Shown in pieces: positions 1-64,000 of a DNA stretch of 64,000 bases (position 1 is its first letter; every line of letters starts with the position of its first letter). The DNA is taken from the NCBI RefSeq assembly GCF_036173125.1, contig NZ_CP108054.1, positions 5,394,001 to 5,458,000 of the forward strand, read 5' to 3'. The notes under the pieces are model-generated. The model searched no databases, had not been told where the DNA came from, and was given only the letters and a program-made list of their open reading frames with translations. The position numbers were made by a program, and so were the translations under genes. Source of the stretch: Streptomyces sp. NBC_00286. GTDB taxonomy: Bacteria; Actinomycetota; Actinomycetes; Streptomycetales; Streptomycetaceae.

Positions 1-1056
1 GGAAAAGTTCGGCCCCGGGTACCCCTGTGCTGGCGGGTACCCCTGTGCTGGCGGGTACCCCTGCCCCGGAAGGCTGTGGCCGGCTGGCAGTGTATTGCCA
101 GGCGGCATCGTGGTCATCGGGATCGGCCGGGTGCTGTAAGGAAGGCTCTCTGTGGGCTGCCGCCCGGAAGCTGGTTGGCCATATGCGAGCGCACCGGTCG
201 CCGTGCCAAGGTTATGTACCCCTTGATAGTCCAGCGCCCGGTTCGGGTCAGTGTTGGGGAGGTAGCTGATGCCGCCCATGACCGACGTGCCGGTGTGGAT
301 ACCGGCGGCGACCGACCTCATCCAGTCCCCCCAGTTGCCGGTTTGAGCGGCGGACGCCGCGTACCGGACCATTCTCCTGGCTGCGCCACCCGCCTCCAGG
401 GTGACGCCGGCCCCGGTGAGAACCGCCCCCACCACCGGATGCCTGGGCTGAGTCAGCCTGCCCGCCGCCTGGACGAGGTGAGGGCCGACGATCTCGGCGA
501 AGTCCTTAAGCCCTTGACTGTTTTCGCGAGCCCATTGCCTCCCGGCTTCCCACGTGTCTACGAACCAACTGCCGTCCGACCGTTGGCCGGCCGCGTGGTA
601 CGTTCCACTCCCCCTAAGGTCGACCCACCTCAGCGTGGCTCGCCTGTCCGGCTCTCGAGTAGGGGCGCTGTCCTCGAGGCGATCGAGAGTTTGGATAGCT
701 CGGCGGTCTTCCCCGTTCTGTTCCATGAAGGCACGCAGGCCTTCGATGCCCAAGTAGCTGTCGACGGAACTGGTGGAGTCGTCGCTACCCGAGCCTGTGT
801 GATCTCGCCTTCGGGCTCCTTGAACCATCTCGGATCCTTTCACGAAGCAGGAGATCTGCTCGTGAGGAGCACAACGGAACCGGAGCCCCAACGGTTCAAT
901 GGACGCCGGCTCCCGGGGACGCTCATCGTAGAACTGGGAGCCCCGAAGGAGTCGCGCCCTCTCAGCCGTCACCAGGTGGCCAGTGAACCGTTCGCGGTGC
1001 GTGCACGTGTCATCCCTGCGCCAACCGAAGCCGCCGAGAGAAAGCAGGACAGCCAT
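1..1056 (-). CDS. Unknown protein, C-terminus off the left edge
   Basis: An open minus-strand frame of 352 codons runs from an ATG at 1056 off the left edge without a stop. I do not recognise the family. The N-terminal half is polar and Arg/Asp/Ser-rich (around residues 85-165). A mixed Ala/Gly-rich part follows, with segments such as VVGAVLTGAGVTLEAGG. The visible C-terminus is Pro/Gly-rich and carries three tandem GYPPAQ-type hexapeptides, the last one diverging. The ATG overlaps head-on with the start of the DUF4913 gene, which leaves no room for promoters, so the in-frame GTG at 972 (giving VTAERARLLRG) is an equally good start. Neighbours suggest an integrative-element remnant. Function unknown. 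Confidence 0.5.
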   Translation of the reverse strand, partial: MAVLLSLGGFGWRRDDTCTHRERFTGHLVTAERARLLRGSQFYDERPREPASIEPLGLRFRCAPHEQISCFVKGSEMVQGARRRDHTGSGSDDSTSSVDSYLGIEGLRAFMEQNGEDRRAIQTLDRLEDSAPTREPDRRATLRWVDLRGSGTYHAAGQRSDGSWFVDTWEAGRQWARENSQGLKDFAEIVGPHLVQAAGRLTQPRHPVVGAVLTGAGVTLEAGGAARRMVRYAASAAQTGNWGDWMRSVAAGIHTGTSVMGGISYLPNTDPNRALDYQGVHNLGTATGALAYGQPASGRQPTESLPYSTRPIPMTTMPPGNTLPAGHSLPGQGYPPAQGYPPAQGYPGPNFS

Positions 1057-1567
1057 GTCCACTGAGACCGCCGAGGTCTCCGGAGCCGAGCGAGGCCCCG
1101 CTCCCGCCGAGGAGGCCGACGTGAAGCCGGACAGTGCGGCTCCCCAGGAGAAACCTCCGAGCCCACCACACTTCATCCTCTACATGGAGGGGCCCGAATA
1201 CGGGCACACGCTGCGGCAGTTGACCCTATGGGCCCACCACGTGCTGCTGCCGGTCTATGGCAGGGAGGTCACCTCCACGGCCCCGTGGTGCTCCCGTTGG
1301 TGGGAGCACCCGGAGGCGGTCGCCCAGCTTCACGGACTGTGGCTCGCCTGGGGCGAGTTGACCGGTCCAGGCTCCGGGATGTGCGGGCCCGCGAACTGGC
1401 ACCGCGACTACCTGGGACCGGTGATGGGCGCCCTCCGGGACCCGATGGGCCCCTTCGCCGGCTGCAAGCCCGGCGGCCACCGGCCGAAGGAGAAACCTCC
1501 CGTCGACGCCATGGACCCGTTTGGCCCGCCGCCCGGACCTCCGCCCCCGCCACCCCCTCCGGTCTGA
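1055..1567 (+). CDS. DUF4913 domain protein
   Basis: 170 residues. The core shows the pattern I associate with actinobacterial DUF4913 proteins: YGHTLRQLTLWAHHVLLPVY near residues 48-67, then WCSRWWEHPEAVAQLHGLWLAWGEL and a GPANWHRDYLGPVM block. The N-terminus is acidic and disordered, and the last 25 residues are almost pure Pro/Gly. The ATG at 1055 is preceded by a GA-rich ribosome-binding stretch ending about 6 bases upstream. An in-frame GTG at 983 is less likely. In my knowledge this family sits on integrative and conjugative elements and plasmids of Streptomyces; its biochemical role is not established. Confidence 0.75.
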   Translation: MSTETAEVSGAERGPAPAEEADVKPDSAAPQEKPPSPPHFILYMEGPEYGHTLRQLTLWAHHVLLPVYGREVTSTAPWCSRWWEHPEAVAQLHGLWLAWGELTGPGSGMCGPANWHRDYLGPVMGALRDPMGPFAGCKPGGHRPKEKPPVDAMDPFGPPPGPPPPPPPPV

Positions 1568-1682
1568 CCGAGGCGTTACGGGCAGCCGAGAGCGGATGTA
1601 CGCCTTAGAAGCTGTTGTCTTTCCGGACATGATCGATGGGTTTCTGCTGGTCAGGCATAGTGCCCGGGGTTCGGTGGCAGGG

Positions 1683-2291
1683 ATGGCGCGTCATGTTGTC
1701 CCGGCCGGGAGGGTGCTGTTGATGCCGTCGGTGATGGGGTTGTTGGAGGACCAGGAGCGTGCTGCCCGGCAGCGGGTGGAAGTACTGCGCGAGCAGACGG
1801 ACCGGCTATTGGCGGAGTTGCACGAGGCGGAGACGGACTGGCAGGAGCTGGTGATCTCGCAGCGGAGGGTCAGCGGGGTGCTGGCCGGGCAACTCCGGGA
1901 GGAAGGAGCGGAGTTGGAGCAACCGGTGGCTGTCGCGGCCGAAGTGCCGGCGCCCGGACCGGTCGTGAACGCGGAGACGAAGACGCAGGTCGTGGCACCG
2001 GCCCGGCCGGGCTCGATCGTGCCGCGGTGGGGGCCGGGGGCCGACGTGCGCGCGCTGGCGGTGGAGCATCAGCGGATCGTGGCGGTGCTGGCCGAGGCGA
2101 AGCGGGCGGGCCGGGAACCGATGATCTGCCGGGAGATCGCGGAGGAGTTGGGGATCGAGCTGACCCCTTCGAAGATCGAGGGGGCGGTGCGTTCGCGGGC
2201 CCGCCGTCTGGCGGAGCGGGGATGGCTGGTGCGGACGGAGTCCGGCAGGTTCAGCCTCGCGGACGGGCCAGCCGACGCGTCATCAGCCTGA
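1683..2291 (+). CDS. Coiled-coil and winged-helix-like protein next to IS
   Basis: 202 residues from the ATG at 1683. The N-terminal 75 residues form a heptad-like, Arg/Glu/Leu-rich coiled coil. A Pro/Ala linker follows, then a C-terminal ~85-residue part with a helix-turn-helix look: a conserved PMICREIAEELGIE helix pair, then KIEGAVRSRARRLAERGWL and a short beta-hairpin ending GRFSLADG. Similar proteins of unknown function are common in Streptomyces next to transposons. The last 41 bases overlap the 3' end of the convergent transposase, so the final residues may derive from the insertion. Probably a DNA-binding protein; target unknown. Confidence 0.5.
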   Translation: MARHVVPAGRVLLMPSVMGLLEDQERAARQRVEVLREQTDRLLAELHEAETDWQELVISQRRVSGVLAGQLREEGAELEQPVAVAAEVPAPGPVVNAETKTQVVAPARPGSIVPRWGPGADVRALAVEHQRIVAVLAEAKRAGREPMICREIAEELGIELTPSKIEGAVRSRARRLAERGWLVRTESGRFSLADGPADASSA

Positions 2292-3159
2292 TCATCGACC
2301 AGTGGATCATCGCTTCGCCGGTGTCGCAGCGGCGCTCGTAGTCCCGGGCGAGGCGACGGGAGTTGAGCAGCCACCCCAGCGTGCGCTCCACCATCCACCG
2401 CCTCGGCAGCACCACAAACCCCTTCATGTCGTCGCTGCGTTTGACGATTCTCACCGTGAGCTGGAGCTTCTTCCTGGCCCAGGTGACGAGCTTGCCGGTG
2501 TAGCCGCCGTCGGCCCACACCAGGCTGATCTTCGTGAAGCGGGCCCGCAGGCGGGGCAGGAGCGTCCGGGCCGCGTCCCGGTCGGTGATACTCGCGGCAG
2601 TGACCATGACCACCAGGAGCAGGCCTAGGCAGTCGGTGACGAGGTGCCGCTTGCGCCCGTTGATCTTCTTGCCGCCGTCGTAACCGCGTGACGTGGCCGG
2701 CACGGTCGCCGCCCCCTTCACCGACTGCGAGTCGACGATGGCCGCAGTCGGCTCCGGCGAGCGCCCGGCGTCCTCGCGGACCCTGTCACGCAGCCGGTCG
2801 TGGAGTTCGGCGGTGAGTCCGCGCTCGCGCCAGCGGCGGAAGAAGGCGTAAACCCGGTCCCAGGGCGGGAAGTCGGCCGGCATCGCCCGCCACTTGATGC
2901 CGTTGTCGACGACGTAGAAGATCGCGTCAATCATCTGGCGGTGGCAGTAGGCCTCGGGCCGGCCGCCCTGGCCCTCCAGCCAGGCCGGGACCGGAAGCCC
3001 GTCCCGGACCTCACTCCACTCGGCGTCCGTCATGTCCGTGTCGTAGGCCCGCGTCCGGTCCTGATGATCGGCCGCGTTCCCGAACCGGTGCGCGAGACAA
3101 TCGCACACCGAGGGCGCCGAGTTGAACTCCACCGGCAAGGACGCGTAGAACAGCGACAA
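2251..3159 (-). CDS. IS5-family transposase
   Basis: DDE transposase of the IS5 group. The conserved part begins at residue 43 (MTDAEW) with the family block PVPAWLEGQGGRPEAYCHR and WRAMPADFPPWDRVYAFFRRW. The catalytic set is visible: Asp in AAIVDSQSVKGA, Asp in WADGGYTG, and Glu in WMVERTLGW, followed by the usual SRRLARDYE tail. About 260 residues from MTDAEW to the stop matches full length, so the enzyme looks intact. The start is uncertain: the longest frame begins at a TTG (3159) whose first 40 residues look unlike the family. I could not define terminal inverted repeats or a target duplication. Confidence 0.85.
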   Translation of the reverse strand: MSLFYASLPVEFNSAPSVCDCLAHRFGNAADHQDRTRAYDTDMTDAEWSEVRDGLPVPAWLEGQGGRPEAYCHRQMIDAIFYVVDNGIKWRAMPADFPPWDRVYAFFRRWRERGLTAELHDRLRDRVREDAGRSPEPTAAIVDSQSVKGAATVPATSRGYDGGKKINGRKRHLVTDCLGLLLVVMVTAASITDRDAARTLLPRLRARFTKISLVWADGGYTGKLVTWARKKLQLTVRIVKRSDDMKGFVVLPRRWMVERTLGWLLNSRRLARDYERRCDTGEAMIHWSMIRLMTRRLARPRG

Positions 3160-3218
3160 CAGGGTCTCCCTGCACTCGAGTTGGTCTCAGCAACCCTCGT
3201 GCTGCACCGGAGACCCTG
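3160..3218. repeat. Perfect 10-bp inverted repeat beside the transposase
   Basis: CAGGGTCTCC (3160-3169) pairs with GGAGACCCTG (3209-3218) across a 39-base spacer, directly upstream of the transposase frame. It could be a mobile-element end, a folded single-stranded end, or a terminator for the minus-strand genes. The sequence does not decide. Confidence 0.5.
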
Positions 3219-3336
3219 CCTTCATGCACCCGCCGGCGAAGATCACCCGGCACGGCCCGACATTTCGATCACAGTCGCGCTCATGATCGATAGGGATACA
3301 GGTTCTTACGCGCACGTCTGGTCCTGGTTGGCTCCG

Positions 3337-3936
3337 CTCAGCTCTTCCGGAAACTCCACTCATGGTCGTCGGCGGTATTGCAGCCAAAGAGCGTGGCGTT
3401 GGCGTACTTGGTCTTCGTGTCCGTCCTGGCCACGTCGAGACACAGGTCGCTGCTCTTCTGGTTGCGGACCCAGTACGTGCCGTTGGGGCGTTTGTCGAAC
3501 CACCAGAGCTGGTTGTCCTCCTTGATGCTGGCGTTGCATACGGCCACGTCCACCGGTGTCGTCACTTGAGCGGAGCCCTGGCCTGTCGGTTCCAGGCAGC
3601 GGCCGGACTTGACGTTGCGGATCAGGTACAGGTCGGCTCCGCGGGTGCCGCTGCCCTTGGAGGCCGGGTGGATGAGCCACTCCTGGTTGTCGGTGGACGG
3701 AGTGCAGAAGCCGTCATGGGCCTGGGGGTTCCCCGTAACCTTGCCGGTGCCGGGAAGATCCAGGCAGAAGCCGTACTTCTTGTTCACGAACAGCACTTCG
3801 CCCTTGGGCATTTCGTCATTGCCCTCCGATTCCGAGGGCGCCGGCGGCTTCGGTTTCGGTGCGGGGGGTGGCGAGGCCGAAGCAGAGGCCGACTTCGATG
3901 GCGAGGCAGACGGCGACAGCGACGCCGACGGCGACG
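3337..3936. repeat. 600-bp near-identical segment, copy 1
   Basis: Matches 5252-5851 at a constant offset of 1915 bases. I see only three base differences by eye (near 3376, 3512 and 3560). It covers the lectin domain and part of the Pro/Ser linker, and identity stops abruptly on both sides. The flanking parts of the two genes are clearly diverged. Confidence 0.9.
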
Positions 3937-4675
3937 GGTTGGTGGACGGCGAGGAGCTCGGTGCGGGCCGGAGGTCCATAGGCGACCTGTCGATGCCGTT
4001 GCCCGCATTGGCGGCTTGTTCCTGCTTGTCTCCGCCTCCCGCTCCGCCGTCGCCCAGTGCCCACACCGAGCCGAAGGCGAGTGCCGCCACGGCGACGCCC
4101 ACCGCCCCGATGACCAAGGGACGCTGGAGCAGGCTGGGCGCCTCGTACTCGTCGTCCGACTGGGGCCGTGCCTTTTTGCGGCTGGATTCCCCGGCGGCGG
4201 GGGCCGGGCTGTGAGCCGGAGTGACCTGTCGCCCCGCGGGCTGCGGTATCGCGTCCGCCTCGGTTCCGCCAGACCCGGCAACCCCTAACCCTAAAGGCCC
4301 TGCAGACCGGGCAGCCTTAGGCTCCCCTTCCTGACGCCGCTCCAACAGCCTGCTGGACCCATCCGGCGCCACCTCGATAATCGCCACATATCCCGCGGAC
4401 GGGTCGGAGATGGCCGCCTTAACGGCGGCGCTCCGGCTGCGGGCGTATCCGTGCAGTGTGTCCAGGATCGAGATGTCGACCGACTCGCCCGGCATCACCG
4501 GCACGGGCTCGCCGTCGACGGCTGCGGAGCCGTCCGCGGAGATGACCACGGCGAAGTGGGAGGACGACCCGGACCCTTCCCCGGCGCGCCCCAGCCGACC
4601 GTCCCCGTCCCCGGGGGCGAGGGGTTCGTTCCCCGTGATCGACTTGTCCGCTCCTTCACCCCGGATCATGTCCAT
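3338..4675 (-). CDS. Membrane protein with C-terminal ricin-type lectin domain (paralog A)
   Basis: 445 residues. The N-terminal ~110 residues carry a conserved block (FAVVISADGSAAVDGEPVPV, then ILDTLHGYARSRS and AISDPSAGYVAIIEVAPDGS) shared with the next gene. Next come a charged linker, one hydrophobic segment near residues 187-207, a long Pro/Ser/Ala/Lys spacer, and a C-terminal ~150-residue beta-trefoil-like domain with ricin/QxW-style features (GFCLDLPG, DNQEWLI, GRCLEPTG, NQLWWF, LCLDVART, DHEWSF). Topology suggests a cytoplasmic N-domain and an exported carbohydrate-binding domain. AAGGGATG just upstream of 4675 serves as the ribosome-binding site. The 3' 600 bp duplicate those of the neighbour. 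Confidence 0.7.
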   Translation of the reverse strand: MDMIRGEGADKSITGNEPLAPGDGDGRLGRAGEGSGSSSHFAVVISADGSAAVDGEPVPVMPGESVDISILDTLHGYARSRSAAVKAAISDPSAGYVAIIEVAPDGSSRLLERRQEGEPKAARSAGPLGLGVAGSGGTEADAIPQPAGRQVTPAHSPAPAAGESSRKKARPQSDDEYEAPSLLQRPLVIGAVGVAVAALAFGSVWALGDGGAGGGDKQEQAANAGNGIDRSPMDLRPAPSSSPSTNPSPSASLSPSASPSKSASASASPPPAPKPKPPAPSESEGNDEMPKGEVLFVNKKYGFCLDLPGTGKVTGNPQAHDGFCTPSTDNQEWLIHPASKGSGTRGADLYLIRNVKSGRCLEPTGQGSAQVTTPVDVAVCNASIKEDNQLWWFDKRPNGTYWVRNQKSSDLCLDVARTDTKTKYANATLFGCNTADDHEWSFRKS

Positions 4676-5252
4676 CCCTTCCGTACGCCGTCGGCCGGGT
4701 GGCCTCGTGCGAGTCCGCCTCAGCCCAAAACGTTGAAAGCGGCCTTAAATGATCACAAAGAAGGCACCACGGCCACCCCCTGCGCAACACAGGCAACGGG
4801 CGCCCGAGTAAAACAGCCCAGCCCCACCAGACACCAGTTTTGTTACTGATTCCTAAACAACCGTGAACGGAAATGAGCCATCAGTTCGCGCCTGCCGTGA
4901 CATACGCCGTGACGGCGCACAATTCTCCCCGTGCCTCGCGGCAGCGTGGCCGGCCATGTCGGTCACGTGACGTGAACACGGCCGACAGGGCGGTCGGCAA
5001 GGCGCCGGGCGCGGCCCTTTACGAGGCTGTCGAGTCTGCTGGGCCTGCCGGGTCTGTCGAGCCTTGCAGCCGAGCGCGGAGGCGTGCGCGACGTCGGCGG
5101 CCAACTGGTCGTACAGACGTACGGGTAGGTACTCGCCCGGACAGGCCCCACCCAACCGGGCCTTCCGGCCGGGCCGGTCAGTGCGGCGGAAGCGGCCGGC
5201 GGGGCAAGGGCGCGAAGGTGCGAGGTCGACGCCTTGCCCCGCTCAGCAGCAC
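4676..5252. other. Intergenic region between the two lectin-type paralogs
   Basis: 577 bases without a convincing gene. It holds the promoter region of paralog A and the end of paralog B. GTGACGTGAAC at 4967-4977 inside an imperfect dyad (about 4952-4990) recurs upstream of the serine-hydrolase-like gene at 7204-7214, which suggests that the whole gene-plus-upstream unit was duplicated. Confidence 0.4.
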
Positions 5253-5851
5253 TCAGCTCTTCCGGAAACTCCACTCATGGTCGTCGGCGGCATTGCAGCC
5301 AAAGAGCGTGGCGTTGGCGTACTTGGTCTTCGTGTCCGTCCTGGCCACGTCGAGACACAGGTCGCTGCTCTTCTGGTTGCGGACCCAGTACGTGCCGTTG
5401 GGGCGTTTGTCGAACCACCAGAGCTGGTTGTCTTCCTTGATGCTGGCGTTGCATACGGCCACGTCCACCGGTGCCGTCACTTGAGCGGAGCCCTGGCCTG
5501 TCGGTTCCAGGCAGCGGCCGGACTTGACGTTGCGGATCAGGTACAGGTCGGCTCCGCGGGTGCCGCTGCCCTTGGAGGCCGGGTGGATGAGCCACTCCTG
5601 GTTGTCGGTGGACGGAGTGCAGAAGCCGTCATGGGCCTGGGGGTTCCCCGTAACCTTGCCGGTGCCGGGAAGATCCAGGCAGAAGCCGTACTTCTTGTTC
5701 ACGAACAGCACTTCGCCCTTGGGCATTTCGTCATTGCCCTCCGATTCCGAGGGCGCCGGCGGCTTCGGTTTCGGTGCGGGGGGTGGCGAGGCCGAAGCAG
5801 AGGCCGACTTCGATGGCGAGGCAGACGGCGACAGCGACGCCGACGGCGACG
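5252..5851. repeat. 600-bp near-identical segment, copy 2
   Basis: Partner of 3337-3936. Both copies encode the lectin tail in the same frame and orientation. Confidence 0.9.
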
Positions 5852-6911
5852 CGCTGATGGACGCGGAATCGCTCGGCGCGGGGCTGAGCGCCGGCGGAAT
5901 CTTGTCCTTGTCCTTGTCCTTGCCCTCGGCCGAGCCGGCAGCGCTGTCCTGGGCCTTGCCGCCCCCCGAGCTGCTGCCGATCAGTATGAGCGGAACGACG
6001 ACGGCAGCCGCCACGACGACGCTTACCACCCCGACGAACCATGGTCGCCTGTGCAGTGCGGGCGCCTCGTACTCGTCATCCGACTGGGGCAGTTTCCTGC
6101 CGCGGCTGGAGCCCTGGTCGAGGTCCGGGCCGAGAGCCGGGGTCGAGGCCCGCTGCGGCTGCGCAGGCTGGGCCATCATGTCCGCTTCGTCATCGTCGAT
6201 CCCGGAGATGCCGGGGGACCCGGGACCGATGCCGGGGAAGCCGTGGTCCTCGCGACCGACGCCGGGGTGGCGGGGGTAGCCGGGGTCCTCGTCATCCACG
6301 CCGGAGAAGGGGGAGGACCCGGGACCGAGGCGGGGGAAGCCAGCGTCTTCGTGGTCGACACCGGGGTAACCCGGATCCTCGGCATCGGCCCCCGATAAGC
6401 CGACGTCCTTGGCATCGAAACCGGAGAACTCGGCAGAATCGGCGGATCCCGCAGAATCGGCGGATCCCGCAGAACCGGCGGATCCGGCAGGCCCGGTGGG
6501 CCCGGACCCGGTTCCGGTTCCGGTTCCGGCGGCCCCGGCGGGTCCGGCGGCCCCGCCGGCGGGCTCCTCGTCCCCGGCCAACTCCTCCTGGTGCTGTTCC
6601 AGAAGCCTGCTGGAGCCGTCGGGCGCGACCTCGACGATCGCCACGTAACCCGCGGACGGGTCGGAGATGGCCGCCTTCACGGGGGAGCTCCGGCTGCGCG
6701 CGTACCCGTGGAGCGTGTCCAGGATCGCGATGTCGACCGACTCGTCTCCCACAACCGGCACGGGTACGCCGTCAATGGTGGCGGAGCCGTCGGCCGAGAT
6801 GATCACGGGGAGGGGAGAGGACTGCTCGGACGTCTCCCCGGGGGCCAGGTGCTTGTCCTCCGTCCTCGGCTTGTCCGTCTCATCGCCTTCTTCACCCAGG
6901 CTCATACCCAT
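5253..6911 (-). CDS. Membrane protein with collagen-like stalk and ricin-type lectin domain (paralog B)
   Basis: 552 residues from the ATG at 6911 (AGGAAGG just upstream). The longer frame back to 6968 lacks a ribosome-binding site. Same architecture as paralog A: conserved N-terminal block (VIISADGSATIDGVPVPV, ILDTLHGYARSRS), one membrane segment, Pro/Ser/Lys spacer, C-terminal ricin-like domain. It differs by a long insertion before the membrane segment: a Gly/Ala/Ser/Pro tract with GxY-like spacing, followed by about seven imperfect acidic repeats of the type DxEDPGYPGV. The last 600 bp are almost identical to paralog A. Probably a surface or exported glycan-binding protein; partner unknown. 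Confidence 0.7.
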   Translation of the reverse strand: MGMSLGEEGDETDKPRTEDKHLAPGETSEQSSPLPVIISADGSATIDGVPVPVVGDESVDIAILDTLHGYARSRSSPVKAAISDPSAGYVAIVEVAPDGSSRLLEQHQEELAGDEEPAGGAAGPAGAAGTGTGTGSGPTGPAGSAGSAGSADSAGSADSAEFSGFDAKDVGLSGADAEDPGYPGVDHEDAGFPRLGPGSSPFSGVDDEDPGYPRHPGVGREDHGFPGIGPGSPGISGIDDDEADMMAQPAQPQRASTPALGPDLDQGSSRGRKLPQSDDEYEAPALHRRPWFVGVVSVVVAAAVVVPLILIGSSSGGGKAQDSAAGSAEGKDKDKDKIPPALSPAPSDSASISASPSASLSPSASPSKSASASASPPPAPKPKPPAPSESEGNDEMPKGEVLFVNKKYGFCLDLPGTGKVTGNPQAHDGFCTPSTDNQEWLIHPASKGSGTRGADLYLIRNVKSGRCLEPTGQGSAQVTAPVDVAVCNASIKEDNQLWWFDKRPNGTYWVRNQKSSDLCLDVARTDTKTKYANATLFGCNAADDHEWSFRKS

Positions 6912-7190
6912 CCCTTCCTGATGTTGCCGTCCGCGTGGCCGCTGTCCGGGGCCGCCGTGTTCCCTCAAGCGGTCACAGACGGTACGTCACAGCGATCCCC
7001 GCACACCGCAACGGGTTCCGGGGCGAAACAGTTCAACTCCGCGCCCGTACCGGACATTTGCCTCGGGCGGTCCGGCCGCACGTAGTCCGTTCCGTCGATC
7101 CGCGAACAAAAGTGAACCGTATGCACGCTTTTGACGTGGGGACGGCTACGGCGGCCTCCAGGTCCCCCTCGTTCCTCGGTGGCCGGCCGG

Positions 7191-7227
7191 CCCTGCCGGC
7201 CGTGTGACGTGAACGCGGCCGGCAGGG
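7191..7227. promoter_or_regulatory. GC-rich dyad upstream of the serine-hydrolase-like gene
   Basis: CCCTGCCGGCC (7191-7201) and GGCCGGCAGGG (7217-7227) form a perfect 11-bp dyad around GTGACGTGAAC. The start codon lies 30 bases downstream. A related, less perfect copy is at about 4952-4990. It could be an operator or a transcript hairpin. The rest of 6912-7190 shows no gene. Confidence 0.45.
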
Positions 7228-7256
7228 CCTCCTCCGTACGTGAAGGGAGCGATCGC

Positions 7257-8504
7257 ATGACGGCTGTTCAGTCCAAAACCAGCCGCTCTTCGAAGATTTC
7301 GACGACCCCGAAGATCTCGCCCTCGACGATCTCGAAGGCCTCGACGACCTCGAAGCCTTCCGAGTCTTCGAAGACGGATACGCCTGAGCCGGGTGTGCGG
7401 GACGACGCCTCGTTCCCGCAGACGCAGGACATGCCCGTCGGTGTGCACACGGCACTCCGGCGGGCCATCGCCGCGGGCGCGCCCGGTGTGCTGGCCCGGA
7501 TGGACACACCTGACGGTCCGTACACCTGTGCCATGGGGGTGAGCGACACGGCGTCGGGTGCGCGAATGCAGCCGGACCTGCGGTTCCGCATCGGGGGTGT
7601 GGCGAACCTGTTCCTCAGCGTGCTCGTCATGCAACTCGTGGACGAGGGCCTCGACCTGGACGCCCCCGTGCGCACCTACCTGTCAGACCGGTCCGAGACC
7701 TTGACGGACCGCAAGGTGACGGTGCGGCAGATGGTCAGCCACCCCGACAGCCTCCACGATCGCACCGACGAGATGTTCACGGGCACGGTGCCCGGCTTCA
7801 AACCCGAACGCCGCCGCCTGCTGCCCGGACCGGGGCGGGGTTTCGCCTTCTCCCGTCGCCCGTCCTTCCGTCCTGCGTCGACGGAACAAGACGGCGGCCC
7901 CATCGGCGCGGACGCCGGTTTGGTGCTGGCCGGACGACTGGTCGAGGCCGTTACTGGCCGGTCGCTGGCCGAGCAGTACGAGACGCGGATCATCCGCCCC
8001 CTCGCGCTGACCGACACCTCGTACGACACCGCACGAGCCGACATCGAAGGCCCGCACGCACGCGGCCATCTCGCCCTCCACCGGCCGCGCCGACGGCTGG
8101 CGGACGTGACGGAGCAGACGGTGTGGTGGGCCGGGTCCGCCGGCGCGACGGTGTCGCGCGCCCGCGACCTCAACACGTTCCTGCGCGCCCTGCTGAGTGG
8201 CCGTCTGCTGTCCGGGCGCTCGCTCGCGGCCATGCTCGCCATGAGGCCGAGCGGCCTGTTCGGCTCACGCTTCCACGGGCTCGGCATCAGCCGTTACGAC
8301 CTCGGCGACGGCCCCTCCGTCTACGGCCACACAGGCACCGCGCGCGGCTACACCGTCCACACCTTCGCCACGGGCGACGGCAGCCACAGCCTCACCGTCA
8401 TGGCGAACACGTCCAACAACCGGGTGGTCGGCAAGGCGCTGGGCGCAAGTGTCTCAGCAGCGTTCGACAGCACCGCCGAGACGACGGCCGATACGTTCGA
8501 CTAG
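7257..8504 (+). CDS. Beta-lactamase-fold protein lacking SxxK (pseudo-enzyme)
   Basis: 415 residues; ATG 7257 follows GAAGGGAG. Residues 1-45 are almost only Ser/Thr/Lys/Pro. The rest aligns to class C beta-lactamase/DD-peptidase-like proteins: FRIG near 109-113, the helix MQLVDEGLDLDAPV, TVRQMVSHP, a VLAGRLVEAVTG helix, and the HTG of motif 3 in YGHTGTARGYT. Where the family has S-V-T-K, this protein has G114-V-A-N117, so both nucleophile and general base are gone. The usual YxN is also not recognisable (GPIGADAGLV). No signal peptide. It may act as a binding or regulatory protein, or be decaying. It lies just upstream of the SARP gene. Confidence 0.75.
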   Translation: MTAVQSKTSRSSKISTTPKISPSTISKASTTSKPSESSKTDTPEPGVRDDASFPQTQDMPVGVHTALRRAIAAGAPGVLARMDTPDGPYTCAMGVSDTASGARMQPDLRFRIGGVANLFLSVLVMQLVDEGLDLDAPVRTYLSDRSETLTDRKVTVRQMVSHPDSLHDRTDEMFTGTVPGFKPERRRLLPGPGRGFAFSRRPSFRPASTEQDGGPIGADAGLVLAGRLVEAVTGRSLAEQYETRIIRPLALTDTSYDTARADIEGPHARGHLALHRPRRRLADVTEQTVWWAGSAGATVSRARDLNTFLRALLSGRLLSGRSLAAMLAMRPSGLFGSRFHGLGISRYDLGDGPSVYGHTGTARGYTVHTFATGDGSHSLTVMANTSNNRVVGKALGASVSAAFDSTAETTADTFD

Positions 8505-8647
8505 GCCCTGTCGGGCAAGAGTTGGTCTGGACTGCCCGACGTCAAGGCGGCCGAGGTGCCCTCAAGTACTGCCCTCGAGCTCTTGGCGGCTTGGACAGAA
8601 AGGGCACACCTGCGGTTACGGATGAGTACGTTCCGTGGAGGATTACG

Positions 8648-11647
8648 GTGTCGCAGTCGACTGTATGTAGAGTGCACCCAGTGAGCGCAACCCTTGAAGA
8701 TTCCGTGCGCTTTGCGGTGCTGGGGCCGGTCCGAGCATGGCATGGCGAGCGGGAACTGGACTTAGGTTCGCCGCAGCAGCGGGTGGTACTGGCGGCGTTG
8801 TTGTTGCGTCACGGGCGTCCCGTCACGGTCGGCGAGCTCGTCGACGCGGTCTGGGGCGAGGAGCCGCCGGCGGCAGCGGTATCCGTTCTGCGTACGTATG
8901 TGTCGCGGTTGCGCAAGGTGTTGGAGCCCGGGCGTGAGGCGGGTGAGTCTCCGCAGGTGATCGTCTCGGCCGCGGACGGATATCTGGCCCGCATCCCGGA
9001 CGATGCCCTGGACCTGCGAGTGTTCGAGCAGCGGGTCGCCGAGGCGAAGAAGCTGCGCGCCGCTGACGGCGCGGACGGGGTGTCTGCCGCAGCGGACTTG
9101 TTGCGTGCCGCGCTCGGCGAGTGGGAGGGAACGCCGTTGGCGGGGCTGCCCGGCCCGTTGGCCGAGGCCGAGCGCTCCCGGTTGAACGAGGAGCGGCTGA
9201 ACACGCTGGAGTCCCGGTTGGACCTTGATGTCCAGCTCGGGCGCCACGGCGAGGTGATCGCGGAGCTGACGTCGCTGACCGGTGAACATCCGTTGCGGGA
9301 GCGGCTGTGGCAGCTGCTGATGCTGGCGTTGTACCGGTCGGGGCGACAGGCCGAGGCGTTGGCGGCGTACCGCAGGGCACGGAGCACTCTGGTGGCCGAA
9401 CTGGGCATCGAGCCCGGTACGCAGCTGCGGGAGCTGCACGACCGGATCCTGGCGGCCGACGCCACACTGGACCTGCAGCCCTCCCCGCCGCTGGAGGACG
9501 CATCCTCGCTGCTGATGGACGCCGACCCGTCGGCGGATCCGGCCGTCTCCCCCGGCGCGAACGCGGCCCGTCCCGCGCAGCTGCCCGCCGACCTGTCCAC
9601 CTTCAGCGGCCGTCGCGCCGAACTCGACCAGACACGGGCCCTGTTGCCCGACGAGGCAGAGCATCCGGCCACGATGGTGATCAGCGTGATCTGCGGCATG
9701 GCCGGCATCGGCAAGACCACCCTGGCGGTGCACTGGGCCCACCAGATCGCCCACCGCTTTCCCGACGGCCAGCTCTACGTCAACCTGCGCGGCTTCGACC
9801 CCACCGGCTCGATCGTGTCGCCCGGGGACGCCATCCGCTCCTTCCTCGACGCGCTCGGCGTCCCGCCGCAGCGCATCCCCGCCAGCCTCGACGCCCAGGC
9901 GGCGCTCTACCGCAGCCTGCTCGCCGACCGGCGGATGCTCATCCTCCTGGACAACGCCCGTGACACCGAACAGATCCGCCCACTGCTGCCCGGCTCCCCC
10001 GGCTCCCTGGTCATCGTCACCAGCCGCAACCAGCTCACCGGCCTGATCGCCAACGACGGAGCGCATCCACTGACGCTCAACCCGATGACACGCACGGAAG
10101 CGCACAGCTTCCTGGTCCGCCGCCTCGGCGCCGGACGGCTGGTGGCGGAACCACAGGCGGTGGACGAGATCATCGCCCGCTGCGGTCGGCTGCCGCTGGC
10201 CCTGGCCGTCGTCGCCGCCCGGGCCGCCACCCATCCCGCCTTCACGCTCAGCGCCGTCGCCCAGGAACTGCGCGACAGCCAGGGCAGCCTCGACGCCTTC
10301 GCCGGGGGCGAACTCGCCACGGACGTACGAGCGGTCTTCTCCTGGTCGTACGAGGCCCTGTCCACCTCGGCCGCCCGGCTGTTCCACCTGCTGAGCCTGC
10401 ACTCCGGACCCGACATCTCCGCCCCCGCCGCGGCCGCCCTCGCCGGGCTGCCGCTGCGTGAGGCACACGCCCTGCTCGCCGAACTCACGCACGCCTACCT
10501 GCTCACCGAGCACTCACCGGGCCGCTACGCACTGCACGACCTGCTGCGCGTCTACGCCGCCGAACGCGTCGCCACTGAAGAGACCCCGCAGGAACAGGAC
10601 CGGGCCGTCGAACGGCTCCTGAGCTGGTATCTGCACACCGCGGACGCCACCTACCCGTTCCTCGCCCCGCAGCGTAGACGCGTACCCCTCGGGCCGCTGC
10701 CTCCCGGCTGCCGCCCTCTGGCGTTCGCCACGCACGACCAGGCCCTTGGGTGGTGCGAGACCGAACGGGTCAACCTCGTCAACGCCGTGCACCAGGCCGC
10801 GATCCGAGGCCGGCCGGACATCGCATGGCGCCTGCCCGCCGTTCTGTGGGGGTTCTTCTACCTCCGCAGCCATCTGCACGACTGGCTCTACGCCGCCCGA
10901 ACAGGCCTTACGGCCTCCCACGGCGCCTCCGACCGCAGGGGCGTGGCCTGGGGCCTCGGGGACATGGCCGCGGCTCTGACACACATGCGCCGGTTCGACA
11001 AGGCGATCGGCCACCTCCGCCAGGCGATGGCCCTCTGCCGGGAGCTCGGGGACACGTACGGCAGGGCCCAGGCCCTGAGCAATCTGGGCAACACCTACCT
11101 CCAAGCCGGCCGACTCGACAAGGCCGTGGAGTACAGCCGCCGAGCGCTGGCCGTCGACCGGGCCCTCGGCAACGCCTGGGGGGAGGGAATCGACCTGGCC
11201 AGCCTGGGCGACGCCTACCAGCGGCTCGGCCGGTTCGAGGAGGCCATTGAATGCCTGGAGCAGGCGCTGACCGTGCTGCGTGCCATCGGCAACCGCTGGT
11301 TCGGCGGTGTCACGCTCGACATCCTCGGCACGGTCCACCACCGGCTCCACAACGCCGACACCGCGATCAGGTACTACCACCAGGCGCTTGAGGCCCATCG
11401 AGACGTCGGCAACCGATGGGGCGAGGGCCACACCCTCGGCCACCTCGGCGACGTCTACCAGGCCGCCGGCGCGCAGGAGGCGGCCCACACCAGCTGGCGG
11501 CAGGCACTGGCGATCTTCCAGGAGTTCGGTCACCCGGACGCCCGGGAGATCAGGGAGAGACTGCACAGCCTGGACACAGGTACGTTCAGGATCCGTATCT
11601 CGCGGGGCGACGACTCCTCGGCGCCGGTCGTGATACCGAACAGGTGA
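8648..11647 (+). CDS. AfsR-type SARP regulator (BTAD, NB-ARC, TPR)
   Basis: 999 residues. The start is GTG 8648 because GGAGGA lies five bases upstream; a GTG at 8681 is the alternative. Residues ~17-105 are the OmpR-like winged helix of SARPs (RFAVLGPVRAW, SPQQRVVLAALLLR, LRTYVSRLRKVLEP). Residues ~110-260 are the bacterial transcriptional activator domain. Residues ~300-580 form an NB-ARC/STAND ATPase with P-loop GMAGIGKTT at about 351-359 and LLILLDNARD as Walker B. The C-terminal ~250 residues hold TPR repeats of the GxAYxxLGRxEEAIECxEQAL type. Proteins of this design activate secondary-metabolite genes after ATP-driven assembly. Its target cannot be told; no biosynthetic cluster is directly adjacent. 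Confidence 0.92.
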   Translation: MSQSTVCRVHPVSATLEDSVRFAVLGPVRAWHGERELDLGSPQQRVVLAALLLRHGRPVTVGELVDAVWGEEPPAAAVSVLRTYVSRLRKVLEPGREAGESPQVIVSAADGYLARIPDDALDLRVFEQRVAEAKKLRAADGADGVSAAADLLRAALGEWEGTPLAGLPGPLAEAERSRLNEERLNTLESRLDLDVQLGRHGEVIAELTSLTGEHPLRERLWQLLMLALYRSGRQAEALAAYRRARSTLVAELGIEPGTQLRELHDRILAADATLDLQPSPPLEDASSLLMDADPSADPAVSPGANAARPAQLPADLSTFSGRRAELDQTRALLPDEAEHPATMVISVICGMAGIGKTTLAVHWAHQIAHRFPDGQLYVNLRGFDPTGSIVSPGDAIRSFLDALGVPPQRIPASLDAQAALYRSLLADRRMLILLDNARDTEQIRPLLPGSPGSLVIVTSRNQLTGLIANDGAHPLTLNPMTRTEAHSFLVRRLGAGRLVAEPQAVDEIIARCGRLPLALAVVAARAATHPAFTLSAVAQELRDSQGSLDAFAGGELATDVRAVFSWSYEALSTSAARLFHLLSLHSGPDISAPAAAALAGLPLREAHALLAELTHAYLLTEHSPGRYALHDLLRVYAAERVATEETPQEQDRAVERLLSWYLHTADATYPFLAPQRRRVPLGPLPPGCRPLAFATHDQALGWCETERVNLVNAVHQAAIRGRPDIAWRLPAVLWGFFYLRSHLHDWLYAARTGLTASHGASDRRGVAWGLGDMAAALTHMRRFDKAIGHLRQAMALCRELGDTYGRAQALSNLGNTYLQAGRLDKAVEYSRRALAVDRALGNAWGEGIDLASLGDAYQRLGRFEEAIECLEQALTVLRAIGNRWFGGVTLDILGTVHHRLHNADTAIRYYHQALEAHRDVGNRWGEGHTLGHLGDVYQAAGAQEAAHTSWRQALAIFQEFGHPDAREIRERLHSLDTGTFRIRISRGDDSSAPVVIPNR

Positions 11648-11683
11648 CTCCTTCATCGCTGACCTTGCCAGACCGTGCCTGAG

Positions 11684-11716
11684 CTTGCCGACCGGTCTAC
11701 CGCGTGCGTCGGCAAG
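11684..11716 (+). terminator. Stem-loop after the SARP gene
   Basis: CTTGCCGAC (11684-11692) pairs with GTCGGCAAG (11708-11716), 37 bases after the SARP stop. No T-tract follows, which is usual in this genus. Confidence 0.55.
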
Positions 11717-12063
11717 TCCTGACGCCGGGGGCCGGCGTCCAGGGTCTGGTCGCCCGGGGCACGGTGACCGAGACGGCTTGCGCACGACTGCCACCGCCGC
11801 CGGGCAGATCACACCCGCTCCTGCGCATGGGTGCGTACCACTCGACCCCGTCAATCCCCTCAACGTGCGGACACCTCCGGCCGTGGGCCTCGCCGTGCCC
11901 CCTCCTGGATCACGGCGCGGATGAATCTGACACGGACGGGAGCTGAGAATGGTTCAACTTCTGTTCTGTGTCAGTCATGTACTTCGCGGTCGCGCGAGAG
12001 GGCGGCAATGAACATCGACGTTCTCGGCCTTCGGGCCCGCAACCGGGTCCGGCTCGGAGCCGC
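11717..12063. other. Intergenic, no gene seen
   Basis: About 350 bases between the SARP gene and a convergent gene fragment. An imperfect dyad (CTGACACGGA near 11928 against TTCTGTGTCAG near 11963) could terminate the minus-strand fragment. I see nothing else. Confidence 0.4.
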
Positions 12064-12291
12064 TCACACCGGACCGCGGGCCGAGCCGCCGGTGTCGGCC
12101 GAGTTGCCGACCCAGACGCGTCCGTGCGTCTTGTTCCCCAGGGTGACGGTGTGCTCGGCATCGTCGGCGCCCGCCACCCCGGAGACCCGGTCGCCGTGGT
12201 CGGAGGGAGGGGACTGCATCGCCGAGGCCACGACTGCCGCGACGACGAGAACGACCAGCAAGACCGTCAACAGAACTGGGTGTCTGCGCAT
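12064..12291 (-). pseudogene. N-terminal fragment of a thaumatin-like/GH128 paralog
   Basis: 75 codons. It starts MRRHPVLLTVLLVVLVVAA and continues DAEHTVTLGNKTHGRVWVGNSAD. This matches residues 1-68 of the intact protein at 14334-15947 (MRRRPLLLVLLLVIVGVAA; DAEHTVTLQNKTDERIWVGSSAS). It then diverges and stops, so the rest of the thaumatin-like domain and the whole glycosidase are missing. The ribosome-binding site and the upstream region are also similar between the copies. Either a degraded duplicate or a remnant small exported protein. Confidence 0.7.
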
Positions 12292-12596
12292 ACAGGATGC
12301 CCTTCTGGTCGGGCGGGCACTGGGGCGCGGGCACCGGGGGCCGGCGATCAGGGATCAGGTGGTGCCCGCACGTGCACGACGGAGGCGCGGCACGGACGGT
12401 TCACGAGGTGAGCGGTTCGGACACCGAATCCCGGTTCTGGCGATGCGGTATCGGCCCTTGAGAGACGGCGGACGATCCCGAGGGGACCCGCGGACACGGC
12501 GCACGCGGGCACGAGTGGAGTGCCCAGTGATGAACCGTTCATCCCGGCCGTTCGTTGTTCGTCACGTCAGCACTCCGACCATGAGAGAGGGGCACC
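12292..12596. other. Divergent promoter region
   Basis: 305 bases between the minus-strand fragment and the plus-strand repeat protein. Part of it (about 12361-12425, with a CGGTTCAC core) resembles the region upstream of the intact glycosidase (about 16015-16065). That supports duplication including the promoter. No gene seen. Confidence 0.4.
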
Positions 12597-14060
12597 ATGG
12601 CCACTCCCGCCCAGCGTTCCCCAGGCTCCGAAGACAGGACGCTGACCAAGCGGCCTCCTGGCGGCGGGGACTTGGTGCAACAGCTGATTGATCTGGATGA
12701 AAGGGCAGCACGCAGCAGAGAACGCCGCAGGCGCTTGCAGGACGGGCTACGTCGCCTGTGGAGGTTGATGCGCTCGGCGCTCGGCGGGCGAAGCGCCTCA
12801 TCCGCCGGTGGGATTGAGACCGACGGATTCGGCCAGACCGAGGTCCGGCCGGAGCCCCGCCCGGCTGTGGAGCGTACGGCGCCCGACCCGGCGACGATGG
12901 GTGAGCAACGCGCGCAGGCCGACACCTGGAAGCCGGTAGGTCGGAGGATGGGACGCCTCGAAGAGCGGGTCCGCGAACTTCCGCATCTCGCTCGAGAAGC
13001 CTTCGAGGATGCGGTTCTGAAACGGCTCAGGACGGATGACAACCTCCGGCAGCAATTCGACGCACATCCCGAGAAGTACCCGACTGTCGCGAAGTACGCG
13101 AGCAATGCGCAGACAAGGGAGATTTTCGACGCGGCAGCCAAGGAGATGCAGTTCGACACCCCCAGTCAGGCCGAGCGGGCCACGGCGTTGGAAGCGGAAC
13201 GTCGGACCGCGTTGGGCCAAGCACTGGGGTCGGTCGGTCCGGAGCAGCTGGCCGAGGCCGAGCGGGCCGCGTGGGCTCAGGAAGCGGAACGTCGGACCGC
13301 GTTGGGCCAAGCGCTGGGGTCGGTCGGTCCGGAGCAGCTGGCCGAGACGCAACGCGGGGCCGAGGTGCCGAGAACGCCGGAGCAGCTGGCCGAGGCCGAG
13401 CGGGCCGCGTGGGCTCAGGAAGCGGAACGTCGGACCGCGTTGGGCCAAGCGCTGGGATCGGTCGCTCCCGAGCCGCAAGCCGAGACGGTGGCCGAGCGCT
13501 TTGTGCGCTCGGCGCAGCAAGTTGACGAGGCGTCCCCGGTCCGTACGGAAGGCGATCGTGTTGAGGCCGGGTTCACGGTCAGCCTTGCGGGCGGGAGTGA
13601 AACTGATCACCTAACTGCGGCCAAAAGCATTTCGGGGGAGCTAGACCGTGCCACGGAAGCGTTGGCAGAAATCGATAGGAGGATGTCGCAGGCCGCGGGA
13701 GTTGACCCTATTCCCGCACGACTAGGCGCGCCGGGGGCTTCGGAAGCGACACAGGAGTCGAACTTTCAATTCAGCCCCAGTATCAGGAATCATGACGGGA
13801 TTACAAATTACGCACCACACTTCGCCGAAGGAAACCTACGCATGGCGAATTCGGCGGAATCTCCGGTTTCCCCGTCATCGGCGGCCCCTCGCTCCCTGCT
13901 CGGCGCCCAGGGCATGGAGCTTGTAGGCCTAGAGGTCCGCGCAACTTACAGGTCGACCGATACGAATGACACGCCGTCCAAAGGCTCCGATCCATCTCGG
14001 CCGGCGGTCCAGCAGTCCGGCAACCCGCAGAGGGGCAAAGGCCCCGGCCCCGGCCGTTAG
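12597..14060 (+). CDS. Unknown repeat protein (30-residue ERRTALGQALGSV repeats)
   Basis: 487 residues; ATG 12597 follows GAGAGGGG. I do not recognise the family. Residues ~25-65 are strongly basic and helical. Residues ~120-195 look helical with an LPHLAREAFEDAVLKRL core. Residues ~195-300 hold three copies of a unit of about 30 residues reading ERRTALGQALGSVGPEQLAE then AERAAWAQEA, interrupted once by TQRGAEVPRTP. The copies are nearly identical at DNA level (about 13195-13480), so the expansion is recent or under conversion. The C-terminal 180 residues are polar and disordered. No signal peptide or membrane segment. Probably a cytoplasmic filamentous or scaffold-like protein; function unknown. 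Confidence 0.6.
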   Translation: MATPAQRSPGSEDRTLTKRPPGGGDLVQQLIDLDERAARSRERRRRLQDGLRRLWRLMRSALGGRSASSAGGIETDGFGQTEVRPEPRPAVERTAPDPATMGEQRAQADTWKPVGRRMGRLEERVRELPHLAREAFEDAVLKRLRTDDNLRQQFDAHPEKYPTVAKYASNAQTREIFDAAAKEMQFDTPSQAERATALEAERRTALGQALGSVGPEQLAEAERAAWAQEAERRTALGQALGSVGPEQLAETQRGAEVPRTPEQLAEAERAAWAQEAERRTALGQALGSVAPEPQAETVAERFVRSAQQVDEASPVRTEGDRVEAGFTVSLAGGSETDHLTAAKSISGELDRATEALAEIDRRMSQAAGVDPIPARLGAPGASEATQESNFQFSPSIRNHDGITNYAPHFAEGNLRMANSAESPVSPSSAAPRSLLGAQGMELVGLEVRATYRSTDTNDTPSKGSDPSRPAVQQSGNPQRGKGPGPGR

Positions 14061-14239
14061 CCCAGCAAAGCGACCCACCCCAGCTCTTCGATCACCTGGC
14101 GCACCAAGGTCGTACTCTTTCGGTGCTTGTGGGCGAGTGTGCAATTTTTGCGTTCTCGATGAGACGGTTCAACACTCGATGTCGATGTCGATGTCGGCTC
14201 GTTCCACCTGCCGCAGTCCATCAAGTCCGCCAATGCCAC

Positions 14240-14267
14240 GGGCCGCGCCGGCTTTCCGGCGCGGCCC
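14240..14267 (+). terminator. Strong GC stem-loop
   Basis: Perfect 12-bp stem, GGGCCGCGCCGG (14240-14251) with CCGGCGCGGCCC (14256-14267), CTTT loop. It lies between the convergent repeat-protein gene and the glycosidase gene and probably serves both. Confidence 0.75.
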
Positions 14268-14333
14268 GCTTCCTGGCCCGTTGCTGTCGTTGCTGTCTAT
14301 GTGTCAGGGCCCCTCATAGGGGACCGATGTGGG

Positions 14334-15947
14334 TCAGCCCGCCTCGCGGTACGCACGGCCGTTGGCGGTCGCGTTCGTGCCGTCGTAGAGGCCGGTCGGG
14401 CTGGTCTTGGTGCCAAGGGTGAACCACGCGTACCGCTGCACGAAGTCCAGGCTCTCCAGCATCGTCGCCGACGACTTGATGAAGGCGGTCTGTTCCTGCT
14501 CGTTGGGGTAGCGGGGTTTGCCCTGGGAGAAGTCGATGAGGCCGTACTCGGTCAGCCAGATCGGCTTCTTGTAGCGCTCGTGGATGCGCTGCAAGTAGCC
14601 GGCGAGCTGGTCGGTGGCTGCCGGGCCGAAGTCGGAGCCGTACCAGTGCACGGGGATGAAGTCGACCCGCAGGCCACGTTCGGCGGCTCCCTTCATGAAG
14701 CGGTCCAGCCAGCCGTCGGGTTTGTCGGCGTCGGTGGCGACCGCCGGGGCTCCGAGGGGCAGGCCGGTTTTCTCCAGTTGGGGCCACAGATCCAGGGCCT
14801 GTTCGGGGGTCATGTTGGCCTGGCTGGGCAGGTCGGGCTCGTTGAAGGTGAGGAGGTTCTTGCCTTCCTGCTTGGCTTTGCCCAGCTCGGCGTCGTTGAC
14901 CGAGCCGGGGCCCCAGATCGTTGGGACGAACTCGACGCCGTCCGGCTTGGCGACCTCGCCGGTGGAGGAGGCCCAGTTGTGGTACCAGGACGCGCCGGAC
15001 TCGGCCAGCGCCTTGTCGGCGCCGTCGAAGGGGTTGAGGTTGATGCCCTTCTTGCCGACCGCGGGCGCGGGGTCGCCGGGGTTCGGGTCGCTCGGACTGG
15101 GTTGCGGGTTCGGGTTGGGGTTCGTGGGGTTGGGGTTCTCGGGAGTGCCGTTTCCATGGAAGGTGACGGTCATGCCCTTGCACTTGCTGCACTGACGCAT
15201 GACCTGGTTGCCCGATTCGGCGTCGTGCTTGGACCATGAGTAGGCCTTTGGGCACTTCTGGGCGAGCGCATCGCTGTAGGCGGTCTTCGCGTCCCGGTTC
15301 GGGTTGACGCACACCAGCGGCTTGCCCGTGGCCTGGTCCTTGGTCAGGTTCTCGGGCGGGCAGGCGGCCAGCAGATCAGTGGCGCAGCCCACCTCGGCGC
15401 ACTCCCCGCCGTCCTCGGGCGGCGGCACACCGTCGGGGGTGATGGTGATGGGCGTCGATACGGCGTTGACGTAGCTGACGTCGTACCAGGGTGCCGCTGC
15501 GTCGCGCGTATCGAAGTTGAACTCAGCGAGGCTGGTGGGCTGTTCCCCGGTGGAGCACCGGTCGGCGTACGGCCCGCAGTCACCGACGGCGCAGTGGAAC
15601 GTGCTGCCTTCCTCACCGGTGCAGCCCTTGCGGGGGAAGAGCGTGCCGCGCCAGTGCCCGGCGCCCGAGTTCTCGGGGATGGTGATCTTGGCGGACTGGC
15701 CCGGGTCAAGCGTCGGCAGCCCGGTGAGCGGGGCCGAGCCGTCGGCGCTGGCCGAGCTGCCGACCCAGATACGCTCGTCCGTCTTGTTCTGCAGAGTGAC
15801 GGTGTGCTCGGCATCGCCGGCGGCAGCGGCCGGCGCCTCGGCGATGCTCTCGCCGGAGCCACGGGAAGCGGACTGGATCGCCGGGATTGTGGCTGCCACA
15901 CCGACGATGACCAGTAAGAGAACTAGGAGAAGTGGTCGTCTGCGCAT
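14334..15947 (-). CDS. Thaumatin-like domain fused to GH128-type glycosidase, exported
   Basis: 537 residues. An uncleaved signal anchor or signal peptide (MRRRPLLLVLLLVIVGVAA) leads into a thaumatin-like domain at about 45-275 (TVTLQNKTDERIWVGSS, GHWRGTLFPRKGC, PWYDVSYV, many Cys). A Pro/Asn/Ser linker follows. The C-terminal ~235 residues match the glycosyl hydrolase catalytic core of GH128 (KKGINLNPFDGAD, WYHNWASS, FVPTIWGP). The likely acid/base Glu is in TFNEPD (about 370) and the nucleophile Glu in LTEYGL (about 467). GH128 enzymes cleave beta-1,3-glucan and thaumatin-like proteins often bind it, so an antifungal or fungus-digesting role is likely. GAGAGGC precedes the ATG. Confidence 0.85.
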   Translation of the reverse strand: MRRRPLLLVLLLVIVGVAATIPAIQSASRGSGESIAEAPAAAAGDAEHTVTLQNKTDERIWVGSSASADGSAPLTGLPTLDPGQSAKITIPENSGAGHWRGTLFPRKGCTGEEGSTFHCAVGDCGPYADRCSTGEQPTSLAEFNFDTRDAAAPWYDVSYVNAVSTPITITPDGVPPPEDGGECAEVGCATDLLAACPPENLTKDQATGKPLVCVNPNRDAKTAYSDALAQKCPKAYSWSKHDAESGNQVMRQCSKCKGMTVTFHGNGTPENPNPTNPNPNPQPSPSDPNPGDPAPAVGKKGINLNPFDGADKALAESGASWYHNWASSTGEVAKPDGVEFVPTIWGPGSVNDAELGKAKQEGKNLLTFNEPDLPSQANMTPEQALDLWPQLEKTGLPLGAPAVATDADKPDGWLDRFMKGAAERGLRVDFIPVHWYGSDFGPAATDQLAGYLQRIHERYKKPIWLTEYGLIDFSQGKPRYPNEQEQTAFIKSSATMLESLDFVQRYAWFTLGTKTSPTGLYDGTNATANGRAYREAG

Positions 15948-16237
15948 ACATGCCTCTCAAGTCGGGCTCGTGTCGGATCGACGATCAGAGCGTGTGTCGG
16001 ATCGTCGATCAGGCATCGCCTGCGTGCGCACGACGTGTGCGCGCGGCAGACGGTTCACTGGGACCGGCTTGGGTCGACGAGGCAGCGATTAACGGCCTGA
16101 AGGCACCTTCCGTGAGACCGGCGGTGCCGAAGCGATCTGTTGGTTATTGTCCAAGAAGTGATCGCAGCCGTCGACGATTCCTTGCGATTCGCTGTCAATC
16201 TTGCCCACAGGGCGGCTGAACGTGCCGTGGCTGTATG
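15948..16237. promoter_or_regulatory. Upstream region of the glycosidase with direct repeats
   Basis: Two near-identical repeats, GTGTCGGATCGACGATCAG (about 15970) and GTGTCGGATCGTCGATCAG (about 15995), spaced by two to three helical turns, lie upstream of the glycosidase. Each contains a GATCGWCGATC palindrome, so a dimeric regulator could bind. No gene seen. Confidence 0.45.
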
Positions 16238-16310
16238 TGCCCCCAACGGGATTCGAACCCGTGCTACCGCCTTGAAAGGGCGGCGTCCTAGGCCGCTAGA
16301 CGATGAGGGC
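16238..16310 (-). tRNA. tRNA-Glu (TTC)
   Basis: Read on the minus strand: seven-pair acceptor stem (GCCCTCA with TGGGGGC, one wobble), anticodon loop CTTTCAA giving TTC, T-loop GGTTCGAATCC. No encoded CCA. Confidence 0.95.
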
Positions 16311-16388
16311 TGGGGCCTGCCTGGGCGCCTCACGGCGCGTCGGGGACGTCAGCAGCATATGGGAGTCGGGGGGGATCGGCAAAACGGG

Positions 16389-18104
16389 TTAGGGGGAGGG
16401 GGAGGGGGAGGGAGCAAGGGGAGGCGAGGGGGAGCCGGGAGACGGCGATGCGGTGCCAGGAGACGGGGAACCAGGAGACGGGGAACCAGGGGATGGGGAG
16501 CCAGCCGATGGGGAACCCGGAGACGGCGATGGCGTCGGGGACGCGCCCGGTCGGTTCTCCTCCGGTAGGTGGCGGCTGACCTCCGCCGTGGTCAGGCCCA
16601 GGCCGCCCAGCTTGATCTCGTCCCAGGCCTGGAGGCGGCGGGTCTCGCGGTCCAGGTAGAGGACCGAGGTCTCGATCGGGTCGGGGTACTTGTTCTGCAG
16701 CGCGCGCAGCCCGCTTCCGCCCGTCGAGCCCTCGATGCGCAGGCGCGTGCCGTACTTCATGACCTCCATCTCCGGATGGTGGAGATGGCCCGCCAGTACG
16801 AGCGGCACCGTGCCGTCCACCTCGCGCGCGGCGTCCGGGTTGTGCGCGAGGGCGATGTCCACGGGCGTGCCCGCCGTCTCCTGGTCGCGGATCGCGGAGG
16901 CCAGACGGGCGCCCGCCAGCTCCTCCGAGGCGGTCACCTCCTTGGAGCGGTCGGGGGTGAACTGCGGGTCGCCCATGCCCGCGAACCGCAGACCCGCGAC
17001 GGACACGGCCCGCCCGTCGTCCAGCACGTGCACGTTCTTCATGCGCTCCAGATACGCCTGCGTCTCCCGCGAATCGTGATTGCCGCGCACCCATACGTAC
17101 GGGGCGCCCAGGTCGGCCGCCGGGTCCAGGAAGCCGTTCTCCGCCGTGGAGCCGTGGTCCATGGTGTCGCCGGAGTCGACGATCACATTGATCTTGTACT
17201 GCTTCACCAGCGAGGCGATGATCTTCCAGCTCGCCGGGTTGAGATGGATGTCGGAGACGTGCAGGACGCGGATGGTGGAGGGGTCGGGGGCGTACGCGGG
17301 AAGGGTGGACGTGGCGTCGTACAGCTTCGTCACGTTCGTCACCAGGCGCGCCAACTCCTTCTGGTAGACGTCGAATTCGCTGACGATGCTGCGGGCGTTG
17401 CCAACCACTGAGGGGGCACTGCTCAGCAGTCCGGAGAACTTCGGCTCCAGGACCGACTTGGGGTTCCAGGTCGCGAAGGCCGTCGCCCCGGAGGCCGTCA
17501 GCAGGGCGAGGGCCAGGCCGCCGGCCGCGAGGGCGCGGCGTGGGCGGCGGTAGACGGCGAGGCCGAGTGCGGTGGCGCCGGAGACGACGGCGACTCCGGA
17601 ACGTACGGCCAGGTCGAGGGTGCCGTCGCCGACGTCGCTGGTGACCTCGTCCTGGAGGCCGGAGAGCCGTTCGGGGTGGTCGACGAGGGCCTGGGAGCGG
17701 ACGGGGTCGAGCTGGTCCACGTCGACGTCGAGGCGGATCGGCGCGACATGGCTGCGCAGTTCGAGGGCTCCGAGCGGCGAGACGTTGATCTTCGTGCCGC
17801 CGGTGAAGGAGGGGCGCAGGGTCATGGTGGTGTCCATGGGGCCGACCGGGGCGCGTACGTTCCCCACGATCAGCAGGCCCAGCCAGGCCCCGACCAGCGC
17901 GACCATGATCAGGCCGAGGGCAGATTTAAAGGGCTGGCGCGGAGCGCCATCGAGTAGGGCGGTGGTGGGCGACGGGCGGGCGTACGGGTGCGGTTGGTGG
18001 ACGAGTTCGATGACCGGGTGCGCGCGGCGAGCGCGATAGTGGCGTACCAGGGCGGCTGTTGCCTTGCGTACGTGGTGCAGAGCGGCGGCGGGGACGCGGG
18101 CCAT
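16389..18104 (-). CDS. Membrane-anchored calcineurin-like metallophosphoesterase
   Basis: 571 residues from ATG 18104; the frame is open further upstream but overlaps the divergent zincin gene. Hydrophobic segments lie near residues 62-83 and in a paired region near 165-215. The catalytic domain (about 285-490) shows the full metallophosphoesterase set: VSDIHLN, DSGDTMDHGS, WVRGNHDS, ALAHNP and LAGHLHH. The C-terminal ~50 residues are a run of SPSPG repeats, matched by repetitive DNA at 16430-16540. Probably hydrolyses a phosphoester at or outside the membrane; substrate unknown. The arrangement next to a zincin gene and a DEAD-box helicase is familiar from Streptomyces chromosomes. Confidence 0.85.
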   Translation of the reverse strand: MARVPAAALHHVRKATAALVRHYRARRAHPVIELVHQPHPYARPSPTTALLDGAPRQPFKSALGLIMVALVGAWLGLLIVGNVRAPVGPMDTTMTLRPSFTGGTKINVSPLGALELRSHVAPIRLDVDVDQLDPVRSQALVDHPERLSGLQDEVTSDVGDGTLDLAVRSGVAVVSGATALGLAVYRRPRRALAAGGLALALLTASGATAFATWNPKSVLEPKFSGLLSSAPSVVGNARSIVSEFDVYQKELARLVTNVTKLYDATSTLPAYAPDPSTIRVLHVSDIHLNPASWKIIASLVKQYKINVIVDSGDTMDHGSTAENGFLDPAADLGAPYVWVRGNHDSRETQAYLERMKNVHVLDDGRAVSVAGLRFAGMGDPQFTPDRSKEVTASEELAGARLASAIRDQETAGTPVDIALAHNPDAAREVDGTVPLVLAGHLHHPEMEVMKYGTRLRIEGSTGGSGLRALQNKYPDPIETSVLYLDRETRRLQAWDEIKLGGLGLTTAEVSRHLPEENRPGASPTPSPSPGSPSAGSPSPGSPSPGSPSPGTASPSPGSPSPPLAPSPSPSP

Positions 18105-18198
18105 TGGTCCCGTATGCCCAAGTCCGGGGCCGGATATGCCGCACGATCGGGGCCTCGTACGGCTCTCGCGGGTGACGTCCGTACCCGACAATGGCTCT

Positions 18199-18549
18199 GT
18201 GCTGGAGATGACGCGCGAGGAGTTCGAGGAACTGGTCTCCGAGGCCCTGGACCGGATCCCGCCGGAGCTGACACGGCTGATGGACAACGTGGCGGTGTTC
18301 GTCGAAGACGAACCGCCGAGCGACGATCCCGAGCTGCTCGGGCTGTACGAGGGGACTCCGCTGACGGACCGCGGCGAGTGGTACGCGGGCGTGCTGCCGG
18401 ACCGGATCACGATCTACCGGGGGCCGACGCTGCGGATGTGCGAGTCGCGCGAGGACGTCGTCGCGGAAACGGAAGTGACGGTGGTTCACGAGATCGCCCA
18501 CCACTTCGGGATCGACGATGCGCGGCTGCATGCCCTCGGGTACGGGTGA
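18199..18549 (+). CDS. Small zincin-like metallopeptidase family protein
   Basis: 116 residues. GTG 18199 gives LEMTREEFEELVSEALDRIP; ATG 18208 is the alternative. The protein carries HEIAHHFGID (HExxH plus a downstream acidic residue) near its C-terminus and an RGPTLRMCESREDV stretch, the pattern of the short predicted zinc metallopeptidase family (DUF1025-like). Divergent from the metallophosphoesterase gene. No signal peptide, so cytoplasmic. Natural substrate unknown. Confidence 0.85.
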   Translation: MLEMTREEFEELVSEALDRIPPELTRLMDNVAVFVEDEPPSDDPELLGLYEGTPLTDRGEWYAGVLPDRITIYRGPTLRMCESREDVVAETEVTVVHEIAHHFGIDDARLHALGYG

Positions 18550-18747
18550 GGCCCGTACGTACGAGGTCTGTCTGTACGAGGCCTGCCTGTACGAGGCTCG
18601 TACGTGCGGCTTCGCGTAGGGACGCGGATAGGGATGAGATCCGTACCGTACGACTGTTGAAACCTGTTCTTGCGGCGGCGTGTCCTCTTGCGGGCGGCGG
18701 GAGTTGGGCAGGGGGACTGCTCGTCCCCGCCCCGGAGGTGGCTGCCC

Positions 18748-19302
18748 GTGCGCGCCCTGAACGTACCCGTCCGTCTGGCCGCCGTGGCCCTGGCCGTCAC
18801 GGCGACCGCCGGCTGTATGAACGTCAGCGATGACGACGACGATGCGAGCAGTGCCCGGCCCTCGCACTCCGCGGGGCAGCGGGGTGGTGCGGCGCCCGAC
18901 GGCGGTTCGGCGGTGACGGGCGGCGGCGGTGGCTCCGGGCTCGGCGGGGCGGGTGACGAAGAACACGGCTCGGCGGAGCCCGGTGCGTCGGCCTCGGGAG
19001 ACCGGGGCGAAAGGGGGGACGCGGACGGGTCGGCAGCGCCGTCGCGGGACGCCGGCAGCGACCCCTCGTCGCCGTCCGAGCCGGGGAAGGGGAAGCCGAA
19101 ACCGCAGGTCCCCGGGCCGACCGAGACGCATACGGCCCCGCCCCGTACGACTCCCCGGCCGAAGCCGCCCACGCCGCCGGAGCAGTCGCCCACGCCGTCG
19201 CCCACCCCGACCACCGCGGAGCCGTCCTCGTCGGCCCACCCGGAACCCACGACGCAGCTCGCGCAGCGGGAGCCGGCGCCGCAAGCGGGCGTAAGCGGCT
19301 GA
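18748..19302 (+). CDS. Predicted lipoprotein, Gly/Pro/Ser-rich
   Basis: 184 residues from GTG 18748 (GGAGGTG seven bases upstream). RALNVPVRLAAVALAVTATAGC is a signal peptide with lipobox TAGC and an Asp-rich stretch right after the Cys. The remainder is low-complexity Gly/Ser/Asp then Pro/Thr/Lys and shows no fold. Probably a disordered cell-surface lipoprotein. I can say nothing about function. Confidence 0.65.
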   Translation: MRALNVPVRLAAVALAVTATAGCMNVSDDDDDASSARPSHSAGQRGGAAPDGGSAVTGGGGGSGLGGAGDEEHGSAEPGASASGDRGERGDADGSAAPSRDAGSDPSSPSEPGKGKPKPQVPGPTETHTAPPRTTPRPKPPTPPEQSPTPSPTPTTAEPSSSAHPEPTTQLAQREPAPQAGVSG

Positions 19303-19554
19303 CCAGGGCCGACAGCGGCCGACCTGGGCTACGCGACCAGGGTCGGGCCGGGGCTGACGGGCCGATTTGCCTTGAGGGTCGGAGGGTGCGTATCTTGGTA
19401 GATCGTTTGATCCCATTTGCCCGGCGCCAATACAGAGCGCGCCGTGTGGCGCGTACTCTCCCTTGCCGTGGCTGGATCGCATTGAGGCGGTCGAATTGCG
19501 AACACGGAGTTGACGGGCGCGTGCCGACGAGACTCCGGAAGGTTTCGCATTCGC

Positions 19555-21789
19555 ATGTCCATTTCCAGTACTGATCACGTCGTCGTGCCCGAGAACGAGG
19601 CCGTCGAAGTGCCCGAGTCTGCCGAGGCCGTCGAGGCCCAGGCCGCTGAGGCTCAGGCCGTCGAGGCCGAGGCTCCCACGACCCCCGAGGTCACCTTCGG
19701 CACCCTGGGGCTGCCCGAGGGCATCGTGCGCAAGCTCGCGCAGAACGGCGTGACCAACCCCTTCCCGATCCAGGCCGCGACCATCCCGGACGCCCTGGCC
19801 GGCAAGGACATCCTCGGCCGCGGTCGCACCGGCTCCGGCAAGACCCTCTCCTTCGGTCTGCCGCTGCTGGCGCAGCTGTCCGGCGGTCACACCGACAAGA
19901 AGAAGCCCCGCGGCGTCATCCTCACCCCGACCCGTGAGCTCGCGATGCAGGTCGCGGATGCCCTCCAGCCGTACGGCGACGTGCTCGGCCTGAAGATGAA
20001 GGTCGTCTGCGGCGGTACGTCGATGGGCAACCAGATCTACGCCCTCGAGCGCGGCGTCGACATCCTCGTCGCCACCCCCGGCCGGCTGCGCGACATCATC
20101 AACCGCGGCGCCTGCTCCCTGGAGAACGTCCAGGTCGCCGTGATCGACGAGGCCGACCAGATGTCCGACCTGGGCTTCCTGCCCGAGGTCACCGAACTTC
20201 TCGACCAGGTTCCGCCCGGCGGTCAGCGCATGCTGTTCTCGGCCACGATGGAGAACGAGATCTCCACGCTGGTCAAGCGCTACCTGAGCAACCCGGTCAC
20301 GCACGAGGTCGACGCCGCCCAGGGCGCGGTGACGACCATGTCGCACCACATCCTCATCGTGAAGCCCAAGGACAAGGCGCCGGTCACCGCCGCGATCGCC
20401 TCCCGCAAGGGCCGCACGATCATCTTCGTACGTACGCAGCTGGGCGCCGACCGTATCGCCGAGCAGCTTCGTGACGCGGGCGTGAAGGCCGACGCGCTGC
20501 ACGGCGGTATGACGCAGGGCGCGCGGACGCGGACGCTGGCCGACTTCAAGGACGGTTACGTCAACGCGCTCGTCGCCACCGACGTCGCCGCCCGTGGCAT
20601 CCACGTCGACGGCATCGACCTGGTCCTGAACGTCGACCCGGCCGGTGACCACAAGGACTACCTGCACCGTTCCGGCCGTACGGCCCGCGCGGGCCGCTCC
20701 GGCACGGTCGTATCGCTGTCCCTGCCGCACCAGCGGCGGCAGATCTTCCGTCAGATGGAGGACGCGGGCGTCGACGCCTCGCGCCACATCATCCAGGGCG
20801 GTGCCGCCTTCGACCCGGAGGTCGCGGAGATCACCGGTGCCCGGTCGATGACCGAGGTGCAGGCCGAGTCGGCGGGCAACGCCGCGCAGCAGGCCGAGCG
20901 TGAGGTCGCCCAGCTCACCAAGCAGCTGGAGCGCGCACAGCGTCGTGCCACCGAGTTGCGCGAGGAGGCCGACCGGCTGCTCGCCCGTGCCGCGCGCGAG
21001 CGGGGCGACGACCCGGAGGCCGCGCTCGCCGAGGCCGCCGCCGTCGTGGAGGCTGCCGCGGCCGAGGCCGCGCTTGCCGCCGCCTCGGTGCCGGAGCAGG
21101 CGCCCGCGCCGGCGTACGAGCAGCCGCGGCAGCGTCGGGATGAGCGGGGCAGCTACGAGCGCCGGGATCGTCGTGACGACCGTCCGTCCGGTGGCTTCCG
21201 CCGGGACGACCGTCGTGACGACCGGCGTGATGGTGACCGTGGTGGGTTCCGTCGGGACGAGCGTCGTGATGGCGACCGTGGTGGTTTCCGTCGGGACGAC
21301 CGTCCGTCGGGTGGCTCCGGTGGCTTCCGTCGTGATGACCGGCGTGACGGTGACCGGGGTGGCCGTTCCTTCGACCGTCGTGACGGTGAGCGTGGCGGGT
21401 TCCGTCGCGATGACCGCCGTGACGACCGGCGTGACGGTGACCGTGGTGGGTTCCGCCGTGATGAGCGTCGTGATGGCGACCGTGGTGGTTTCCGTCGGGA
21501 CGACCGTCCGTCGGGTGGCTCCGGTGGTTTCCGCCGCGACGACCGGCGTGACGGCGACCGTCCCACCGGTGGTTTCCGCCGGGACGACCGTCCCTCCGGG
21601 CACCGGGGCAGCGACCGCCCGTTCAACCGCGACCGTCAGGGCGACCGTCCCTCGGGCGGCTTCCGCTCCGGCGGCCACGACCGCCCGTACGGCCGTCGTG
21701 ACGACCACCGTGGCGCGGGCTCCGGCTCCGGTACTGGTTCATCGTTCGGCCGCCGCGACGACAAGCCGCGCTGGAAGCGCAACGGCTGA
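19555..21789 (+). CDS. DEAD-box RNA helicase with long RGG-like tail
   Basis: 744 residues; ATG 19555 with GGAAGG upstream. An N-terminal Glu/Ala extension precedes the helicase core. Visible motifs: Q motif (FPIQAATIP), GRTGSGKT, PTRELA, TPGR, VIDEADQM, SAT, and C-terminal HRSGRTARAG. Residues ~430-520 are Ala/Glu/Arg helical. The last ~220 residues repeat FRRDDRRDGDRGG-like units, which bind RNA non-specifically in cold-shock helicases of the DeaD/CsdA kind. Probably remodels structured RNA or ribosome intermediates, especially in the cold. The tail DNA (21160-21660) is highly repetitive and prone to length change. Confidence 0.92.
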   Translation: MSISSTDHVVVPENEAVEVPESAEAVEAQAAEAQAVEAEAPTTPEVTFGTLGLPEGIVRKLAQNGVTNPFPIQAATIPDALAGKDILGRGRTGSGKTLSFGLPLLAQLSGGHTDKKKPRGVILTPTRELAMQVADALQPYGDVLGLKMKVVCGGTSMGNQIYALERGVDILVATPGRLRDIINRGACSLENVQVAVIDEADQMSDLGFLPEVTELLDQVPPGGQRMLFSATMENEISTLVKRYLSNPVTHEVDAAQGAVTTMSHHILIVKPKDKAPVTAAIASRKGRTIIFVRTQLGADRIAEQLRDAGVKADALHGGMTQGARTRTLADFKDGYVNALVATDVAARGIHVDGIDLVLNVDPAGDHKDYLHRSGRTARAGRSGTVVSLSLPHQRRQIFRQMEDAGVDASRHIIQGGAAFDPEVAEITGARSMTEVQAESAGNAAQQAEREVAQLTKQLERAQRRATELREEADRLLARAARERGDDPEAALAEAAAVVEAAAAEAALAAASVPEQAPAPAYEQPRQRRDERGSYERRDRRDDRPSGGFRRDDRRDDRRDGDRGGFRRDERRDGDRGGFRRDDRPSGGSGGFRRDDRRDGDRGGRSFDRRDGERGGFRRDDRRDDRRDGDRGGFRRDERRDGDRGGFRRDDRPSGGSGGFRRDDRRDGDRPTGGFRRDDRPSGHRGSDRPFNRDRQGDRPSGGFRSGGHDRPYGRRDDHRGAGSGSGTGSSFGRRDDKPRWKRNG

Positions 21790-21800
21790 CACACGCTAGC

Positions 21801-21840
21801 CCGCGGGGCCCCGACGACTTCGGTCGTCGGGGCCCCGCGG
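21801..21840 (+). terminator. 18-bp perfect stem-loop after the helicase gene
   Basis: CCGCGGGGCCCCGACGAC (21801-21818), TTCG loop, perfect complement 21823-21840; begins 11 bases after the helicase stop. Confidence 0.9.
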
Positions 21841-21864
21841 CGTTCGCGGCGCGGTATCGCGCCC

Positions 21865-21921
21865 GAGGGGGCCGCAGGCCCTCAAGGGGCGCGGGGCTGT
21901 GACACTTGCGGCTCCGCCGCG
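21865..21921. repeat. Streptomyces dispersed intergenic repeat, copy A
   Basis: GGGGCCGCAGGCCC followed by GGGGCGCGGGGCTGTG and GCGGCTCCGCCGCG. Related copies are at 58981-59070 and, inverted or partial, at 57006-57060, 57077-57132 and 57509-57553. Confidence 0.7.
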
Positions 21922-21939
21922 ACGGGGGTCCCCCCGCTC

Positions 21940-22756
21940 AGACCGGGTACGACGCCTCCGCGCACGTGACGGAGGAGACGCACGACGCCTCCACGGCGGG
22001 CCCCAAGGGCATCGTGCAGTCGATCTGGACCTCGTGGATAGCGGGCTTCGTACTCCTGCTGGGCTTCACCTTCGCCATCCAGTCGTACGACGGTGCCCTC
22101 GGGTCCGCCACGGGTGTGCCGCCCGCGCAGATCCTCCTCGACGCGCTCGGCGCGACCGCGGGCAAGCTGCTCCTGCTGGTGATCATCGGGGCCCAGCTGT
22201 TCTGCGGCATGGCGTCCGTGACCGCCAACTCCCGCATGATCTACGCCTTTTCGCGCGACGGGGCGTTGCCCTACTCACACATCTGGCACACGGTCAGCCC
22301 GCGCACCCGTACGCCTGTCGCGGCCGTGTGGCTGGCGGCGGGGGAGCGCTGCTGCTCGGACTGCCGTACCTGATCAACGTGACCGCGTACGCGGCGGTGA
22401 CCTCGATCGCCGTGATCGGCCTCTACATCGCGTACGTCATCCCGACCCTGCTCCGGCTCCGCAAGGGCGACGGCTTCGAACGCGGACCGTGGCACCTGGG
22501 CCGTTGGTCGGGCCCGATCGGCGTAATCGCGGTGTCCTGGGTCATCTTCATCACGATCCTGTTCATGCTGCCCCAGGTCTCCCCGGTCACCTGGGAAACC
22601 TTCAACTACGCCCCCATCGCCGTCCTCGTAGTCCTCGGCTTCGCCGCCGCCTGGTGGTACGCCCCGGCCCGCCACTGGTTCCTCAACCCCGACCACGAAC
22701 GCACCCGCGCCCGAGAAGCGGCCCGCGCGAACGCCCCGGAACCGGTAGATCCCTGA
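21940..22756 (+). pseudogene. Amino acid permease (APC family) remnant, truncated and frameshifted
   Basis: The C-terminal half of an APC-type permease is readable in two frames. Frame one (to about 22345) gives IVQSIWTSWIAGFVLLLGF, GVPPAQILLDALG, FCGMASVTANSRMIYAFSRD and TRTPVAAVWLAA. Frame two (from about 22342) gives GALLLGLPYLINVTAYAAV, TSIAVIGLYIAYVIPT, a GPIGVIAVSWVIF segment and a charged tail ending at 22756. The frame changes inside the GCGGCGGGGGAGCGC run. The first ~270 residues of a normal permease are absent, and a dispersed intergenic repeat sits where they would begin. Non-functional as a transporter. Confidence 0.85.
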
Positions 22757-22845
22757 CGCTTCCACCCACCCACCGTGGCCGAGACCCCGATACCCGATCG
22801 GAGACCCGGCCACGTCCGGCTATGCTCGGGGGAGCAACATCGCCA

Positions 22846-22918
22846 GGGCCCTTAGCTCAATTGGCAGAGCAGTGGACTTTTAATCCATTGGTTGTGGGTT
22901 CGAGTCCCACAGGGCCTA
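22846..22918 (+). tRNA. tRNA-Lys (TTT)
   Basis: Acceptor GGGCCCT with AGGGCCT, anticodon loop CTTTTAA, T-loop GGTTCGAGTCC. 73 bases, no encoded CCA. Confidence 0.95.
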
Positions 22919-22925
22919 CGGAATC

Positions 22926-22958
22926 GCCCCCAGCTCAGTGGCACTTCGAGCTGGGGGC
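22926..22958 (+). terminator. Stem-loop after tRNA-Lys
   Basis: GCCCCCAGCTC (22926-22936) pairs with GAGCTGGGGGC (22948-22958); 11-base loop. Confidence 0.8.
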
Positions 22959-22986
22959 TAGTGCGTTCGGGCCGGTCCCGTGATCG

Positions 22987-23601
22987 TCAGCCGGCTCTTG
23001 CGGGGCGCTGGGTGGCGGTGTCGATGCCGTGTGCGAAGAGTGCCGCCTCGACCCGGTTGGTCACCTCGCACTTCGCGTAGACCGCCCGGATGTGGTCCTT
23101 CACCGTGCCCACGTGCAGGGCCAGCCGGCGCGCTATCTGGTCGTTGCTCAGCCCGTCGCTCAGCAGTGTCAGCACGTCCTGTTCGCGCGGGGTGAGCTGG
23201 GCGAGCCGCGTCACCTGGCTCGATCGCGTCGCCCACACCCGCAACCCGCCTGCCAGCAGCCGCACCGCGTGCACGAAGTCCCGGTCTGCCAGTGAAGGCG
23301 GCAGGACGCCGTTCAGGTATGTGGCACGGGACCGCTCGGTGTCGAACCCGCCGTAAGCCGCGAGCGCCAAGGGCTTGGGGCGGCCGAGAGCCGCGGTGGA
23401 AATCGCCTCGAGTCCCGAGGCCAAGCCGATCCGGCCGATCAGCACGAGGTCCGCTTCGGCTTCGGCGATCACCGCGGGTGCGTCCGCGCTGCCCAGGACG
23501 GCGCGAACTTCCGTCTCCGCCGCGTTCGTGAGCAGTGACTCCAGCTCGGCGCGCGCCCGCTCGTCGTCATCGATGATCACAACGCCAATGACGTCGTTCA
23601 C
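22987..23601 (-). CDS. LuxR/NarL-type regulator with degenerate receiver
   Basis: 204 residues. Residues ~1-120 fold like a receiver (VVIIDDDERARAELESLL retains the acidic pocket). The strand that should carry the phosphorylated Asp reads ADLVLIGRIGLASG, so it has no Asp, and the conserved Lys is not evident. Residues ~135-195 are a clear LuxR helix-turn-helix: LTPREQDVLTLLSDGLSNDQIARRL and VGTVKDHIRAVYAK. The protein probably works without phosphorylation. It is divergent from the putative circular-bacteriocin operon across a 345-base spacer and is the obvious candidate regulator of that operon. Confidence 0.85.
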   Translation of the reverse strand: MNDVIGVVIIDDDERARAELESLLTNAAETEVRAVLGSADAPAVIAEAEADLVLIGRIGLASGLEAISTAALGRPKPLALAAYGGFDTERSRATYLNGVLPPSLADRDFVHAVRLLAGGLRVWATRSSQVTRLAQLTPREQDVLTLLSDGLSNDQIARRLALHVGTVKDHIRAVYAKCEVTNRVEAALFAHGIDTATQRPARAG

Positions 23602-23946
23602 GTCTTTCCCCCCCCAAAGACCGCCCCCGGCGAGTGAGTAGCACCGTCATGCGCGCTGGTCAGGCGCAGGGGTGAGCGGTGCTCCGAGGCGCTTTGCAAG
23701 TCTTCATTCGGCCATCTGGGATGTCAACCGCTGTTTCTCCTGGGGCTCGAGTTGTCTTCCGCTTCGTTCGGCGGGTCAACCGGAGGGGGCCGAAGAGCGG
23801 GGTACGCAGGGGCCTTGGCCCCTGGCACGGTGGCACACGGCTCGGACGAGATTCCGCCAGTCATGCCCCCGCCCCGCGGGAATCGGGGCGGGGACTGCCC
23901 CATGGCGGTATGGGGACGCCGAGCTTACGTCTTATGGAGGAACGTC
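23602..23946. promoter_or_regulatory. Divergent promoter region of LuxR gene and bacteriocin operon
   Basis: 345 bases with no convincing gene. It must hold the promoters for the LuxR-like gene (-) and the precursor operon (+). A GCCCCCGCCCCGCGGGAATCG-like G/C dyad lies near 23866-23895, before the ribosome-binding site TATGGAGG at 23933-23940. I cannot assign -10/-35 elements with confidence. Confidence 0.4.
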
Positions 23947-24225
23947 ATGAAGAAGTCCTACGGCCGTGCCGCCGTCGCCGGTGTCGGCGTCGCCGTCGCC
24001 GGCAGCGCGCTGCTGATGCTGGGCGTCGTGGCGCCCGCGGTTCTGGTCGGCTACTTCGGCTTCAACGCCGCCAACGCCGCCGCTGCCTACACCGCGATCA
24101 TGGCCGGCATGAGCATCGCCGCCGCGCTGTCCGTCTTCGGTGGCGTCACCGCGGCCGGCGGCTGGGCCCTGTTCCTGCTGCGTCAGGCCATCGCCACCGC
24201 AGGCAAGAAGGCAGTCGTCAGGTAA
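23947..24225 (+). CDS. Putative circular bacteriocin precursor (AS-48-like)
   Basis: 92 residues; GGAGG lies six bases before the ATG. The N-terminus (MKKSYGRAAVAGVGVAVAGSA to LMLGVVAPA, about 31 residues) looks like a basic plus hydrophobic leader, as in AS-48. From about residue 33 the sequence VGYFGFNAANAAAAYTAIMA, then SIAAALSVFGGVTAAGGWAL and the basic helix RQAIATAGKKAVVR follows the plan of AS-48 (FGIPAAVAGTVLNV; LTAVGSGGLSLL; KKGKRAVIAW): five short amphipathic or hydrophobic helices, Gly/Ala-rich turns, cationic end. The predicted mature peptide is 60-61 residues, within the family range (58-70). Unusual is Arg at the C-terminus, where family members have Trp, Tyr or Leu. Downstream SpoIIM/DUF95 and ABC genes match the maturation and immunity sets of such clusters. 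Confidence 0.7.
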   Translation: MKKSYGRAAVAGVGVAVAGSALLMLGVVAPAVLVGYFGFNAANAAAAYTAIMAGMSIAAALSVFGGVTAAGGWALFLLRQAIATAGKKAVVR

Positions 24226-24230
24226 CACCT

Positions 24231-24281
24231 CGGGATCGGCCGGGTGCCGGGCCTACGTTGCCCGGCACCCGGCCGATCCCG
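24231..24281 (+). terminator. 22-bp intercistronic hairpin after the precursor gene
   Basis: Arms 24231-24252 and 24260-24281 are perfectly complementary (core CGGGATCGGCCGGGTGCC), with a 7-base loop. It starts six bases after the precursor stop and ends 50 bases before the DUF95 gene. It probably acts as a partial terminator or RNA stabiliser so that precursor transcript exceeds transcript for the machinery, a layout common in peptide clusters. Confidence 0.85.
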
Positions 24282-24331
24282 GCGCGACCGCACACCAACC
24301 GACGGCGACAACGACAGGAAGCGGAACGGGA

Positions 24332-24892
24332 ATGCCTGCCTTCAGCAGCGGAGCGGTCGGCTGGACGGTCGGCCTCGTACGCAGACAGCGCCTCGCGCTG
24401 CTGTCCGGCGCGCTCCTGTGGTTCGGCGCCATGGCCGCCGGTGCGGCGATCGGCGTCGGTGAGGGCTCCGGAGTGGAGACGAACCCGGCTCAGCCCGGCC
24501 TGGCCACCTGGTGGCACATCTTCAGCGCCAACGCCTCCGTGGCGCTTCTCGCGTTCGGCGGCGTGCTCACGCTGGGCATCTTCACCCTGCTGTTCACCCT
24601 GGTCTCCGGCACCCTGACCGGGCTGGGACTCGGCAAGGCGTACGCCGTGGCCGGTCCGTCCGTGATGGCCGCGCACGTACTGCCGCACGCCGTCGTCGAA
24701 CTCCCCGCCATCGCCGTCGCGGTGGGCGCGGGCATCGCCCCGCTGCCGGCGCTGATCCGGCACCTCACCGGAGACCGGGTGCAACGTCCCCACGTCCGGG
24801 ACGTGCTGACCGACTCCACCGGGCTGCTGTGCATCTGTCTGGCCCTGCTTCTCGTAGCCGCAACCATAGAAACGTGGGTGAGCACCCTGTGA
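24332..24892 (+). CDS. SpoIIM/DUF95-family membrane protein
   Basis: 186 residues; AGGAAGCGGAAC upstream of ATG 24332. About five membrane segments. SpoIIM/DUF95 features: NASVALLAFGGVLTLGIFTL and the hallmark AAHVLPHAVVELPAIAVA (HxxPHxxxEL). DUF95 proteins are the most constant partner of circular bacteriocin precursors, where they are thought to take part in maturation, secretion or immunity in the membrane. The stop overlaps the next start (GTGA), showing translational coupling. Confidence 0.85.
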   Translation: MPAFSSGAVGWTVGLVRRQRLALLSGALLWFGAMAAGAAIGVGEGSGVETNPAQPGLATWWHIFSANASVALLAFGGVLTLGIFTLLFTLVSGTLTGLGLGKAYAVAGPSVMAAHVLPHAVVELPAIAVAVGAGIAPLPALIRHLTGDRVQRPHVRDVLTDSTGLLCICLALLLVAATIETWVSTL

Positions 24893-25425
24893 ACGCCACC
24901 GCACCCCGCCGGATGCAGGTGCTGTCGCTGCTGGCCGTCGCACCGGTGCTGGCGCTGCTGATGTTCCGGCTGCGCGACGTGTTCCGCGACGAGGTCGCCG
25001 CGACGCTGCCGGACGCGAGCGAGCAGGAAGTCAGCCTGGGTACGTGGGCCGCGGTCGCCGTGGGGTCTGTACTCAACGTTCTCGTGTACACAGCCGGGGT
25101 CCTGCTCATCGCGGCAGCCACGGCAGGGCTGTGCCGGTGGCTGGGATGCGAGGTGGAGTTCCGGCGGCTGCGGCATCTCGTCGGCGGAGTGTTCGCGCTG
25201 TATCTGCTGGTGCGTACCGTCGTGTTGGTCGCCCTGACCTTCACTGAGGTACCGAGTGCGAGCCTGATGGACTGGTTGACCCGCCCCGATCCGGGCCTGC
25301 TGCTCCTCGCTCTTGCCACCGGATGGGCGCTGCGCAAGGTGGCTCCCGAATTCGGCGTACTGCGGGTCGCGGGGTGTGCGGTCGCGCCTCCGCTGCTGCT
25401 GGCGCTGGCCCAGATCGTGCTCTAG
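24889..25425 (+). CDS. Small polytopic membrane protein of the bacteriocin operon
   Basis: 178 residues from GTG 24889, which overlaps the DUF95 stop by four bases. Four to five hydrophobic segments (LSLLAVAPVLALLMF, AVGSVLNVLVYTAGVLLIAA, HLVGGVFALYLLVRTVVLVAL, LLLLALATGWAL, AGCAVAPPLLLALA). I do not recognise a named family. Position and topology fit the hydrophobic maturation or immunity proteins of circular bacteriocin clusters (As-48B-like role). That is inference from context only. Confidence 0.6.
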   Translation: MNATAPRRMQVLSLLAVAPVLALLMFRLRDVFRDEVAATLPDASEQEVSLGTWAAVAVGSVLNVLVYTAGVLLIAAATAGLCRWLGCEVEFRRLRHLVGGVFALYLLVRTVVLVALTFTEVPSASLMDWLTRPDPGLLLLALATGWALRKVAPEFGVLRVAGCAVAPPLLLALAQIVL

Positions 25426-25460
25426 GCGAGCTCCAGGCGTCCTTGAGGAGACCTGTGCCC

Positions 25461-25964
25461 ATGACCGAACAAGAGCCCATGACCGAACAAGACGAGACAC
25501 AGGCAGAGAAGCCGGACGGGCAGCGGCCGGGGAAGCAGCCAGGAAAGCAGGGAGGCACCCTGGTGTGGAGTCGGCGCGTGCTGCCGGCCGCCGCCGCGTT
25601 CACGACCCTCGTCGGGTGGACGCGGGCAGCCGTCTACGCGTCCAGCCGTGACGACGTCGTCGCCGCCGTCCACACGTCGTCGCAGGTGACCGAGTCCGCG
25701 CGGGCGACCGTCGTACAGATCCAGGACGCCCTGCAGTACGCGTGGATCGGCTTCCCGCTCGTACTGGTCCTGCTCGCGTTCATCGCCGCCGTTCTCAAGA
25801 CGGGACAGGCTCTGCTGATCGCGATCAGCGGCTGCGTCGGTTCGTTCCTCGCCATGGCCGGACTGCTGTTCCCGTCCACGGGGATCCTGATCGCCCTCGC
25901 CGGAGCGTTCCTCGTCGGGATCATCGCGACCGTCTGCGCCGCGTTGCTGCCCGGAAGGACCTGA
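25461..25964 (+). CDS. Small membrane protein with hydrophilic head
   Basis: 167 residues from ATG 25461, 10 bases after GAGGAG; GTG 25455 is possible. The first 35 residues are charged, with a duplicated start (MTEQEPMTEQDE) and Lys/Gly/Gln repeats. Then come a hydrophobic segment (~37-55), an outside loop rich in Ser/Asp/Thr, and three more membrane segments. No family recognised. Sits 35 bases after the previous gene in the same operon; candidate immunity or accessory protein. Confidence 0.6.
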   Translation: MTEQEPMTEQDETQAEKPDGQRPGKQPGKQGGTLVWSRRVLPAAAAFTTLVGWTRAAVYASSRDDVVAAVHTSSQVTESARATVVQIQDALQYAWIGFPLVLVLLAFIAAVLKTGQALLIAISGCVGSFLAMAGLLFPSTGILIALAGAFLVGIIATVCAALLPGRT

Positions 25965-25972
25965 ACTCCCAG

Positions 25973-27595
25973 ATGGCAGCGCCCTTTCTGCGGGGATCGT
26001 TCCACTTGGCTCTGACCGACCGGCGGCGTTCCCTGAACCTGCTGCAGGGGCGGCCCACGCCTCGCTGGGCGCTCGTGGCGGTCGCCTGCTGTTATGCCCT
26101 CGGCGCGCTGGTCGGCCTGGCGGCGGCCGCCGGAGCCGGCGCTCTGGCCGGGCACTTCCAGCCCGCGCGCGAGGTGGACGTCGAGCGCGTCACGGCGTAC
26201 GGATGGGTGCCCGTGACCGCCGCCCTCCTGGCGCTGGCGGCGTCGGTGCGGCTCGGTCAGGTCCGGCAGGTGATGTTCCCGAGCGACTTCCATGTGCTGC
26301 GCACTGTGCCGGTGAGCGCCGGGCAGTTGCTGTTCGTACGGCTCGTCGGGCCCGCCCTGCTGTCCCTGGCCGGCGTGGGCGTGGCCGGGACCGTGTTCCT
26401 GACGTGCTGGCTGGAGGGGCCGCCAGCGGAACTCGCGGTCGCCCTGGTGTGGGGCACCGTAGCCCTGGGCGGAGCGGCGCAACTGGCCGTCGCCGCCGGG
26501 TATCTGCTGATCCCGGTGCGGGCGGCGCAGCTCCGTACGTTCGTACTCGTCGGGGTCGCGGGGGTCGTGCTCGGGGCGGCCACCGTTCCGCTCGCCCGGC
26601 TGCTGCCCGCGGGCGGCAAGGAGGACACGGCGACCGCACTCTCCCGGCTCGGCGTGGACGCCCTCACCGGGCTGCGCCCCGCCTGGTGGAACGCCCTGCT
26701 CGAGGGCGGTGCCGTCGCGGTCCTCGCGGCGATGTGGCTGCCCGCCGCCGCCCTCGGCGCGCTCGCCGCCTTCGGGTTCGTACGGGCCGGGCGCGGGCGG
26801 GTGCTGCGTGAGGCGGACCCGCAGGGGATGCGGGTGCGTGGGCGCCCCGAGAGCTTCCGCGCGGGCCGCTCGCCCGCCGCACTGATCGCCGCCAAGGAGC
26901 TCCGGAGCATCCTGCGGGGCGCGCACACGCTCACCGGCGGGCTTCGCCGGATCGCGTTCGGGGCGGTCCTGCTGCTGGGCGTCGGGGTGGGGCATCTGCT
27001 GCTGGGCGGAGGCGGCTTGCCGGGGCTGCCGTTCACCGGCGCGGTGGGCGTGGTGGTCGGCATGGCGGCGCTGGCCTCGGACGAGGCGGTCCAGACATCG
27101 GGCCTGGAGGCGGAGCGGGGCTGCGCCGATCTGCTGCGGCAGTCCCCGCTGCCGTACGGGGCGCTGCTCGCGGGGAAGATCGTCGCGTTCGCCGGGGTGG
27201 TGGCCGTGCTGACCGCCCCGGCCGTCGCCGGATGGCTGCTGCTGTTCCGGGACCCCCTGCTGCCGCTGACCGCCGGATGGCTCGCCGCGTGCGTCGCGAG
27301 CGGCGTCGCCGCGGTGGCGACAGCGCTCGCCGTGCCGGCCCCCGAGAGCGCCGCGCAGACCCGGATCACCAGGTCGGGGACGGCGGATCTGCTCCAGCCG
27401 CTGCTGACCGCGGCGCTGATGGCACCCGCGCTGCTCACCACCTCCCTGATCGGGAAGTCCTCATCCCTGCTCGGGAAGTCTTCGCTCGCCGCCGCTGTCC
27501 CGCTCGCCGTCACGTTCGTCGTCCTCGTCGCCGCCGTCCGGTGGCTGGCAGGTCAGGACCGGCTGCCGCGGAAGTCATGGAGGAAGCACGCGTGA
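25973..27595 (+). CDS. ABC transporter permease, large
   Basis: 540 residues, about 12 hydrophobic segments. N-terminal MAAPFLRGSFHLALTDRRRSL, then repeated membrane blocks and a mid-protein cytoplasmic loop (AAKELRSILRGAHTLTGG). This layout matches two-half ABC-2-like exporter permeases. The start codon lies eight bases after the previous stop, and its stop overlaps the next gene (GTGA), so the partner ATPase is the product of 27592-28227. Probable role: export of, or immunity to, the cluster peptide. Confidence 0.8.
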   Translation: MAAPFLRGSFHLALTDRRRSLNLLQGRPTPRWALVAVACCYALGALVGLAAAAGAGALAGHFQPAREVDVERVTAYGWVPVTAALLALAASVRLGQVRQVMFPSDFHVLRTVPVSAGQLLFVRLVGPALLSLAGVGVAGTVFLTCWLEGPPAELAVALVWGTVALGGAAQLAVAAGYLLIPVRAAQLRTFVLVGVAGVVLGAATVPLARLLPAGGKEDTATALSRLGVDALTGLRPAWWNALLEGGAVAVLAAMWLPAAALGALAAFGFVRAGRGRVLREADPQGMRVRGRPESFRAGRSPAALIAAKELRSILRGAHTLTGGLRRIAFGAVLLLGVGVGHLLLGGGGLPGLPFTGAVGVVVGMAALASDEAVQTSGLEAERGCADLLRQSPLPYGALLAGKIVAFAGVVAVLTAPAVAGWLLLFRDPLLPLTAGWLAACVASGVAAVATALAVPAPESAAQTRITRSGTADLLQPLLTAALMAPALLTTSLIGKSSSLLGKSSLAAAVPLAVTFVVLVAAVRWLAGQDRLPRKSWRKHA

Positions 27596-28227
27596 TACGT
27601 ACGAAAGACCTGACCGTACGGTTCGGGGAGAAGGTCGCCGTCGACCGGGTCGGCCTGCACATCGGCGAGGGCGAGTTCGCTCTGCTGTCCGGGCCCAACG
27701 GCTCCGGCAAGTCCACCCTTCTGCGAGTCCTCGCCGGGCTCCTGGAACCGTCCTCCGGGAGCGTGGAGATCGCCGGACAGGCGCCGGATGCCGCCGCCGT
27801 GCGGGCGCTGCGCGGTTTCGTCCAGGACGATCCGCCGCTGTACGAGTACCTGACCTCCCATGAACACCTGGCGTTCGCCGCACGGCTGTGGGACGTACCC
27901 GTCGAGGACGGCCTCGCGCTGCTGGCCCGCTTCGGCGCCGGGGACTGGGCGGGCACACTCATCCGGGACCTCTCCCTGGGCACCCGCAAGAAGGTCGGCC
28001 TTGCGGCGGCGCTCACCCACCGTCCCCGACTGCTGCTCCTGGACGAGCCGTTCAACGGCCTGGACGCCGGCTCCTGCGACGAACTCGCGCTCCTGCTGAA
28101 GGAAGCCCGCGACGAGGGGCGCACCGTCCTGCTGACCGCCCATGAGCCGCAGCATGTCGAGCAGTTGGTGGACCGCCATATCACTCTGGACCGCCGTATC
28201 TCTCTGGACCGCCGGGGGCACGCATGA
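27592..28227 (+). CDS. ABC transporter ATPase 1
   Basis: 211 residues. GTG 27592 is chosen over ATG 27577 because GGAGGA lies seven bases upstream and the GTGA overlap is typical. Walker A GPNGSGKS (34-41), an FVQDDPPLYEYLT Q-loop region, signature LSLGTRKKVGLAAAL, Walker B LLLLDEPFNGLD, switch His in LTAHEP. Closest in style to CcmA-type ATPases of ABC-2 exporters. Works with the upstream 540-residue permease. Confidence 0.9.
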   Translation: MIRTKDLTVRFGEKVAVDRVGLHIGEGEFALLSGPNGSGKSTLLRVLAGLLEPSSGSVEIAGQAPDAAAVRALRGFVQDDPPLYEYLTSHEHLAFAARLWDVPVEDGLALLARFGAGDWAGTLIRDLSLGTRKKVGLAAALTHRPRLLLLDEPFNGLDAGSCDELALLLKEARDEGRTVLLTAHEPQHVEQLVDRHITLDRRISLDRRGHA

Positions 28228-29174
28228 TCGAGATCGCAGGCCTCACCAAGCACTACGGAAGCCGTACCGCGGTCTCCGATCTCACCTTCGCGGTGCGGCC
28301 GGGCCGGGTGACCGGCTTCCTGGGACCCAACGGCGCCGGCAAGTCCACCACCATGCGCATGATCCTGGGCCTGGACCGCCCGAACCGCGGCACCGCCACC
28401 GTGGCGGGCCGGCGCTGCGCCGACTTCGCCGACCCGCTGCGCGAGGTGGGCGCGCTCCTCGACGCCGGCGCGATCCACGGCGGCCGTACCGCCCGCAATC
28501 ACCTGCTCCAACTCGCGCAGAGCAACCGCATCCCCGCCGCCCGGGTCGACGAGGTCCTGGGTCTCGTCGGCCTCGCCGCCGCCGCGAACCACCGCGTCAA
28601 GGGTTTCTCGCTGGGCATGCGGCAGCGCCTGGGCATCGCCGCCGCGCTGCTGGGCGACCCACCCGTGCTGATCCTCGACGAGCCGGTCAACGGGCTCGAC
28701 CCGGAGGGCATCCACTGGATCCGGCACCTGTTGCGGGGCTTGGCGGGCGAAGGGCGTACGGTCCTGGTTTCCAGCCACCTGATGAGCGAAATGGCCCTGT
28801 CCGCCGACCACTTGGTCGTCATAGGCAAAGGGCGGCTGCTCGCCGACATGCCGATGGCCGCGTTCGTGGAACGGCACTCGCGGCAGGCGGTGCGTGTCGC
28901 GACGCCGCGCCCGGCGGACCTGGAGCCGCTTCTTAAGGGTGCGGACCTGGAGTACGAGGCGGTGGAGTCCGGCCCGGACCACGGCGTGTTCGAGGTACGC
29001 GATGCCCGGGCGGCGACGATCGGCGACCTTGCGTCGGGAGCCGGGGTGCCGCTGCACGAACTGTTCACCCGGCGGGCGTCGTTGGAGGACGCCTACCTGA
29101 CGCTGACCGCGGACTCCACCGAGTACCGCACCGGTACCGACGCCCAACGCCCCCGGGACGGAGCCCGACCATGA
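28224..29174 (+). CDS. ABC transporter ATPase 2 (drug/peptide exporter type)
   Basis: 316 residues, ATG overlapping the previous stop (ATGA). Walker A GPNGAGKST (34-42), signature FSLGMRQRLGIAAALL, Walker B VLILDEPVNGLDPEG, switch SSHLMSEM. The ~90-residue C-terminal extension is that of BcrA/DrrA-like ATPases. Pairs with the following 265-residue permease, whose start overlaps its stop. Such BcrAB-like pairs usually give self-immunity or export. Confidence 0.92.
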   Translation: MIEIAGLTKHYGSRTAVSDLTFAVRPGRVTGFLGPNGAGKSTTMRMILGLDRPNRGTATVAGRRCADFADPLREVGALLDAGAIHGGRTARNHLLQLAQSNRIPAARVDEVLGLVGLAAAANHRVKGFSLGMRQRLGIAAALLGDPPVLILDEPVNGLDPEGIHWIRHLLRGLAGEGRTVLVSSHLMSEMALSADHLVVIGKGRLLADMPMAAFVERHSRQAVRVATPRPADLEPLLKGADLEYEAVESGPDHGVFEVRDARAATIGDLASGAGVPLHELFTRRASLEDAYLTLTADSTEYRTGTDAQRPRDGARP

Positions 29175-29968
29175 CCACCACCACAACGCCCGGTCGGGGA
29201 AAGGTCACGGCGGTGCTGCTCTCCGAGCTCACCAAGCTCCGTACCGTCCGCTCGAGCGCATGGACCCTGTTCTCCGCGTGCGCGGTCACCGTCCTGCTCG
29301 CTCTCTGCTTCTCGCTGCTGTCCCGGTACGCCTCCGGGCAACTCGCCTCGGGGGAGGGCGCGGACCCCACCGGGGACCCGGTGTTCACCAGCTTCGGGGG
29401 GATGGTGCTGGGGCAGCACGCGATGGTCGTGTTCGGAGTGCTGGCGGTGTCCGGCGAGTACAGCAGCGGCTTGATCAGCACCTCGCTGCACGCCGTGCCG
29501 CGACGCGGGCTGCTGCTCGGCTGCAAAGCCGCCGTCGTGGGTGGGGCCGCGCTGCTCACCGGGTTGGTGACGTCGTTCACCTCGTACGCGGTGGGGCAGG
29601 CGGCCCTCGGCCCGTACGGCACCTCGCTCGGGGAGCCGGGCGTGCTGCGTGCCGTGTTCGGGGCAGGCCTGTACATGGCATTGCTCGCGGTGTTCGCCAT
29701 GGGCGCGGCGACCGTGCTGCGCAGCCCTCTGCTCGCACTGGGCCTGCTGATCCCGTTCTTCTTCCTGGTCTCGCCGACCCTGGGCTCGCTGCCGAAAACG
29801 CAGACGGTCGCGCAGTACTTCCCGGACTCGGCGGGCATGCGGATCGCGCAGGTCGAGCAGTCGCCGGGCGCTCTAGGGCCGTGGACCGGTCTGGGCGTCC
29901 TGGTGCTGTGGACGGCGGTCGCGGTGGCGGCGGGGGTTGTCGCGCTGCGGGGCAGGGACGCCCGCTGA
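29171..29968 (+). CDS. ABC-2 family permease
   Basis: 265 residues, ATG overlapping the previous stop. The cytoplasmic N-terminus LLSELTKLRTVRSSAWTL is the classic BcrB/ABC-2 entry motif. Six hydrophobic segments follow, with VSGEYSSGLISTSLHAVPRR between TM2 and TM3. Last gene of the bacteriocin-type operon; no clear terminator after it. Likely immunity or export partner of ATPase 2. Confidence 0.9.
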   Translation: MTTTTTPGRGKVTAVLLSELTKLRTVRSSAWTLFSACAVTVLLALCFSLLSRYASGQLASGEGADPTGDPVFTSFGGMVLGQHAMVVFGVLAVSGEYSSGLISTSLHAVPRRGLLLGCKAAVVGGAALLTGLVTSFTSYAVGQAALGPYGTSLGEPGVLRAVFGAGLYMALLAVFAMGAATVLRSPLLALGLLIPFFFLVSPTLGSLPKTQTVAQYFPDSAGMRIAQVEQSPGALGPWTGLGVLVLWTAVAVAAGVVALRGRDAR

Positions 29969-30220
29969 TCGCGTGAGCTGAGGCTGCGCGTGTGAGGAGT
30001 TCGTGGCCACGACCGCCGGCGCTCTCCACTGCCATCTGCAGGGTGGCCCTCAGGTGTCGCTCGACGGGTGGAAGTAGCCGGGGCTCAACAGCAGCCGGAG
30101 TCGAGATAGCTCCGGACCGGGCGGGCAGTGCGCCAATTCGGTTGAGCACGAAGATCAGCCCGTGTTACCACTGGCGGGTTCGCGAAGGTTGACCACAAAA
30201 CATCCGAAGGGCTGGCCGAC

Positions 30221-30748
30221 ATGGTGCTGGGGGACACGGTGAAGCTGCGGCCGATGGAGCCGTCGGACGCGGAGGCTCTGTGGCGGTGGAACCACGACCC
30301 TGACGTCATGCGCTGGATGAACGACGGCTACGCCCAGCCGCTGGCCCAGGTCCAGAAGCGGATGGAGGAGCGGCCGCGCAATGCGTACGGCGACGTCCTC
30401 TTCGGGGTCGAGGTGCTCTCCGACGCACAGCTCATCGGCCTGGTCACACTACGCGACGCCGAGCCGGAGACCGGATGCGCCGAACTCGACATCTACCTCG
30501 GCGAGAAGGAGTACTGGGGCCGCGGCTACGCCACCGACGCCATGCGGACGATCTGCCGCTACGGCTTCGAGAAGATGCGCCTGCACAAGATCACGCTGAC
30601 CGTCGTCACCGAGAACCTCGCCGCCTACCGCGTCTACCAGAAGGTCGGCTTCGTCGAGGAAGGCAGGCTGCGTCAGGTCTTCCGACGCGATGGCCAGTGG
30701 TACGACATGTTCACCATGGGCCTGCTGGAAGGGGAGCTCCGCTCCTGA
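30221..30748 (+). CDS. GNAT acetyltransferase (RimJ/RimL-like)
   Basis: 175 residues; ATG 30221 follows GAAGGG. KLRPMEPSDAEALWRWNHDPDV is the RimJ-type N-terminus. ELDIYLGEKEYWGRGYATDAM holds the acetyl-CoA binding loop (RGYA), and VVTENLAAYRVYQKVGFVEEGRLR is the conserved C-terminal part. Acts in the cytoplasm; substrate (ribosomal protein, antibiotic or other amine) not predictable. Stands alone between the bacteriocin operon and the convergent pst block. Confidence 0.88.
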   Translation: MVLGDTVKLRPMEPSDAEALWRWNHDPDVMRWMNDGYAQPLAQVQKRMEERPRNAYGDVLFGVEVLSDAQLIGLVTLRDAEPETGCAELDIYLGEKEYWGRGYATDAMRTICRYGFEKMRLHKITLTVVTENLAAYRVYQKVGFVEEGRLRQVFRRDGQWYDMFTMGLLEGELRS

Positions 30749-30859
30749 ACTCGGACGCTCGCTCCGCACGAGGACCTGGCCGCACCGCTGGCCGGACGCG
30801 GCCACGAATGCGGCGGCCCGGCCGTCGATGCGGTGCGCTGTCGGCGCTGATCTCCGGTG

Positions 30860-31654
30860 CTAGGGCGTCCGCGCCGCGCGGGTCGTCGGCGCGGACCCCG
30901 CCGGAGCGCGGCCTCCAGGACCGCATTCCAGGCGGTAGCCGATGCCGCGGATCGAGTCGATGGTGCAGCAGCTCCTCGCCTCGTCCCGCAGTTTGTTGCG
31001 TACGCGCCGCACGTGCACGGTCAGGGTGTTGCTTTCCAGGGAGTCGACGCCCCACAGGGCCTGGGTCAGCTCGCGTCGGCCGATGACCCTGTTGGGGCGC
31101 TCCATGAGATAGCGCAGCAGGAGGAACTCACGTACCGGCAACCGCAGAGAGCGTCCGCGGACGTAGACGTGAAAGCCCGGGACATCAAGCTCGATGTCAC
31201 CGATCACCAGCGTCTGATCCGAGCCGTCGGACGGATGATCGACTCTGAGCAGCGGGAGGATCTCCTCGGTGCGGTAGGGGCGGGCCACGAAGGCCACCGC
31301 TCCGGCCGACAGGGCCGCTGTTCCCTCGGTGGCGCCCTCAGGCCCGGCACCCACGATGACCGGCACCGGGTGGAGCCGGGCGATGAGCCCGGTGACCTTG
31401 GCCGCGTCCACGACCGGCAGCGGGGCGCCGAGGAGTACCGCCCTGGGGCTGTGGGTGCCTACCTGAAGCAGAGCCTCTGCGCCGTCGTGGCAGACCAAGG
31501 TCCGTACGTCCGCCGCTGAGAAACGGGCCAGAGCCGTCTTGGCGATGTCCGGATCGGGCTCGGCCAGCAGCAGGTCAGGGGCTGTGGCGTCTTCGGGGCC
31601 GCCGGGACCGCTGCCGGCCGCGGTCTCCGGTGGTCTCTGTGGCTTGGGCGTCAA
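30860..31654 (-). CDS. OmpR-type regulator with degenerate receiver, distal to pst genes
   Basis: 264 residues. The TTG at 31654 is chosen because AGAGGAG lies about nine bases upstream. Residues ~30-145 look like a receiver, but the phospho-Asp position reads RAVLLGAPLP and the conserved Lys reads VARPYR, so phosphorylation is unlikely. Residues ~160-250 are a complete winged helix (LPVREFLLLRYLMERPNRVIGR, then TLTVHVRRVRNKL and IRGIGYRLE). It follows pstB by about 110 bases on the same strand, so it may be the local regulator of phosphate uptake, similar in logic to GlnR. Confidence 0.85.
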   Translation of the reverse strand: MTPKPQRPPETAAGSGPGGPEDATAPDLLLAEPDPDIAKTALARFSAADVRTLVCHDGAEALLQVGTHSPRAVLLGAPLPVVDAAKVTGLIARLHPVPVIVGAGPEGATEGTAALSAGAVAFVARPYRTEEILPLLRVDHPSDGSDQTLVIGDIELDVPGFHVYVRGRSLRLPVREFLLLRYLMERPNRVIGRRELTQALWGVDSLESNTLTVHVRRVRNKLRDEARSCCTIDSIRGIGYRLECGPGGRAPAGSAPTTRAARTP

Positions 31655-31767
31655 CCGTGGTACTCCTCTGGGCGATACGCGTACAGGGGCGGCGTGGCGT
31701 CGAGGGGCGGACGTCGGACGGGGGCGTCCGTCGGCCGAAGCGGCTGGACGTCGGACCGGTGCATCCG

Positions 31768-32736
31768 TCAGCCGAAGCGGCCGGAGATGTAGTCCTCGGT
31801 GCGCTGTTCGGAGGGGTTGGAGAAGATCCGCTCGGTCTCGTCGTACTCGACGAGCCGGCCGTGGCGTTCGCCCTTGTCGTCGACGTGCGCGGTGAAGAAG
31901 GCGGTGCGGTGGGAAACGCGGGCGGCCTGCTGCATGTTGTGGGTGACGACGATGATCGTGAACTCCCGCGCCAAATGCTCCATCAGGTCCTCGATCTTGG
32001 CGGTGGCGATCGGGTCCAGGGCCGAGCAGGGCTCGTCCATGAGGATCACCTCGGGCGAGACCGCGATCGTACGGGCGATGCACAGCCGCTGTTGCTGGCC
32101 GCCGGACAGGGCGAGCGCGGAGGTCTTTAGTTTGTCCTTGACCTCGTCCCACAGCGCGGCACGGGTGAGGGTCTCCTCGACCAGGTCGTCGAGGTTGCCC
32201 TTGAAGCCGCCCACCCGCGGCCCGTACGCGATGTTGTCGTAGATCGACTTGGGGAACGGGTTGGGCTTCTGGAAGACCATGCCGACCCGGCGGCGGACCT
32301 CGATGGGATCGACCTCGCGGCCGTACAGATTCTCGTTGTGGTAGCGGATTTTGCCGATCACGCGAGCCGTGGGGATGAGGTCGTTCATGCGGTTGAAGCA
32401 GCGGATCACGGTGGACTTGCCGCAGCCGGAGGGGCCGATCATCGCGGTGATCTGACGGTCGCCGATGGTCATGTTGACGTCGCGTACGGCCTCGTGGTCG
32501 CCGTAGAACACCGACAGGCTGCCGACCTCGAAGACCGGTGTGGTCAGCGGCGGGGCATCGTGAAAGGAGACTTGCGGGGCCGTCGTGCCGTTGGTGGAGT
32601 CGGTGCCGTTGGTGGAGTCGGTGGAGTCGGTGGAGTCGGTGGAGTCGGAGGGGGAGGCCGCGACGGTCGTCTTCCGCGCGTGCCGGAGGGCCCGCTGACG
32701 GAGGCGCTGGACGTGACGGAAGGGGTCTGGGGTCAT
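31768..32736 (-). CDS. pstB: Phosphate ABC transporter ATPase PstB
   Basis: 322 residues against the usual ~260. The excess is an N-terminal extension with a DST repeat tract (about residues 31-48) encoded by a GGAGTCGGT microsatellite near 32590-32655. From residue ~68 it is standard Pst[21 protein letters not shown], Walker [10 protein letters not shown] (101-109), [16 protein letters not shown], signature [13 protein letters not shown], Walker [12 protein letters not shown]. Energises phosphate uptake. Last transporter gene of pstSCAB. Confidence 0.96.
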
Positions 32737-32743
32737 GACGTGG

Positions 32744-33655
32744 TCACCAGCGGCGGGAGTAGTGGTTGCGGAGCCAGATGGCCAGGGAGTTCATGACCAG
32801 CAGGATCACCATGAGGATCACGATCGCGGCGGCGGCGAGTGAGGTGAACTCGGCGCGTGACTGGCTGATCCAGTTGAAGATCTGGATCGGCAGCACGGTG
32901 AAGGCGCTGTCCGGACCGCTCGGATTGAAGGTGATGAACGTCAGTCCGCCGAGCAGCAGCAGCGGAGCCGCCTCGCCGATGGCGCGGGACAGGGCGAGGA
33001 TCGAACCGGTCGCCATGCCGGGCACCGCCGCCGGGAGCACCTGGCGCCAGATCGTCTGCCACTGCGTGGCGCCCAGCGCCAGCGACGCCTCGCGGATGGA
33101 CGGCGGTACGGCACGGATCGCCTCCCGCGCGGCGATGATCACCGTGGGCAGGACCAGCAGCGACAGGGTGAGCGAGGCCGTCAGCACCGTCTGCCCGAAG
33201 CCCAGGCCGCGGGAGATGATGCCGAGACCGAGGATCCCGTAGACGATCGACGGAACCGCCGCCAGGTTCTGGATGTTGATCTCGATCGCGCGGTTCCACC
33301 AGCGCTCGGGGTCGGCGTATTCCTCCAGGTAGATCGCGGTGAGGACGCCGACGGGCAGACAGTAAAGGGCGGTGAAGCCGATCACCCAGATCGTGCCCAT
33401 GATCGCCGACTGGGCGCCGGCCTGAGACGGGTCGATGATGTCGGGGAAGTTCGACCAGATACGGGAGTCCAGCCGGGGCCAGGCCTCCACCACGATGTAC
33501 ACGAGAAGGCAGCCGAGGAAGACCACACCGACGGAGAGCGAGACCCACAGGCTCAGCTGGAACAACCGCTCCCGCAACGGAGTTCCGCGGCCCTTGAGCC
33601 GCCGCACCTCCGGGACGCCGGCCTCCGGTCCCTTGTCGAGCACGCTGGTGCCCAT
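32744..33655 (-). CDS. pstA: Phosphate ABC transporter permease PstA
   Basis: 303 residues. ATG 33655 touches the pstC stop (TGATG); GTG 33658 is an alternative. Six membrane segments. PstA hallmarks: [35 protein letters not shown], and the EAA-like loop [21 protein letters not shown]. Membrane channel half with PstC. Confidence 0.95.
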
Positions 33656-34608
33656 CACTCGTACACCTCCCGGAACCTGCGCACCAGGCGAATGCTGACC
33701 AGGTTCATCACCAGCGTCATCACGAACAGCAGCGCGCCCACCGCGAAGATCGTCTGGTAGCCGATGGAGCCGGTCGGCAGGTCGCCGATGCCGGCCGCGG
33801 CGATGAACGCGGTCATCGTCTGCATGCCCTCAAGGGGGTCGAAGGACAGGTTGGGCCGGCCGCCGGCGGCGATCGCGACGATCATCGTCTCGCCGATCGC
33901 CCGGGAGACGCCCAGCACGATCGCGGCGACGATGCCGGACAGCGCGGCCGGGAAGACGACACGGGTGGCGACCTGCATACGGGACGATCCGAGCGCGAAT
34001 GCTCCGTCGCGCAGATCGTTCGGTACTGCGGTCATGGCGTCCTCGGAGAGCGACGCGATCGTCGGGATGATCATGATGCCCATGACGAAGCCCGCCGAGA
34101 GCGCGTTGAAGACCTCCGGGCCCTCGCCACCGGGCCAGATGTCCTGCAGCAGCGGAGTGACGGCCTGCAGTGCGAAGAAGCCGTACACCACGGTGGGGAT
34201 CCCCGCGAGGACCTCCAGGATCGGCTTGAAGAACGCGCGGACCCTGGGCCTGGCGTACTCGCTCAGGTACACCGCCGCGCCCAGCCCCAGCGGCACGGCC
34301 ACGAGCAGCGCGATCAGGGTCACCATCAGCGTGCCGGAGACGAGTGGCAGGACGCCGAAGTGCGGCGGCTTGAACAGCGGCGACCAGTCGGTACCGGTGA
34401 TGAAGTCGCCGAAGCTCACCTTGCCGAAGAAGTCGGCGGCGGGCGGGATGAGCGCGATGACGATACCGACGGTGGTCAGCACCGAGACCAGCGAGGCGGC
34501 CACCAGCAGCACCTTGATGGCCTTCTCGCCATAGCGCGGCTGGGACCGCTTCAGGAAGCCGGGACTTCCCGCAACGGCCCTGCGGCGCCGTATGCCCGCG
34601 GAGGTCAT
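33655..34608 (-). CDS. pstC: Phosphate ABC transporter permease PstC
   Basis: 317 residues; its ATG overlaps the pstS stop (ATGA). Hallmarks: VYLSEYARPRVRAFFKPI, EVLAGIPTVVYGFFAL, and the loop RDGAFALGSSRMQVATRVVFP. Six membrane segments. Partner of PstA. Confidence 0.95.
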   Translation of the reverse strand: MTSAGIRRRRAVAGSPGFLKRSQPRYGEKAIKVLLVAASLVSVLTTVGIVIALIPPAADFFGKVSFGDFITGTDWSPLFKPPHFGVLPLVSGTLMVTLIALLVAVPLGLGAAVYLSEYARPRVRAFFKPILEVLAGIPTVVYGFFALQAVTPLLQDIWPGGEGPEVFNALSAGFVMGIMIIPTIASLSEDAMTAVPNDLRDGAFALGSSRMQVATRVVFPAALSGIVAAIVLGVSRAIGETMIVAIAAGGRPNLSFDPLEGMQTMTAFIAAAGIGDLPTGSIGYQTIFAVGALLFVMTLVMNLVSIRLVRRFREVYE

Positions 34609-35591
34609 GACCTGTGCTGCTCCCGCAGCCTCTCCAGGTCCTTGTCCAGTTCGGCCTGCTGCTGGTCGTTCAGCGGCACGAACTGGGCCTTCTCGGCGAT
34701 CTCGGCACTGTTCTCCACGTAGAACTCGACGAAGCCCTCGACCTCCGGCTTCTCCAGCGACGACGCCTTCGGGTAGATGAACAGCGGCCGCGACAGCGGC
34801 TTGTAGCTGCCGTCCTGCACGGTCTTGGAGTTCGGCTCGACACAGCCGTCACCGCCGTCGATCTTCAGGACCTTCAGCTCGTCCTTGTTCTCCTCGTAGT
34901 ACGACAGGCCGAAGTAGCCCATGCCGCCCTCGGAGCCGGAGACACCCTGCACGGTGACGTTGTCGTCCTCGCTCGGCGAGTAGTCCGTACGGGAGGCGCC
35001 CTCCTCGCCGTTGATCGCCTCGGTGAAGTAGTCGAAGGTGCCCGAGTCGGTGCCCGCGCCGAACAACTCCAGCTCCTGGTCCGGGAACTCGGGGTCGACC
35101 TGGTTCCAGTTGTTGACCTTCGAGCCGGGCTCCCAGATCTTCTTCAGCTGCGCGACGGTGAGGCACTCGGCGAAGTCGTTGTCCTTGTTCACCACGATCG
35201 ACAGCCCGTCGTTGGCGATATGGAGCTCCTCGTAGGCGATGCCCTCCTTCTCGCAGGCCGCCTTCTCGTCGTCCTCGATCGGGCGCGAGGCGTCAGAGAT
35301 GTCGGTCTCGCCCGCGCAGAACTTCTCGAACCCGCCACCCGTACCGGAGGTGCCCACGGTCACCCTGACATCGGGGTTCTCCCCCTGAAAGAGCTGGGCC
35401 GCCGCCGTGGACAGCGGAGCCACCGTGCTGGAACCGTCCACGCGGATCGTGCCGGAGAGGTCGTCCTCGACTCTCGCTTCGGCTGTACCGGAGCCGCTGG
35501 CGGAACCACCGCACGCACTCGCGGTCAGCAGTACGGCGGCCGTCAGAGCCACGGGGGCAGCGGATCTGCGCAACGACGTGTGAAGCTCCAT
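34605..35591 (-). CDS. pstS: Phosphate-binding lipoprotein PstS
   Basis: 328 residues from ATG 35591. Signal peptide [20 protein letters not shown] with lipobox Cys at 27. Phosphate-binding features: [54 protein letters not shown]. This is the PstS_2-type receptor (with [15 protein letters not shown]), not the more familiar long form. Binds phosphate outside the membrane and hands it to PstCA. A PHO box lies 92 bases upstream. Confidence 0.93.
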
Positions 35592-35682
35592 GTGGCATCC
35601 CATCCTCGTGTTGGCCGCACTCCCGTCTAACTATGAGATAGGCGGGCAAATTGATCTACTCGGACAATTCGACCGAAGCTCA

Positions 35683-35704
35683 CAGATATGAACCACCAGT
35701 GAAC
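35683..35704 (-). promoter_or_regulatory. PHO box (PhoP operator) upstream of pstS
   Basis: On the minus strand, two adjacent 11-base direct repeats: GTTCACTGGTG (35704-35694) then GTTCATATCTG (35693-35683). This matches the Streptomyces PhoP direct-repeat unit consensus GTTCACC-type. Placed properly to activate pstSCAB under phosphate starvation. Confidence 0.85.
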
Positions 35705-35812
35705 GGTGCGCCGCCGTGCAGTGAAAACTCGCCGCTCGGGATGCCTTGAGCGGCGTTGCGGCGCGGAGGGGTTCCCGCGCTGGGTGTGAAGGGGCCGCGC
35801 GATATGACCCCT

Positions 35813-36115
35813 TCAGGCGCTCGGCTCGTCGTCTTCCGGTGCCGGCGCGTCGCTGGGCGGCTGCTCCACGACGAAGGAGCCCTTCCCGCGCACGGTGACG
35901 ATCAGCCCGCGCTCGCGGAGTTCCTGTGCGGCCCGCCGTGCCGTGAGCCGTGCCACGCCGTACTCGTCGGCGAGGTGGTTCTCCGAGGGGATGGGCCTGT
36001 CCGGCGCCAGTTCGCCGGACGCGATTTTCCCGGCGATGACGTCGGCCAACTGCACGTAGAGCGGCCTCGCACTCATCGGGTCCAGGGCGGCGTCCGGCTC
36101 TGTCTTATCGCTCAT
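35813..36115 (-). CDS. Short GntR-type regulator
   Basis: 100 residues, a bare GntR winged helix: RPLYVQLADVIAGKIASGELAPDRPIPSE, then ADEYGVARLTARRAAQEL and the wing VRGKGSFV. It lacks any effector domain, like the small GntR proteins of integrative elements. Acidic tail. Paralog at 40108-40398. A 9-bp dyad lies upstream (36157-36184) and is probably its own operator. Confidence 0.88.
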   Translation of the reverse strand: MSDKTEPDAALDPMSARPLYVQLADVIAGKIASGELAPDRPIPSENHLADEYGVARLTARRAAQELRERGLIVTVRGKGSFVVEQPPSDAPAPEDDEPSA

Positions 36116-36156
36116 ACGTCCAACGTAGAGCGGCAGTGACCTGCACGGTCGGGCTG

Positions 36157-36184
36157 ATCCCTCTGTACTTGTATGCAGAGGGAT
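36157..36184. promoter_or_regulatory. Probable GntR operator
   Basis: ATCCCTCTG (36157-36165) and CAGAGGGAT (36176-36184), perfect dyad around TACTTGTATG, 42 bases upstream of the GntR start. TGTAC...GTATGCA within it resembles GntR-type sites. Confidence 0.6.
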
Positions 36185-36298
36185 GCATCTCAGTTTCGGA
36201 GCTCCGGTGATCAGTTGCTGAACCGATGCTGGCCCGAAGGGCGGACGACCAGGGCATGGAGGGGCCCCGGATTGGCGTGCGGCCGGGGCTCACTGCGG

Positions 36299-36973
36299 TC
36301 ATGGGGTCAGGCGTGCTTGGACGATGAGCGTGCCGATCTTCCGCCTGCCGGGCGGAGCCGCAAGCACCCCCGCCCGCACGTCCGTGTAGCCGTTCTCCTT
36401 CAGCATCCGCTCCCATGTCTCGGGCTCGAAGTCCCAGCGCTTGACGACGAGCGGGTCCTCGTCGGCGTCGCGTGGGATGTACGAAGCCTGGCAGCCGTAG
36501 CAGTCCTCCACGGCCGGCCGCTGTGAGAAGACCAGCACGCCCCCCGGCCGCAGACGCTCACGGATGGCGGGCAGGAGCAGGGCAGGATCGGTGAACCAGA
36601 CCGCCCCGTATACCGAGTACACGCCGTCGTACGCGTCCGCAGTCTCACGCAGGAAAGCTGTGGCCTCCATCTGGCGCAGATCCAACCCCGGTACCCCTGC
36701 CCACCGCTCACGGGCGGCCCGAAGTTGGGCGGGCGAGATATCGACGCCCGTCGCGTGCATGCCCAGAGACGCAAGGTGCGCGACGTTGCCGCCCTTTCCG
36801 CATCCCAGGTCCAGGACGCGGGCATCAGCCTCGAGGCCGAGCACCTCCACGCCCGGCCCGTGGTCCTCATACTGAGTGCAGTTGAACCACGTCGTCTCAC
36901 CGCGGGCGTTGACCGCGCGGCGCTCCGGGCGCTGGGCAGAGTAGGTGTCCCACGCGACACTCGTGTCTGTCAC
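36299..36973 (-). CDS. Class I SAM-dependent methyltransferase
   Basis: 224 residues from a GTG. Motif I VLDLGCGKGGNVAHLASLG (SAM binding), acidic residue in TGVDISPAQL, motif IV region DGVYSVYGAVWFTDP, LRPGGVLVFSQRP. Only the generic methyltransferase_11 fold can be seen; the substrate is unknown. Lies between a GntR gene and the regulatory block on the same strand. Confidence 0.85.
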   Translation of the reverse strand: MTDTSVAWDTYSAQRPERRAVNARGETTWFNCTQYEDHGPGVEVLGLEADARVLDLGCGKGGNVAHLASLGMHATGVDISPAQLRAARERWAGVPGLDLRQMEATAFLRETADAYDGVYSVYGAVWFTDPALLLPAIRERLRPGGVLVFSQRPAVEDCYGCQASYIPRDADEDPLVVKRWDFEPETWERMLKENGYTDVRAGVLAAPPGRRKIGTLIVQARLTP

Positions 36974-37050
36974 GACTTGCTCCGCTCATAGGGCCAGCCG
37001 CCCGGCTGCGACGCCGGACGGCTGGAGTGTCTTACACGTGGCGCCGGTTG

Positions 37051-37515
37051 TCAGCCGTCCTTGGGGCTGTCGTGGCATCCAGCGTGGCACTGGTTGCAAT
37101 CGGCAGCCGAACGCCACAGATCGGCGTCGACTGTGTAGCCGGCGTCTTGGATCGCGGCCACGGTCTGCTCGCGTGCGGCCGCTGCGCCTCCCAGCATCTG
37201 CTCGTCCTCGTCAGTCGGTACGTGGTGGACGAACCGGCCGACGACCCGCTGGCAGAAGGCGGCGTAGTCGACGGTGTGCAGGATGAACGCGTGCCAGCCG
37301 TGGTCGACCAGCTCGCTTGGCACGAGTACCTGGCCGGACTGCCGGCCGGACGCGGCCACGAATGCGGCGGCCTGGCCGACGATGCGGTGTGCTGTTTCGG
37401 CGCTGATTTCCGGGTGATCTGTGGTGACGCGACGGACAAGCCGGCTCATCACCTCGCGGTCGACCAGGGTGACCGGGTCGATGGTGTCCACTGGATGCTC
37501 CAACGCGATGGTCAC
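37051..37515 (-). CDS. Conserved protein with WHAFILHT-DYAAFC motif
   Basis: 154 residues. GTG 37515 overlaps the upstream stop by four bases and AGGAGG lies five bases before it. Core GWHAFILHTVDYAAFCQRVVGRFVHHVPTD is the pattern of the glycine-rich-domain (GRDP-like) family. The C-terminus has a Cys/His cluster (CNQCHAGC) that could hold a metal. Last gene of the small regulatory block below; function unknown. Confidence 0.65.
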   Translation of the reverse strand: MTIALEHPVDTIDPVTLVDREVMSRLVRRVTTDHPEISAETAHRIVGQAAAFVAASGRQSGQVLVPSELVDHGWHAFILHTVDYAAFCQRVVGRFVHHVPTDEDEQMLGGAAAAREQTVAAIQDAGYTVDADLWRSAADCNQCHAGCHDSPKDG

Positions 37516-37799
37516 GTGATCCTCCTGTTGCGGACGGATGCCCCGGGTTTTCGGGGCGCTGACCCCTCCCGCCGCCGGGGTTCGCACGAAGGCGGGAAGG
37601 AGCTATCAGAAGCTGGTTGCGGCGGCTCGTGGTGATTTCGGATCTCGACGTTGCAGTCCGTCACACGAGACAGATCGCCCCGCCCCGAGGCCTGCTCGCG
37701 TTGACGCACCAGCGCCTGGCACACCCCGCACTCGGCCGGGGGCATGGGCTCGTCGAGGGGGAAGCCGAGGGTGATGAGTGGGTCCGTGGTCGTCGTCAT
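37512..37799 (-). CDS. Small conserved protein with CxxC motif
   Basis: 95 residues; ATG 37799 overlaps the preceding (broken) gene by the ATGA arrangement, GGAG upstream. LGFPLDEPMPPAECGVCQALVRQREQA with a CGVC motif, then DLSRVTDCNVEIRNHH. Recognisable as a small Streptomyces protein of unknown role accompanying Scr1-type loci. The C-terminus is basic and low-complexity. Confidence 0.6.
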   Translation of the reverse strand: MTTTTDPLITLGFPLDEPMPPAECGVCQALVRQREQASGRGDLSRVTDCNVEIRNHHEPPQPASDSSFPPSCEPRRREGSAPRKPGASVRNRRIT

Positions 37800-38265
37800 C
37801 CGAGGGTCTCCGCGGGAAGTCGGTGCCCATCGCCAGGCCCGAGTGTGGCGGCGAGCAGGGCGGGGTTGTTCAGGACGCCGGAGCCGTCCGGGCGGTGGGG
37901 CCACAGGCGCCTGCAATTGGAACCAGCCGGTCGGCGGACACAGGAGTGGCCAGCCGGGCGGGTGCACGGTCGACTGGTGGATGCCGGGCAGGTTGTCTGC
38001 GGTGTCGGTCGGGATCAGCCACCACGCGCTGTCGACGCCCGGGTCAGCCAGGATCGGGCCGAGCCGGGGCGTCCCGATCCGCTGCATGGCGCCGATCGTG
38101 GCGACGAGCCGTACCTCTGCCGCGAGCCAGTGCTTGCGTCGTGATGGGAGCGAGGGCTTCCGCCTCCCACTCCTGGCGTACGAGGTCCGAGCGCGTGGAG
38201 CAGTCGGCGAGCCACGAGTCTCCGGTCTCGTGCACCTTGGCGATGCGCATCGTCGAGAGGGCCAT
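37796..38265 (-). pseudogene. Conserved Streptomyces gene broken by two frameshifts
   Basis: Three frames together give one protein. Frame one from ATG 38265: MALSTMRIAKVHETGDSWLADC to EALAPITT. Frame two from about 38147: RKHWLAAEVRLVATIGAMQRIG, ILADPGVDSAWWLIPTDTADNL, HPPGWPLLCPPTGWFQLQ. Frame three from about 37905: RPDGSGVLNNPALLAATLG to HRLPAETLG then a stop that overlaps the next ATG. The intact protein would be about 155 residues. Frames one and two do not meet an early stop quickly, so sequencing error versus real decay must be checked. Confidence 0.75.
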
Positions 38266-38352
38266 GGCCAGGACCGTAGGCCGCCGGATTGCATGGCTGT
38301 GCGGTGATTGCGCGCAATTGCGCGAGAGGGTGTGCGACTTGCTGCGGATTGT

Positions 38353-39201
38353 TTACGTGAGGTCCAGAGACGCCCTTGCACGGCCGATCAGGCGACGTGC
38401 CGGCGTCCCGTACTCCGCGGACTCCGCGAGCCAATCCCACGCCCGCTCGTACAGGGCGATGTCCTCCTCGCCCGTCAGCCACAGCTCCTCGCTGATCGTC
38501 TCGACGATGACCAGCCTCTGGTCGTAGATCCAGAAGGCGTGCGGGGCCGTACGGCGCAACTGCGTGCCGAAGGGCAGGATCCCGAGTTCGACACGGCGCT
38601 GGCCGACGAGGTTGTACAGCCGGTCGAGTTGCTCGGCCATCACGTCTTCCGGGCACGAGCGGTGGTACAGGGCGGCCTCACACACCAGGAACCGGAAGGA
38701 CTTCTCGGGGTCGTACAGCGACTCTTGGCGGCGCATCCGCGCCTCGACGGCGGCCTCGGTCGTCGGGGGTATGCCGCGGAACTCGGCGTTGCTGTCGAAG
38801 ATGATGCGGGCGTACTCCGGTGTCTGGAACAGGCCCGGGATGCGCGATACCTCGAGGCCGCGGATCGTCTGGGTGTTCTCGGTCTGCCGTACGGCGATCT
38901 CCTGGCGGCCGCGGTGGCCGCCGGCCAACTGCCGGCGCCAGGACCGGTGTCGCTGCTTCATGTCCAGCGCGGCCCGCAAGCCCTGCAACTCAGCCTCGGC
39001 GTCCGGCCGACCGATGCCACGCGCCCATGCGGTGAGGTCGGCGGCGGTCGGGGTCTGCTTGCCGTTCTGGAGCCGGGACACCTTCGAGGGCTGCCAGCCG
39101 AGTTGGGCTGCGAGGTCCTTGCCTTCCAGACCGGCCTCGGCGCGTAGCTCACGCAGGCGCGCGCCGAGGGCCTCTCTGGCGGTCTGGTAGTCCGTCGTCA
39201 C
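38353..39201 (-). CDS. Scr1-like XRE regulator with DUF5753
   Basis: 282 residues from GTG 39201, overlapping the stop of the upstream gene (GTGA). The N-terminal helix-turn-helix (LGARLRELRAEAGLEGKDLAAQ, LGWQPSKVSRLQNGK) is followed by a DUF5753 effector-like domain (EVSRIPGLFQTPEYARIIF, EARMRRQESLYDP, LYNLVGQRRVELGILPFG). In Streptomyces such proteins pair with small partners to control development or antibiotic production. Here the partner is the DUF6879 protein, not the usual DUF397. Confidence 0.92.
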   Translation of the reverse strand: MTTDYQTAREALGARLRELRAEAGLEGKDLAAQLGWQPSKVSRLQNGKQTPTAADLTAWARGIGRPDAEAELQGLRAALDMKQRHRSWRRQLAGGHRGRQEIAVRQTENTQTIRGLEVSRIPGLFQTPEYARIIFDSNAEFRGIPPTTEAAVEARMRRQESLYDPEKSFRFLVCEAALYHRSCPEDVMAEQLDRLYNLVGQRRVELGILPFGTQLRRTAPHAFWIYDQRLVIVETISEELWLTGEEDIALYERAWDWLAESAEYGTPARRLIGRARASLDLT

Positions 39202-39938
39202 ACGGTGGAACGTACTCGCCTGGCGAACTCCGTTGTAGGCACGGCGTGGTGCCATGCGGCGTCACGGGCCTGGCAGGCGGCGAGGACCTCGGCGGGGTCC
39301 TGGGTGACGTACACGCCGAGGGTGGTGTCTTCGTCGTCGAACGCGAACCGGACCAGGGTCTTCGAGTCAAAGAGCCAGAAGTCGTAGTCCGGCAGCCGCA
39401 GACGCTCGGCCTCCGTGCGGGTGAGGTTGCGGATGTCCTCGCCCGCGGCCAGGTTGCCGGGCGCGCTGGCGAGGAGGAACTCCTGCCCCTGGGTGGCCGG
39501 TTCGTCGACCAGGCGTACGCGCTCGAACCGCTTCCCGGCGGCGGTCTGCTCGGCGACGTTCTCGCGCCAGGCATTCGCGGGCTCGGCGGCGATGTCCTCC
39601 CCGGCCTGCCAGCGCTGCCACTTGGGACTGTTGCGGTCGGAGGCGTAGCCGCGGCGGGTCTCCAGCCGCCATGCGGTGTGCCGGAACTCCTGGAACAGGT
39701 GGGAGATCGACGCGAACGGCTGTAGCTCGGGGGCGGCACTTCGGGGCGCGTAGCGGGTCAACAGGCTTCGGGGGACGCGGACGAACGTCTCGGACGGCTT
39801 CACGTCGCGGAGCTGGGTGACGTGCTCTGGCTCGGTCTCGCGCTCCCCTTGGACGAGGATCTCGTCCGTGCCCTCGATCTCGTACAGGGTGGGGCAGTCG
39901 CCGTCGTCGCTGGTCGTGCCGATGAGCCGTAGCGTCAT
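39198..39938 (-). CDS. DUF6879-type protein with extra N-terminal domain
   Basis: 246 residues; GGAGGG before ATG 39938. Residues 1-65 form a small beta-rich unit (CPTLYEIEGTDEILVQGERE, then VRVPRSLLTRYAPR) that I know as a separate small protein in other loci. Residues ~75-240 are the DUF6879 domain (FQEFRHTAWRLETRRGYASD, ERVRLVDEPATQGQEFLLA, PDYDFWLFDSKTLVRFAFDD). Coupled to the Scr1-like regulator downstream, and probably its functional partner. Confidence 0.8.
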   Translation of the reverse strand: MTLRLIGTTSDDGDCPTLYEIEGTDEILVQGERETEPEHVTQLRDVKPSETFVRVPRSLLTRYAPRSAAPELQPFASISHLFQEFRHTAWRLETRRGYASDRNSPKWQRWQAGEDIAAEPANAWRENVAEQTAAGKRFERVRLVDEPATQGQEFLLASAPGNLAAGEDIRNLTRTEAERLRLPDYDFWLFDSKTLVRFAFDDEDTTLGVYVTQDPAEVLAACQARDAAWHHAVPTTEFARRVRSTV

Positions 39939-40107
39939 GTCGCCCTCCGTCTGCGCTGGTTGGACGTCCAGAATGCGTGGGATGGCGCGAGCATGCCCGA
40001 CGATTGCGGCAGATTGCGCATGCTCCCAGGCTCATGCCGATTGCGCGCAAGCAGCCATACCGAAGCACCCATGCTGACGGGGCCACGTGAGACAACGCAC
40101 GGCCTCT

Positions 40108-40398
40108 TCAGGCGTTCGGTTCGCCCTCCGCGGGCGCGTCACCGGATGGCTGCTCGGCCTGAACAAAGGTGCCCTTGATGGGGACTGTGATGACAAGGCC
40201 TTGATCGCGAAGCTCGCGCACGGCCCGGCGGATGGTGTTGACAGCCACGCCGTACTGCTCGGCGAGGGCGCGCTCGTTCGGAAGCCGGGCACCTGCGCGC
40301 AGGCGTCCTGTGCGGATCTGCTCGGCGATGTGGTGCACGACTTGGAGATACACGTAGACGTGACTCGTCGGGTCGGGCGCCCACCGATCGTTAGCCAT
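40108..40398 (-). CDS. Short GntR-type regulator, paralog of 35813-36115
   Basis: 96 residues: SHVYVYLQVVHHIAEQIRTGRL, NERALAEQYGVAVNTIRRAVREL, wing VPIKGTFVQAEQPSGDAPAEGE. The tail is nearly the same as in the other GntR (VVEQPPSDAPAPEDDE). No effector domain. The upstream 40399-40500 region carries several TTGC/GCAAC half sites that may be its operators. Confidence 0.88.
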   Translation of the reverse strand: MANDRWAPDPTSHVYVYLQVVHHIAEQIRTGRLRAGARLPNERALAEQYGVAVNTIRRAVRELRDQGLVITVPIKGTFVQAEQPSGDAPAEGEPNA

Positions 40399-40569
40399 AA
40401 CCGCACGCTAAAGCGACTTGTAGCAACTCACCACGTGCGGGAACGTCCGCATGCAACCTGATGCTCCCTGTTGCTACCTATCGCAACCTAAGGCAAAGTG
40501 GAACACAGAAACCCCGGCGAGGTGGCTAGACCTCCCGGGGCACGGCCAACGCTGCATAGGAGCGTCGAC

Positions 40570-40917
40570 ATGCACGACCTTATCCGCCGCACTCTCGAAT
40601 GGCTGCGCCTCCTCTTCGCGCCGGGCACCGGCAAACGGCGCCGCCGCCCCCACCGGCACCCTCACTTCTGCGTCCACTTCACCGTCGTACGCCGTCCCTC
40701 CTCTCCCGAATCCTCGAGCCTCCCTCGCCACCGCTCCCCGTACGGCCTCGTCACCCATCTCGACGGCGCCGACTCCGCCCTCGTACGCCCCTACCTCACC
40801 GCCCACGAACAAGAAGCCGCCCTCCAGGCGCGCCGCCGCCTCGCCCTCGTGCTGGCCGCAGACTTCGGGATCGACCTCGACCGGCACCTGATCGGCGCGC
40901 AGGAGGTGGCCGCCTGA
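40570..40917 (+). CDS. Small conserved basic protein
   Basis: 115 residues; AGGAG before ATG 40570. IRRTLEWLRLLFAPGTGKRRRRPH, later SPYGLVTHLDGADSALVRPYL and a helical C-terminus (ARRRLALVLAADFGIDLDRHLIG). A conserved pair with the next gene (stop and start overlap as TGATGA) in Streptomyces; function unknown. Divergent from the GntR gene, which may control it. Confidence 0.65.
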   Translation: MHDLIRRTLEWLRLLFAPGTGKRRRRPHRHPHFCVHFTVVRRPSSPESSSLPRHRSPYGLVTHLDGADSALVRPYLTAHEQEAALQARRRLALVLAADFGIDLDRHLIGAQEVAA

Positions 40918-41282
40918 TGAAGCGCACCACCGGCCCCGCGACCACCTCCAACTCCCCCCGCCTGCTGCCCTGGCCGTCCCCCGACGGCAGCCCCTGTTAC
41001 CTGATGACGGACAGCGGCGGCGGATACGTCTCCCGCTTCGCCGACGACCTGGAGGCCATGCAGCTCGACATGGGCGCCGACGTACTCGGCCTCGCCCGCA
41101 CCGTGCTGGACGACCCCACGTCGCCGTACAGCGAGGTCCGCTACGCAGGCCTCCGCCTCGCCGAGTGCCTGACCGACGCCCTGCGCATCGCCGAGTCCCG
41201 AGGGCTGCGCCTGCCTCAACCGGACACCGAAGACGCCGAGGGCGTCGAGGAGGCCGAAGCGGCCGAACGCAGCACGGCCTAA
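40917..41282 (+). CDS. Small conserved acidic protein
   Basis: 121 residues, start overlapping the previous stop. LPWPSPDGSPCYLMTDSGGGYVSRFAD, then a helical GADVLGLARTVLDD segment and a Glu/Ala tail. Same uncharacterised two-gene unit as 40570-40917; one protein basic, one acidic, so a complex is conceivable. Confidence 0.65.
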   Translation: MKRTTGPATTSNSPRLLPWPSPDGSPCYLMTDSGGGYVSRFADDLEAMQLDMGADVLGLARTVLDDPTSPYSEVRYAGLRLAECLTDALRIAESRGLRLPQPDTEDAEGVEEAEAAERSTA

Positions 41283-41619
41283 CGGGCCGAGACCCGGGGA
41301 GTGTTCATGGAAGACGTTTTGGCGAATCCCGCCGCCAGGTGACCAGTCTTGGGAATGTGACAGTCGAGTGCCGCACTGTCACATTCCCGCGACCGCCTAC
41401 CGGGGGAGCGGCAGCGTCGCCCGGAGCGCACGCACTGCCGCCGGAATTCGTCAACAGCATCTGGTCGGCTAGCCCGGACCAAACCGCACCCGGCTACTTC
41501 ACATTCCCCGCGAAGATCGCCGTCTCAGACTCAGACGACGGCGCCATCTCGACCTGCAGATACTCCTCGCCCTTCGGGACCTCGCACGCCATCCTTCGCC
41601 GTCATCGTCCGCCCCGGCA
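41283..41619. promoter_or_regulatory. Spacer with a 14-bp perfect inverted repeat
   Basis: GGGAATGTGACAGT (41351-41364) and ACTGTCACATTCCC (41375-41388) form a perfect dyad with a 10-base spacer. ATGTGACAGT recurs at 42308-42317. Operator, recombination site or terminator of the preceding pair; undecided. No gene seen in this stretch. Confidence 0.55.
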
Positions 41620-41961
41620 TTACTTCCCGATGCTGATCTTGTCGTTGTCGAGGAGCGCTGTGTGCGTCGCCGCAGTGATGATCAGGAGCAGGAGAACGAA
41701 GCCGGAGAACGGGTTGCCGCTGTCCGCATTCGGGTCCAGGGCCACCATGATGCCGATAATGGCGATCTCGCCCACGATGTAGGCCACGGCCAGCCATGCC
41801 TTGACGACTCCCTTCACCGCGGCGACCACGAACGGCACGGCCGCGCACAGGCCGAGCGTGACGACTGGGACGAGTGTCCAGATCACCTTGGCGATGGTGG
41901 TGTTGAACATGCGAGGCTGAGCGGGGGTTAGCGGGGCGTTGAAGTAGGGGTTGCTGGCCAT
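41620..41961 (-). CDS. Small membrane protein
   Basis: 113 residues; GGGAGGACCC before ATG 41961. Soluble 18-residue head (ASNPYFNAPLTPAQPRMF), then three hydrophobic segments (VIWTLVPVVTLGLCAAVPFVV, WLAVAYIVGEIAIIGIMVAL, FSGFVLLLLIITAATHTALL). A familiar Streptomyces membrane protein of unknown role. Confidence 0.75.
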   Translation of the reverse strand: MASNPYFNAPLTPAQPRMFNTTIAKVIWTLVPVVTLGLCAAVPFVVAAVKGVVKAWLAVAYIVGEIAIIGIMVALDPNADSGNPFSGFVLLLLIITAATHTALLDNDKISIGK

Positions 41962-42100
41962 GGGTCCTCCCGTTGGTGTGTGGACGTGTGGGGCAGCGTG
42001 CTGGTGTTATGGCTGGTTGTCAGGTGTTTGGGATGGATTGACCCTTTCGGGTGACGCAGGGAGAGAGGCGCCCCAGAGGTCCCTGAGATCCGGCGGCTCC

Positions 42101-42298
42101 TTACTTCTGCTCGGCGCCGTACGGCTCCAGCACTCGCTGCAGGTCCGTCGGCCCCCACCTGCCGTACGCGGCCGGGCTACGGGCCGTCAGCCGGTGCAAT
42201 TCCTCCTGCGCGAGGACGTGCGTCTCATGCGTGGGCTCGGCGGCCGCCCCGCTGGCGTCGTACAAGGCGCTGTTGGCGCGCCCTTCCGGGCCAGTGGC
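42101..42298 (-). pseudogene. C-terminal gene fragment of an integrative-element-type protein
   Basis: The minus strand is open from a stop near 42300 to a TAA at 42101-42103, without a start codon. It reads NSALYDASGAAEP, HVLAQEELHRLTARSPAAYGRW and DLQRVLEPYGAEQK, which look like real protein. I recall similar C-terminal regions in replication or translocase proteins of actinomycete integrative elements, but the assignment is weak. Probably an element scar. The 42299-42495 stretch contains nothing else clear. Confidence 0.45.
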
Positions 42299-42495
42299 TG
42301 GTCGTCAAAATGTGACAGTGATGATTGGGGTGGCCCGGTCCGAGGGGCTGACTCGGAACGTGACCGGCGCTTCGGCTGCCGCGTTACGCCACCCTCATTG
42401 GTTGTGGGGTCGACCCGGCGTTCCAGGGTGCTGCTGAGTCAGGCGATCTGCCAGGCGCTGAGCAGCTCCCCGGGGCCGTAACCGCAACCGCCCGC

Positions 42496-44124
<1,629 letters not shown>

Positions 44125-44138
44125 CTAGGGGGAGCCCG

Positions 44139-45140
44139 ATGAAGATCGTGATACCCGGAGGAACCGGGCAGGTAGGGACGATCCTGAACCGCGCACTGAC
44201 CGCGGCCGGCCATGACGTCGTGGTCCTGACCAGACGGCCGCGACGCAAGGGTGAGATCCACTGGGACGGCGAGACCCTGGGCCCCTGGGCCGAGGCGATC
44301 GACGGCAGCGACATCGTGATCAACCTGGCCGGACGCAGCGTCAGTTGCCGCTACACCGCCGCCAATCTCCAGGCGATGATGGATTCCCGCGTCAACTCCG
44401 CCCGTGTGGTGGGGGAGTCGATCGCCGCCGCCGCTCAACCCCCGCGCGTCTGGCTGCAGATGAGTACGGCCACCATCTACGCCCACCGCTTCGACGCACC
44501 CCATGACGAGGCGACCGGCGTGTTCGGCGGCACGGAGCCCGGCGTCCCGGACTACTGGGCGTACAGCGTCGAGATCGCCAAAGCCTGGGAGCGGGAGCAG
44601 GAACGGGCCGAAACCCCGCACACCCGCAAGGTCGCCCTGCGCACGGCCATGGTGATGAGCCCCGACCGCGGAGGCGTCTTCGACGTCCTGCTGCGACTGG
44701 CGCGGCTCGGGCTCGGCGGACCGGTCGCGGGCGGCGCGCAGTACGTGTCCTGGATTCAGGACCGCGACTTCGTACGCGCCGTCGAGTTCCTGATCGACCG
44801 GGACGACCTGGCCGGTCCGGTGAACGTCGCCGCTCCCGAGCCTGTGCCGCAGCGCACGTTCATGCGCACGCTGCGCGCCGCATGGTGCGTTCCCGTGGGC
44901 CTGCCCGCCACGAAGTGGATGGCCGAACTCGGCGCGTTCGCGATGCGCTCGGACACCGAACTCCTGCTGAAGAGCCGTCGCGTCATCCCCGGCCGCCTGC
45001 TCGAAGCGGGCTTCGCCTTCGACCACGCCACATGGCCGGAGGCCGCCGAGGATCTCGTCGAGCGCGTACGAGACGACCGGGCGGCGCAGGTCGTACGACG
45101 TGAGCCCTCGGCCCCGCGTTCAAGGCGGGCCACAAGCTGA
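44139..45140 (+). CDS. TIGR01777-type NAD(P)-dependent epimerase
   Basis: 333 residues; ATG 44139 after GGGGGAG. GGTGQVGTILNRAL is the Rossmann motif; INLAGRSVSCRYTAANL and DSRVNSARVVGESI are typical of the TIGR01777 (YfcH-like) family. C-terminal PVGLPATKWMAELGAF and ELLLKSRRVIPGRLLEAGF belong to its DUF1731 domain. Catalytic Tyr in WAYSVEIAKAWE (Tyr with Lys shifted). Substrate unknown. Divergent from rox but with its own palindromic operator, so joint control is not implied. Confidence 0.88.
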   Translation: MKIVIPGGTGQVGTILNRALTAAGHDVVVLTRRPRRKGEIHWDGETLGPWAEAIDGSDIVINLAGRSVSCRYTAANLQAMMDSRVNSARVVGESIAAAAQPPRVWLQMSTATIYAHRFDAPHDEATGVFGGTEPGVPDYWAYSVEIAKAWEREQERAETPHTRKVALRTAMVMSPDRGGVFDVLLRLARLGLGGPVAGGAQYVSWIQDRDFVRAVEFLIDRDDLAGPVNVAAPEPVPQRTFMRTLRAAWCVPVGLPATKWMAELGAFAMRSDTELLLKSRRVIPGRLLEAGFAFDHATWPEAAEDLVERVRDDRAAQVVRREPSAPRSRRATS

Positions 45141-45163
45141 CCGGTGACTGACCGGCGGGGGAG

Positions 45164-45793
45164 TCAGCCCGCGCTGAGTTCCGGCAGCGGCAGCGTGTGC
45201 TGGGTCTGGAGGACCTTGGCCCGCAGGTAGCGGACATTGTGGGCCGTCTTGAACACCCCTGTCGGGACCCGGTGTTGAACATCGACCCCGAGTGCGCGGA
45301 GCTGTTCCGCCTTGTCCGGGTTGTTGGACAGCAGGTCGAGGGACGAGATGCCCAGGGCGCTCAGCATCTGGGCCGCCGACGTGTAGTCGCGGGCGTCCTC
45401 CGGCAGGCCGAGGGCCGTGTTCGCGGCGTAGGTGTCGAGACCCTGCTCCTGGAGGGCGTACGCGTCGAGCTTGTTGTAGAGGCCGATGCCGCGGCCCTCC
45501 TGGCGGAGGTAGAGGAGTACGCCGCCGCGCGTGGCGATCTGCTCGACCGCCTCGCGGAGCTGCGGTCCGCAGTCACAGCGGGCCGAGCCGAAGACGTCGC
45601 CCGTCAGGCACTCGGAGTGGAGGCGGACCAGCGGGGTCGCCGACGGGGGGCCGAGGACGAGGGCCACGTGTTCCTGGCCGTCGGTCAGCCCGTGGAAGGT
45701 GACCGCGTCGGCGTCGACGCCGTAACCGTCGTGGAAACGCAGCGGGACCCGGACGCGTGCGCGCGGGGTGGCGGCGGGGAGCAGTTCGGGCAT
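45164..45793 (-). CDS. ribA: GTP cyclohydrolase II
   Basis: 209 residues. Opens the GTP imidazole ring at the first step of riboflavin synthesis. RLHSECLTGDVFGSARCDCG carries the three zinc Cys, YLRQEGRGIGLYNKL the catalytic Arg, and DARDYTSAAQMLSALGI the C-terminal hallmark. It is a stand-alone RibA without the DHBP synthase domain. In Streptomyces such single-domain copies are often extra to the rib operon. A RibD-like protein lies 5 kb away. Confidence 0.93.
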   Translation of the reverse strand: MPELLPAATPRARVRVPLRFHDGYGVDADAVTFHGLTDGQEHVALVLGPPSATPLVRLHSECLTGDVFGSARCDCGPQLREAVEQIATRGGVLLYLRQEGRGIGLYNKLDAYALQEQGLDTYAANTALGLPEDARDYTSAAQMLSALGISSLDLLSNNPDKAEQLRALGVDVQHRVPTGVFKTAHNVRYLRAKVLQTQHTLPLPELSAG

Positions 45794-45918
45794 GCGGGTT
45801 CTCCGAGTCCGGGATCCGAGCAGCTTTCGGGTGCGTGCAGCTTTCGGTCTGCTTCAGATTTGAAGCAGGAGCTTGGATCGCGACCCTACCTCATGGTTAA
45901 AAGTTGAAGCAACAGTTC

Positions 45919-46023
45919 CGAGGCCCGTGCGCGGCGGCCCGAGGCCCGTGCGCCGCGGTCCGAGGCCCGTGCGCCGCGGTCCGAGGCCCGTGCGCCGCGG
46001 TCCGGAGGCCGTACGCGATGGCC
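45919..46023. repeat. 21-bp tandem repeat
   Basis: Four near-perfect copies of CGAGGCCCGTGCGCCGCGGTC in 45919-46002 and one or two degraded copies after. They lie just upstream of the rgt promoter module, in a 406-base spacer that has no gene. Confidence 0.85.
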
Positions 46024-46107
46024 CGAAACCCGTACGCCCCGGGCGGCAAAAACAAAAGGCAAGGAGGTTCACCCATCTCCTTGCCACTCTCAACTTATAG
46101 CGCACCG

Positions 46108-46129
46108 GGGGGCTTGCGGCAAGGCCCCC
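46108..46129 (+). promoter_or_regulatory. Rifamycin-associated element (RAE) upstream of the glycosyltransferase gene
   Basis: GGGGCTTGCGGCAAGGCCCC with extra flanking G and C, identical to the element before rox. Same surroundings: GGCAAGGAG...CTCCTTGCC dyad (46058-46085), CACTCTCAAC, TATAGC before it, and CCCGTCGT with CCGCAGAATTGCCC after it. It ends 70 bases before the start codon. Confidence 0.93.
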
Positions 46130-46199
46130 GTCGTGCCGCAGAATTGCCCGCCTAAGGCCAGGAATATGGCCAGGACCAGCGAAAACGGGGAGTCGCGAA

Positions 46200-47417
46200 G
46201 TGCGTGTGCTGTTGTCGACGTATGGGTCGCGCGGAGATGTCCAGCCGATGGCGGGACTCGCGGCGCGGTTACGAGAACTCGGCGCCGAGGTGCTTGTGTG
46301 CGCGCCGGCGGACGAGGAGTTCGCGAAGTTGCTGGCTGGTGTCGGCGTAGAGCTGTTGCCCTTCGGCCCGTCGGCGCGTGCGCTGACGAAGGCGGCGCCG
46401 TCGCTGCCCCCGGAGGGCCTGCCCCGGCGCGCGGCCGAGGTGATCGCCGGACTGTTCGACGTGGTCCTCCCGGCGGCCGAGGGCTGTGACGCGCTGGTGT
46501 CGACCGGCATGATGCCGGCCGCGGCGGGCGCGCGATCGGTGGCCGAGAAACTCGGCATCCCCTCCGTGTCCGTGACCTTCCAGCAGGTCACCCTGCCCTC
46601 GCCGCACCGCCCGCCGCTGGCGTATCCCGGTCGTCCGCTCCCGCCGGAGGTGACCGACAACCGGGCACTGTGGGACCTGGACGCCCAGAACATCAACGCG
46701 CTGTTCGGTGAGGCGCTCAACACCAACCGGGCGTCGATCGGCCTGCCCCCGGTGGACAACGTCCGCGACTATGTCATCGGCGACCAGCCGTGGCTGGCTA
46801 CGGACCCGGTCCTCGACCCGTGGCAGAAGACGCCGGGCCTGGACGTCGTACAGACCGGAGCGTGGATCCTGCCGGACGAACGCCCGCTTCCGGCCGACCT
46901 GTTGGCGTTCCTGGAAGCGGGCGAATCGCCGGTGTACGTGGGCTTCGGCAGCATGCCCCTGCACGGTTCGGCGGACGCCGCCCAGGTGGCCGTCGAGGCG
47001 GTCCGCGCGCAGGGCCGCCGCGTACTCGTCTCCCGCGGCTGGGCCGACCTGGGCCTGATCGACGACCAAGACGACTGCTTCGCCGTCGGCGAGGTCAATC
47101 ACCAGGTGCTGTTCGGCCGGGTGGCCGCGGTCGTGCACCATGGAGGCGCGGGCACCACGACGACGGCCGCGCGGGCAGGCGCGCCGCAGGTGGTGGTACC
47201 CCAGCTCGCTGACCAGCCGTACTGGGCGGGCCGGGTGGCCGAGCTGGGCATCGGCGCGGCTCACGACGGTCCGACTCCGACCTTCGAGTCCCTGTCCGCC
47301 GCGCTCACCACGGCCCTGACCCCCGAGACCCGCGCACAAGCGACCGCCGTGGCCGGCACGGTCCGCACCGACGGCGCGACGGTCGCGGCGAAGCTGCTGC
47401 TCGAAGCGGTCGGCTGA
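46200..47417 (+). CDS. rgt: Rifampin glycosyltransferase (Rgt type)
   Basis: 405 residues; GTG 46200 with GGGGAG upstream. GT1 macrolide-type fold: N-terminal RVLLSTYGSRGDVQPMAGL, middle VYVGFGSMP, and C-terminal nucleotide-sugar motif AAVVHHGGAGTTTTAARAGAPQ with VVPQLADQPYWAGRV. Together with the RAE promoter, this matches the Rgt enzymes that glucosylate the ansa hydroxyl of rifampin. The RAE is what separates it from generic macrolide glycosyltransferases. Followed on the same strand by helR. Confidence 0.88.
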   Translation: MRVLLSTYGSRGDVQPMAGLAARLRELGAEVLVCAPADEEFAKLLAGVGVELLPFGPSARALTKAAPSLPPEGLPRRAAEVIAGLFDVVLPAAEGCDALVSTGMMPAAAGARSVAEKLGIPSVSVTFQQVTLPSPHRPPLAYPGRPLPPEVTDNRALWDLDAQNINALFGEALNTNRASIGLPPVDNVRDYVIGDQPWLATDPVLDPWQKTPGLDVVQTGAWILPDERPLPADLLAFLEAGESPVYVGFGSMPLHGSADAAQVAVEAVRAQGRRVLVSRGWADLGLIDDQDDCFAVGEVNHQVLFGRVAAVVHHGGAGTTTTAARAGAPQVVVPQLADQPYWAGRVAELGIGAAHDGPTPTFESLSAALTTALTPETRAQATAVAGTVRTDGATVAAKLLLEAVG

Positions 47418-47482
47418 GCAGGGCCCGGATCGACCGTCCCGCGTGAACAGCGCGGGCCGGTCGATCCAGGCCCGAGAACGAG

Positions 47483-47650
47483 AACACGAGAACCGGAACT
47501 CAAGAACCGGAGCACGAGAACCGGAACACGAGAACCGGAACACGAGAACCGGAACACGAGAACCGGAACACGAGAACCGGAACACGAGAACCGGAACACG
47601 AGAACCGGAACACGAGAACCGGAACACGAGAACCGGAACACGAGAACCCG
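47483..47650. repeat. 14-bp tandem repeat, 12 copies
   Basis: Unit AACACGAGAACCGG, 12 uninterrupted copies (copies 2, 3 and 12 carry changes), in the rgt-helR spacer. The unit is unspaced and so is not CRISPR. Period 14 does not keep a reading frame, so it is not a coding repeat. It could affect helR translation or mRNA folding. Confidence 0.95.
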
Positions 47651-47736
47651 CACGCACAGGTGCGTACGTCACACCGCTCCAAAACGTCTTCCCGCGCGCA
47701 ACGGTCGCCAGCGACCCCAGATCGGAGCCCTTCGCC

Positions 47737-49998
47737 GTGAACCCCCTGACCACCAGCGCGTTCGACCTCCCCGAAAACCTCTCCTCCAAGGCCGACCCCA
47801 AGCTGATCGCCGCCGACGAGCGGCACTTCGCGGCCATCGCCGAGTGCCTCGAGCAGACGATCGCCGAGGTGTCCGACCAACTAGACGCCGAGCGCAGGGC
47901 GCCCGGCGGAACCGGCCGGCAGGCGATGGACCGCGACACGGAGATCCACCGGCTGACCGCCCGCCTGCGCACACTGCGCCGCTTCGGCCTGGACCTGTGC
48001 CTCGGCCACATGATCGCCGACGACGACTCCGAACCCGTATACGTCGGACGACTCGGCCTCACGGACAGCACGGGCCGTCGGCTACTGGTCGACTGGCGCT
48101 CCCCGGCGGCCGAGCCCTTCTTCGGCGCCACCCACGCCAACCCCATGGGCCTGACGAGCCGTCGCAGGTACCGCTGGACCCGCCCCCACTCTCGGCTTCG
48201 CTCGAGCGGGGGGACCCCCATCCGGATCAGCGACTACTGGGACGAGGTGTTCACCGCCGACGGGCTGGAACGGCATGCCGCACTCGACGACCAGTCCGCC
48301 TTCATCGCCAGCCTGGGCACCAACCGGTCGCCGCGTATGCGCGACGTGCTCGGCACCATCCAGGCCGACCAGGACGCCATCATCCGCGCCGGATCGCGCG
48401 GCGCTCTCGTCGTGGACGGCGGTCCGGGTACGGGCAAGACGGTCGTCGCCCTGCACCGTTCCGCCTACCTCCTCTACTCCGACCCCCGCCTCGGACACCG
48501 CCGCGGCGGGGTGCTGTTCGTCGGCCCGCACCGGCCGTACCTGGATTACGTCGCCGATGTCCTCCCCAGCCTGGGAGAGGAGGGCGTACAGACCTGCACC
48601 CTGCGGGACCTCGTCGACGAGGGAGCCGCGGCGGCGGTCGAGGCCGACCCGGACGTGGCCCGGCTGAAGTCGTCCGCGGACCTGGTGAAGGCGATCGAGA
48701 CGGCCGTACGGTTCTACGAGGAGCCGCCCGCCAAGGGCATGACCGTCACGACCCACTGGTCCGATGTCTGGCTCAGCGCCGACGACTGGACCGAAGCGTT
48801 CGAAGCAGCGGAACCCGGCACTCCGCACAACGATGGGCGCGCCCAGGTCTGGGACGAACTGCTCACGATCCTCGCGGACAAGCACGACGCCGAGGAGGCC
48901 CCGCCCGCCCTGCTCCGGAAGTCGCTGAACCAGAACCGGGAACTGCTTGCGGCCTTCAGCCACGCCTGGCCACTGCTCGAAGCGGCCGACCTCGTCGGAG
49001 ACCTTTGGTCGGTCCCCGCCTACCTCCGCAAATGCGCCCCCTGGCTGACCCCTGACGAGGTCAAGAAGCTGCAGCGCAAGGAGGCTCCCCAGGCCTGGAC
49101 GGTGTCCGACCTGCCCCTCCTGGACGCGGCCCGGCAGCGGCTCGGCGACCCGAAGACGGCCCGGCGCAAGCGCCGGCACCAGGCCATCCTCGCCGCCCAG
49201 CGCGAGCGCATGGAGCAGGTCGTCGACAACCTGATCGGGGCCGTGGCCAATTCCGGCGCCGACGGCGACGAGGGCATCGGCCTGGTGAGGATGCTGAGCG
49301 GCGAGGACGCGAAGGTCAGCCTGGTCGACGAGTCCGAACTGCCCACCCCCGACCCGGACTTGCTCGCCGGCCCGTTCGCCCACATCGTCGTCGACGAGGC
49401 CCAGGAACTGACCGACGCCGAATGGCAGATGCTGCTCCTCCGCTGCCCGTCCCGCAGCTTCACGATCGTCGGCGACCGCGCCCAGGCCCGGCACGGCTTC
49501 ACGGAGTCATGGCAGGAACGGCTGGCGCGCATCGGCTTCGACCGCATCAACCAGGCGTCCCTGAGCATCAACTACCGCACACCGGAAGAGATCATGGCGG
49601 AGGCCGAGCCGGTCATCCGCGCCGCCCTCCCCGACGCCAACGTCCCGATCTCCATCCGCAGCGGCGGCGTCCCCGTCGTCCACGGAACCGTTTCGGCTCT
49701 GGACTCGATCCTCGACGACTGGCTCGCCACACACGCGGACGGGACCGCCTGCGTCATCGCCGCCCCCACATCCCGTACGACATCCGGATCCCGTACGGCA
49801 TCTCCGGCGACGCCCCGATTCCGTACGACGTCATCCCGTGTCCGCTCCCTGACCCCGGAGCTCTCGAAGGGACTCGAGTTCGACTTGGTGGTCCTGATCG
49901 ACCCGGAGAATTTCGGCGAAGGCATCGAAGGAGCCGTCGATCACTACGTCGCGATGACCCGGGCGACCCAGCAACTCGTCATCCTCACGACCACCTGA
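47737..49998 (+). CDS. helR: HelR-type RNA polymerase-protecting motor ATPase
   Basis: 753 residues. GTG 47737 is chosen because GGAG lies nine bases upstream; further upstream the frame runs through the 14-bp repeats. UvrD/HelD-like SF1 architecture: helical N-terminal arm (~15-75), Walker A GGPGTGKT near 228, Walker B VVDEAQELTD near 553, GDRAQARHGF, and C-terminal ELSKGLEFDLVVL with YVAMTRATQQL. HelR removes rifamycin-blocked RNA polymerase from DNA and shields the enzyme. Two in-frame insertions look foreign: HSRLRSSGGTP near residue 150 (DNA 48186-48220, a recurrent Streptomyces sequence) and a Ser/Thr/Arg stretch near 680-700 (49770-49830). Confidence 0.88.
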   Translation: MNPLTTSAFDLPENLSSKADPKLIAADERHFAAIAECLEQTIAEVSDQLDAERRAPGGTGRQAMDRDTEIHRLTARLRTLRRFGLDLCLGHMIADDDSEPVYVGRLGLTDSTGRRLLVDWRSPAAEPFFGATHANPMGLTSRRRYRWTRPHSRLRSSGGTPIRISDYWDEVFTADGLERHAALDDQSAFIASLGTNRSPRMRDVLGTIQADQDAIIRAGSRGALVVDGGPGTGKTVVALHRSAYLLYSDPRLGHRRGGVLFVGPHRPYLDYVADVLPSLGEEGVQTCTLRDLVDEGAAAAVEADPDVARLKSSADLVKAIETAVRFYEEPPAKGMTVTTHWSDVWLSADDWTEAFEAAEPGTPHNDGRAQVWDELLTILADKHDAEEAPPALLRKSLNQNRELLAAFSHAWPLLEAADLVGDLWSVPAYLRKCAPWLTPDEVKKLQRKEAPQAWTVSDLPLLDAARQRLGDPKTARRKRRHQAILAAQRERMEQVVDNLIGAVANSGADGDEGIGLVRMLSGEDAKVSLVDESELPTPDPDLLAGPFAHIVVDEAQELTDAEWQMLLLRCPSRSFTIVGDRAQARHGFTESWQERLARIGFDRINQASLSINYRTPEEIMAEAEPVIRAALPDANVPISIRSGGVPVVHGTVSALDSILDDWLATHADGTACVIAAPTSRTTSGSRTASPATPRFRTTSSRVRSLTPELSKGLEFDLVVLIDPENFGEGIEGAVDHYVAMTRATQQLVILTTT

Positions 49999-50016
49999 CG
50001 CCGACACCGCCATCGC

Positions 50017-50535
50017 TTACGAACACTGCTGACTCGACGACCGCCGCCGCCACGGCAGGTCGTCCGACGCGGCCTTCCCCCCGTCCCCCTGAAGCGCCGC
50101 CGCAACCCCCGTGAAGATCTCCTCCAACTGCCCCACCTGCTCCTCGGTGAGGTGCTCGAACAACGCCGTGCGCACCATCTCGACATGCCCCGGCGCCGCC
50201 CGCTCCAGCACCGCCATCCCCTCGTCGGTCAGGACCGCGAGGCTCCCGCGCTTGTCCATCTGGCAGTCTTCGCGGCGTACGAGACCGTCCTTCTCCAGGC
50301 GGGTCACGGCGTACGTCAGCCGGCTGCGGGTGATCTTCAACGCCTGGGCGAGATCCGTCATCCGCAGAGTGCGCTGCGGAGTCTCGGAGAGGGCGGACAG
50401 GATCGTGTAGTACAGGTGCGGCATACCGGCCTCCTGTTGGAGCTGCCGGTCGAGCGCGTCCTCCAGGAGGTAGGAGGCGGCGATGTACGCGCGCCAGGCG
50501 CGTTGCTCCTCGGGGGTGAGCCAGCGGGTCGTCAT
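50017..50535 (-). CDS. MarR-family regulator
   Basis: 172 residues from ATG 50535 (the longer frame to 50574 covers the operator). LYYTILSALSETPQRTLRMTDLA, SRSRLTYAVTRLEKDGLVRRE style recognition helix (ITRSRLTYAVTRL), wing REDCQMDKRGSLAVLTDEG. Divergent from the RibD-like gene. The palindrome between them (50554-50568) suggests it controls both. Confidence 0.9.
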   Translation of the reverse strand: MTTRWLTPEEQRAWRAYIAASYLLEDALDRQLQQEAGMPHLYYTILSALSETPQRTLRMTDLAQALKITRSRLTYAVTRLEKDGLVRREDCQMDKRGSLAVLTDEGMAVLERAAPGHVEMVRTALFEHLTEEQVGQLEEIFTGVAAALQGDGGKAASDDLPWRRRSSSQQCS

Positions 50536-50553
50536 GCCACCATTGTAGGTACT

Positions 50554-50568
50554 GTTTAAAAATTGAAC
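50554..50568. promoter_or_regulatory. Probable MarR operator
   Basis: GTTTAAAAATTGAAC, an imperfect dyad in a conspicuously AT-rich spot 18 bases upstream of the marR-like start and 35 bases before the divergent gene. Confidence 0.6.
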
Positions 50569-50603
50569 CACCATCGGTCCAGTGCGAGCGGAGAGTACGC
50601 CCC

Positions 50604-51749
50604 ATGCCCCACCCCTACGTCCTGTTGTCCGCGGCCGTCTCCCTCGACGGCTACCTGGACGACACCGGCCCCGAACGGCTGCGGCTCTCCGGCCCGGCCG
50701 ACTTCGACCGGGTCGACGAGGTGCGGGCCCACTCCGACGCGATCCTGGTCGGCGCGGGCACCCTGCGCGCCGACAACCCCCGCCTCCTGGTCAACTCCGC
50801 CGAACGGCGCGCGGCCAGGGTCGCGGACGGCCGCCCGGAGTACCCGCTGAAGGTCACCGTCAGCGGCCGCGGAGACCTGGACCCGGCCCTCAACTTCTGG
50901 TCCACGGGCGGCGAGAAGGTCGTGTACACGACGGACCAGGGCGCCACGAAAGCCAACGCGGCCCTCCGCGGCCTCGGCGTCGACGTCGTCCCCGTAGGCC
51001 CGGAGCTCGACTGGCCGGCCGTACTCGAGCATCTTCACGACGTACGAGGCGTACGGCGGCTCATGGTCGAAGGCGGCGGGCGCGTGCATACGCAGCTGCT
51101 CCAGGAGGGCCTCGCGGACGAGCTGCAGCTCGCGCTCGCGCCCCTCCTCGTCGGGCAGCCGGACGCGCCCCGGATGTTCGGACCCGGCGGCTACCCGGGC
51201 GGGGTCCGCAACCGCATGCGGCTCGTGGAAACCCGGCCGGTGGGCGATGTGGTGCTCATGCGCTACGTGCCCACGGCGCCCGGCGCGGGCGGGCTGGCCT
51301 CCGCCGCCGACCGGCACTGGCTGGAGGTCGCCTGCGAGCTCGCCGCCCAGTGCCCGCCCTCACGGACCGCGTTCAGCGTCGGCGCGGTCGTCGTCGCGGC
51401 GGACGGTACGGAACTGGCCCGCGGGTACTCCCGCGAGTCCGACGAGGTCTCGCACGCCGAGGAGGCCGCGCTCGCGAAGCTCGACCCGGCCGACCCGCGC
51501 CTGCCCACCGCCACCGTCTACAGCAGCCTGGAACCCTGCGCCCGCCGCGCCTCCCGGCCCGCCCCCTGCGCCCGGCTGATCCTCGACGCGGGAGTACGCC
51601 GCGTGGTCACCGCCTGGCGCGAGCCGGACACGTTCGTCCGGTCCGCCGACGGCAGCGGACTGCTGGCCGCCGAGGGCGCCGAGGTCGTCGTACTCCCGGA
51701 ATACGCGGAACGGGCCGCCGAGCCCAACCGCCATCTGCTCGGCCAGTGA
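50604..51749 (+). CDS. RibD-like protein with reversed domain order
   Basis: 381 residues. Residues ~1-225 form a RibD C-type (DHFR-like) reductase: LSAAVSLDGYLDD, DAILVGAGTLRADNPRL, RLMVEGGGRVHTQLL. Residues ~235-375 form a zinc deaminase: FSVGAVVVAADGTELARGYS, HAEEAAL (H-A-E), and the Cys pair in EPCARR...PAPCARL. In ordinary RibD the deaminase comes first. The Cys spacing is also shorter than in most RibD. It may catalyse the same two riboflavin steps or act on a related pyrimidine or antibiotic. Adjacent MarR suggests inducible control. Confidence 0.85.
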   Translation: MPHPYVLLSAAVSLDGYLDDTGPERLRLSGPADFDRVDEVRAHSDAILVGAGTLRADNPRLLVNSAERRAARVADGRPEYPLKVTVSGRGDLDPALNFWSTGGEKVVYTTDQGATKANAALRGLGVDVVPVGPELDWPAVLEHLHDVRGVRRLMVEGGGRVHTQLLQEGLADELQLALAPLLVGQPDAPRMFGPGGYPGGVRNRMRLVETRPVGDVVLMRYVPTAPGAGGLASAADRHWLEVACELAAQCPPSRTAFSVGAVVVAADGTELARGYSRESDEVSHAEEAALAKLDPADPRLPTATVYSSLEPCARRASRPAPCARLILDAGVRRVVTAWREPDTFVRSADGSGLLAAEGAEVVVLPEYAERAAEPNRHLLGQ

Positions 51750-51829
51750 CCGGGAGGGATCGGTTGAGGGCAGGCGGCGAAAACCCGTGTGCAGAGCGTC
51801 CCGCGGATGGCGTACACTGGTCCTACCGA

Positions 51830-51903
51830 CGCGGGGTGGAGCAGCTCGGTAGCTCGCTGGGCTCATAACCCAGAGGTCGCAGGTTCAAATCCTGTCCCCG
51901 CTA
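51830..51903 (+). tRNA. tRNA-Met, initiator (CAT)
   Basis: Unpaired first position (C1 against T), acceptor GCGGGG with CCCCGC, anticodon stem with three G-C pairs (GGGCTCATAACCC), the initiator signature. T-loop GGTTCAAATCC. Confidence 0.95.
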
Positions 51904-51908
51904 CTGAA

Positions 51909-51946
51909 CACTCAGGGCCGGAACCTACGGGTTCCGGCCCTGAGTG
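51909..51946 (+). terminator. 17-bp perfect stem-loop after the tRNA
   Basis: CACTCAGGGCCGGAACC (51909-51925), TACG loop, perfect complement to 51946, then CTTT. Confidence 0.9.
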
Positions 51947-52057
51947 CTTTCCGGGGTTCCCGCCGGTCCTGTCCCGATGGCTACGCTCACCCACTCGGCC
52001 CGCACAGGTCGCCCCCCGACCACCCGCCGGGAACCCTGGACGGAGCGCGGTGACGCG

Positions 52058-53176
52058 GTGAAGGGCAGGAGACCAGTGGCGGGGCCCGGAGAAGTGGAGA
52101 CTGGCGGACGGAGCGTCGCGTACCTCCGCACCCTCGTCCAGGCCCTCCCGGTGCTGCTGATCATCGCGGGGGTCTGCTACGACCTCCTCACCCCTCCTCC
52201 CTTCACCGCGGTGCCCTTCTTCACGGTCGCTCCGCTCATCGCCGCGCCCCTCTCCACCTTCGCCAACACGCTGCGCACCGGAGTCGTGTCCGTCGCCGCC
52301 CTCTCCCTGCTGCACATCAGGGGCGACTTCGACGCGGGCGCCGCCACCGAGGTGGCCACCGCGGCCGCCGTCGCCGTGCTGGCGCTCGCCATCAACCGCC
52401 TCGTACGCCGCAGTGACCAACGTCTCGCCTCTGCCCGCGAGATCGCGGAGGCGGCCCAGCGCGCCGTACTGCCCGAACCGGCCGAACGGATCGGCGGGCT
52501 CGACATCGCGGCGCGGTACGAGGCGGCTCAGGCGGACGCGTTCATCGGGGGCGATCTGTACGCCGTGCAGGACACCCCGCACGGCGTACGGCTCATCGTC
52601 GGCGACGTACGCGGGAAGGGCATGGGCGCGGTGGCGGCCGTGGCCGTGCTCATCGGGGCCTTCCGGGAGGCCGCCGAGCAGGAGGCGACCCTGGAGGCGG
52701 TGGCGCAGCGGCTGGAGCGGGCGTTGGTGCGCGAGGCCGCCCGGCGCGGCGGCCTCGAGGCGTTCGAGGGCTTCACCACCGCCGTACTGGCCGAGATCCC
52801 GCACGCCGACGCCGTCGTACGCCTCGTCCACCGCGGCCACCCGGGACCGCTCCTGCTCTACGGCGACGGCTCGCTGGACACGCTGAAGGACGAGGACCCC
52901 GCACTGCCGCTCGGGATGGGCGAGTTGGGCCCGTGGCCCGACCGGGCGCAGGAGGTCCCGTTCCCCGGCGGAGCCACCCTGCTCTTCTACACGGACGGGG
53001 TGACCGAGGCCCGGGACCGGCACGGCGTCTTCTTCGACCCGGCGGACAGACTCGCGGGCCGGACCTTCCACGGACCCCGGGCGCTGCTCGCCACGCTCGT
53101 GGAGGAAGTCGTACGGCACACGGGAGTCGGCGGCGCGACGGACGACATGGCGCTGCTGGCGGTCCGGAGACCGTGA
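52058..53176 (+). CDS. Membrane-bound PP2C (RsbU/SpoIIE-type) phosphatase
   Basis: 372 residues from GTG 52058; ATG 51977 is possible but lies just behind the terminator. Three to four hydrophobic segments (~25-125) anchor a PP2C domain: AAQRAVLPEPAERIGGLDIAA, GGDLYAVQDTPHGVRLIVGD, VRGKGMGA, LLFYTDGVTEARD and TDDMALLAV carry the metal-binding Asp residues. Such proteins dephosphorylate anti-sigma-factor antagonists and so control sigma factors. No partner anti-sigma gene lies nearby. Confidence 0.9.
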   Translation: MKGRRPVAGPGEVETGGRSVAYLRTLVQALPVLLIIAGVCYDLLTPPPFTAVPFFTVAPLIAAPLSTFANTLRTGVVSVAALSLLHIRGDFDAGAATEVATAAAVAVLALAINRLVRRSDQRLASAREIAEAAQRAVLPEPAERIGGLDIAARYEAAQADAFIGGDLYAVQDTPHGVRLIVGDVRGKGMGAVAAVAVLIGAFREAAEQEATLEAVAQRLERALVREAARRGGLEAFEGFTTAVLAEIPHADAVVRLVHRGHPGPLLLYGDGSLDTLKDEDPALPLGMGELGPWPDRAQEVPFPGGATLLFYTDGVTEARDRHGVFFDPADRLAGRTFHGPRALLATLVEEVVRHTGVGGATDDMALLAVRRP

Positions 53177-53464
53177 GGCCGACGCGTGAGGCGGACGCGT
53201 GATGCCGGAGGCGGCCTCGTATCACCTTCCGTAGTCGGACGAACCCACTCCGCATAACAACTGAAACATTGTCAACAGCAGTCACAGCAGTGAATTGGAG
53301 CTGAGTCACGATCAACTCGCCCGATTCATCCCACTGATGACCTGAAAGTCCAGGCCAAGACTGCCAACGAATCTCCAGAACAGCTTGGAATCCAGGGCCT
53401 GCCTCTATTAACGTTCGATAACGCAGCGCGGTCGTCCCAGCCGACACAAGAGTCGGCTCCGTGC
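53177..53464. promoter_or_regulatory. Promoter region of the riboswitch-controlled peptidase
   Basis: Relatively AT-rich (53240-53430) for this window and without an open frame. Probably holds the promoter for the c-di-AMP riboswitch transcript. I do not assign exact boxes. Confidence 0.4.
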
Positions 53465-53613
53465 GCACGCGCCGAATCCTGCAAAGGAACCGGGGAACCA
53501 CCAACTTGGGGTGAATCGGGCGTCGTTCCCGGTGGAGACACCGTGAGCAACGCACGTAGGAGACCTTCCTGCTCCGAACCCGTCAGCTAACCCGGTAGGC
53601 GGAAGGAAGGAAA
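53465..53613 (+). ncRNA. ydaO/yuaA c-di-AMP riboswitch
   Basis: Recognised from the conserved blocks CGCCGAATCCTGC, AAGGAACCGGGGAACCACC, TTGGGGTGAATCGGGC, then after a variable stem GACCTTCCTGCTCCGAACC, CGTCAGCTAACCCGGTAGGC and GGAAGGAAGG. It ends right before the ribosome-binding site AAAGGAG of the M23 peptidase gene. In Streptomyces this class sits before wall hydrolases and shuts expression when c-di-AMP is high. Ends are approximate. Confidence 0.92.
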
Positions 53614-53626
53614 GGAGTGCGCCTAC

Positions 53627-54640
53627 GTGGCGTCCAACCGGCCTGCCCCCCAGACTTCGTTCGCGCCGAATGAGGAACCTGACACATTCGGCTACGGCAA
53701 ACGCCAGGACGAGGAGACCTGGGAGGAGTGGAACCCCTCTGAGGATTCCCTCAAGCCCGTACGCGGCAGGCACCGCGTCGGCAAGCAGCGCGGCGGAGGC
53801 CTCGCACGCAGCTCCACGGTTCTGGGCGTCGGCGTCATCGCCGCCGTCAGCGCGGGCGGCATGGCCAGCGCGAACACCGGCAAGCCGCCGGTCTCGATCA
53901 CTCTGCCCGACCTTCCGCTGATCTCGGGCGACACCGACGAAGAGCCCGGTTCCACGACTCCGCTCACCCACGCCGGTCTGAGCGCCGCGGACGCCGAGCA
54001 GGGCAACTCCGACGCCGGCGAGGCCCTTCGCGCCCGCATCATCCTCCAGGCCGAGCGCCAGCAGGACCAGGTCGACCAGGAGGCCAGGCAGGCCGCGGCG
54101 ACCGCAGCCGCGAAGAAGGCCGCCGAGCAGGCCGCCAAGGAGCGCCAAGAGGCCAAGGCCAAGGCCGAAGCCGCCAAGGAGAAGGCGGCGGAGGAGGCCC
54201 GGCAGAAGGCTGAGGCGGAGCGCCTCGCCGAGCTCGCCAAGAGCTTCGCGCTGCCGACGTCCTCGTACACCATCACCTCGACCTTCGGGCAGTCCGGCGC
54301 GCTGTGGTCCTCCGGCACCCACACCGGCCTGGACTTCGCCGCTCCCTCGGGTACGCCGCTCAAGGCCGTCCACAGCGGCACCATCACCGAGGCCGGCTGG
54401 AACGGTTCGTACGGCTACCTCACGAAGCTCAAGCTCGACGACGGCACGGAGGTCTGGTACGCCCACCAGTCCTCGATCAGCGTCAGCGTCGGCCAGAAGG
54501 TCAGCACGGGCGAGGTCATCGGCCGCGTCGGCGCGACCGGCAATGTCACCGGGGCGCACCTCCACATGGAGGTCAAGACGGCGGGCGGCGACGGGATCGA
54601 CCCGATGGCCTGGCTGCGGAGCAAGGGGCTCAACCCGTAA
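53627..54640 (+). CDS. M23-family cell wall peptidase
   Basis: 337 residues from GTG 53627. Cytoplasmic-looking basic head, hydrophobic segment near 63-83 (SSTVLGVGVIAAVSAGGMASA), acidic spacer, Ala/Lys/Glu coiled coil near 125-205, then a C-terminal LytM domain (~210-335): HTGLDFAAPSGTP (H and D of the zinc site), HSGTITEAGWNGSYG, WYAHQSS, and HLHMEV. Cleaves peptidoglycan cross-bridges outside the membrane. Expression is gated by the upstream c-di-AMP riboswitch, linking wall remodelling to turgor or development. Confidence 0.92.
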   Translation: MASNRPAPQTSFAPNEEPDTFGYGKRQDEETWEEWNPSEDSLKPVRGRHRVGKQRGGGLARSSTVLGVGVIAAVSAGGMASANTGKPPVSITLPDLPLISGDTDEEPGSTTPLTHAGLSAADAEQGNSDAGEALRARIILQAERQQDQVDQEARQAAATAAAKKAAEQAAKERQEAKAKAEAAKEKAAEEARQKAEAERLAELAKSFALPTSSYTITSTFGQSGALWSSGTHTGLDFAAPSGTPLKAVHSGTITEAGWNGSYGYLTKLKLDDGTEVWYAHQSSISVSVGQKVSTGEVIGRVGATGNVTGAHLHMEVKTAGGDGIDPMAWLRSKGLNP

Positions 54641-54656
54641 GTCCCGCAAGGTCTTT

Positions 54657-54693
54657 GACGCCATCCGCTTTCGGACGAGAAGCGGGTGGCGTC
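54657..54693 (+). terminator. Stem-loop after the M23 gene
   Basis: GACGCCATCCGCTT (54657-54670) pairs with AAGCGGGTGGCGTC (54680-54693), one G-U pair, followed by TTGGTTTT. Confidence 0.85.
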
Positions 54694-54736
54694 TTGGTTT
54701 TCGCTTGGTTTCGCCTGGTTCCGGGCTAGCTCCGGG

Positions 54737-56074
54737 CTAGTTCCGGTAGGGGTTGTACGCCGGGTAGGGCGACCCTTGGCCGTACGAGTTCCCGTAGGTG
54801 TTCCCGTACGTCGGCCACGGCGGCGGCGCCGGAGGAGGAGCCGTGGCCCGGGCCGCGTACGCCAGTGCGGGGCGGGCCAGCTCGCGGCGGGCCCAGAGCT
54901 CGTGGAGCAACTCCCGTTCCCGTACGACGAAATCGGTGCCCGCGCGGCCGCGGCGCCCCCGGTGGCGGAGGAACGCGAGAGAGGTCGCGTACGCCTCGTA
55001 CTCCGCGACCGCCCGCCCCGCAGGCCGCCCTCCGTGATGCGTGGCCCACTCGCGGGCCAGCTTCCGCGCCTTCATCGAGCCGAGCACGAACGGCTCGGGA
55101 ACCGTCAGCCAGCCCGCCATCGCGTACGCGGGCAGTTCGGTGCGGATCGTGCCGAGTTCGCGCTGCCGGGTCCAGATGGCCAGCCAGGTCAGCAGGCCGA
55201 ACGCGGGCACCATGAACGCCGCGTACACCGCGAAGAAGCCGTACGTGCCGAAGGTCGACGAGCCGTTCCAGAGAGCATGCATGCCCATCGCCAGCAGCAG
55301 GCCCGTGAAGGGCAGCAGTACGCGTCGTATGTGCTGGCGGTCCGCGGAGAGCGCCGCGATGCCGAAGCCGATGCCGGTGAGCACGGTGAACAGCGGATGC
55401 GCGAAGGGCGACATGATCACGCGTACGAAGAAGGTGGCGGCGGTGACGGAGGCGATGCCGCCGTCACCGCTGCTCAGCTGGTCGGTGCCGAAGGCGGTGC
55501 CGAGGTAGAGGATGTTCTCGGTGAACGCGAAGCCGGTCGCGGTGACTCCGGCGATCACCACGCCGTCGACGATCCCGGTGAAGTCCCGTCTGCGGAACAG
55601 GAACACGAGTAAGACGGCGGCGGCCTTCGCGGTCTCCTCCACGACGGGTGCTATGACGGTCGCGCCGATCGTGTCGGCGCTGGAGGGGTCCGCGGTGGCG
55701 GTGGCTATCCAACGCGTGGCGAAACTGTTCGCCACGATCGCTATCAGCGCCGCCGCGCAGGCCCCCCAGGCGAACGCGAACGTCAGGTTCCGCCAGGGCC
55801 CCGGTTCGACCCGGTCCAGCCAGCGGAACGCGGCGATCAGCAGCGGGACGGGCAGTACGGCGAGGCCGAGGCCCACCAAAAAGCCCTCGGTACCGGTCTG
55901 TTCGCGGACCAGGGCCAGGATGACCAGACCGGAGAGGGCGAGCAGGGTGATCAGCGCGCCGTAACGCACCCACCTGCGGCGCCACCAGTGTGTATGCCGC
56001 CGGGTGCCTCCGGCGGGGGTGCCGGGGGGTGGGGGGTACGGCGGGTACGCCGGGTACGGGGGACTGGTGGACAC
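54737..56074 (-). CDS. PrsW-family intramembrane protease-like protein
   Basis: 445 residues from GTG 56074. Pro/Tyr-rich cytoplasmic head, then about eight membrane segments. PrsW motifs: VVEETAKAAAVLLVF (EExxK), FAFTENILYLG, SPFAHPLFTVLTGIGFG and MGMHALWNGSS. PrsW-type proteins cleave membrane anti-sigma factors in Bacillus; the target here is unknown. C-terminal ~110 residues are soluble and end in YGN/PYPAYNPY repeats. Convergent with the M23 gene. Confidence 0.88.
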   Translation of the reverse strand: MSTSPPYPAYPPYPPPPGTPAGGTRRHTHWWRRRWVRYGALITLLALSGLVILALVREQTGTEGFLVGLGLAVLPVPLLIAAFRWLDRVEPGPWRNLTFAFAWGACAAALIAIVANSFATRWIATATADPSSADTIGATVIAPVVEETAKAAAVLLVFLFRRRDFTGIVDGVVIAGVTATGFAFTENILYLGTAFGTDQLSSGDGGIASVTAATFFVRVIMSPFAHPLFTVLTGIGFGIAALSADRQHIRRVLLPFTGLLLAMGMHALWNGSSTFGTYGFFAVYAAFMVPAFGLLTWLAIWTRQRELGTIRTELPAYAMAGWLTVPEPFVLGSMKARKLAREWATHHGGRPAGRAVAEYEAYATSLAFLRHRGRRGRAGTDFVVRERELLHELWARRELARPALAYAARATAPPPAPPPWPTYGNTYGNSYGQGSPYPAYNPYRN

Positions 56075-56154
56075 AACATCGACCCTAACCAGGGAGAGGG
56101 TGGGCTCGCGACGGTACGTTTGCGCCCCGCTGGGTTCGCTGGGTTCGGGATGGC

Positions 56155-56973
56155 TTATGGGGTGCTGCGTCGGGCGTCGTGTCGGGTGCTGTGCGGCACG
56201 CGGTGGAACAGCAGGTCGTGCACCACATGGCCCTTGTCCAGGCCCTGGCTCTCGAAACGGGTCAGCGGGCGGAAGTCCGGGCGGGGCGCGTAGCCGCCGT
56301 CCGGCTGGGAGTTCTCGAAGTCCGGGTGCGCGCTGAGGACTTCGAGCATCACCTCGGCGTACGGCTCCCAGTCCGTGGCACAGTGCAGCAGCGCACCGGG
56401 CTTGAGGCGGGACGCGGCGAGTGTGAGGAATGCCGGCTGGATCAGGCGGCGCTTGTGGTGGCGCTTCTTGGGCCAGGGGTCCGGGAAGTAGACGCGCAGC
56501 CCGCTGAGGGAGTCCGGCTGGAGCATCTCCCTGAGCAGGATGATCGCGTCGCCGTTGGCGACCCGGATGTTGGACAGACCCTTCCGGTCCGCGAGATTGA
56601 GCAGGTTGCCCTGGCCAGGGGTGTGCACATCGACGGCGAGGATGTTGGTCTCGGGATCCTCGGCGGCCATCTGCGCGGTGGCCTCGCCCATCCCGAACCC
56701 GATCTCCAGCACGACGGGCTTGTCGTTCCCGAACAGATCGCTCAGATCGATCTTCCGCCGCCCATCGATATCCAGCCCCCACTTGGGCCACAGCCGCTGC
56801 AAGGCGTCCGCCTGCCCATGGGTGACCCGGCTCCGGCGCGGCTGGAAGCTACGGATCCGGCGCTCGAAGTGGGAGCCGGCCGGGTCGGCGCGGGGCCCGT
56901 CGGGGAAGCGGGGTTCGCCTTTGGCACGGGGGCGGGAGGGGCGCGGCTCTTCGGTGTTTTGACGCTCAGACAC
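56155..56973 (-). CDS. trmB: tRNA (guanine-N7)-methyltransferase TrmB
   Basis: 272 residues from GTG 56973. Basic N-terminal extension, then VVLEIGFGMGEATAQMA (SAM site), NILAVDVHTPGQGNLL, VANGDAIILLREML, and the diagnostic YFPDPWPKKRHHKRR. Methylates G46 in the variable loop of tRNA. The open frame continues upstream to 57588 but through repeat-rich DNA, so the shorter start is right. Confidence 0.94.
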   Translation of the reverse strand: MSERQNTEEPRPSRPRAKGEPRFPDGPRADPAGSHFERRIRSFQPRRSRVTHGQADALQRLWPKWGLDIDGRRKIDLSDLFGNDKPVVLEIGFGMGEATAQMAAEDPETNILAVDVHTPGQGNLLNLADRKGLSNIRVANGDAIILLREMLQPDSLSGLRVYFPDPWPKKRHHKRRLIQPAFLTLAASRLKPGALLHCATDWEPYAEVMLEVLSAHPDFENSQPDGGYAPRPDFRPLTRFESQGLDKGHVVHDLLFHRVPHSTRHDARRSTP

Positions 56974-57684
56974 AGTGCGTTTGATTGTACGAGTGCCTCC
57001 GGCGGTTGGGTTCGTTGTCGGCTGACGGCGCCGTTGTGGCTGGTCGCGCCCACGCGGGGTGCCTCCGGCGGTTGGGCGGCTGCGGGTGCGTTGTGGTTGC
57101 TCGCGCCCGCGCGGCGGAGCCGCATATGTCACAGTCTCGCGCCGTTTGGGTGGGTGGTGGGTGCGGGGCCGCGTCGGGGGTGTCCGTCCTCGGACCGGCG
57201 CGCGTTGCTGTCGGCTGGTAGGGGGTGCCGGTGTTGGCGCGCCGGCCGCTGCGGGCGCACACCCCCGCCCCGTCCCCTTGCCGCCGTGGGCGGCTGCGGG
57301 GCCGTGGGGGTGCGGGCTCCCTCCGGGCGGCCTTTCCGGGCCGCGGGCTTGCTCGGGGCGCGGGCGCCTTCCGGGCCACGGGCTTGCTCGGGGCGCGGGC
57401 TCCCTCCGGGCGGGCTTACCAAGCCGCGGGCGGGTACGGGGCGAGGGCCCCTTCCGGGCCGGGGTCGCTTGATCGTCGGGGTGCGGGCAGTCGCAGGCTT
57501 TTGTTTTTAGGGGCGCGGGGAACTGCGCGACCAGCCACGACGCACCCGCAGCCGCGACACGACTGTCACCCCCCATCCCGGTAGGCACCCACCCGCCCCA
57601 CCCACCCCGCCGGAGGCAGCGGGGCCTGGGGGCGCAGCCCCCAGTTTCGGGAAGGGGCGGGGCTGGGGAAAGAAAACCCCGCGT
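56974..57684. repeat. Repeat-rich intergenic block
   Basis: 711 bases with no gene. GCCTCCGGCGGTTGGG occurs twice (about 56996 and 57061). Dispersed-repeat copies lie at 57006-57060, 57077-57132 and 57509-57553. A GGGCGCGGGCTCCCTCCGGGC-like unit of 20-40 bases recurs between 57290 and 57470. A second element (57618-57685, GGGAAGGGGCGGGGCTGGGG then AAAGAAAACCCC) resembles 63430-63522. All six frames are open by GC bias only. Confidence 0.7.
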
Positions 57685-58887
57685 TTACGCCCGCCCCAAC
57701 GCCACCAGAACCCTCCGCCCAACCTCACGCCCAATCGGCAGCGAAGCGGTAGCCGCAGGCGACGGCGCGTTCAGCACATGAACCGTCCGAGCCCCCTCCC
57801 GCAGAAGGAAGTCGTCGACCAACGTGCCGTCCCGAAGAACCGCCTGCGCCCGAACCCCCGCAGAAGCCGGAACCAGGTCATCCGAGGTCACCGCAGGCAA
57901 CAACCGCCCCACAGCCTCAGCAAACGCCCTCTTCGACACCGACCGCCGCAGCTCACCCCCGCCATACCGCCAATGCCGCCGAGCAATCCGCCAAGCCCCC
58001 GGCCAGGCAAGCGTCGCCCCCAACTCCCGAGCCCGCACAGTCCGCCAGTCATACCCCTCCCGGGCCAAGGCAGGCACAGCATTCGGCCCGATATGAACAC
58101 CCCCGTCGATCCCTCGAGTGAGATGCACCCCGAGGAACGGAAACGCAGGATCCGGCACCGGATAAACCAGCCCCTTCACCAGCCAAGGCCGCGCCAGCGA
58201 GTAGTACTCACCCCGGAACGGCACGATCCGCATCCCAGGCTCGTCCCCAGCAAGCCGAGCGATCTCGTCACAGTGCAGCCCCGCACAGTTGACGAGCACA
58301 CGCGCGCGTACGACGTCCCCATCGCCCGTACGCACGGCGACCCCGAGGTCAGGCCGCCGATCGATGTACGTGACCTCCGCCCCGTACCGAATCGTCGCCC
58401 CCGAAGCCTCCGCAAGCTGCCGAGCGACCCCCACGAAGTCGCAGACCCCGGTCGTGGCGACGTGAATGGCGGCGAGCCCCCGCACCTCCGGTTCGTACTC
58501 GGCGATCTGGGACGCCCCCAGCTCCCGTACCGGAATCCCGTTCTCCCGCCCCCGCTGCACCAGCGCATGCAGCCGAGGCAACTCGTCCCGCTCCGTGGCG
58601 ACGATCAGCTTCCCCGTCACGGCATGCGCGATCCCGTACTCCGCACAGAACTTGACCATCTCGGCCGCGCCCCGCACGGCAAACCGCGCCTTGAGCGACC
58701 CCGGCCGGTAGTAGATCCCGCTGTGGATCACCCCGCTGTTACGCCCCGTCTGGTGCCGAGCCGGCCCCGGCTCCTTCTCCAGCACCATCACCCGAGTCCC
58801 CGGCGCGGCCCGCGTAATCGCATAGGCCGTGGACAGCCCGACGATCCCCCCGCCGACCACGACCACATCACAGTCATAAACGATCAC
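57685..58887 (-). CDS. lhgO: L-2-hydroxyglutarate oxidase-like FAD protein
   Basis: 400 residues from GTG 58887 (GGGAAGGTG upstream). FAD motif VVVGGGIVGLSTAYAI, then RHQTGRNSGVIHSGIYYRPGS (the LhgO/DAO hallmark), VNCAGLHCDEIA, FRGEYYSL, and C-terminal VLNAPSPAATASLPIG. Length and motifs fit LhgO, which oxidises L-2-hydroxyglutarate to 2-oxoglutarate and feeds electrons to the respiratory chain. A related hydroxy-acid substrate cannot be excluded. Confidence 0.88.
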   Translation of the reverse strand: MIVYDCDVVVVGGGIVGLSTAYAITRAAPGTRVMVLEKEPGPARHQTGRNSGVIHSGIYYRPGSLKARFAVRGAAEMVKFCAEYGIAHAVTGKLIVATERDELPRLHALVQRGRENGIPVRELGASQIAEYEPEVRGLAAIHVATTGVCDFVGVARQLAEASGATIRYGAEVTYIDRRPDLGVAVRTGDGDVVRARVLVNCAGLHCDEIARLAGDEPGMRIVPFRGEYYSLARPWLVKGLVYPVPDPAFPFLGVHLTRGIDGGVHIGPNAVPALAREGYDWRTVRARELGATLAWPGAWRIARRHWRYGGGELRRSVSKRAFAEAVGRLLPAVTSDDLVPASAGVRAQAVLRDGTLVDDFLLREGARTVHVLNAPSPAATASLPIGREVGRRVLVALGRA

Positions 58888-58980
58888 GCGCGGCACCTTC
58901 CCACCTCCCACTTAGATAGTGCACTGCGCCACTGACAACGCGCCGAAACCCGGAAGTCGCCGCAAGGCGGCGCGGCCGCT

Positions 58981-59070
58981 TGAGGGGCCGCAGGCCCGAA
59001 GGGGGCGCGGGGCTGTGTCGATCTGCGGCTCCGCCGCGTGGGCGCGAGCAACCACAACGAACCCGCAGCC
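58981..59070. repeat. Dispersed intergenic repeat, copy D
   Basis: GAGGGGCCGCAGGCCC, GGGGGCGCGGGGCTGTG, GCGGCTCCGCCGCG, then GGCGCGAGCAACCACAACGA. The second half is the reverse complement of 57077-57132. Sits between the LhgO-like and NsdA-like genes. Confidence 0.75.
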
Positions 59071-59111
59071 CCAAAACAACATCAACTAGGCAGATGCGAA
59101 GGCACCCAGCC

Positions 59112-60536
59112 CTACGCGGGAGCGACTAGCAACGGCCGAGCCCTCTCCCGCAACTCAACAACCCGCGGCTCATCCCCATACGGCTCCAGCCGATGCAGAA
59201 GATCCTTCACGTACTCGGTGGTGCGCGCCGACGAAATCCGCCCCGCCACCTCCACCGCCCGCACCCCCTGCTCACACGCCGCGTCCAGGTTCCCGGACTC
59301 GAGCTCGGCAACCGCCGACACCACAAGCCGCAGCCCATGCGACCGCACAAACTCCTCCGTCGGCTTCGACAACGCCTGCTCGGTGAAGCGCCGCACCTGC
59401 CGAGGAGCCTTGAGATCGCGGTAACACTCCGCGGCATCGGCGGCGAAACGGTCGTACGAGTAGAAGCCGAGCCACGACGGGTCCTGGTCGCCGTCGCGGG
59501 CCCGCTCCAGCCAGCCCTCGGCGGCCTTCAGGGCCCCGCCGGCCGCCTGGGCGTCACCCGCGCGCGCGTGCGCGCGTGCCTCGACGAGGCTGAAGAAGCT
59601 CATGGTGCGGGCCGTCGCGAGGCCACGGTTGCGCTCCAGGGCGGCCTGGGCGAGGTCGACGCCCTCGTCGCCGAAGCCGCGGTACGTCGCTTGGAGGGAC
59701 ATGGAGGCGAGTACGTAGCCCCCTAGAGGCACATCGGCAGCCGCGCGCGCGAGACGCAGGGCCTGGATGTAGTACCGCTGGGCGGCCTCCTGCTGGCCGG
59801 TGTCGAAGGCCATCCACCCGGCAAGGCGGGTCAGTTCGGCCGAGGCGCCGAACAACGCCCGGCCCACCTCGTCCGAGTACGCGCCGAGCAGCAGCGGTGC
59901 CGCCTCCACTCGCAAGCACTCGGGCACCATGGACGAACGCCAGTCGCCGCCTCCGTACTTGGAGTCCCAGCGCCTGGCGTCCTCGGCGGCCTCACGCAGC
60001 TTCTGTACGTCGCTGTGGCCGACTTTCAGCGGTGCTCCGGAGCCGTCCACCGGGCTCGCGTCGCGGGCCACCGAACTGTCGGCCGGGGTTATCAGCCACC
60101 GGGAGGCGGGAGTCGCGTACGCGCTCACCGCGAACGAACCGGCCAGCGACTGCCAGATGCCTCCGGAGCCGGCTTTGCGCCCGGCGAGGTCGAGACGGTA
60201 CAGGTCCGTCGCGGCGCGCACGGCCTGTCCTACGTCACGGGGGAAGGCGAGGCCCACTTCCGGGGCGGGATCCGCGTCCGCCAGACCGATCTCGTGGAGC
60301 GGTACGGGCCGGCCGAGCTTCTGGCCGATGGCCGCGGCGATGAGATGCGGGGCGGCACCCTGCGGCACCATGCCCTTCGACACCCATCTCGCCACCGAGG
60401 TCTTGTCATAGCGAAGAGTCAGTCCGCGCTGTGCGCCAAGATCGTTGACGCGACGGGCGAGGCCTGCGTTGCTGATTCCCGCGAGGGCGAGAACGGCGCC
60501 GAGTTTTTCGTTCGGCCCGCGTTGCTCCCTGGACAT
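59112..60536 (-). CDS. nsdA: NsdA-like regulator of development and antibiotic production
   Basis: 474 residues; GAGGGGTGG before ATG 60536. N-terminal helix-turn-helix-like part ([38 protein letters not shown]) and a long helical TPR-like C-terminal half ([61 protein letters not shown]). The whole-length pattern agrees with what I recall of NsdA, a negative regulator of sporulation and antibiotics in S. coelicolor. Mechanism unsettled. The symbol is by recognition, not by search. Confidence 0.72.
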
Positions 60537-61197
60537 GCGCCACCCCTCGACACAGACGGCTGCCGCGTTGGCATAACCACGCGGCATTCGTAAACCCAGC
60601 GTAGTTCGCCGCATCCCATGCGTTAAGAGGCATAGTTCCGGATGGCGGGATTGTGGTCCGCGGGGAAGTACGCAGCGTTGTGGTGTGCTCCCGGTGTGTG
60701 GCTGTGCGCCCGGCCGTGCGCTCTTCTCCGGCCATCGTCGAATCGCTTCCATGGATCCTGCGTGGGTCGGCCCGCTGTACTGGATCCAGCGGGCTGGGGG
60801 ACACCGCCGTCACATATCCCCGCGGGCGGCGGACCGGTCCGGGAGGCGAACTCCGCCTCCCGGATCGTGCGTTGAGCAAAGCCTGTACGGAGCGTGTGCA
60901 CGCCCGTGCGCCCACCGCCGATTTGGCTGATTTTCGCCCCTGCCTTCTGCGCCCGAAAATCCCTTCTACCATGGCAGTTGAGGGCGCGTTGGGTGTCGTG
61001 GGGGAGCGAACCGGGGGCGCATTCGCGTCGTAATCTCCGTGCTCCGTGCGTGCGTTCGCTCCATTGCGGGCATCTCCCAAGGGGCGCACTCTGGGGTGCA
61101 CAAGCGGCGGCAGGGACCCACCGGCGCGCTCTCTTCGTGGCAGCATGGTGCCCAGTTCGTACGGTGCACTGGTTGTCCACAGCCTGTGGAGGCGGCG
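60537..61197. other. Long divergent intergenic region
   Basis: 661 bases between the NsdA-like and asparagine-synthetase-like genes. Plus-strand frames are short and inconsistent. One small dyad, GATTTTCG (60929-60936) with CGAAAATC (60954-60961). The region is less GC-rich in places and probably holds two promoters. No gene assigned. Confidence 0.45.
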
Positions 61198-63297
61198 ATG
61201 CGGTGGTTGGTGGGGTGGAGCAGTACCGCCACTGCGGCTCCTGAGGCCGGCTCGGCGGGGGCCACGGGAAGCGACGGCGAGACCGTGCACCCGGTGGGGT
61301 CCCAACTCCTGTGGGGCGACCCGGATCCGCTCTGGGCGGTCGGCGACTGGCGCCCCGACGAGGTGCGCGTCGTGAAGGCCGACGCACAGAACCGGATCGC
61401 GGTGCTCGGCACCTGCGGCGCCTCCGACGAACAACTGCGCGTGGGCCTGGTCGCCGCGCGCGGAGGGGCACTTCGCCATCTGACGGCCTGGTCCGGCAGC
61501 TACACCGCCGTCGTCCAGGTGGGCCGCCGGGTGATGGTGTGCGGCGATCTGGCGGGCGCACGGCCGGTGTTCTACACCCCCTGGGCGGGCGGCACGGCGT
61601 ACGCCACGGCCGCGCTCCCCCTCGCCGACCTCATCGAGGCCAACCTCGACTTCGGACACCTCGCAGCCATCCTCGCCGCCCCCGACGTACCCGCCGCCCT
61701 GCACAACTCCACGCCCTACCAGGGCGTGCAGCGCATTCCGCCGGGGCACGCGCTGGTCCTGCGCGCCGGCGCACGCGAGATCGCCGGGTACGAACAGGTG
61801 GCCTCCCTCGCCGTCGCGGCCGCCACCGTCGACCCCGACAGTGCGGTGGACGCCGTACGCGACGCCCTGGTGGAGTCCGTACGCGCCCGTCTCGCCGCTC
61901 CCCGCCATGTTCCCGGCGCCGATGTGGACCCTGGCCCCGTGCCCGGCATGGGCCCCGCCGAGCGGCGTGCGGCGCGCGGCATGCCCGTACCCGGCATAGG
62001 AGCCGACCTCTCCGGAGGCCCCGCTTCGGGAACTCTCGCCCTCCTTGCCGCCGGCCTCCCCGGAATGCCGGGCACCGTCCTGGGGCACGGCACGGGCGCC
62101 GGTGAGCGTCTCCTTGCCGTCACCTTCAACGACCTCGCCGTGAAGGGCCGCGAGGCCGAACTGGAGCGCGCCGGAACCCTGGCCGCCAACCCCCGGCTGC
62201 ACCACGTAGTGGTCGCCGGCGGCGAAGAGGTCCTCCCCTACGCCGAGTTGGAGGGCCCGCTGACGGACGAACCGGGCCCCTCCCTGGTGACCGCCGCCCG
62301 CCACCGCGCACGGCTCGCCGCGGGCAGCGCGGACCACTTCACGGGGTACGGCGCCCGGCAGGTCCTGGACGCACACCCGGCACGCCTCGCCGACCTCCTG
62401 ATGGACCGCAAACGACGTCACCTGGTGCGCCCCGTCGCCGCGTTGGCGAAGGCGGACGGCTCGGTCCTGGTCCCCGCGCGCGTGTACGGCGCGGCGCGCA
62501 AGCTCGCCCGTACGCCCTATCTCGTCGGCATACAGGGCCTCGCCGACCGGCTGCTGCACCGGAACTTCGACGAGCCCGGAGGTGCCGTAGGGGCGTCCCT
62601 CGCCGCGCTCACCTGGGGCAGACCCGGCCCCGCCGCGCGCTGGCTCACCGGCGAGGCGCTCGCTGAAGTATCGGTTCGCCTGACGGGCGCGACGTCCCGG
62701 GCGAGCGTCGGCCCCGGCCAACGCCCCGGCGACTTCCGCGCCCGCGCCGCCCTGGCCCGGCACGCCGCCGACCTCCGCATCCTCGAACAGGCCGCCGAGG
62801 TCCGCTTCCAGCGCCTGCACGCCCCCTTCCTCGACAACCAGGTCGTACGCGCCTGCCGCGCCCTCCCGGAGGCCCTCCGAGTCCAGCCCGGCGCCCGCGC
62901 CGCCATACTCCGTACGGTCCTGGAAGGCGCCGGAGTAGCCGACCTCCCCCCGGGCTGGGGCGCCCCCTCCCACGCCACCTCAGCAGCCGCAGCCCGCACG
63001 GGCCTGCGAGCCGCCGCCGACACCCTCGTCGACCTCTTCGACACCCCGCTCCTGGCCCAGGCAGGCCTGATAGAGGCCAGGGTCGTCCGCAAGGCCCTCC
63101 GAGCGGCGGCGGAGGGCGAGCCGTTGCCCCTGGAGGGCCTGGCGGACCTCGTCTCCCTGGAGGTGTGGCTGGGCCGCCTGCTGGACCGCAGGGGCACATG
63201 CTGGACGGGCACACCTGCGCGGGCGCGGGCGGTGCCTGGGGGGATTGCTCCGGAGCGGGGGGCGTTGGGGGCGGGAGCGACGGCTCGACGGGGGTAG
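61198..63297 (+). CDS. Asparagine-synthetase-like protein, degenerate active sites
   Basis: 699 residues; ATG 61198 after GTGGAGG. N-terminal ~215 residues follow the glutamine amidotransferase fold (WSGSYTAVVQVGRRVMVCGDLAGARPVFYT, TPYQGVQRIPPGHALVLRAG), but there is no Cys at position 2. The synthetase-like C-terminal part has DLSGGPASGTLALL where SGGxDS is required; the Asp is Ala. RFQRLHAPFLDNQVVRACRALP matches the family's C-terminal block. Relatives include lasso-peptide cyclases, but no precursor or protease gene is near. Probably a repurposed or regulatory protein conserved next to the NsdA-like gene. Confidence 0.8.
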   Translation: MRWLVGWSSTATAAPEAGSAGATGSDGETVHPVGSQLLWGDPDPLWAVGDWRPDEVRVVKADAQNRIAVLGTCGASDEQLRVGLVAARGGALRHLTAWSGSYTAVVQVGRRVMVCGDLAGARPVFYTPWAGGTAYATAALPLADLIEANLDFGHLAAILAAPDVPAALHNSTPYQGVQRIPPGHALVLRAGAREIAGYEQVASLAVAAATVDPDSAVDAVRDALVESVRARLAAPRHVPGADVDPGPVPGMGPAERRAARGMPVPGIGADLSGGPASGTLALLAAGLPGMPGTVLGHGTGAGERLLAVTFNDLAVKGREAELERAGTLAANPRLHHVVVAGGEEVLPYAELEGPLTDEPGPSLVTAARHRARLAAGSADHFTGYGARQVLDAHPARLADLLMDRKRRHLVRPVAALAKADGSVLVPARVYGAARKLARTPYLVGIQGLADRLLHRNFDEPGGAVGASLAALTWGRPGPAARWLTGEALAEVSVRLTGATSRASVGPGQRPGDFRARAALARHAADLRILEQAAEVRFQRLHAPFLDNQVVRACRALPEALRVQPGARAAILRTVLEGAGVADLPPGWGAPSHATSAAAARTGLRAAADTLVDLFDTPLLAQAGLIEARVVRKALRAAAEGEPLPLEGLADLVSLEVWLGRLLDRRGTCWTGTPARARAVPGGIAPERGALGAGATARRG

Positions 63298-63356
63298 GTT
63301 TCTCGCCCCCGCCGCCCTTACCCGTCCCATCCCTGGGGCTCCGCCCCCGACCCCGG

Positions 63357-63405
63357 TCCTCAAACGCCGGACGGGCTGATTTTCAGCCCGTCCGGCGTTT
63401 GAGGA
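63357..63405 (+). terminator. 22-bp perfect stem-loop
   Basis: Arms 63357-63378 and 63384-63405 (core CAAACGCCGGACGGGCTG), short AT loop. Common Streptomyces bidirectional terminator between two convergent genes. Followed by a repeat element at 63430-63522 like that at 57618-57685. Confidence 0.92.
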
Positions 63406-63535
63406 CGAGGCCGTTCAGGCCGATGCGGGGTCTGGGGCGCAGCCCCAGCGGGGGTCCAGGGGGCGGAGCCCCTTGGCTACGGGAAGGGGCGGGCTTGGGG
63501 AAAAGAAACCCCACACCCGCCCCAGCCCCATCGCC

Positions 63536-64000
63536 CTACGCGGGACGCGACCGCAGCCCCTCCAGCAGTATGTCCAGCAACCGCGCCGAAGCCGCAGCCT
63601 GCTGCGCCGCATCCGGCAGCGAAGGCGCCGCCGTGGCGATGACCAGCAGAACGTCCGACACGGTCACGTCCGCCCGCAGCTCACCCGCCGCCCGAGCCCG
63701 CTCCACAAGCCGCCCCACAACCTCGAGCAGCTGCGCAGCCCCGGCGTCGTCGACCTCCGCGACCTCCCCGTCGGAGGCCGACCGCTGCTCCACGAGCCGC
63801 AGCTCACCCGAGCCCGAGCCCGAGGCCAAACCCGAGCCCGAACCGGAGACAGACCCCGAACCGGAGACGGACCCCGACCCGTTGCCGGATCCCGCCCCGG
63901 ACGCAGACACCGGCTGAACCCGCTGCTGCGGCACCAGCGCCTCGTCGAGAACGGCACCGTCCTCCACGACGCCAACCCGCAACACCTGCGGAGGCAACAA
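63536..64000 (-). CDS. TetR-family regulator, C-terminal part (N-terminus off the right edge)
   Basis: At least 155 codons, open to the window edge, so partial. The visible part looks like the ligand-binding C-terminal domain of a TetR regulator (ELLEVVGRLVERARAAGELRAD style: AAQLLEVVGRLVERARAAGEL, ADVTVSDVLLVIATAAPSLP, RLLDILLEGLRSRPA). The DNA-binding domain is outside. Oddly, a Gly/Ser run (SGSGSVSGSGSVSGSGSG, about 63800-63900) is inserted inside the domain and is encoded by a simple sequence repeat. The fold may tolerate it as a loop. Confidence 0.7.
   Translation of the reverse strand: MLPPQVLRVGVVEDGAVLDEALVPQQRVQPVSASGAGSGNGSGSVSGSGSVSGSGSGLASGSGSGELRLVEQRSASDGEVAEVDDAGAAQLLEVVGRLVERARAAGELRADVTVSDVLLVIATAAPSLPDAAQQAAASARLLDILLEGLRSRPA

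Follow-up and report, generated by a model that had tools for sequence, protein, structure and literature searches.

Introduction

Circular bacteriocins are very stable antimicrobials which, in the available parts of published surveys, are reported mainly from Firmicutes, with the mechanism of cyclisation described there as undetermined. In the accessible text of one survey, hydrophobic residues occupy both core ends in all 119 circular bacteriocins covered, a reported regularity rather than a proven necessity (PMC7132975), and an excerpt of another survey suggests that a hydrophobic C-terminal residue is possibly essential for cyclisation (PMC8659200). Two precursors from Actinobacteria, the phylum of the DNA studied here, are given by Xin et al. 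2020, with Mycobacterium abscessus named; the word 'Streptomyces' is absent from the main text of that paper (PMC8534725).

In this study, we analysed a stretch of 64,000 nucleotides (the window) from Streptomyces sp. NBC_00286. Carnocyclin A (PDB 2kjf) shares with the window peptide a 60-residue core, gives the best profile match (6.3e-5) and is 26-30% identical in structural alignments, whereas the window differs in its predicted 32-residue leader, C-terminal Arg, phylum and transporter parts. Carnocyclin A itself has a very short leader. Enterocin NKR-5-3B (PDB 2mp8), from Enterococcus, differs from the window core in having 64 residues and is 18% identical to it. The AS-48 type cluster, in its copy on plasmid pPD1, has in common with the window an in-register precursor homology, a SpoIIM protein, an ABC ATPase and a second ABC system, but it also has a 56-aa gene, which we take to be the immunity gene, and an adaptor protein, both unlike the window, and no relation was detected between its 556-aa membrane protein and the 540-aa protein found here. 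AS-48 itself, with 70 residues and five helices in the part of the source available, is unlike the window core (PMC7132975). The clusters of raffinocyclicin (PMC11409674) and cerecyclin (PMC8534725), as far as their published accounts were accessible, resemble the window in combining a precursor, a DUF95 protein, membrane proteins, an ATPase, an accessory ABC transporter and a regulator, and that of cerecyclin also includes a YIP1 family protein, where the window has a Yip1-like one. Both are from Firmicutes and, unlike the window, each has a putative immunity protein of 52-58 aa; the raffinocyclicin regulator is of MutR type, that of the window of LuxR type.

Gene content and layout of the cluster

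A preliminary description of this locus had listed a precursor, a SpoIIM/DUF95 protein, two small membrane proteins, a permease with its ATPase and a further ATPase/permease pair. Every gene was found within 22987-29968 of the window, with third-position GC of 0.85-0.92. A divergent LuxR-type regulator gene, on which that text was silent, ends at the start coordinate, 22987. The features are as follows.

22987-23601, minus strand: LuxR/NarL-type regulator, divergent from the precursor; PF00196 57.7 bits, above cut-off
23602-23946, no strand: spacer separating regulator from precursor, by position only presumed to hold promoter and operator
23947-24225, plus strand: precursor peptide, 92 aa, from the ATG at 23947 to the end of the stop at 24225; profile relationships
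23947-24042, plus strand: predicted 32-residue leader, from alignment to NKR-5-3B and the AS-48 precursor and from Leu33 invariance
24043-24222, plus strand: predicted 60-residue core; pI 10.4, 30% Ala, C-terminal Arg
24231-24281, plus strand: perfect hairpin between precursor and SpoIIM, 22-bp stem, 7-base loop, no U-tract
24332-24892, plus strand: SpoIIM/DUF95 membrane protein, 186 aa; PF01944 61.6 bits
24889-25425, plus strand: Yip1-like membrane protein, 178 aa, about 4 TM by hydropathy; PF04893 E 0.0027, below cut-off
25461-25964, plus strand: small membrane protein, 167 aa, about 3 TM, candidate immunity protein or export partner; no family match
25973-27595, plus strand: 540-aa protein, about 10 TM, permease-like partner of ATPase 1; no family match
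27592-28227, plus strand: ABC ATPase 1, 211 aa; PF00005 87.1 bits
28224-29174, plus strand: ABC ATPase 2, 316 aa, DrrA/lantibiotic-protection type; PF00005 91.4 bits
29171-29968, plus strand: ABC-2 permease 2, 265 aa, about 6 TM; PF12679 E 3.9e-6, 26.8 bits against a cut-off of 27.2

The perfect ribosome-binding site claimed for the precursor was confirmed as GGAGG six bases upstream of the ATG, and the claim that most genes are joined by 4-base overlaps agrees with what was seen at 4 of 7 junctions (SpoIIM/Yip1-like, 540-aa protein/ATPase 1, ATPase 1/ATPase 2 and ATPase 2/permease 2), the remaining three being spaced by 106, 35 and 8 bases. The expected PF01944 match of the 24332-24892 product was likewise obtained, well over the cut-off of 26.9. 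The statement that known circular bacteriocins have exactly this set went too far: no immunity gene of 50-60 residues was found in the operon, the second transporter has no adaptor protein, and the 540-aa protein has no detectable relation to AS-48B.

The helix-turn-helix of the regulator is intact, while its PF00072 receiver reaches only E 0.007, below cut-off, and by our own reading is degenerate, with Gly at residue 56 in place of the phospho-acceptor Asp. A LuxR-type match at E<=1e-3 lies within the examined stretch of 11 of the 13 other loci in which the cluster recurs, which is weak evidence since the HTH is common. A simple scan of 23600-24340 returned neither a sigma-70-like promoter nor a U-tailed terminator. 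The region between precursor and SpoIIM folds with a z of -6.0, and hairpin stems of at least 12 bp occur at this position in 11 of 13 loci examined; Rfam at the gathering threshold reported only the tRNA in 21000-31000.

SpoIIM, transporters and candidate immunity proteins

The SpoIIM match adjoins the precursor relative in 12/13 other loci, a pairing that is more than chance. Of ten proteins encoded in the AS-48 plasmid stretch, the one best matched by the SpoIIM profile was the SpoIIM there (E 7e-4); hhalign of the Yip1-like, 167-aa, 540-aa and permease 2 profiles against the same stretch gave nothing above noise. Two proteins of the window match PF00005, and such ATPases occur in 12 of the 13 other loci, the contig of the thirteenth ending early. 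The best NCBIfam matches of ATPase 2 are TIGR03740 and TIGR01188, both below their cut-offs. Recurrence of the remaining genes varies, from the 540-aa protein (12/13) to the 167-aa membrane protein (7/13), permease 2 (7/13, all lineage B) and the Yip1-like protein (5/13). A small immunity gene of about 50-60 aa was not found in the operon, where the largest gap is 106 bases; immunity may be a task of one of the two small membrane proteins (167 and 178 aa) or of the second ABC pair.

The precursor peptide and its predicted fold

In single-sequence scans the window precursor matched neither PF09221 nor TIGR03651, the two models named in the preliminary description, at E<=1, and neither did anything else in its genome; two other lineage C proteins were also negative against circular-bacteriocin models, and 0/10 family proteins scanned passed the TIGR03651 cut-off. 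Homology to known circular bacteriocins (subgroup i) holds at profile level and via lineage A relatives, which are about 50% identical to the window precursor and three of which exceed the PF09221 cut-off by 0.1-2.3 bits. The best PDB match of the precursor family profile is carnocyclin A, with AS-48 and NKR-5-3B weaker; a C5HR2_4r chain (0.016) and a Cadherin-1 chain (0.17) amid the bacteriocins were treated as chance. The curated models miss part of the circular-bacteriocin class.

Several other names were discarded. Single-sequence matches of the window precursor to the SCO2097 family (E 0.0048, residues 3-50) and DUF3040 (E 0.0086, residues 4-46), both below cut-offs, and to a boron transporter (0.16) were rejected as weak and off-topic, and effector or toxin names among matches of family members (XopAV, SidA, SAR2788), at E 0.08 or worse and far below cut-offs, were put down to chance.

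Leu33 is invariant in 16/16 alignment rows; its aligned counterparts are residue 1 of NKR-5-3B and, in the AS-48 precursor, Met47, presumably the mature start there, so leader cleavage is predicted at Val32-Leu33. A leaderless (aureocin A53-like) bacteriocin was rejected because the stretch that aligns to circular bacteriocins begins after 32 residues and the cluster encodes a SpoIIM protein. The predicted core of 60 aa has a net charge of +4 and a GRAVY of 1.05. Its predicted structure (pLDDT 81.9) contains four helices rather than the five-helix bundle proposed earlier; by prediction only, this agrees with the compact saposin-like bundle of 4-5 helices formed by hydrophobic cores of 58-70 residues. 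Foldseek against the PDB returned only three matches at E<=10, all circular bacteriocins and the nearest being NKR-5-3B and carnocyclin A, with E and Z not significant alone. Taken with the carnocyclin A match and the three lineage A relatives above the PF09221 cut-off, these matches largely uphold the circular-bacteriocin reading of the preliminary description, and the outcome that it had named as refuting, a lack of any profile or structural match or else a function in sporulation, did not come about. The label 'undescribed' fares less well, as one relative bears the automatic UniRef name 'Circular bacteriocin, circularin A/ube...'.

Distribution and genomic setting

A precursor match was found in 7 of 392 genomes of the genus, leaving 385 without. 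A 16-row profile search of the phylum recovered only the genome of origin (1/396), among at most 13 candidates scored per genome. The cluster lies in a region downstream of a tRNA-Lys that is variable in comparison with one relative, the comparison site being located with an amino acid permease fragment; used as queries, the neighbouring GNAT and pst genes picked up paralogs. A second relative (L068) retains part of the variable region (window 38261-39941). An integrated element was considered and set aside: when the genome was probed for another match to the 3' end of tRNA-Lys (20 bases, up to 3 mismatches), the tRNA itself alone came up, and no integrase or peptidase family was detected by Pfam among 18 ORFs scanned in 30221-50574 or in two upstream ORFs. 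What stands, on one relative, is a variable region next to a tRNA. A plasmid collection gave no match to the window precursor, the window SpoIIM or carnocyclin; it held NKR-5-3B-like genes in 111 records, but these were left out of the comparison since no SpoIIM gene was annotated in the stretch examined. The AS-48-type cluster was the one compared.

Discussion

We consider it highly probable that the cluster makes, exports and resists a small helical bacteriocin that shares descent with subgroup i of the circular bacteriocins (uberolysin/carnocyclin/AS-48). The analysis itself shows profile-level homology, the gene order, a predicted fold and the hairpin. For its regulation, cleavage, cyclisation, export, immunity and killing we infer the following course. 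The divergent LuxR-type regulator would control the operon, and the hairpin 3' of the precursor gene could result in more precursor than export protein being made. The hydrophobic leader would be removed at Val32-Leu33, after which the core would fold as four helices round a hydrophobic centre and close head to tail. SpoIIM would act in export together with the 540-aa membrane protein and ATPase 1, the producer would be protected by the second ATPase-permease pair and one small membrane protein, and the basic patch of the last helix would bind target membranes.

The N end of the window core, Leu, fits the reported hydrophobic-ends regularity and its C end, Arg, does not. Since this Arg breaks the regularity, we regard the system, on its descent and gene content, as a variant rather than a proven member of the class. 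The charged end is a feature of the lineage: the C-terminal residue is Arg or Lys in 4/4 lineage C precursors (that of the window and those of S. pratensis, NPDC021093 and NPDC047928) and Ala in the 15 other family proteins, drawn from a profile search of proteins among the best 8000 candidates by shared words, as well as in 13/13 lineage A/B locus precursors, a set that overlaps the 15; S. natalensis and S. violascens are examples of lineage A or B strains. Such a distribution, together with the possible need for a hydrophobic C-terminal residue (PMC8659200, as excerpted), would suit a linear bacteriocin that kept the fold and export genes and lost ring closure in lineage C; against this, the last helix retains its end in lineage C (AVVR/AVVK/AIVK) and the window retains SpoIIM and the export genes, and we regard the loss of closure as unlikely.

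Small hydrophobic surface peptides are employed in Streptomyces development, and a signalling or developmental peptide, secreted through an exporter of bacteriocin type, would be in keeping with the adjoining divergent LuxR-type regulator and with the weak SCO2097 'morphological protein' match, far below cut-off. The profile relationship to bacteriocins speaks against this, and a core developmental role is ill suited to a precursor found in so few genomes of the genus and in a variable region; we judge such a peptide very improbable. The Pfam name SpoIIM might even suggest a sporulation locus, which we find scarcely credible given the 385 genomes without a precursor match and a second, stronger SpoIIM elsewhere in the genome (151.4 bits at 6157448 against 60.3 for the cluster copy).

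A rare Streptomyces family of three lineages, one with a charged end, extends the class of circular bacteriocins into the leading antibiotic-producing genus. The three lineages rely on one kind of cluster, with an Ala end in A and B and a basic end in C, and so offer a natural comparison for finding the ring-closing activity. It is close to an even call whether lineage C belongs to the circular bacteriocins with a novel ring-closing end, in which either Leu1 would be joined to Arg/Lys, contrary to the hydrophobic-ends regularity, or the last basic residue would be a follower of a single residue, cut off ahead of ring closure or in the course of it; either variant, if true, would give a handle on the cyclising activity. 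Core length is 57 rather than 60 residues in 2/4 lineage C proteins. For the window, computed masses are 8917.5 Da for the whole precursor and, as an average, 5920.90 Da for the linear core; hypothetical rings of 60 residues (Arg-Leu junction) and 59 residues (Val-Leu junction) would have monoisotopic masses of 5899.159 and 5743.057 Da and average masses of 5902.89 and 5746.70 Da.

Gene content of the cluster

The cluster at window positions 22987-29968 is very likely a real and rare Streptomyces locus of circular-bacteriocin type. Its gene set differs from the known one, and the putative ring-closing end of its precursor shows a departure that can be tested. Our confidence is tempered by the scores that single family members reached in the model scans and by the failure of the precursor profile to match the peptides of another family described below. 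The genes of the preliminary description were found at the positions it gives:

Genes of the cluster (window coordinates, strand, product)
22987-23601, minus, LuxR-type regulator, divergent; helix-turn-helix above the Pfam cut-off, receiver domain below it
23947-24225, plus, precursor, 92 residues
24332-24892, plus, SpoIIM; Pfam 61.6 bits against a cut-off of 26.9
24889-25425, plus, Yip1-like; Pfam Yip1 E 0.0027, below cut-off
25461-25964, plus, 167-aa membrane protein
25973-27595, plus, 540-aa membrane protein
27592-28227, plus, ATPase 1; Pfam, above cut-off
28224-29174, plus, ATPase 2; Pfam, above cut-off
29171-29968, plus, permease 2; Pfam ABC2_membrane_2 26.8 bits, below cut-off

The SpoIIM/DUF95 assignment proposed for the 24332-24892 product is upheld by its profile score. 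The 4-base overlaps described for most junctions occur at four of the seven and are absent from the remaining three, and the gene set, said to be exactly that of known clusters, is not identical to it. Third-position GC is 0.85-0.92 in all nine genes, and neither the 167-aa nor the 540-aa protein matches any Pfam family. By eye, the regulator is an atypical response regulator that keeps the acidic N-terminal triad and carries Gly at the expected phospho-acceptor position; because of this Gly it may act without phosphorylation.

Relationship to known circular bacteriocins

The match to PF09221 (Pfam) or TIGR03651 (NCBIfam) anticipated for the precursor was not obtained at E ≤ 1, nor did PF09221 recover it from its own genome; as a single sequence against PDB sequences, it matched carnocyclin A at no better than E 0.055. 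In sequence comparisons the bridge to these models and structures is formed by its relatives, which fall into lineages A, B and C, the last comprising the window precursor and proteins P0002-P0004. Among 16 family rows at E ≤ 1, PF09221 matches seven and TIGR03651 six. When ten members were scanned singly (cut-offs 23.6 bits for PF09221 and 30.7 bits for TIGR03651), three, all lineage A, passed PF09221 (loci L022 23.7, L010 25.9, L023 25.3 bits), three scored below it (L020 21.0, L021 15.8 and lineage B L013 14.7 bits) and L025, L029, P0002 and P0003 gave no match. For TIGR03651, five lineage A members scored 20.2-23.8 bits, all under the cut-off, and the other members scanned, P0002 and P0003 included, gave no match.

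A 9-row precursor profile against PDB returned carnocyclin A at 6.3e-5, the sole match below 0.001; the weaker AS-48 variant (0.064), NKR-5-3B (0.16) and AS-48 (0.19) stood among chain C5HR2_4r (0.016) and a Cadherin-1 chain (0.17). With 16 rows the values were 1.4e-4 for carnocyclin, 0.044 for NKR-5-3B and 0.088 for AS-48. In hhalign comparisons of a 14-row profile with ten proteins of the AS-48 plasmid stretch and ten reversed controls, the AS-48 precursor aligned along 61 residues at E 1.7e-5 (probability 78%), against 0.06 for the second-best protein and 0.1 or worse for the controls. The SpoIIM profile had AS-48 SpoIIM as its top match (7e-4, probability 26%), and values near 0.001 call for caution, since one of the ATPase 1 comparisons with reversed sequences scored 0.0046. 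No relation was detected between the 540-aa protein and AS-48B (0.32). Leu33 aligns with Met47 of the AS-48 precursor at the start of MAKEFG, where the mature peptide starts; by this alignment the leader would have 32 residues and the core 60.

Relatives and lineages

A protein search with the precursor returned four proteins, its own among them. Matches were present in 7 of 392 Streptomyces genomes, own counted, the profile search giving the identical seven, and a scan of named genomes gave ten loci, three already known (L020, L022, L027). One Kitasatospora protein (P0018) belongs to the family, which therefore extends beyond Streptomyces.

At the 13 other distinct loci (L020, L010, L022, L024, L021, L023, L012, L013 and L025-L029), scored by tblastn at E ≤ 1e-3, SpoIIM is present at 12 (the exception, L027, is apparently frame-shifted), as are the 540-aa protein, ATPase 1 and ATPase 2 (the exception, L020, lies where a contig ends); the 167-aa protein and permease 2 are each found at seven and the Yip1-like protein at five. 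The neighbourhood is kept even around precursors of only 29-36% identity. At L027/L011 (Streptomyces sp. WAC08241; assembly completeness 55%) apparent frameshifts break several cluster genes and are perhaps sequencing errors of the assembly.

Lineage A precursors start LTxYFGL and lineage B precursors carry FFLK..MS, both ending in Ala. The window precursor shares 48-51% identity with A and 29-36% with B; its ATPase 2 shares 48-58% with B (48 being the frame-shifted L027) and 36-41% with A, and groups with B (support 0.997) in a FastTree phylogeny that has ATPase 1 and the AS-48 ATPases as its root. Permease 2 occurs at 7/7 lineage B loci and 0/6 lineage A loci, one of which ends early. A precursor nearer to A combined with a B-like ATPase 2 and permease 2 points to a cluster that is either a mosaic or a keeper of an older arrangement.

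C-terminal residue and possible ring closure

The last residue is basic in each of the four lineage C proteins (AVVR, AVVK, AIVK, AIVK). Ala ends the remaining 15 of 15 family proteins from the profile search and 13 of 13 lineage A and B locus precursors, an overlapping set. Vezina et al. (PMC7132975) report that the core has hydrophobic residues at its two ends in all 119 circular bacteriocins of their survey, and excerpts of a second survey (PMC8659200) suggest that cyclisation may depend on the C-terminal residue being hydrophobic. In lineage C, either the ring would be closed through the basic residue, or that residue trimmed, or no closure made; no peptidase gene was found within the cluster by Pfam. 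Because the end may close, be trimmed or stay open, the cluster is best classed, by descent and gene content, as a variant of the circular-bacteriocin class whose membership is unproven.

Rarity

Across 396 genomes of the phylum the precursor profile matched at least one, its own, among the candidates scored. PF09221 matched four of the 396, three above cut-off and all in one other family. These three, loci L077-L079 (genomes G477, G402, G498), encode strong PF09221 peptides (44.1-46.4 bits). Matches to SpoIIM and to ABC ATPases lie 2-4.5 kb from them, and the loci are probably conventional circular bacteriocin clusters of another branch of Actinomycetota. Because the precursor profile had no match to these peptides at E ≤ 1, they would be distant cousins of the family at most. 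Within Streptomyces, PF09221 exceeded its cut-off in 3 of 295 genomes, two through lineage A precursors of the family and the third, S. pathocidini, through a peptide that differs from it. This distinct second peptide (L030, G008:C538:5071-5241) lies on another contig from that genome's lineage A cluster, with a LuxR-like stretch upstream by eye (first 2500 of 3171 bases).

Excerpts of Xin et al. 2020 (PMC8534725) count 6,925 precursors in Firmicutes, two in Actinobacteria and one in Thermotogae and name Mycobacterium abscessus; 'Streptomyces' does not occur in its main text, nor do 'Streptomyces' and 'Actino' in that of Vezina et al. (PMC7132975). The excerpts of PMC8659200 place producers 'mainly' in Firmicutes and likewise lack 'Streptomyces' (further excerpted literature: PMC11580447, PMC11409674, PMC11679952, PMC13289728). 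No title or abstract start among the matches listed, from a search with subscription journals and preprints outside its scope, reports a Streptomyces circular bacteriocin. One family protein, P0016, is automatically named 'Circular bacteriocin, circularin A/ube...' in UniRef; the other names given are hypothetical or uncharacterized protein.

Intergenic hairpin and genomic setting

The interval separating the precursor gene from SpoIIM contains a perfect stem of 22 bp closed by a loop of 7 bases (24231-24281; region z -6.0). In a survey of 13 loci (the window and 12 others, L027 left out), 11 have a perfect 12-22 bp stem at this place, in every case exceeding the length of any stem from 100 mononucleotide shuffles, and L013 and L026 lack one. 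Members of a close group (L010/L022/L024; L012/L029) have similar stems, and from one group to another the stem sequence differs. No U-tract was found at the hairpin, which could serve as an attenuator or as an mRNA stabiliser favouring the precursor.

The regulator gene ends 67 bases after a tRNA-Lys. In the relative G003, sequence after the equivalent tRNA rejoins the window at 50606 beyond about 3 kb, against 27.6 kb here. This stretch (22985-50606) holds, besides the cluster, an extra pst-type transporter set, an aromatic hydroxylase, a glycosyltransferase and HTH genes, and no integrase was found among the 18 ORFs scanned. The pst-like operon (31768-35603; pstB, two permeases, binding protein) adjoins an OmpR-type regulator, and a further pstB-like copy lies at genome position 5512784. 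A second SpoIIM elsewhere in the genome scores 151.4 bits against 60.3 for the cluster copy. Immediately before the tRNA-Lys is a broken amino acid permease gene (21906-22756), which lacks roughly the first 200 model positions and has the remainder across two frames; relatives have long open frames at this place.
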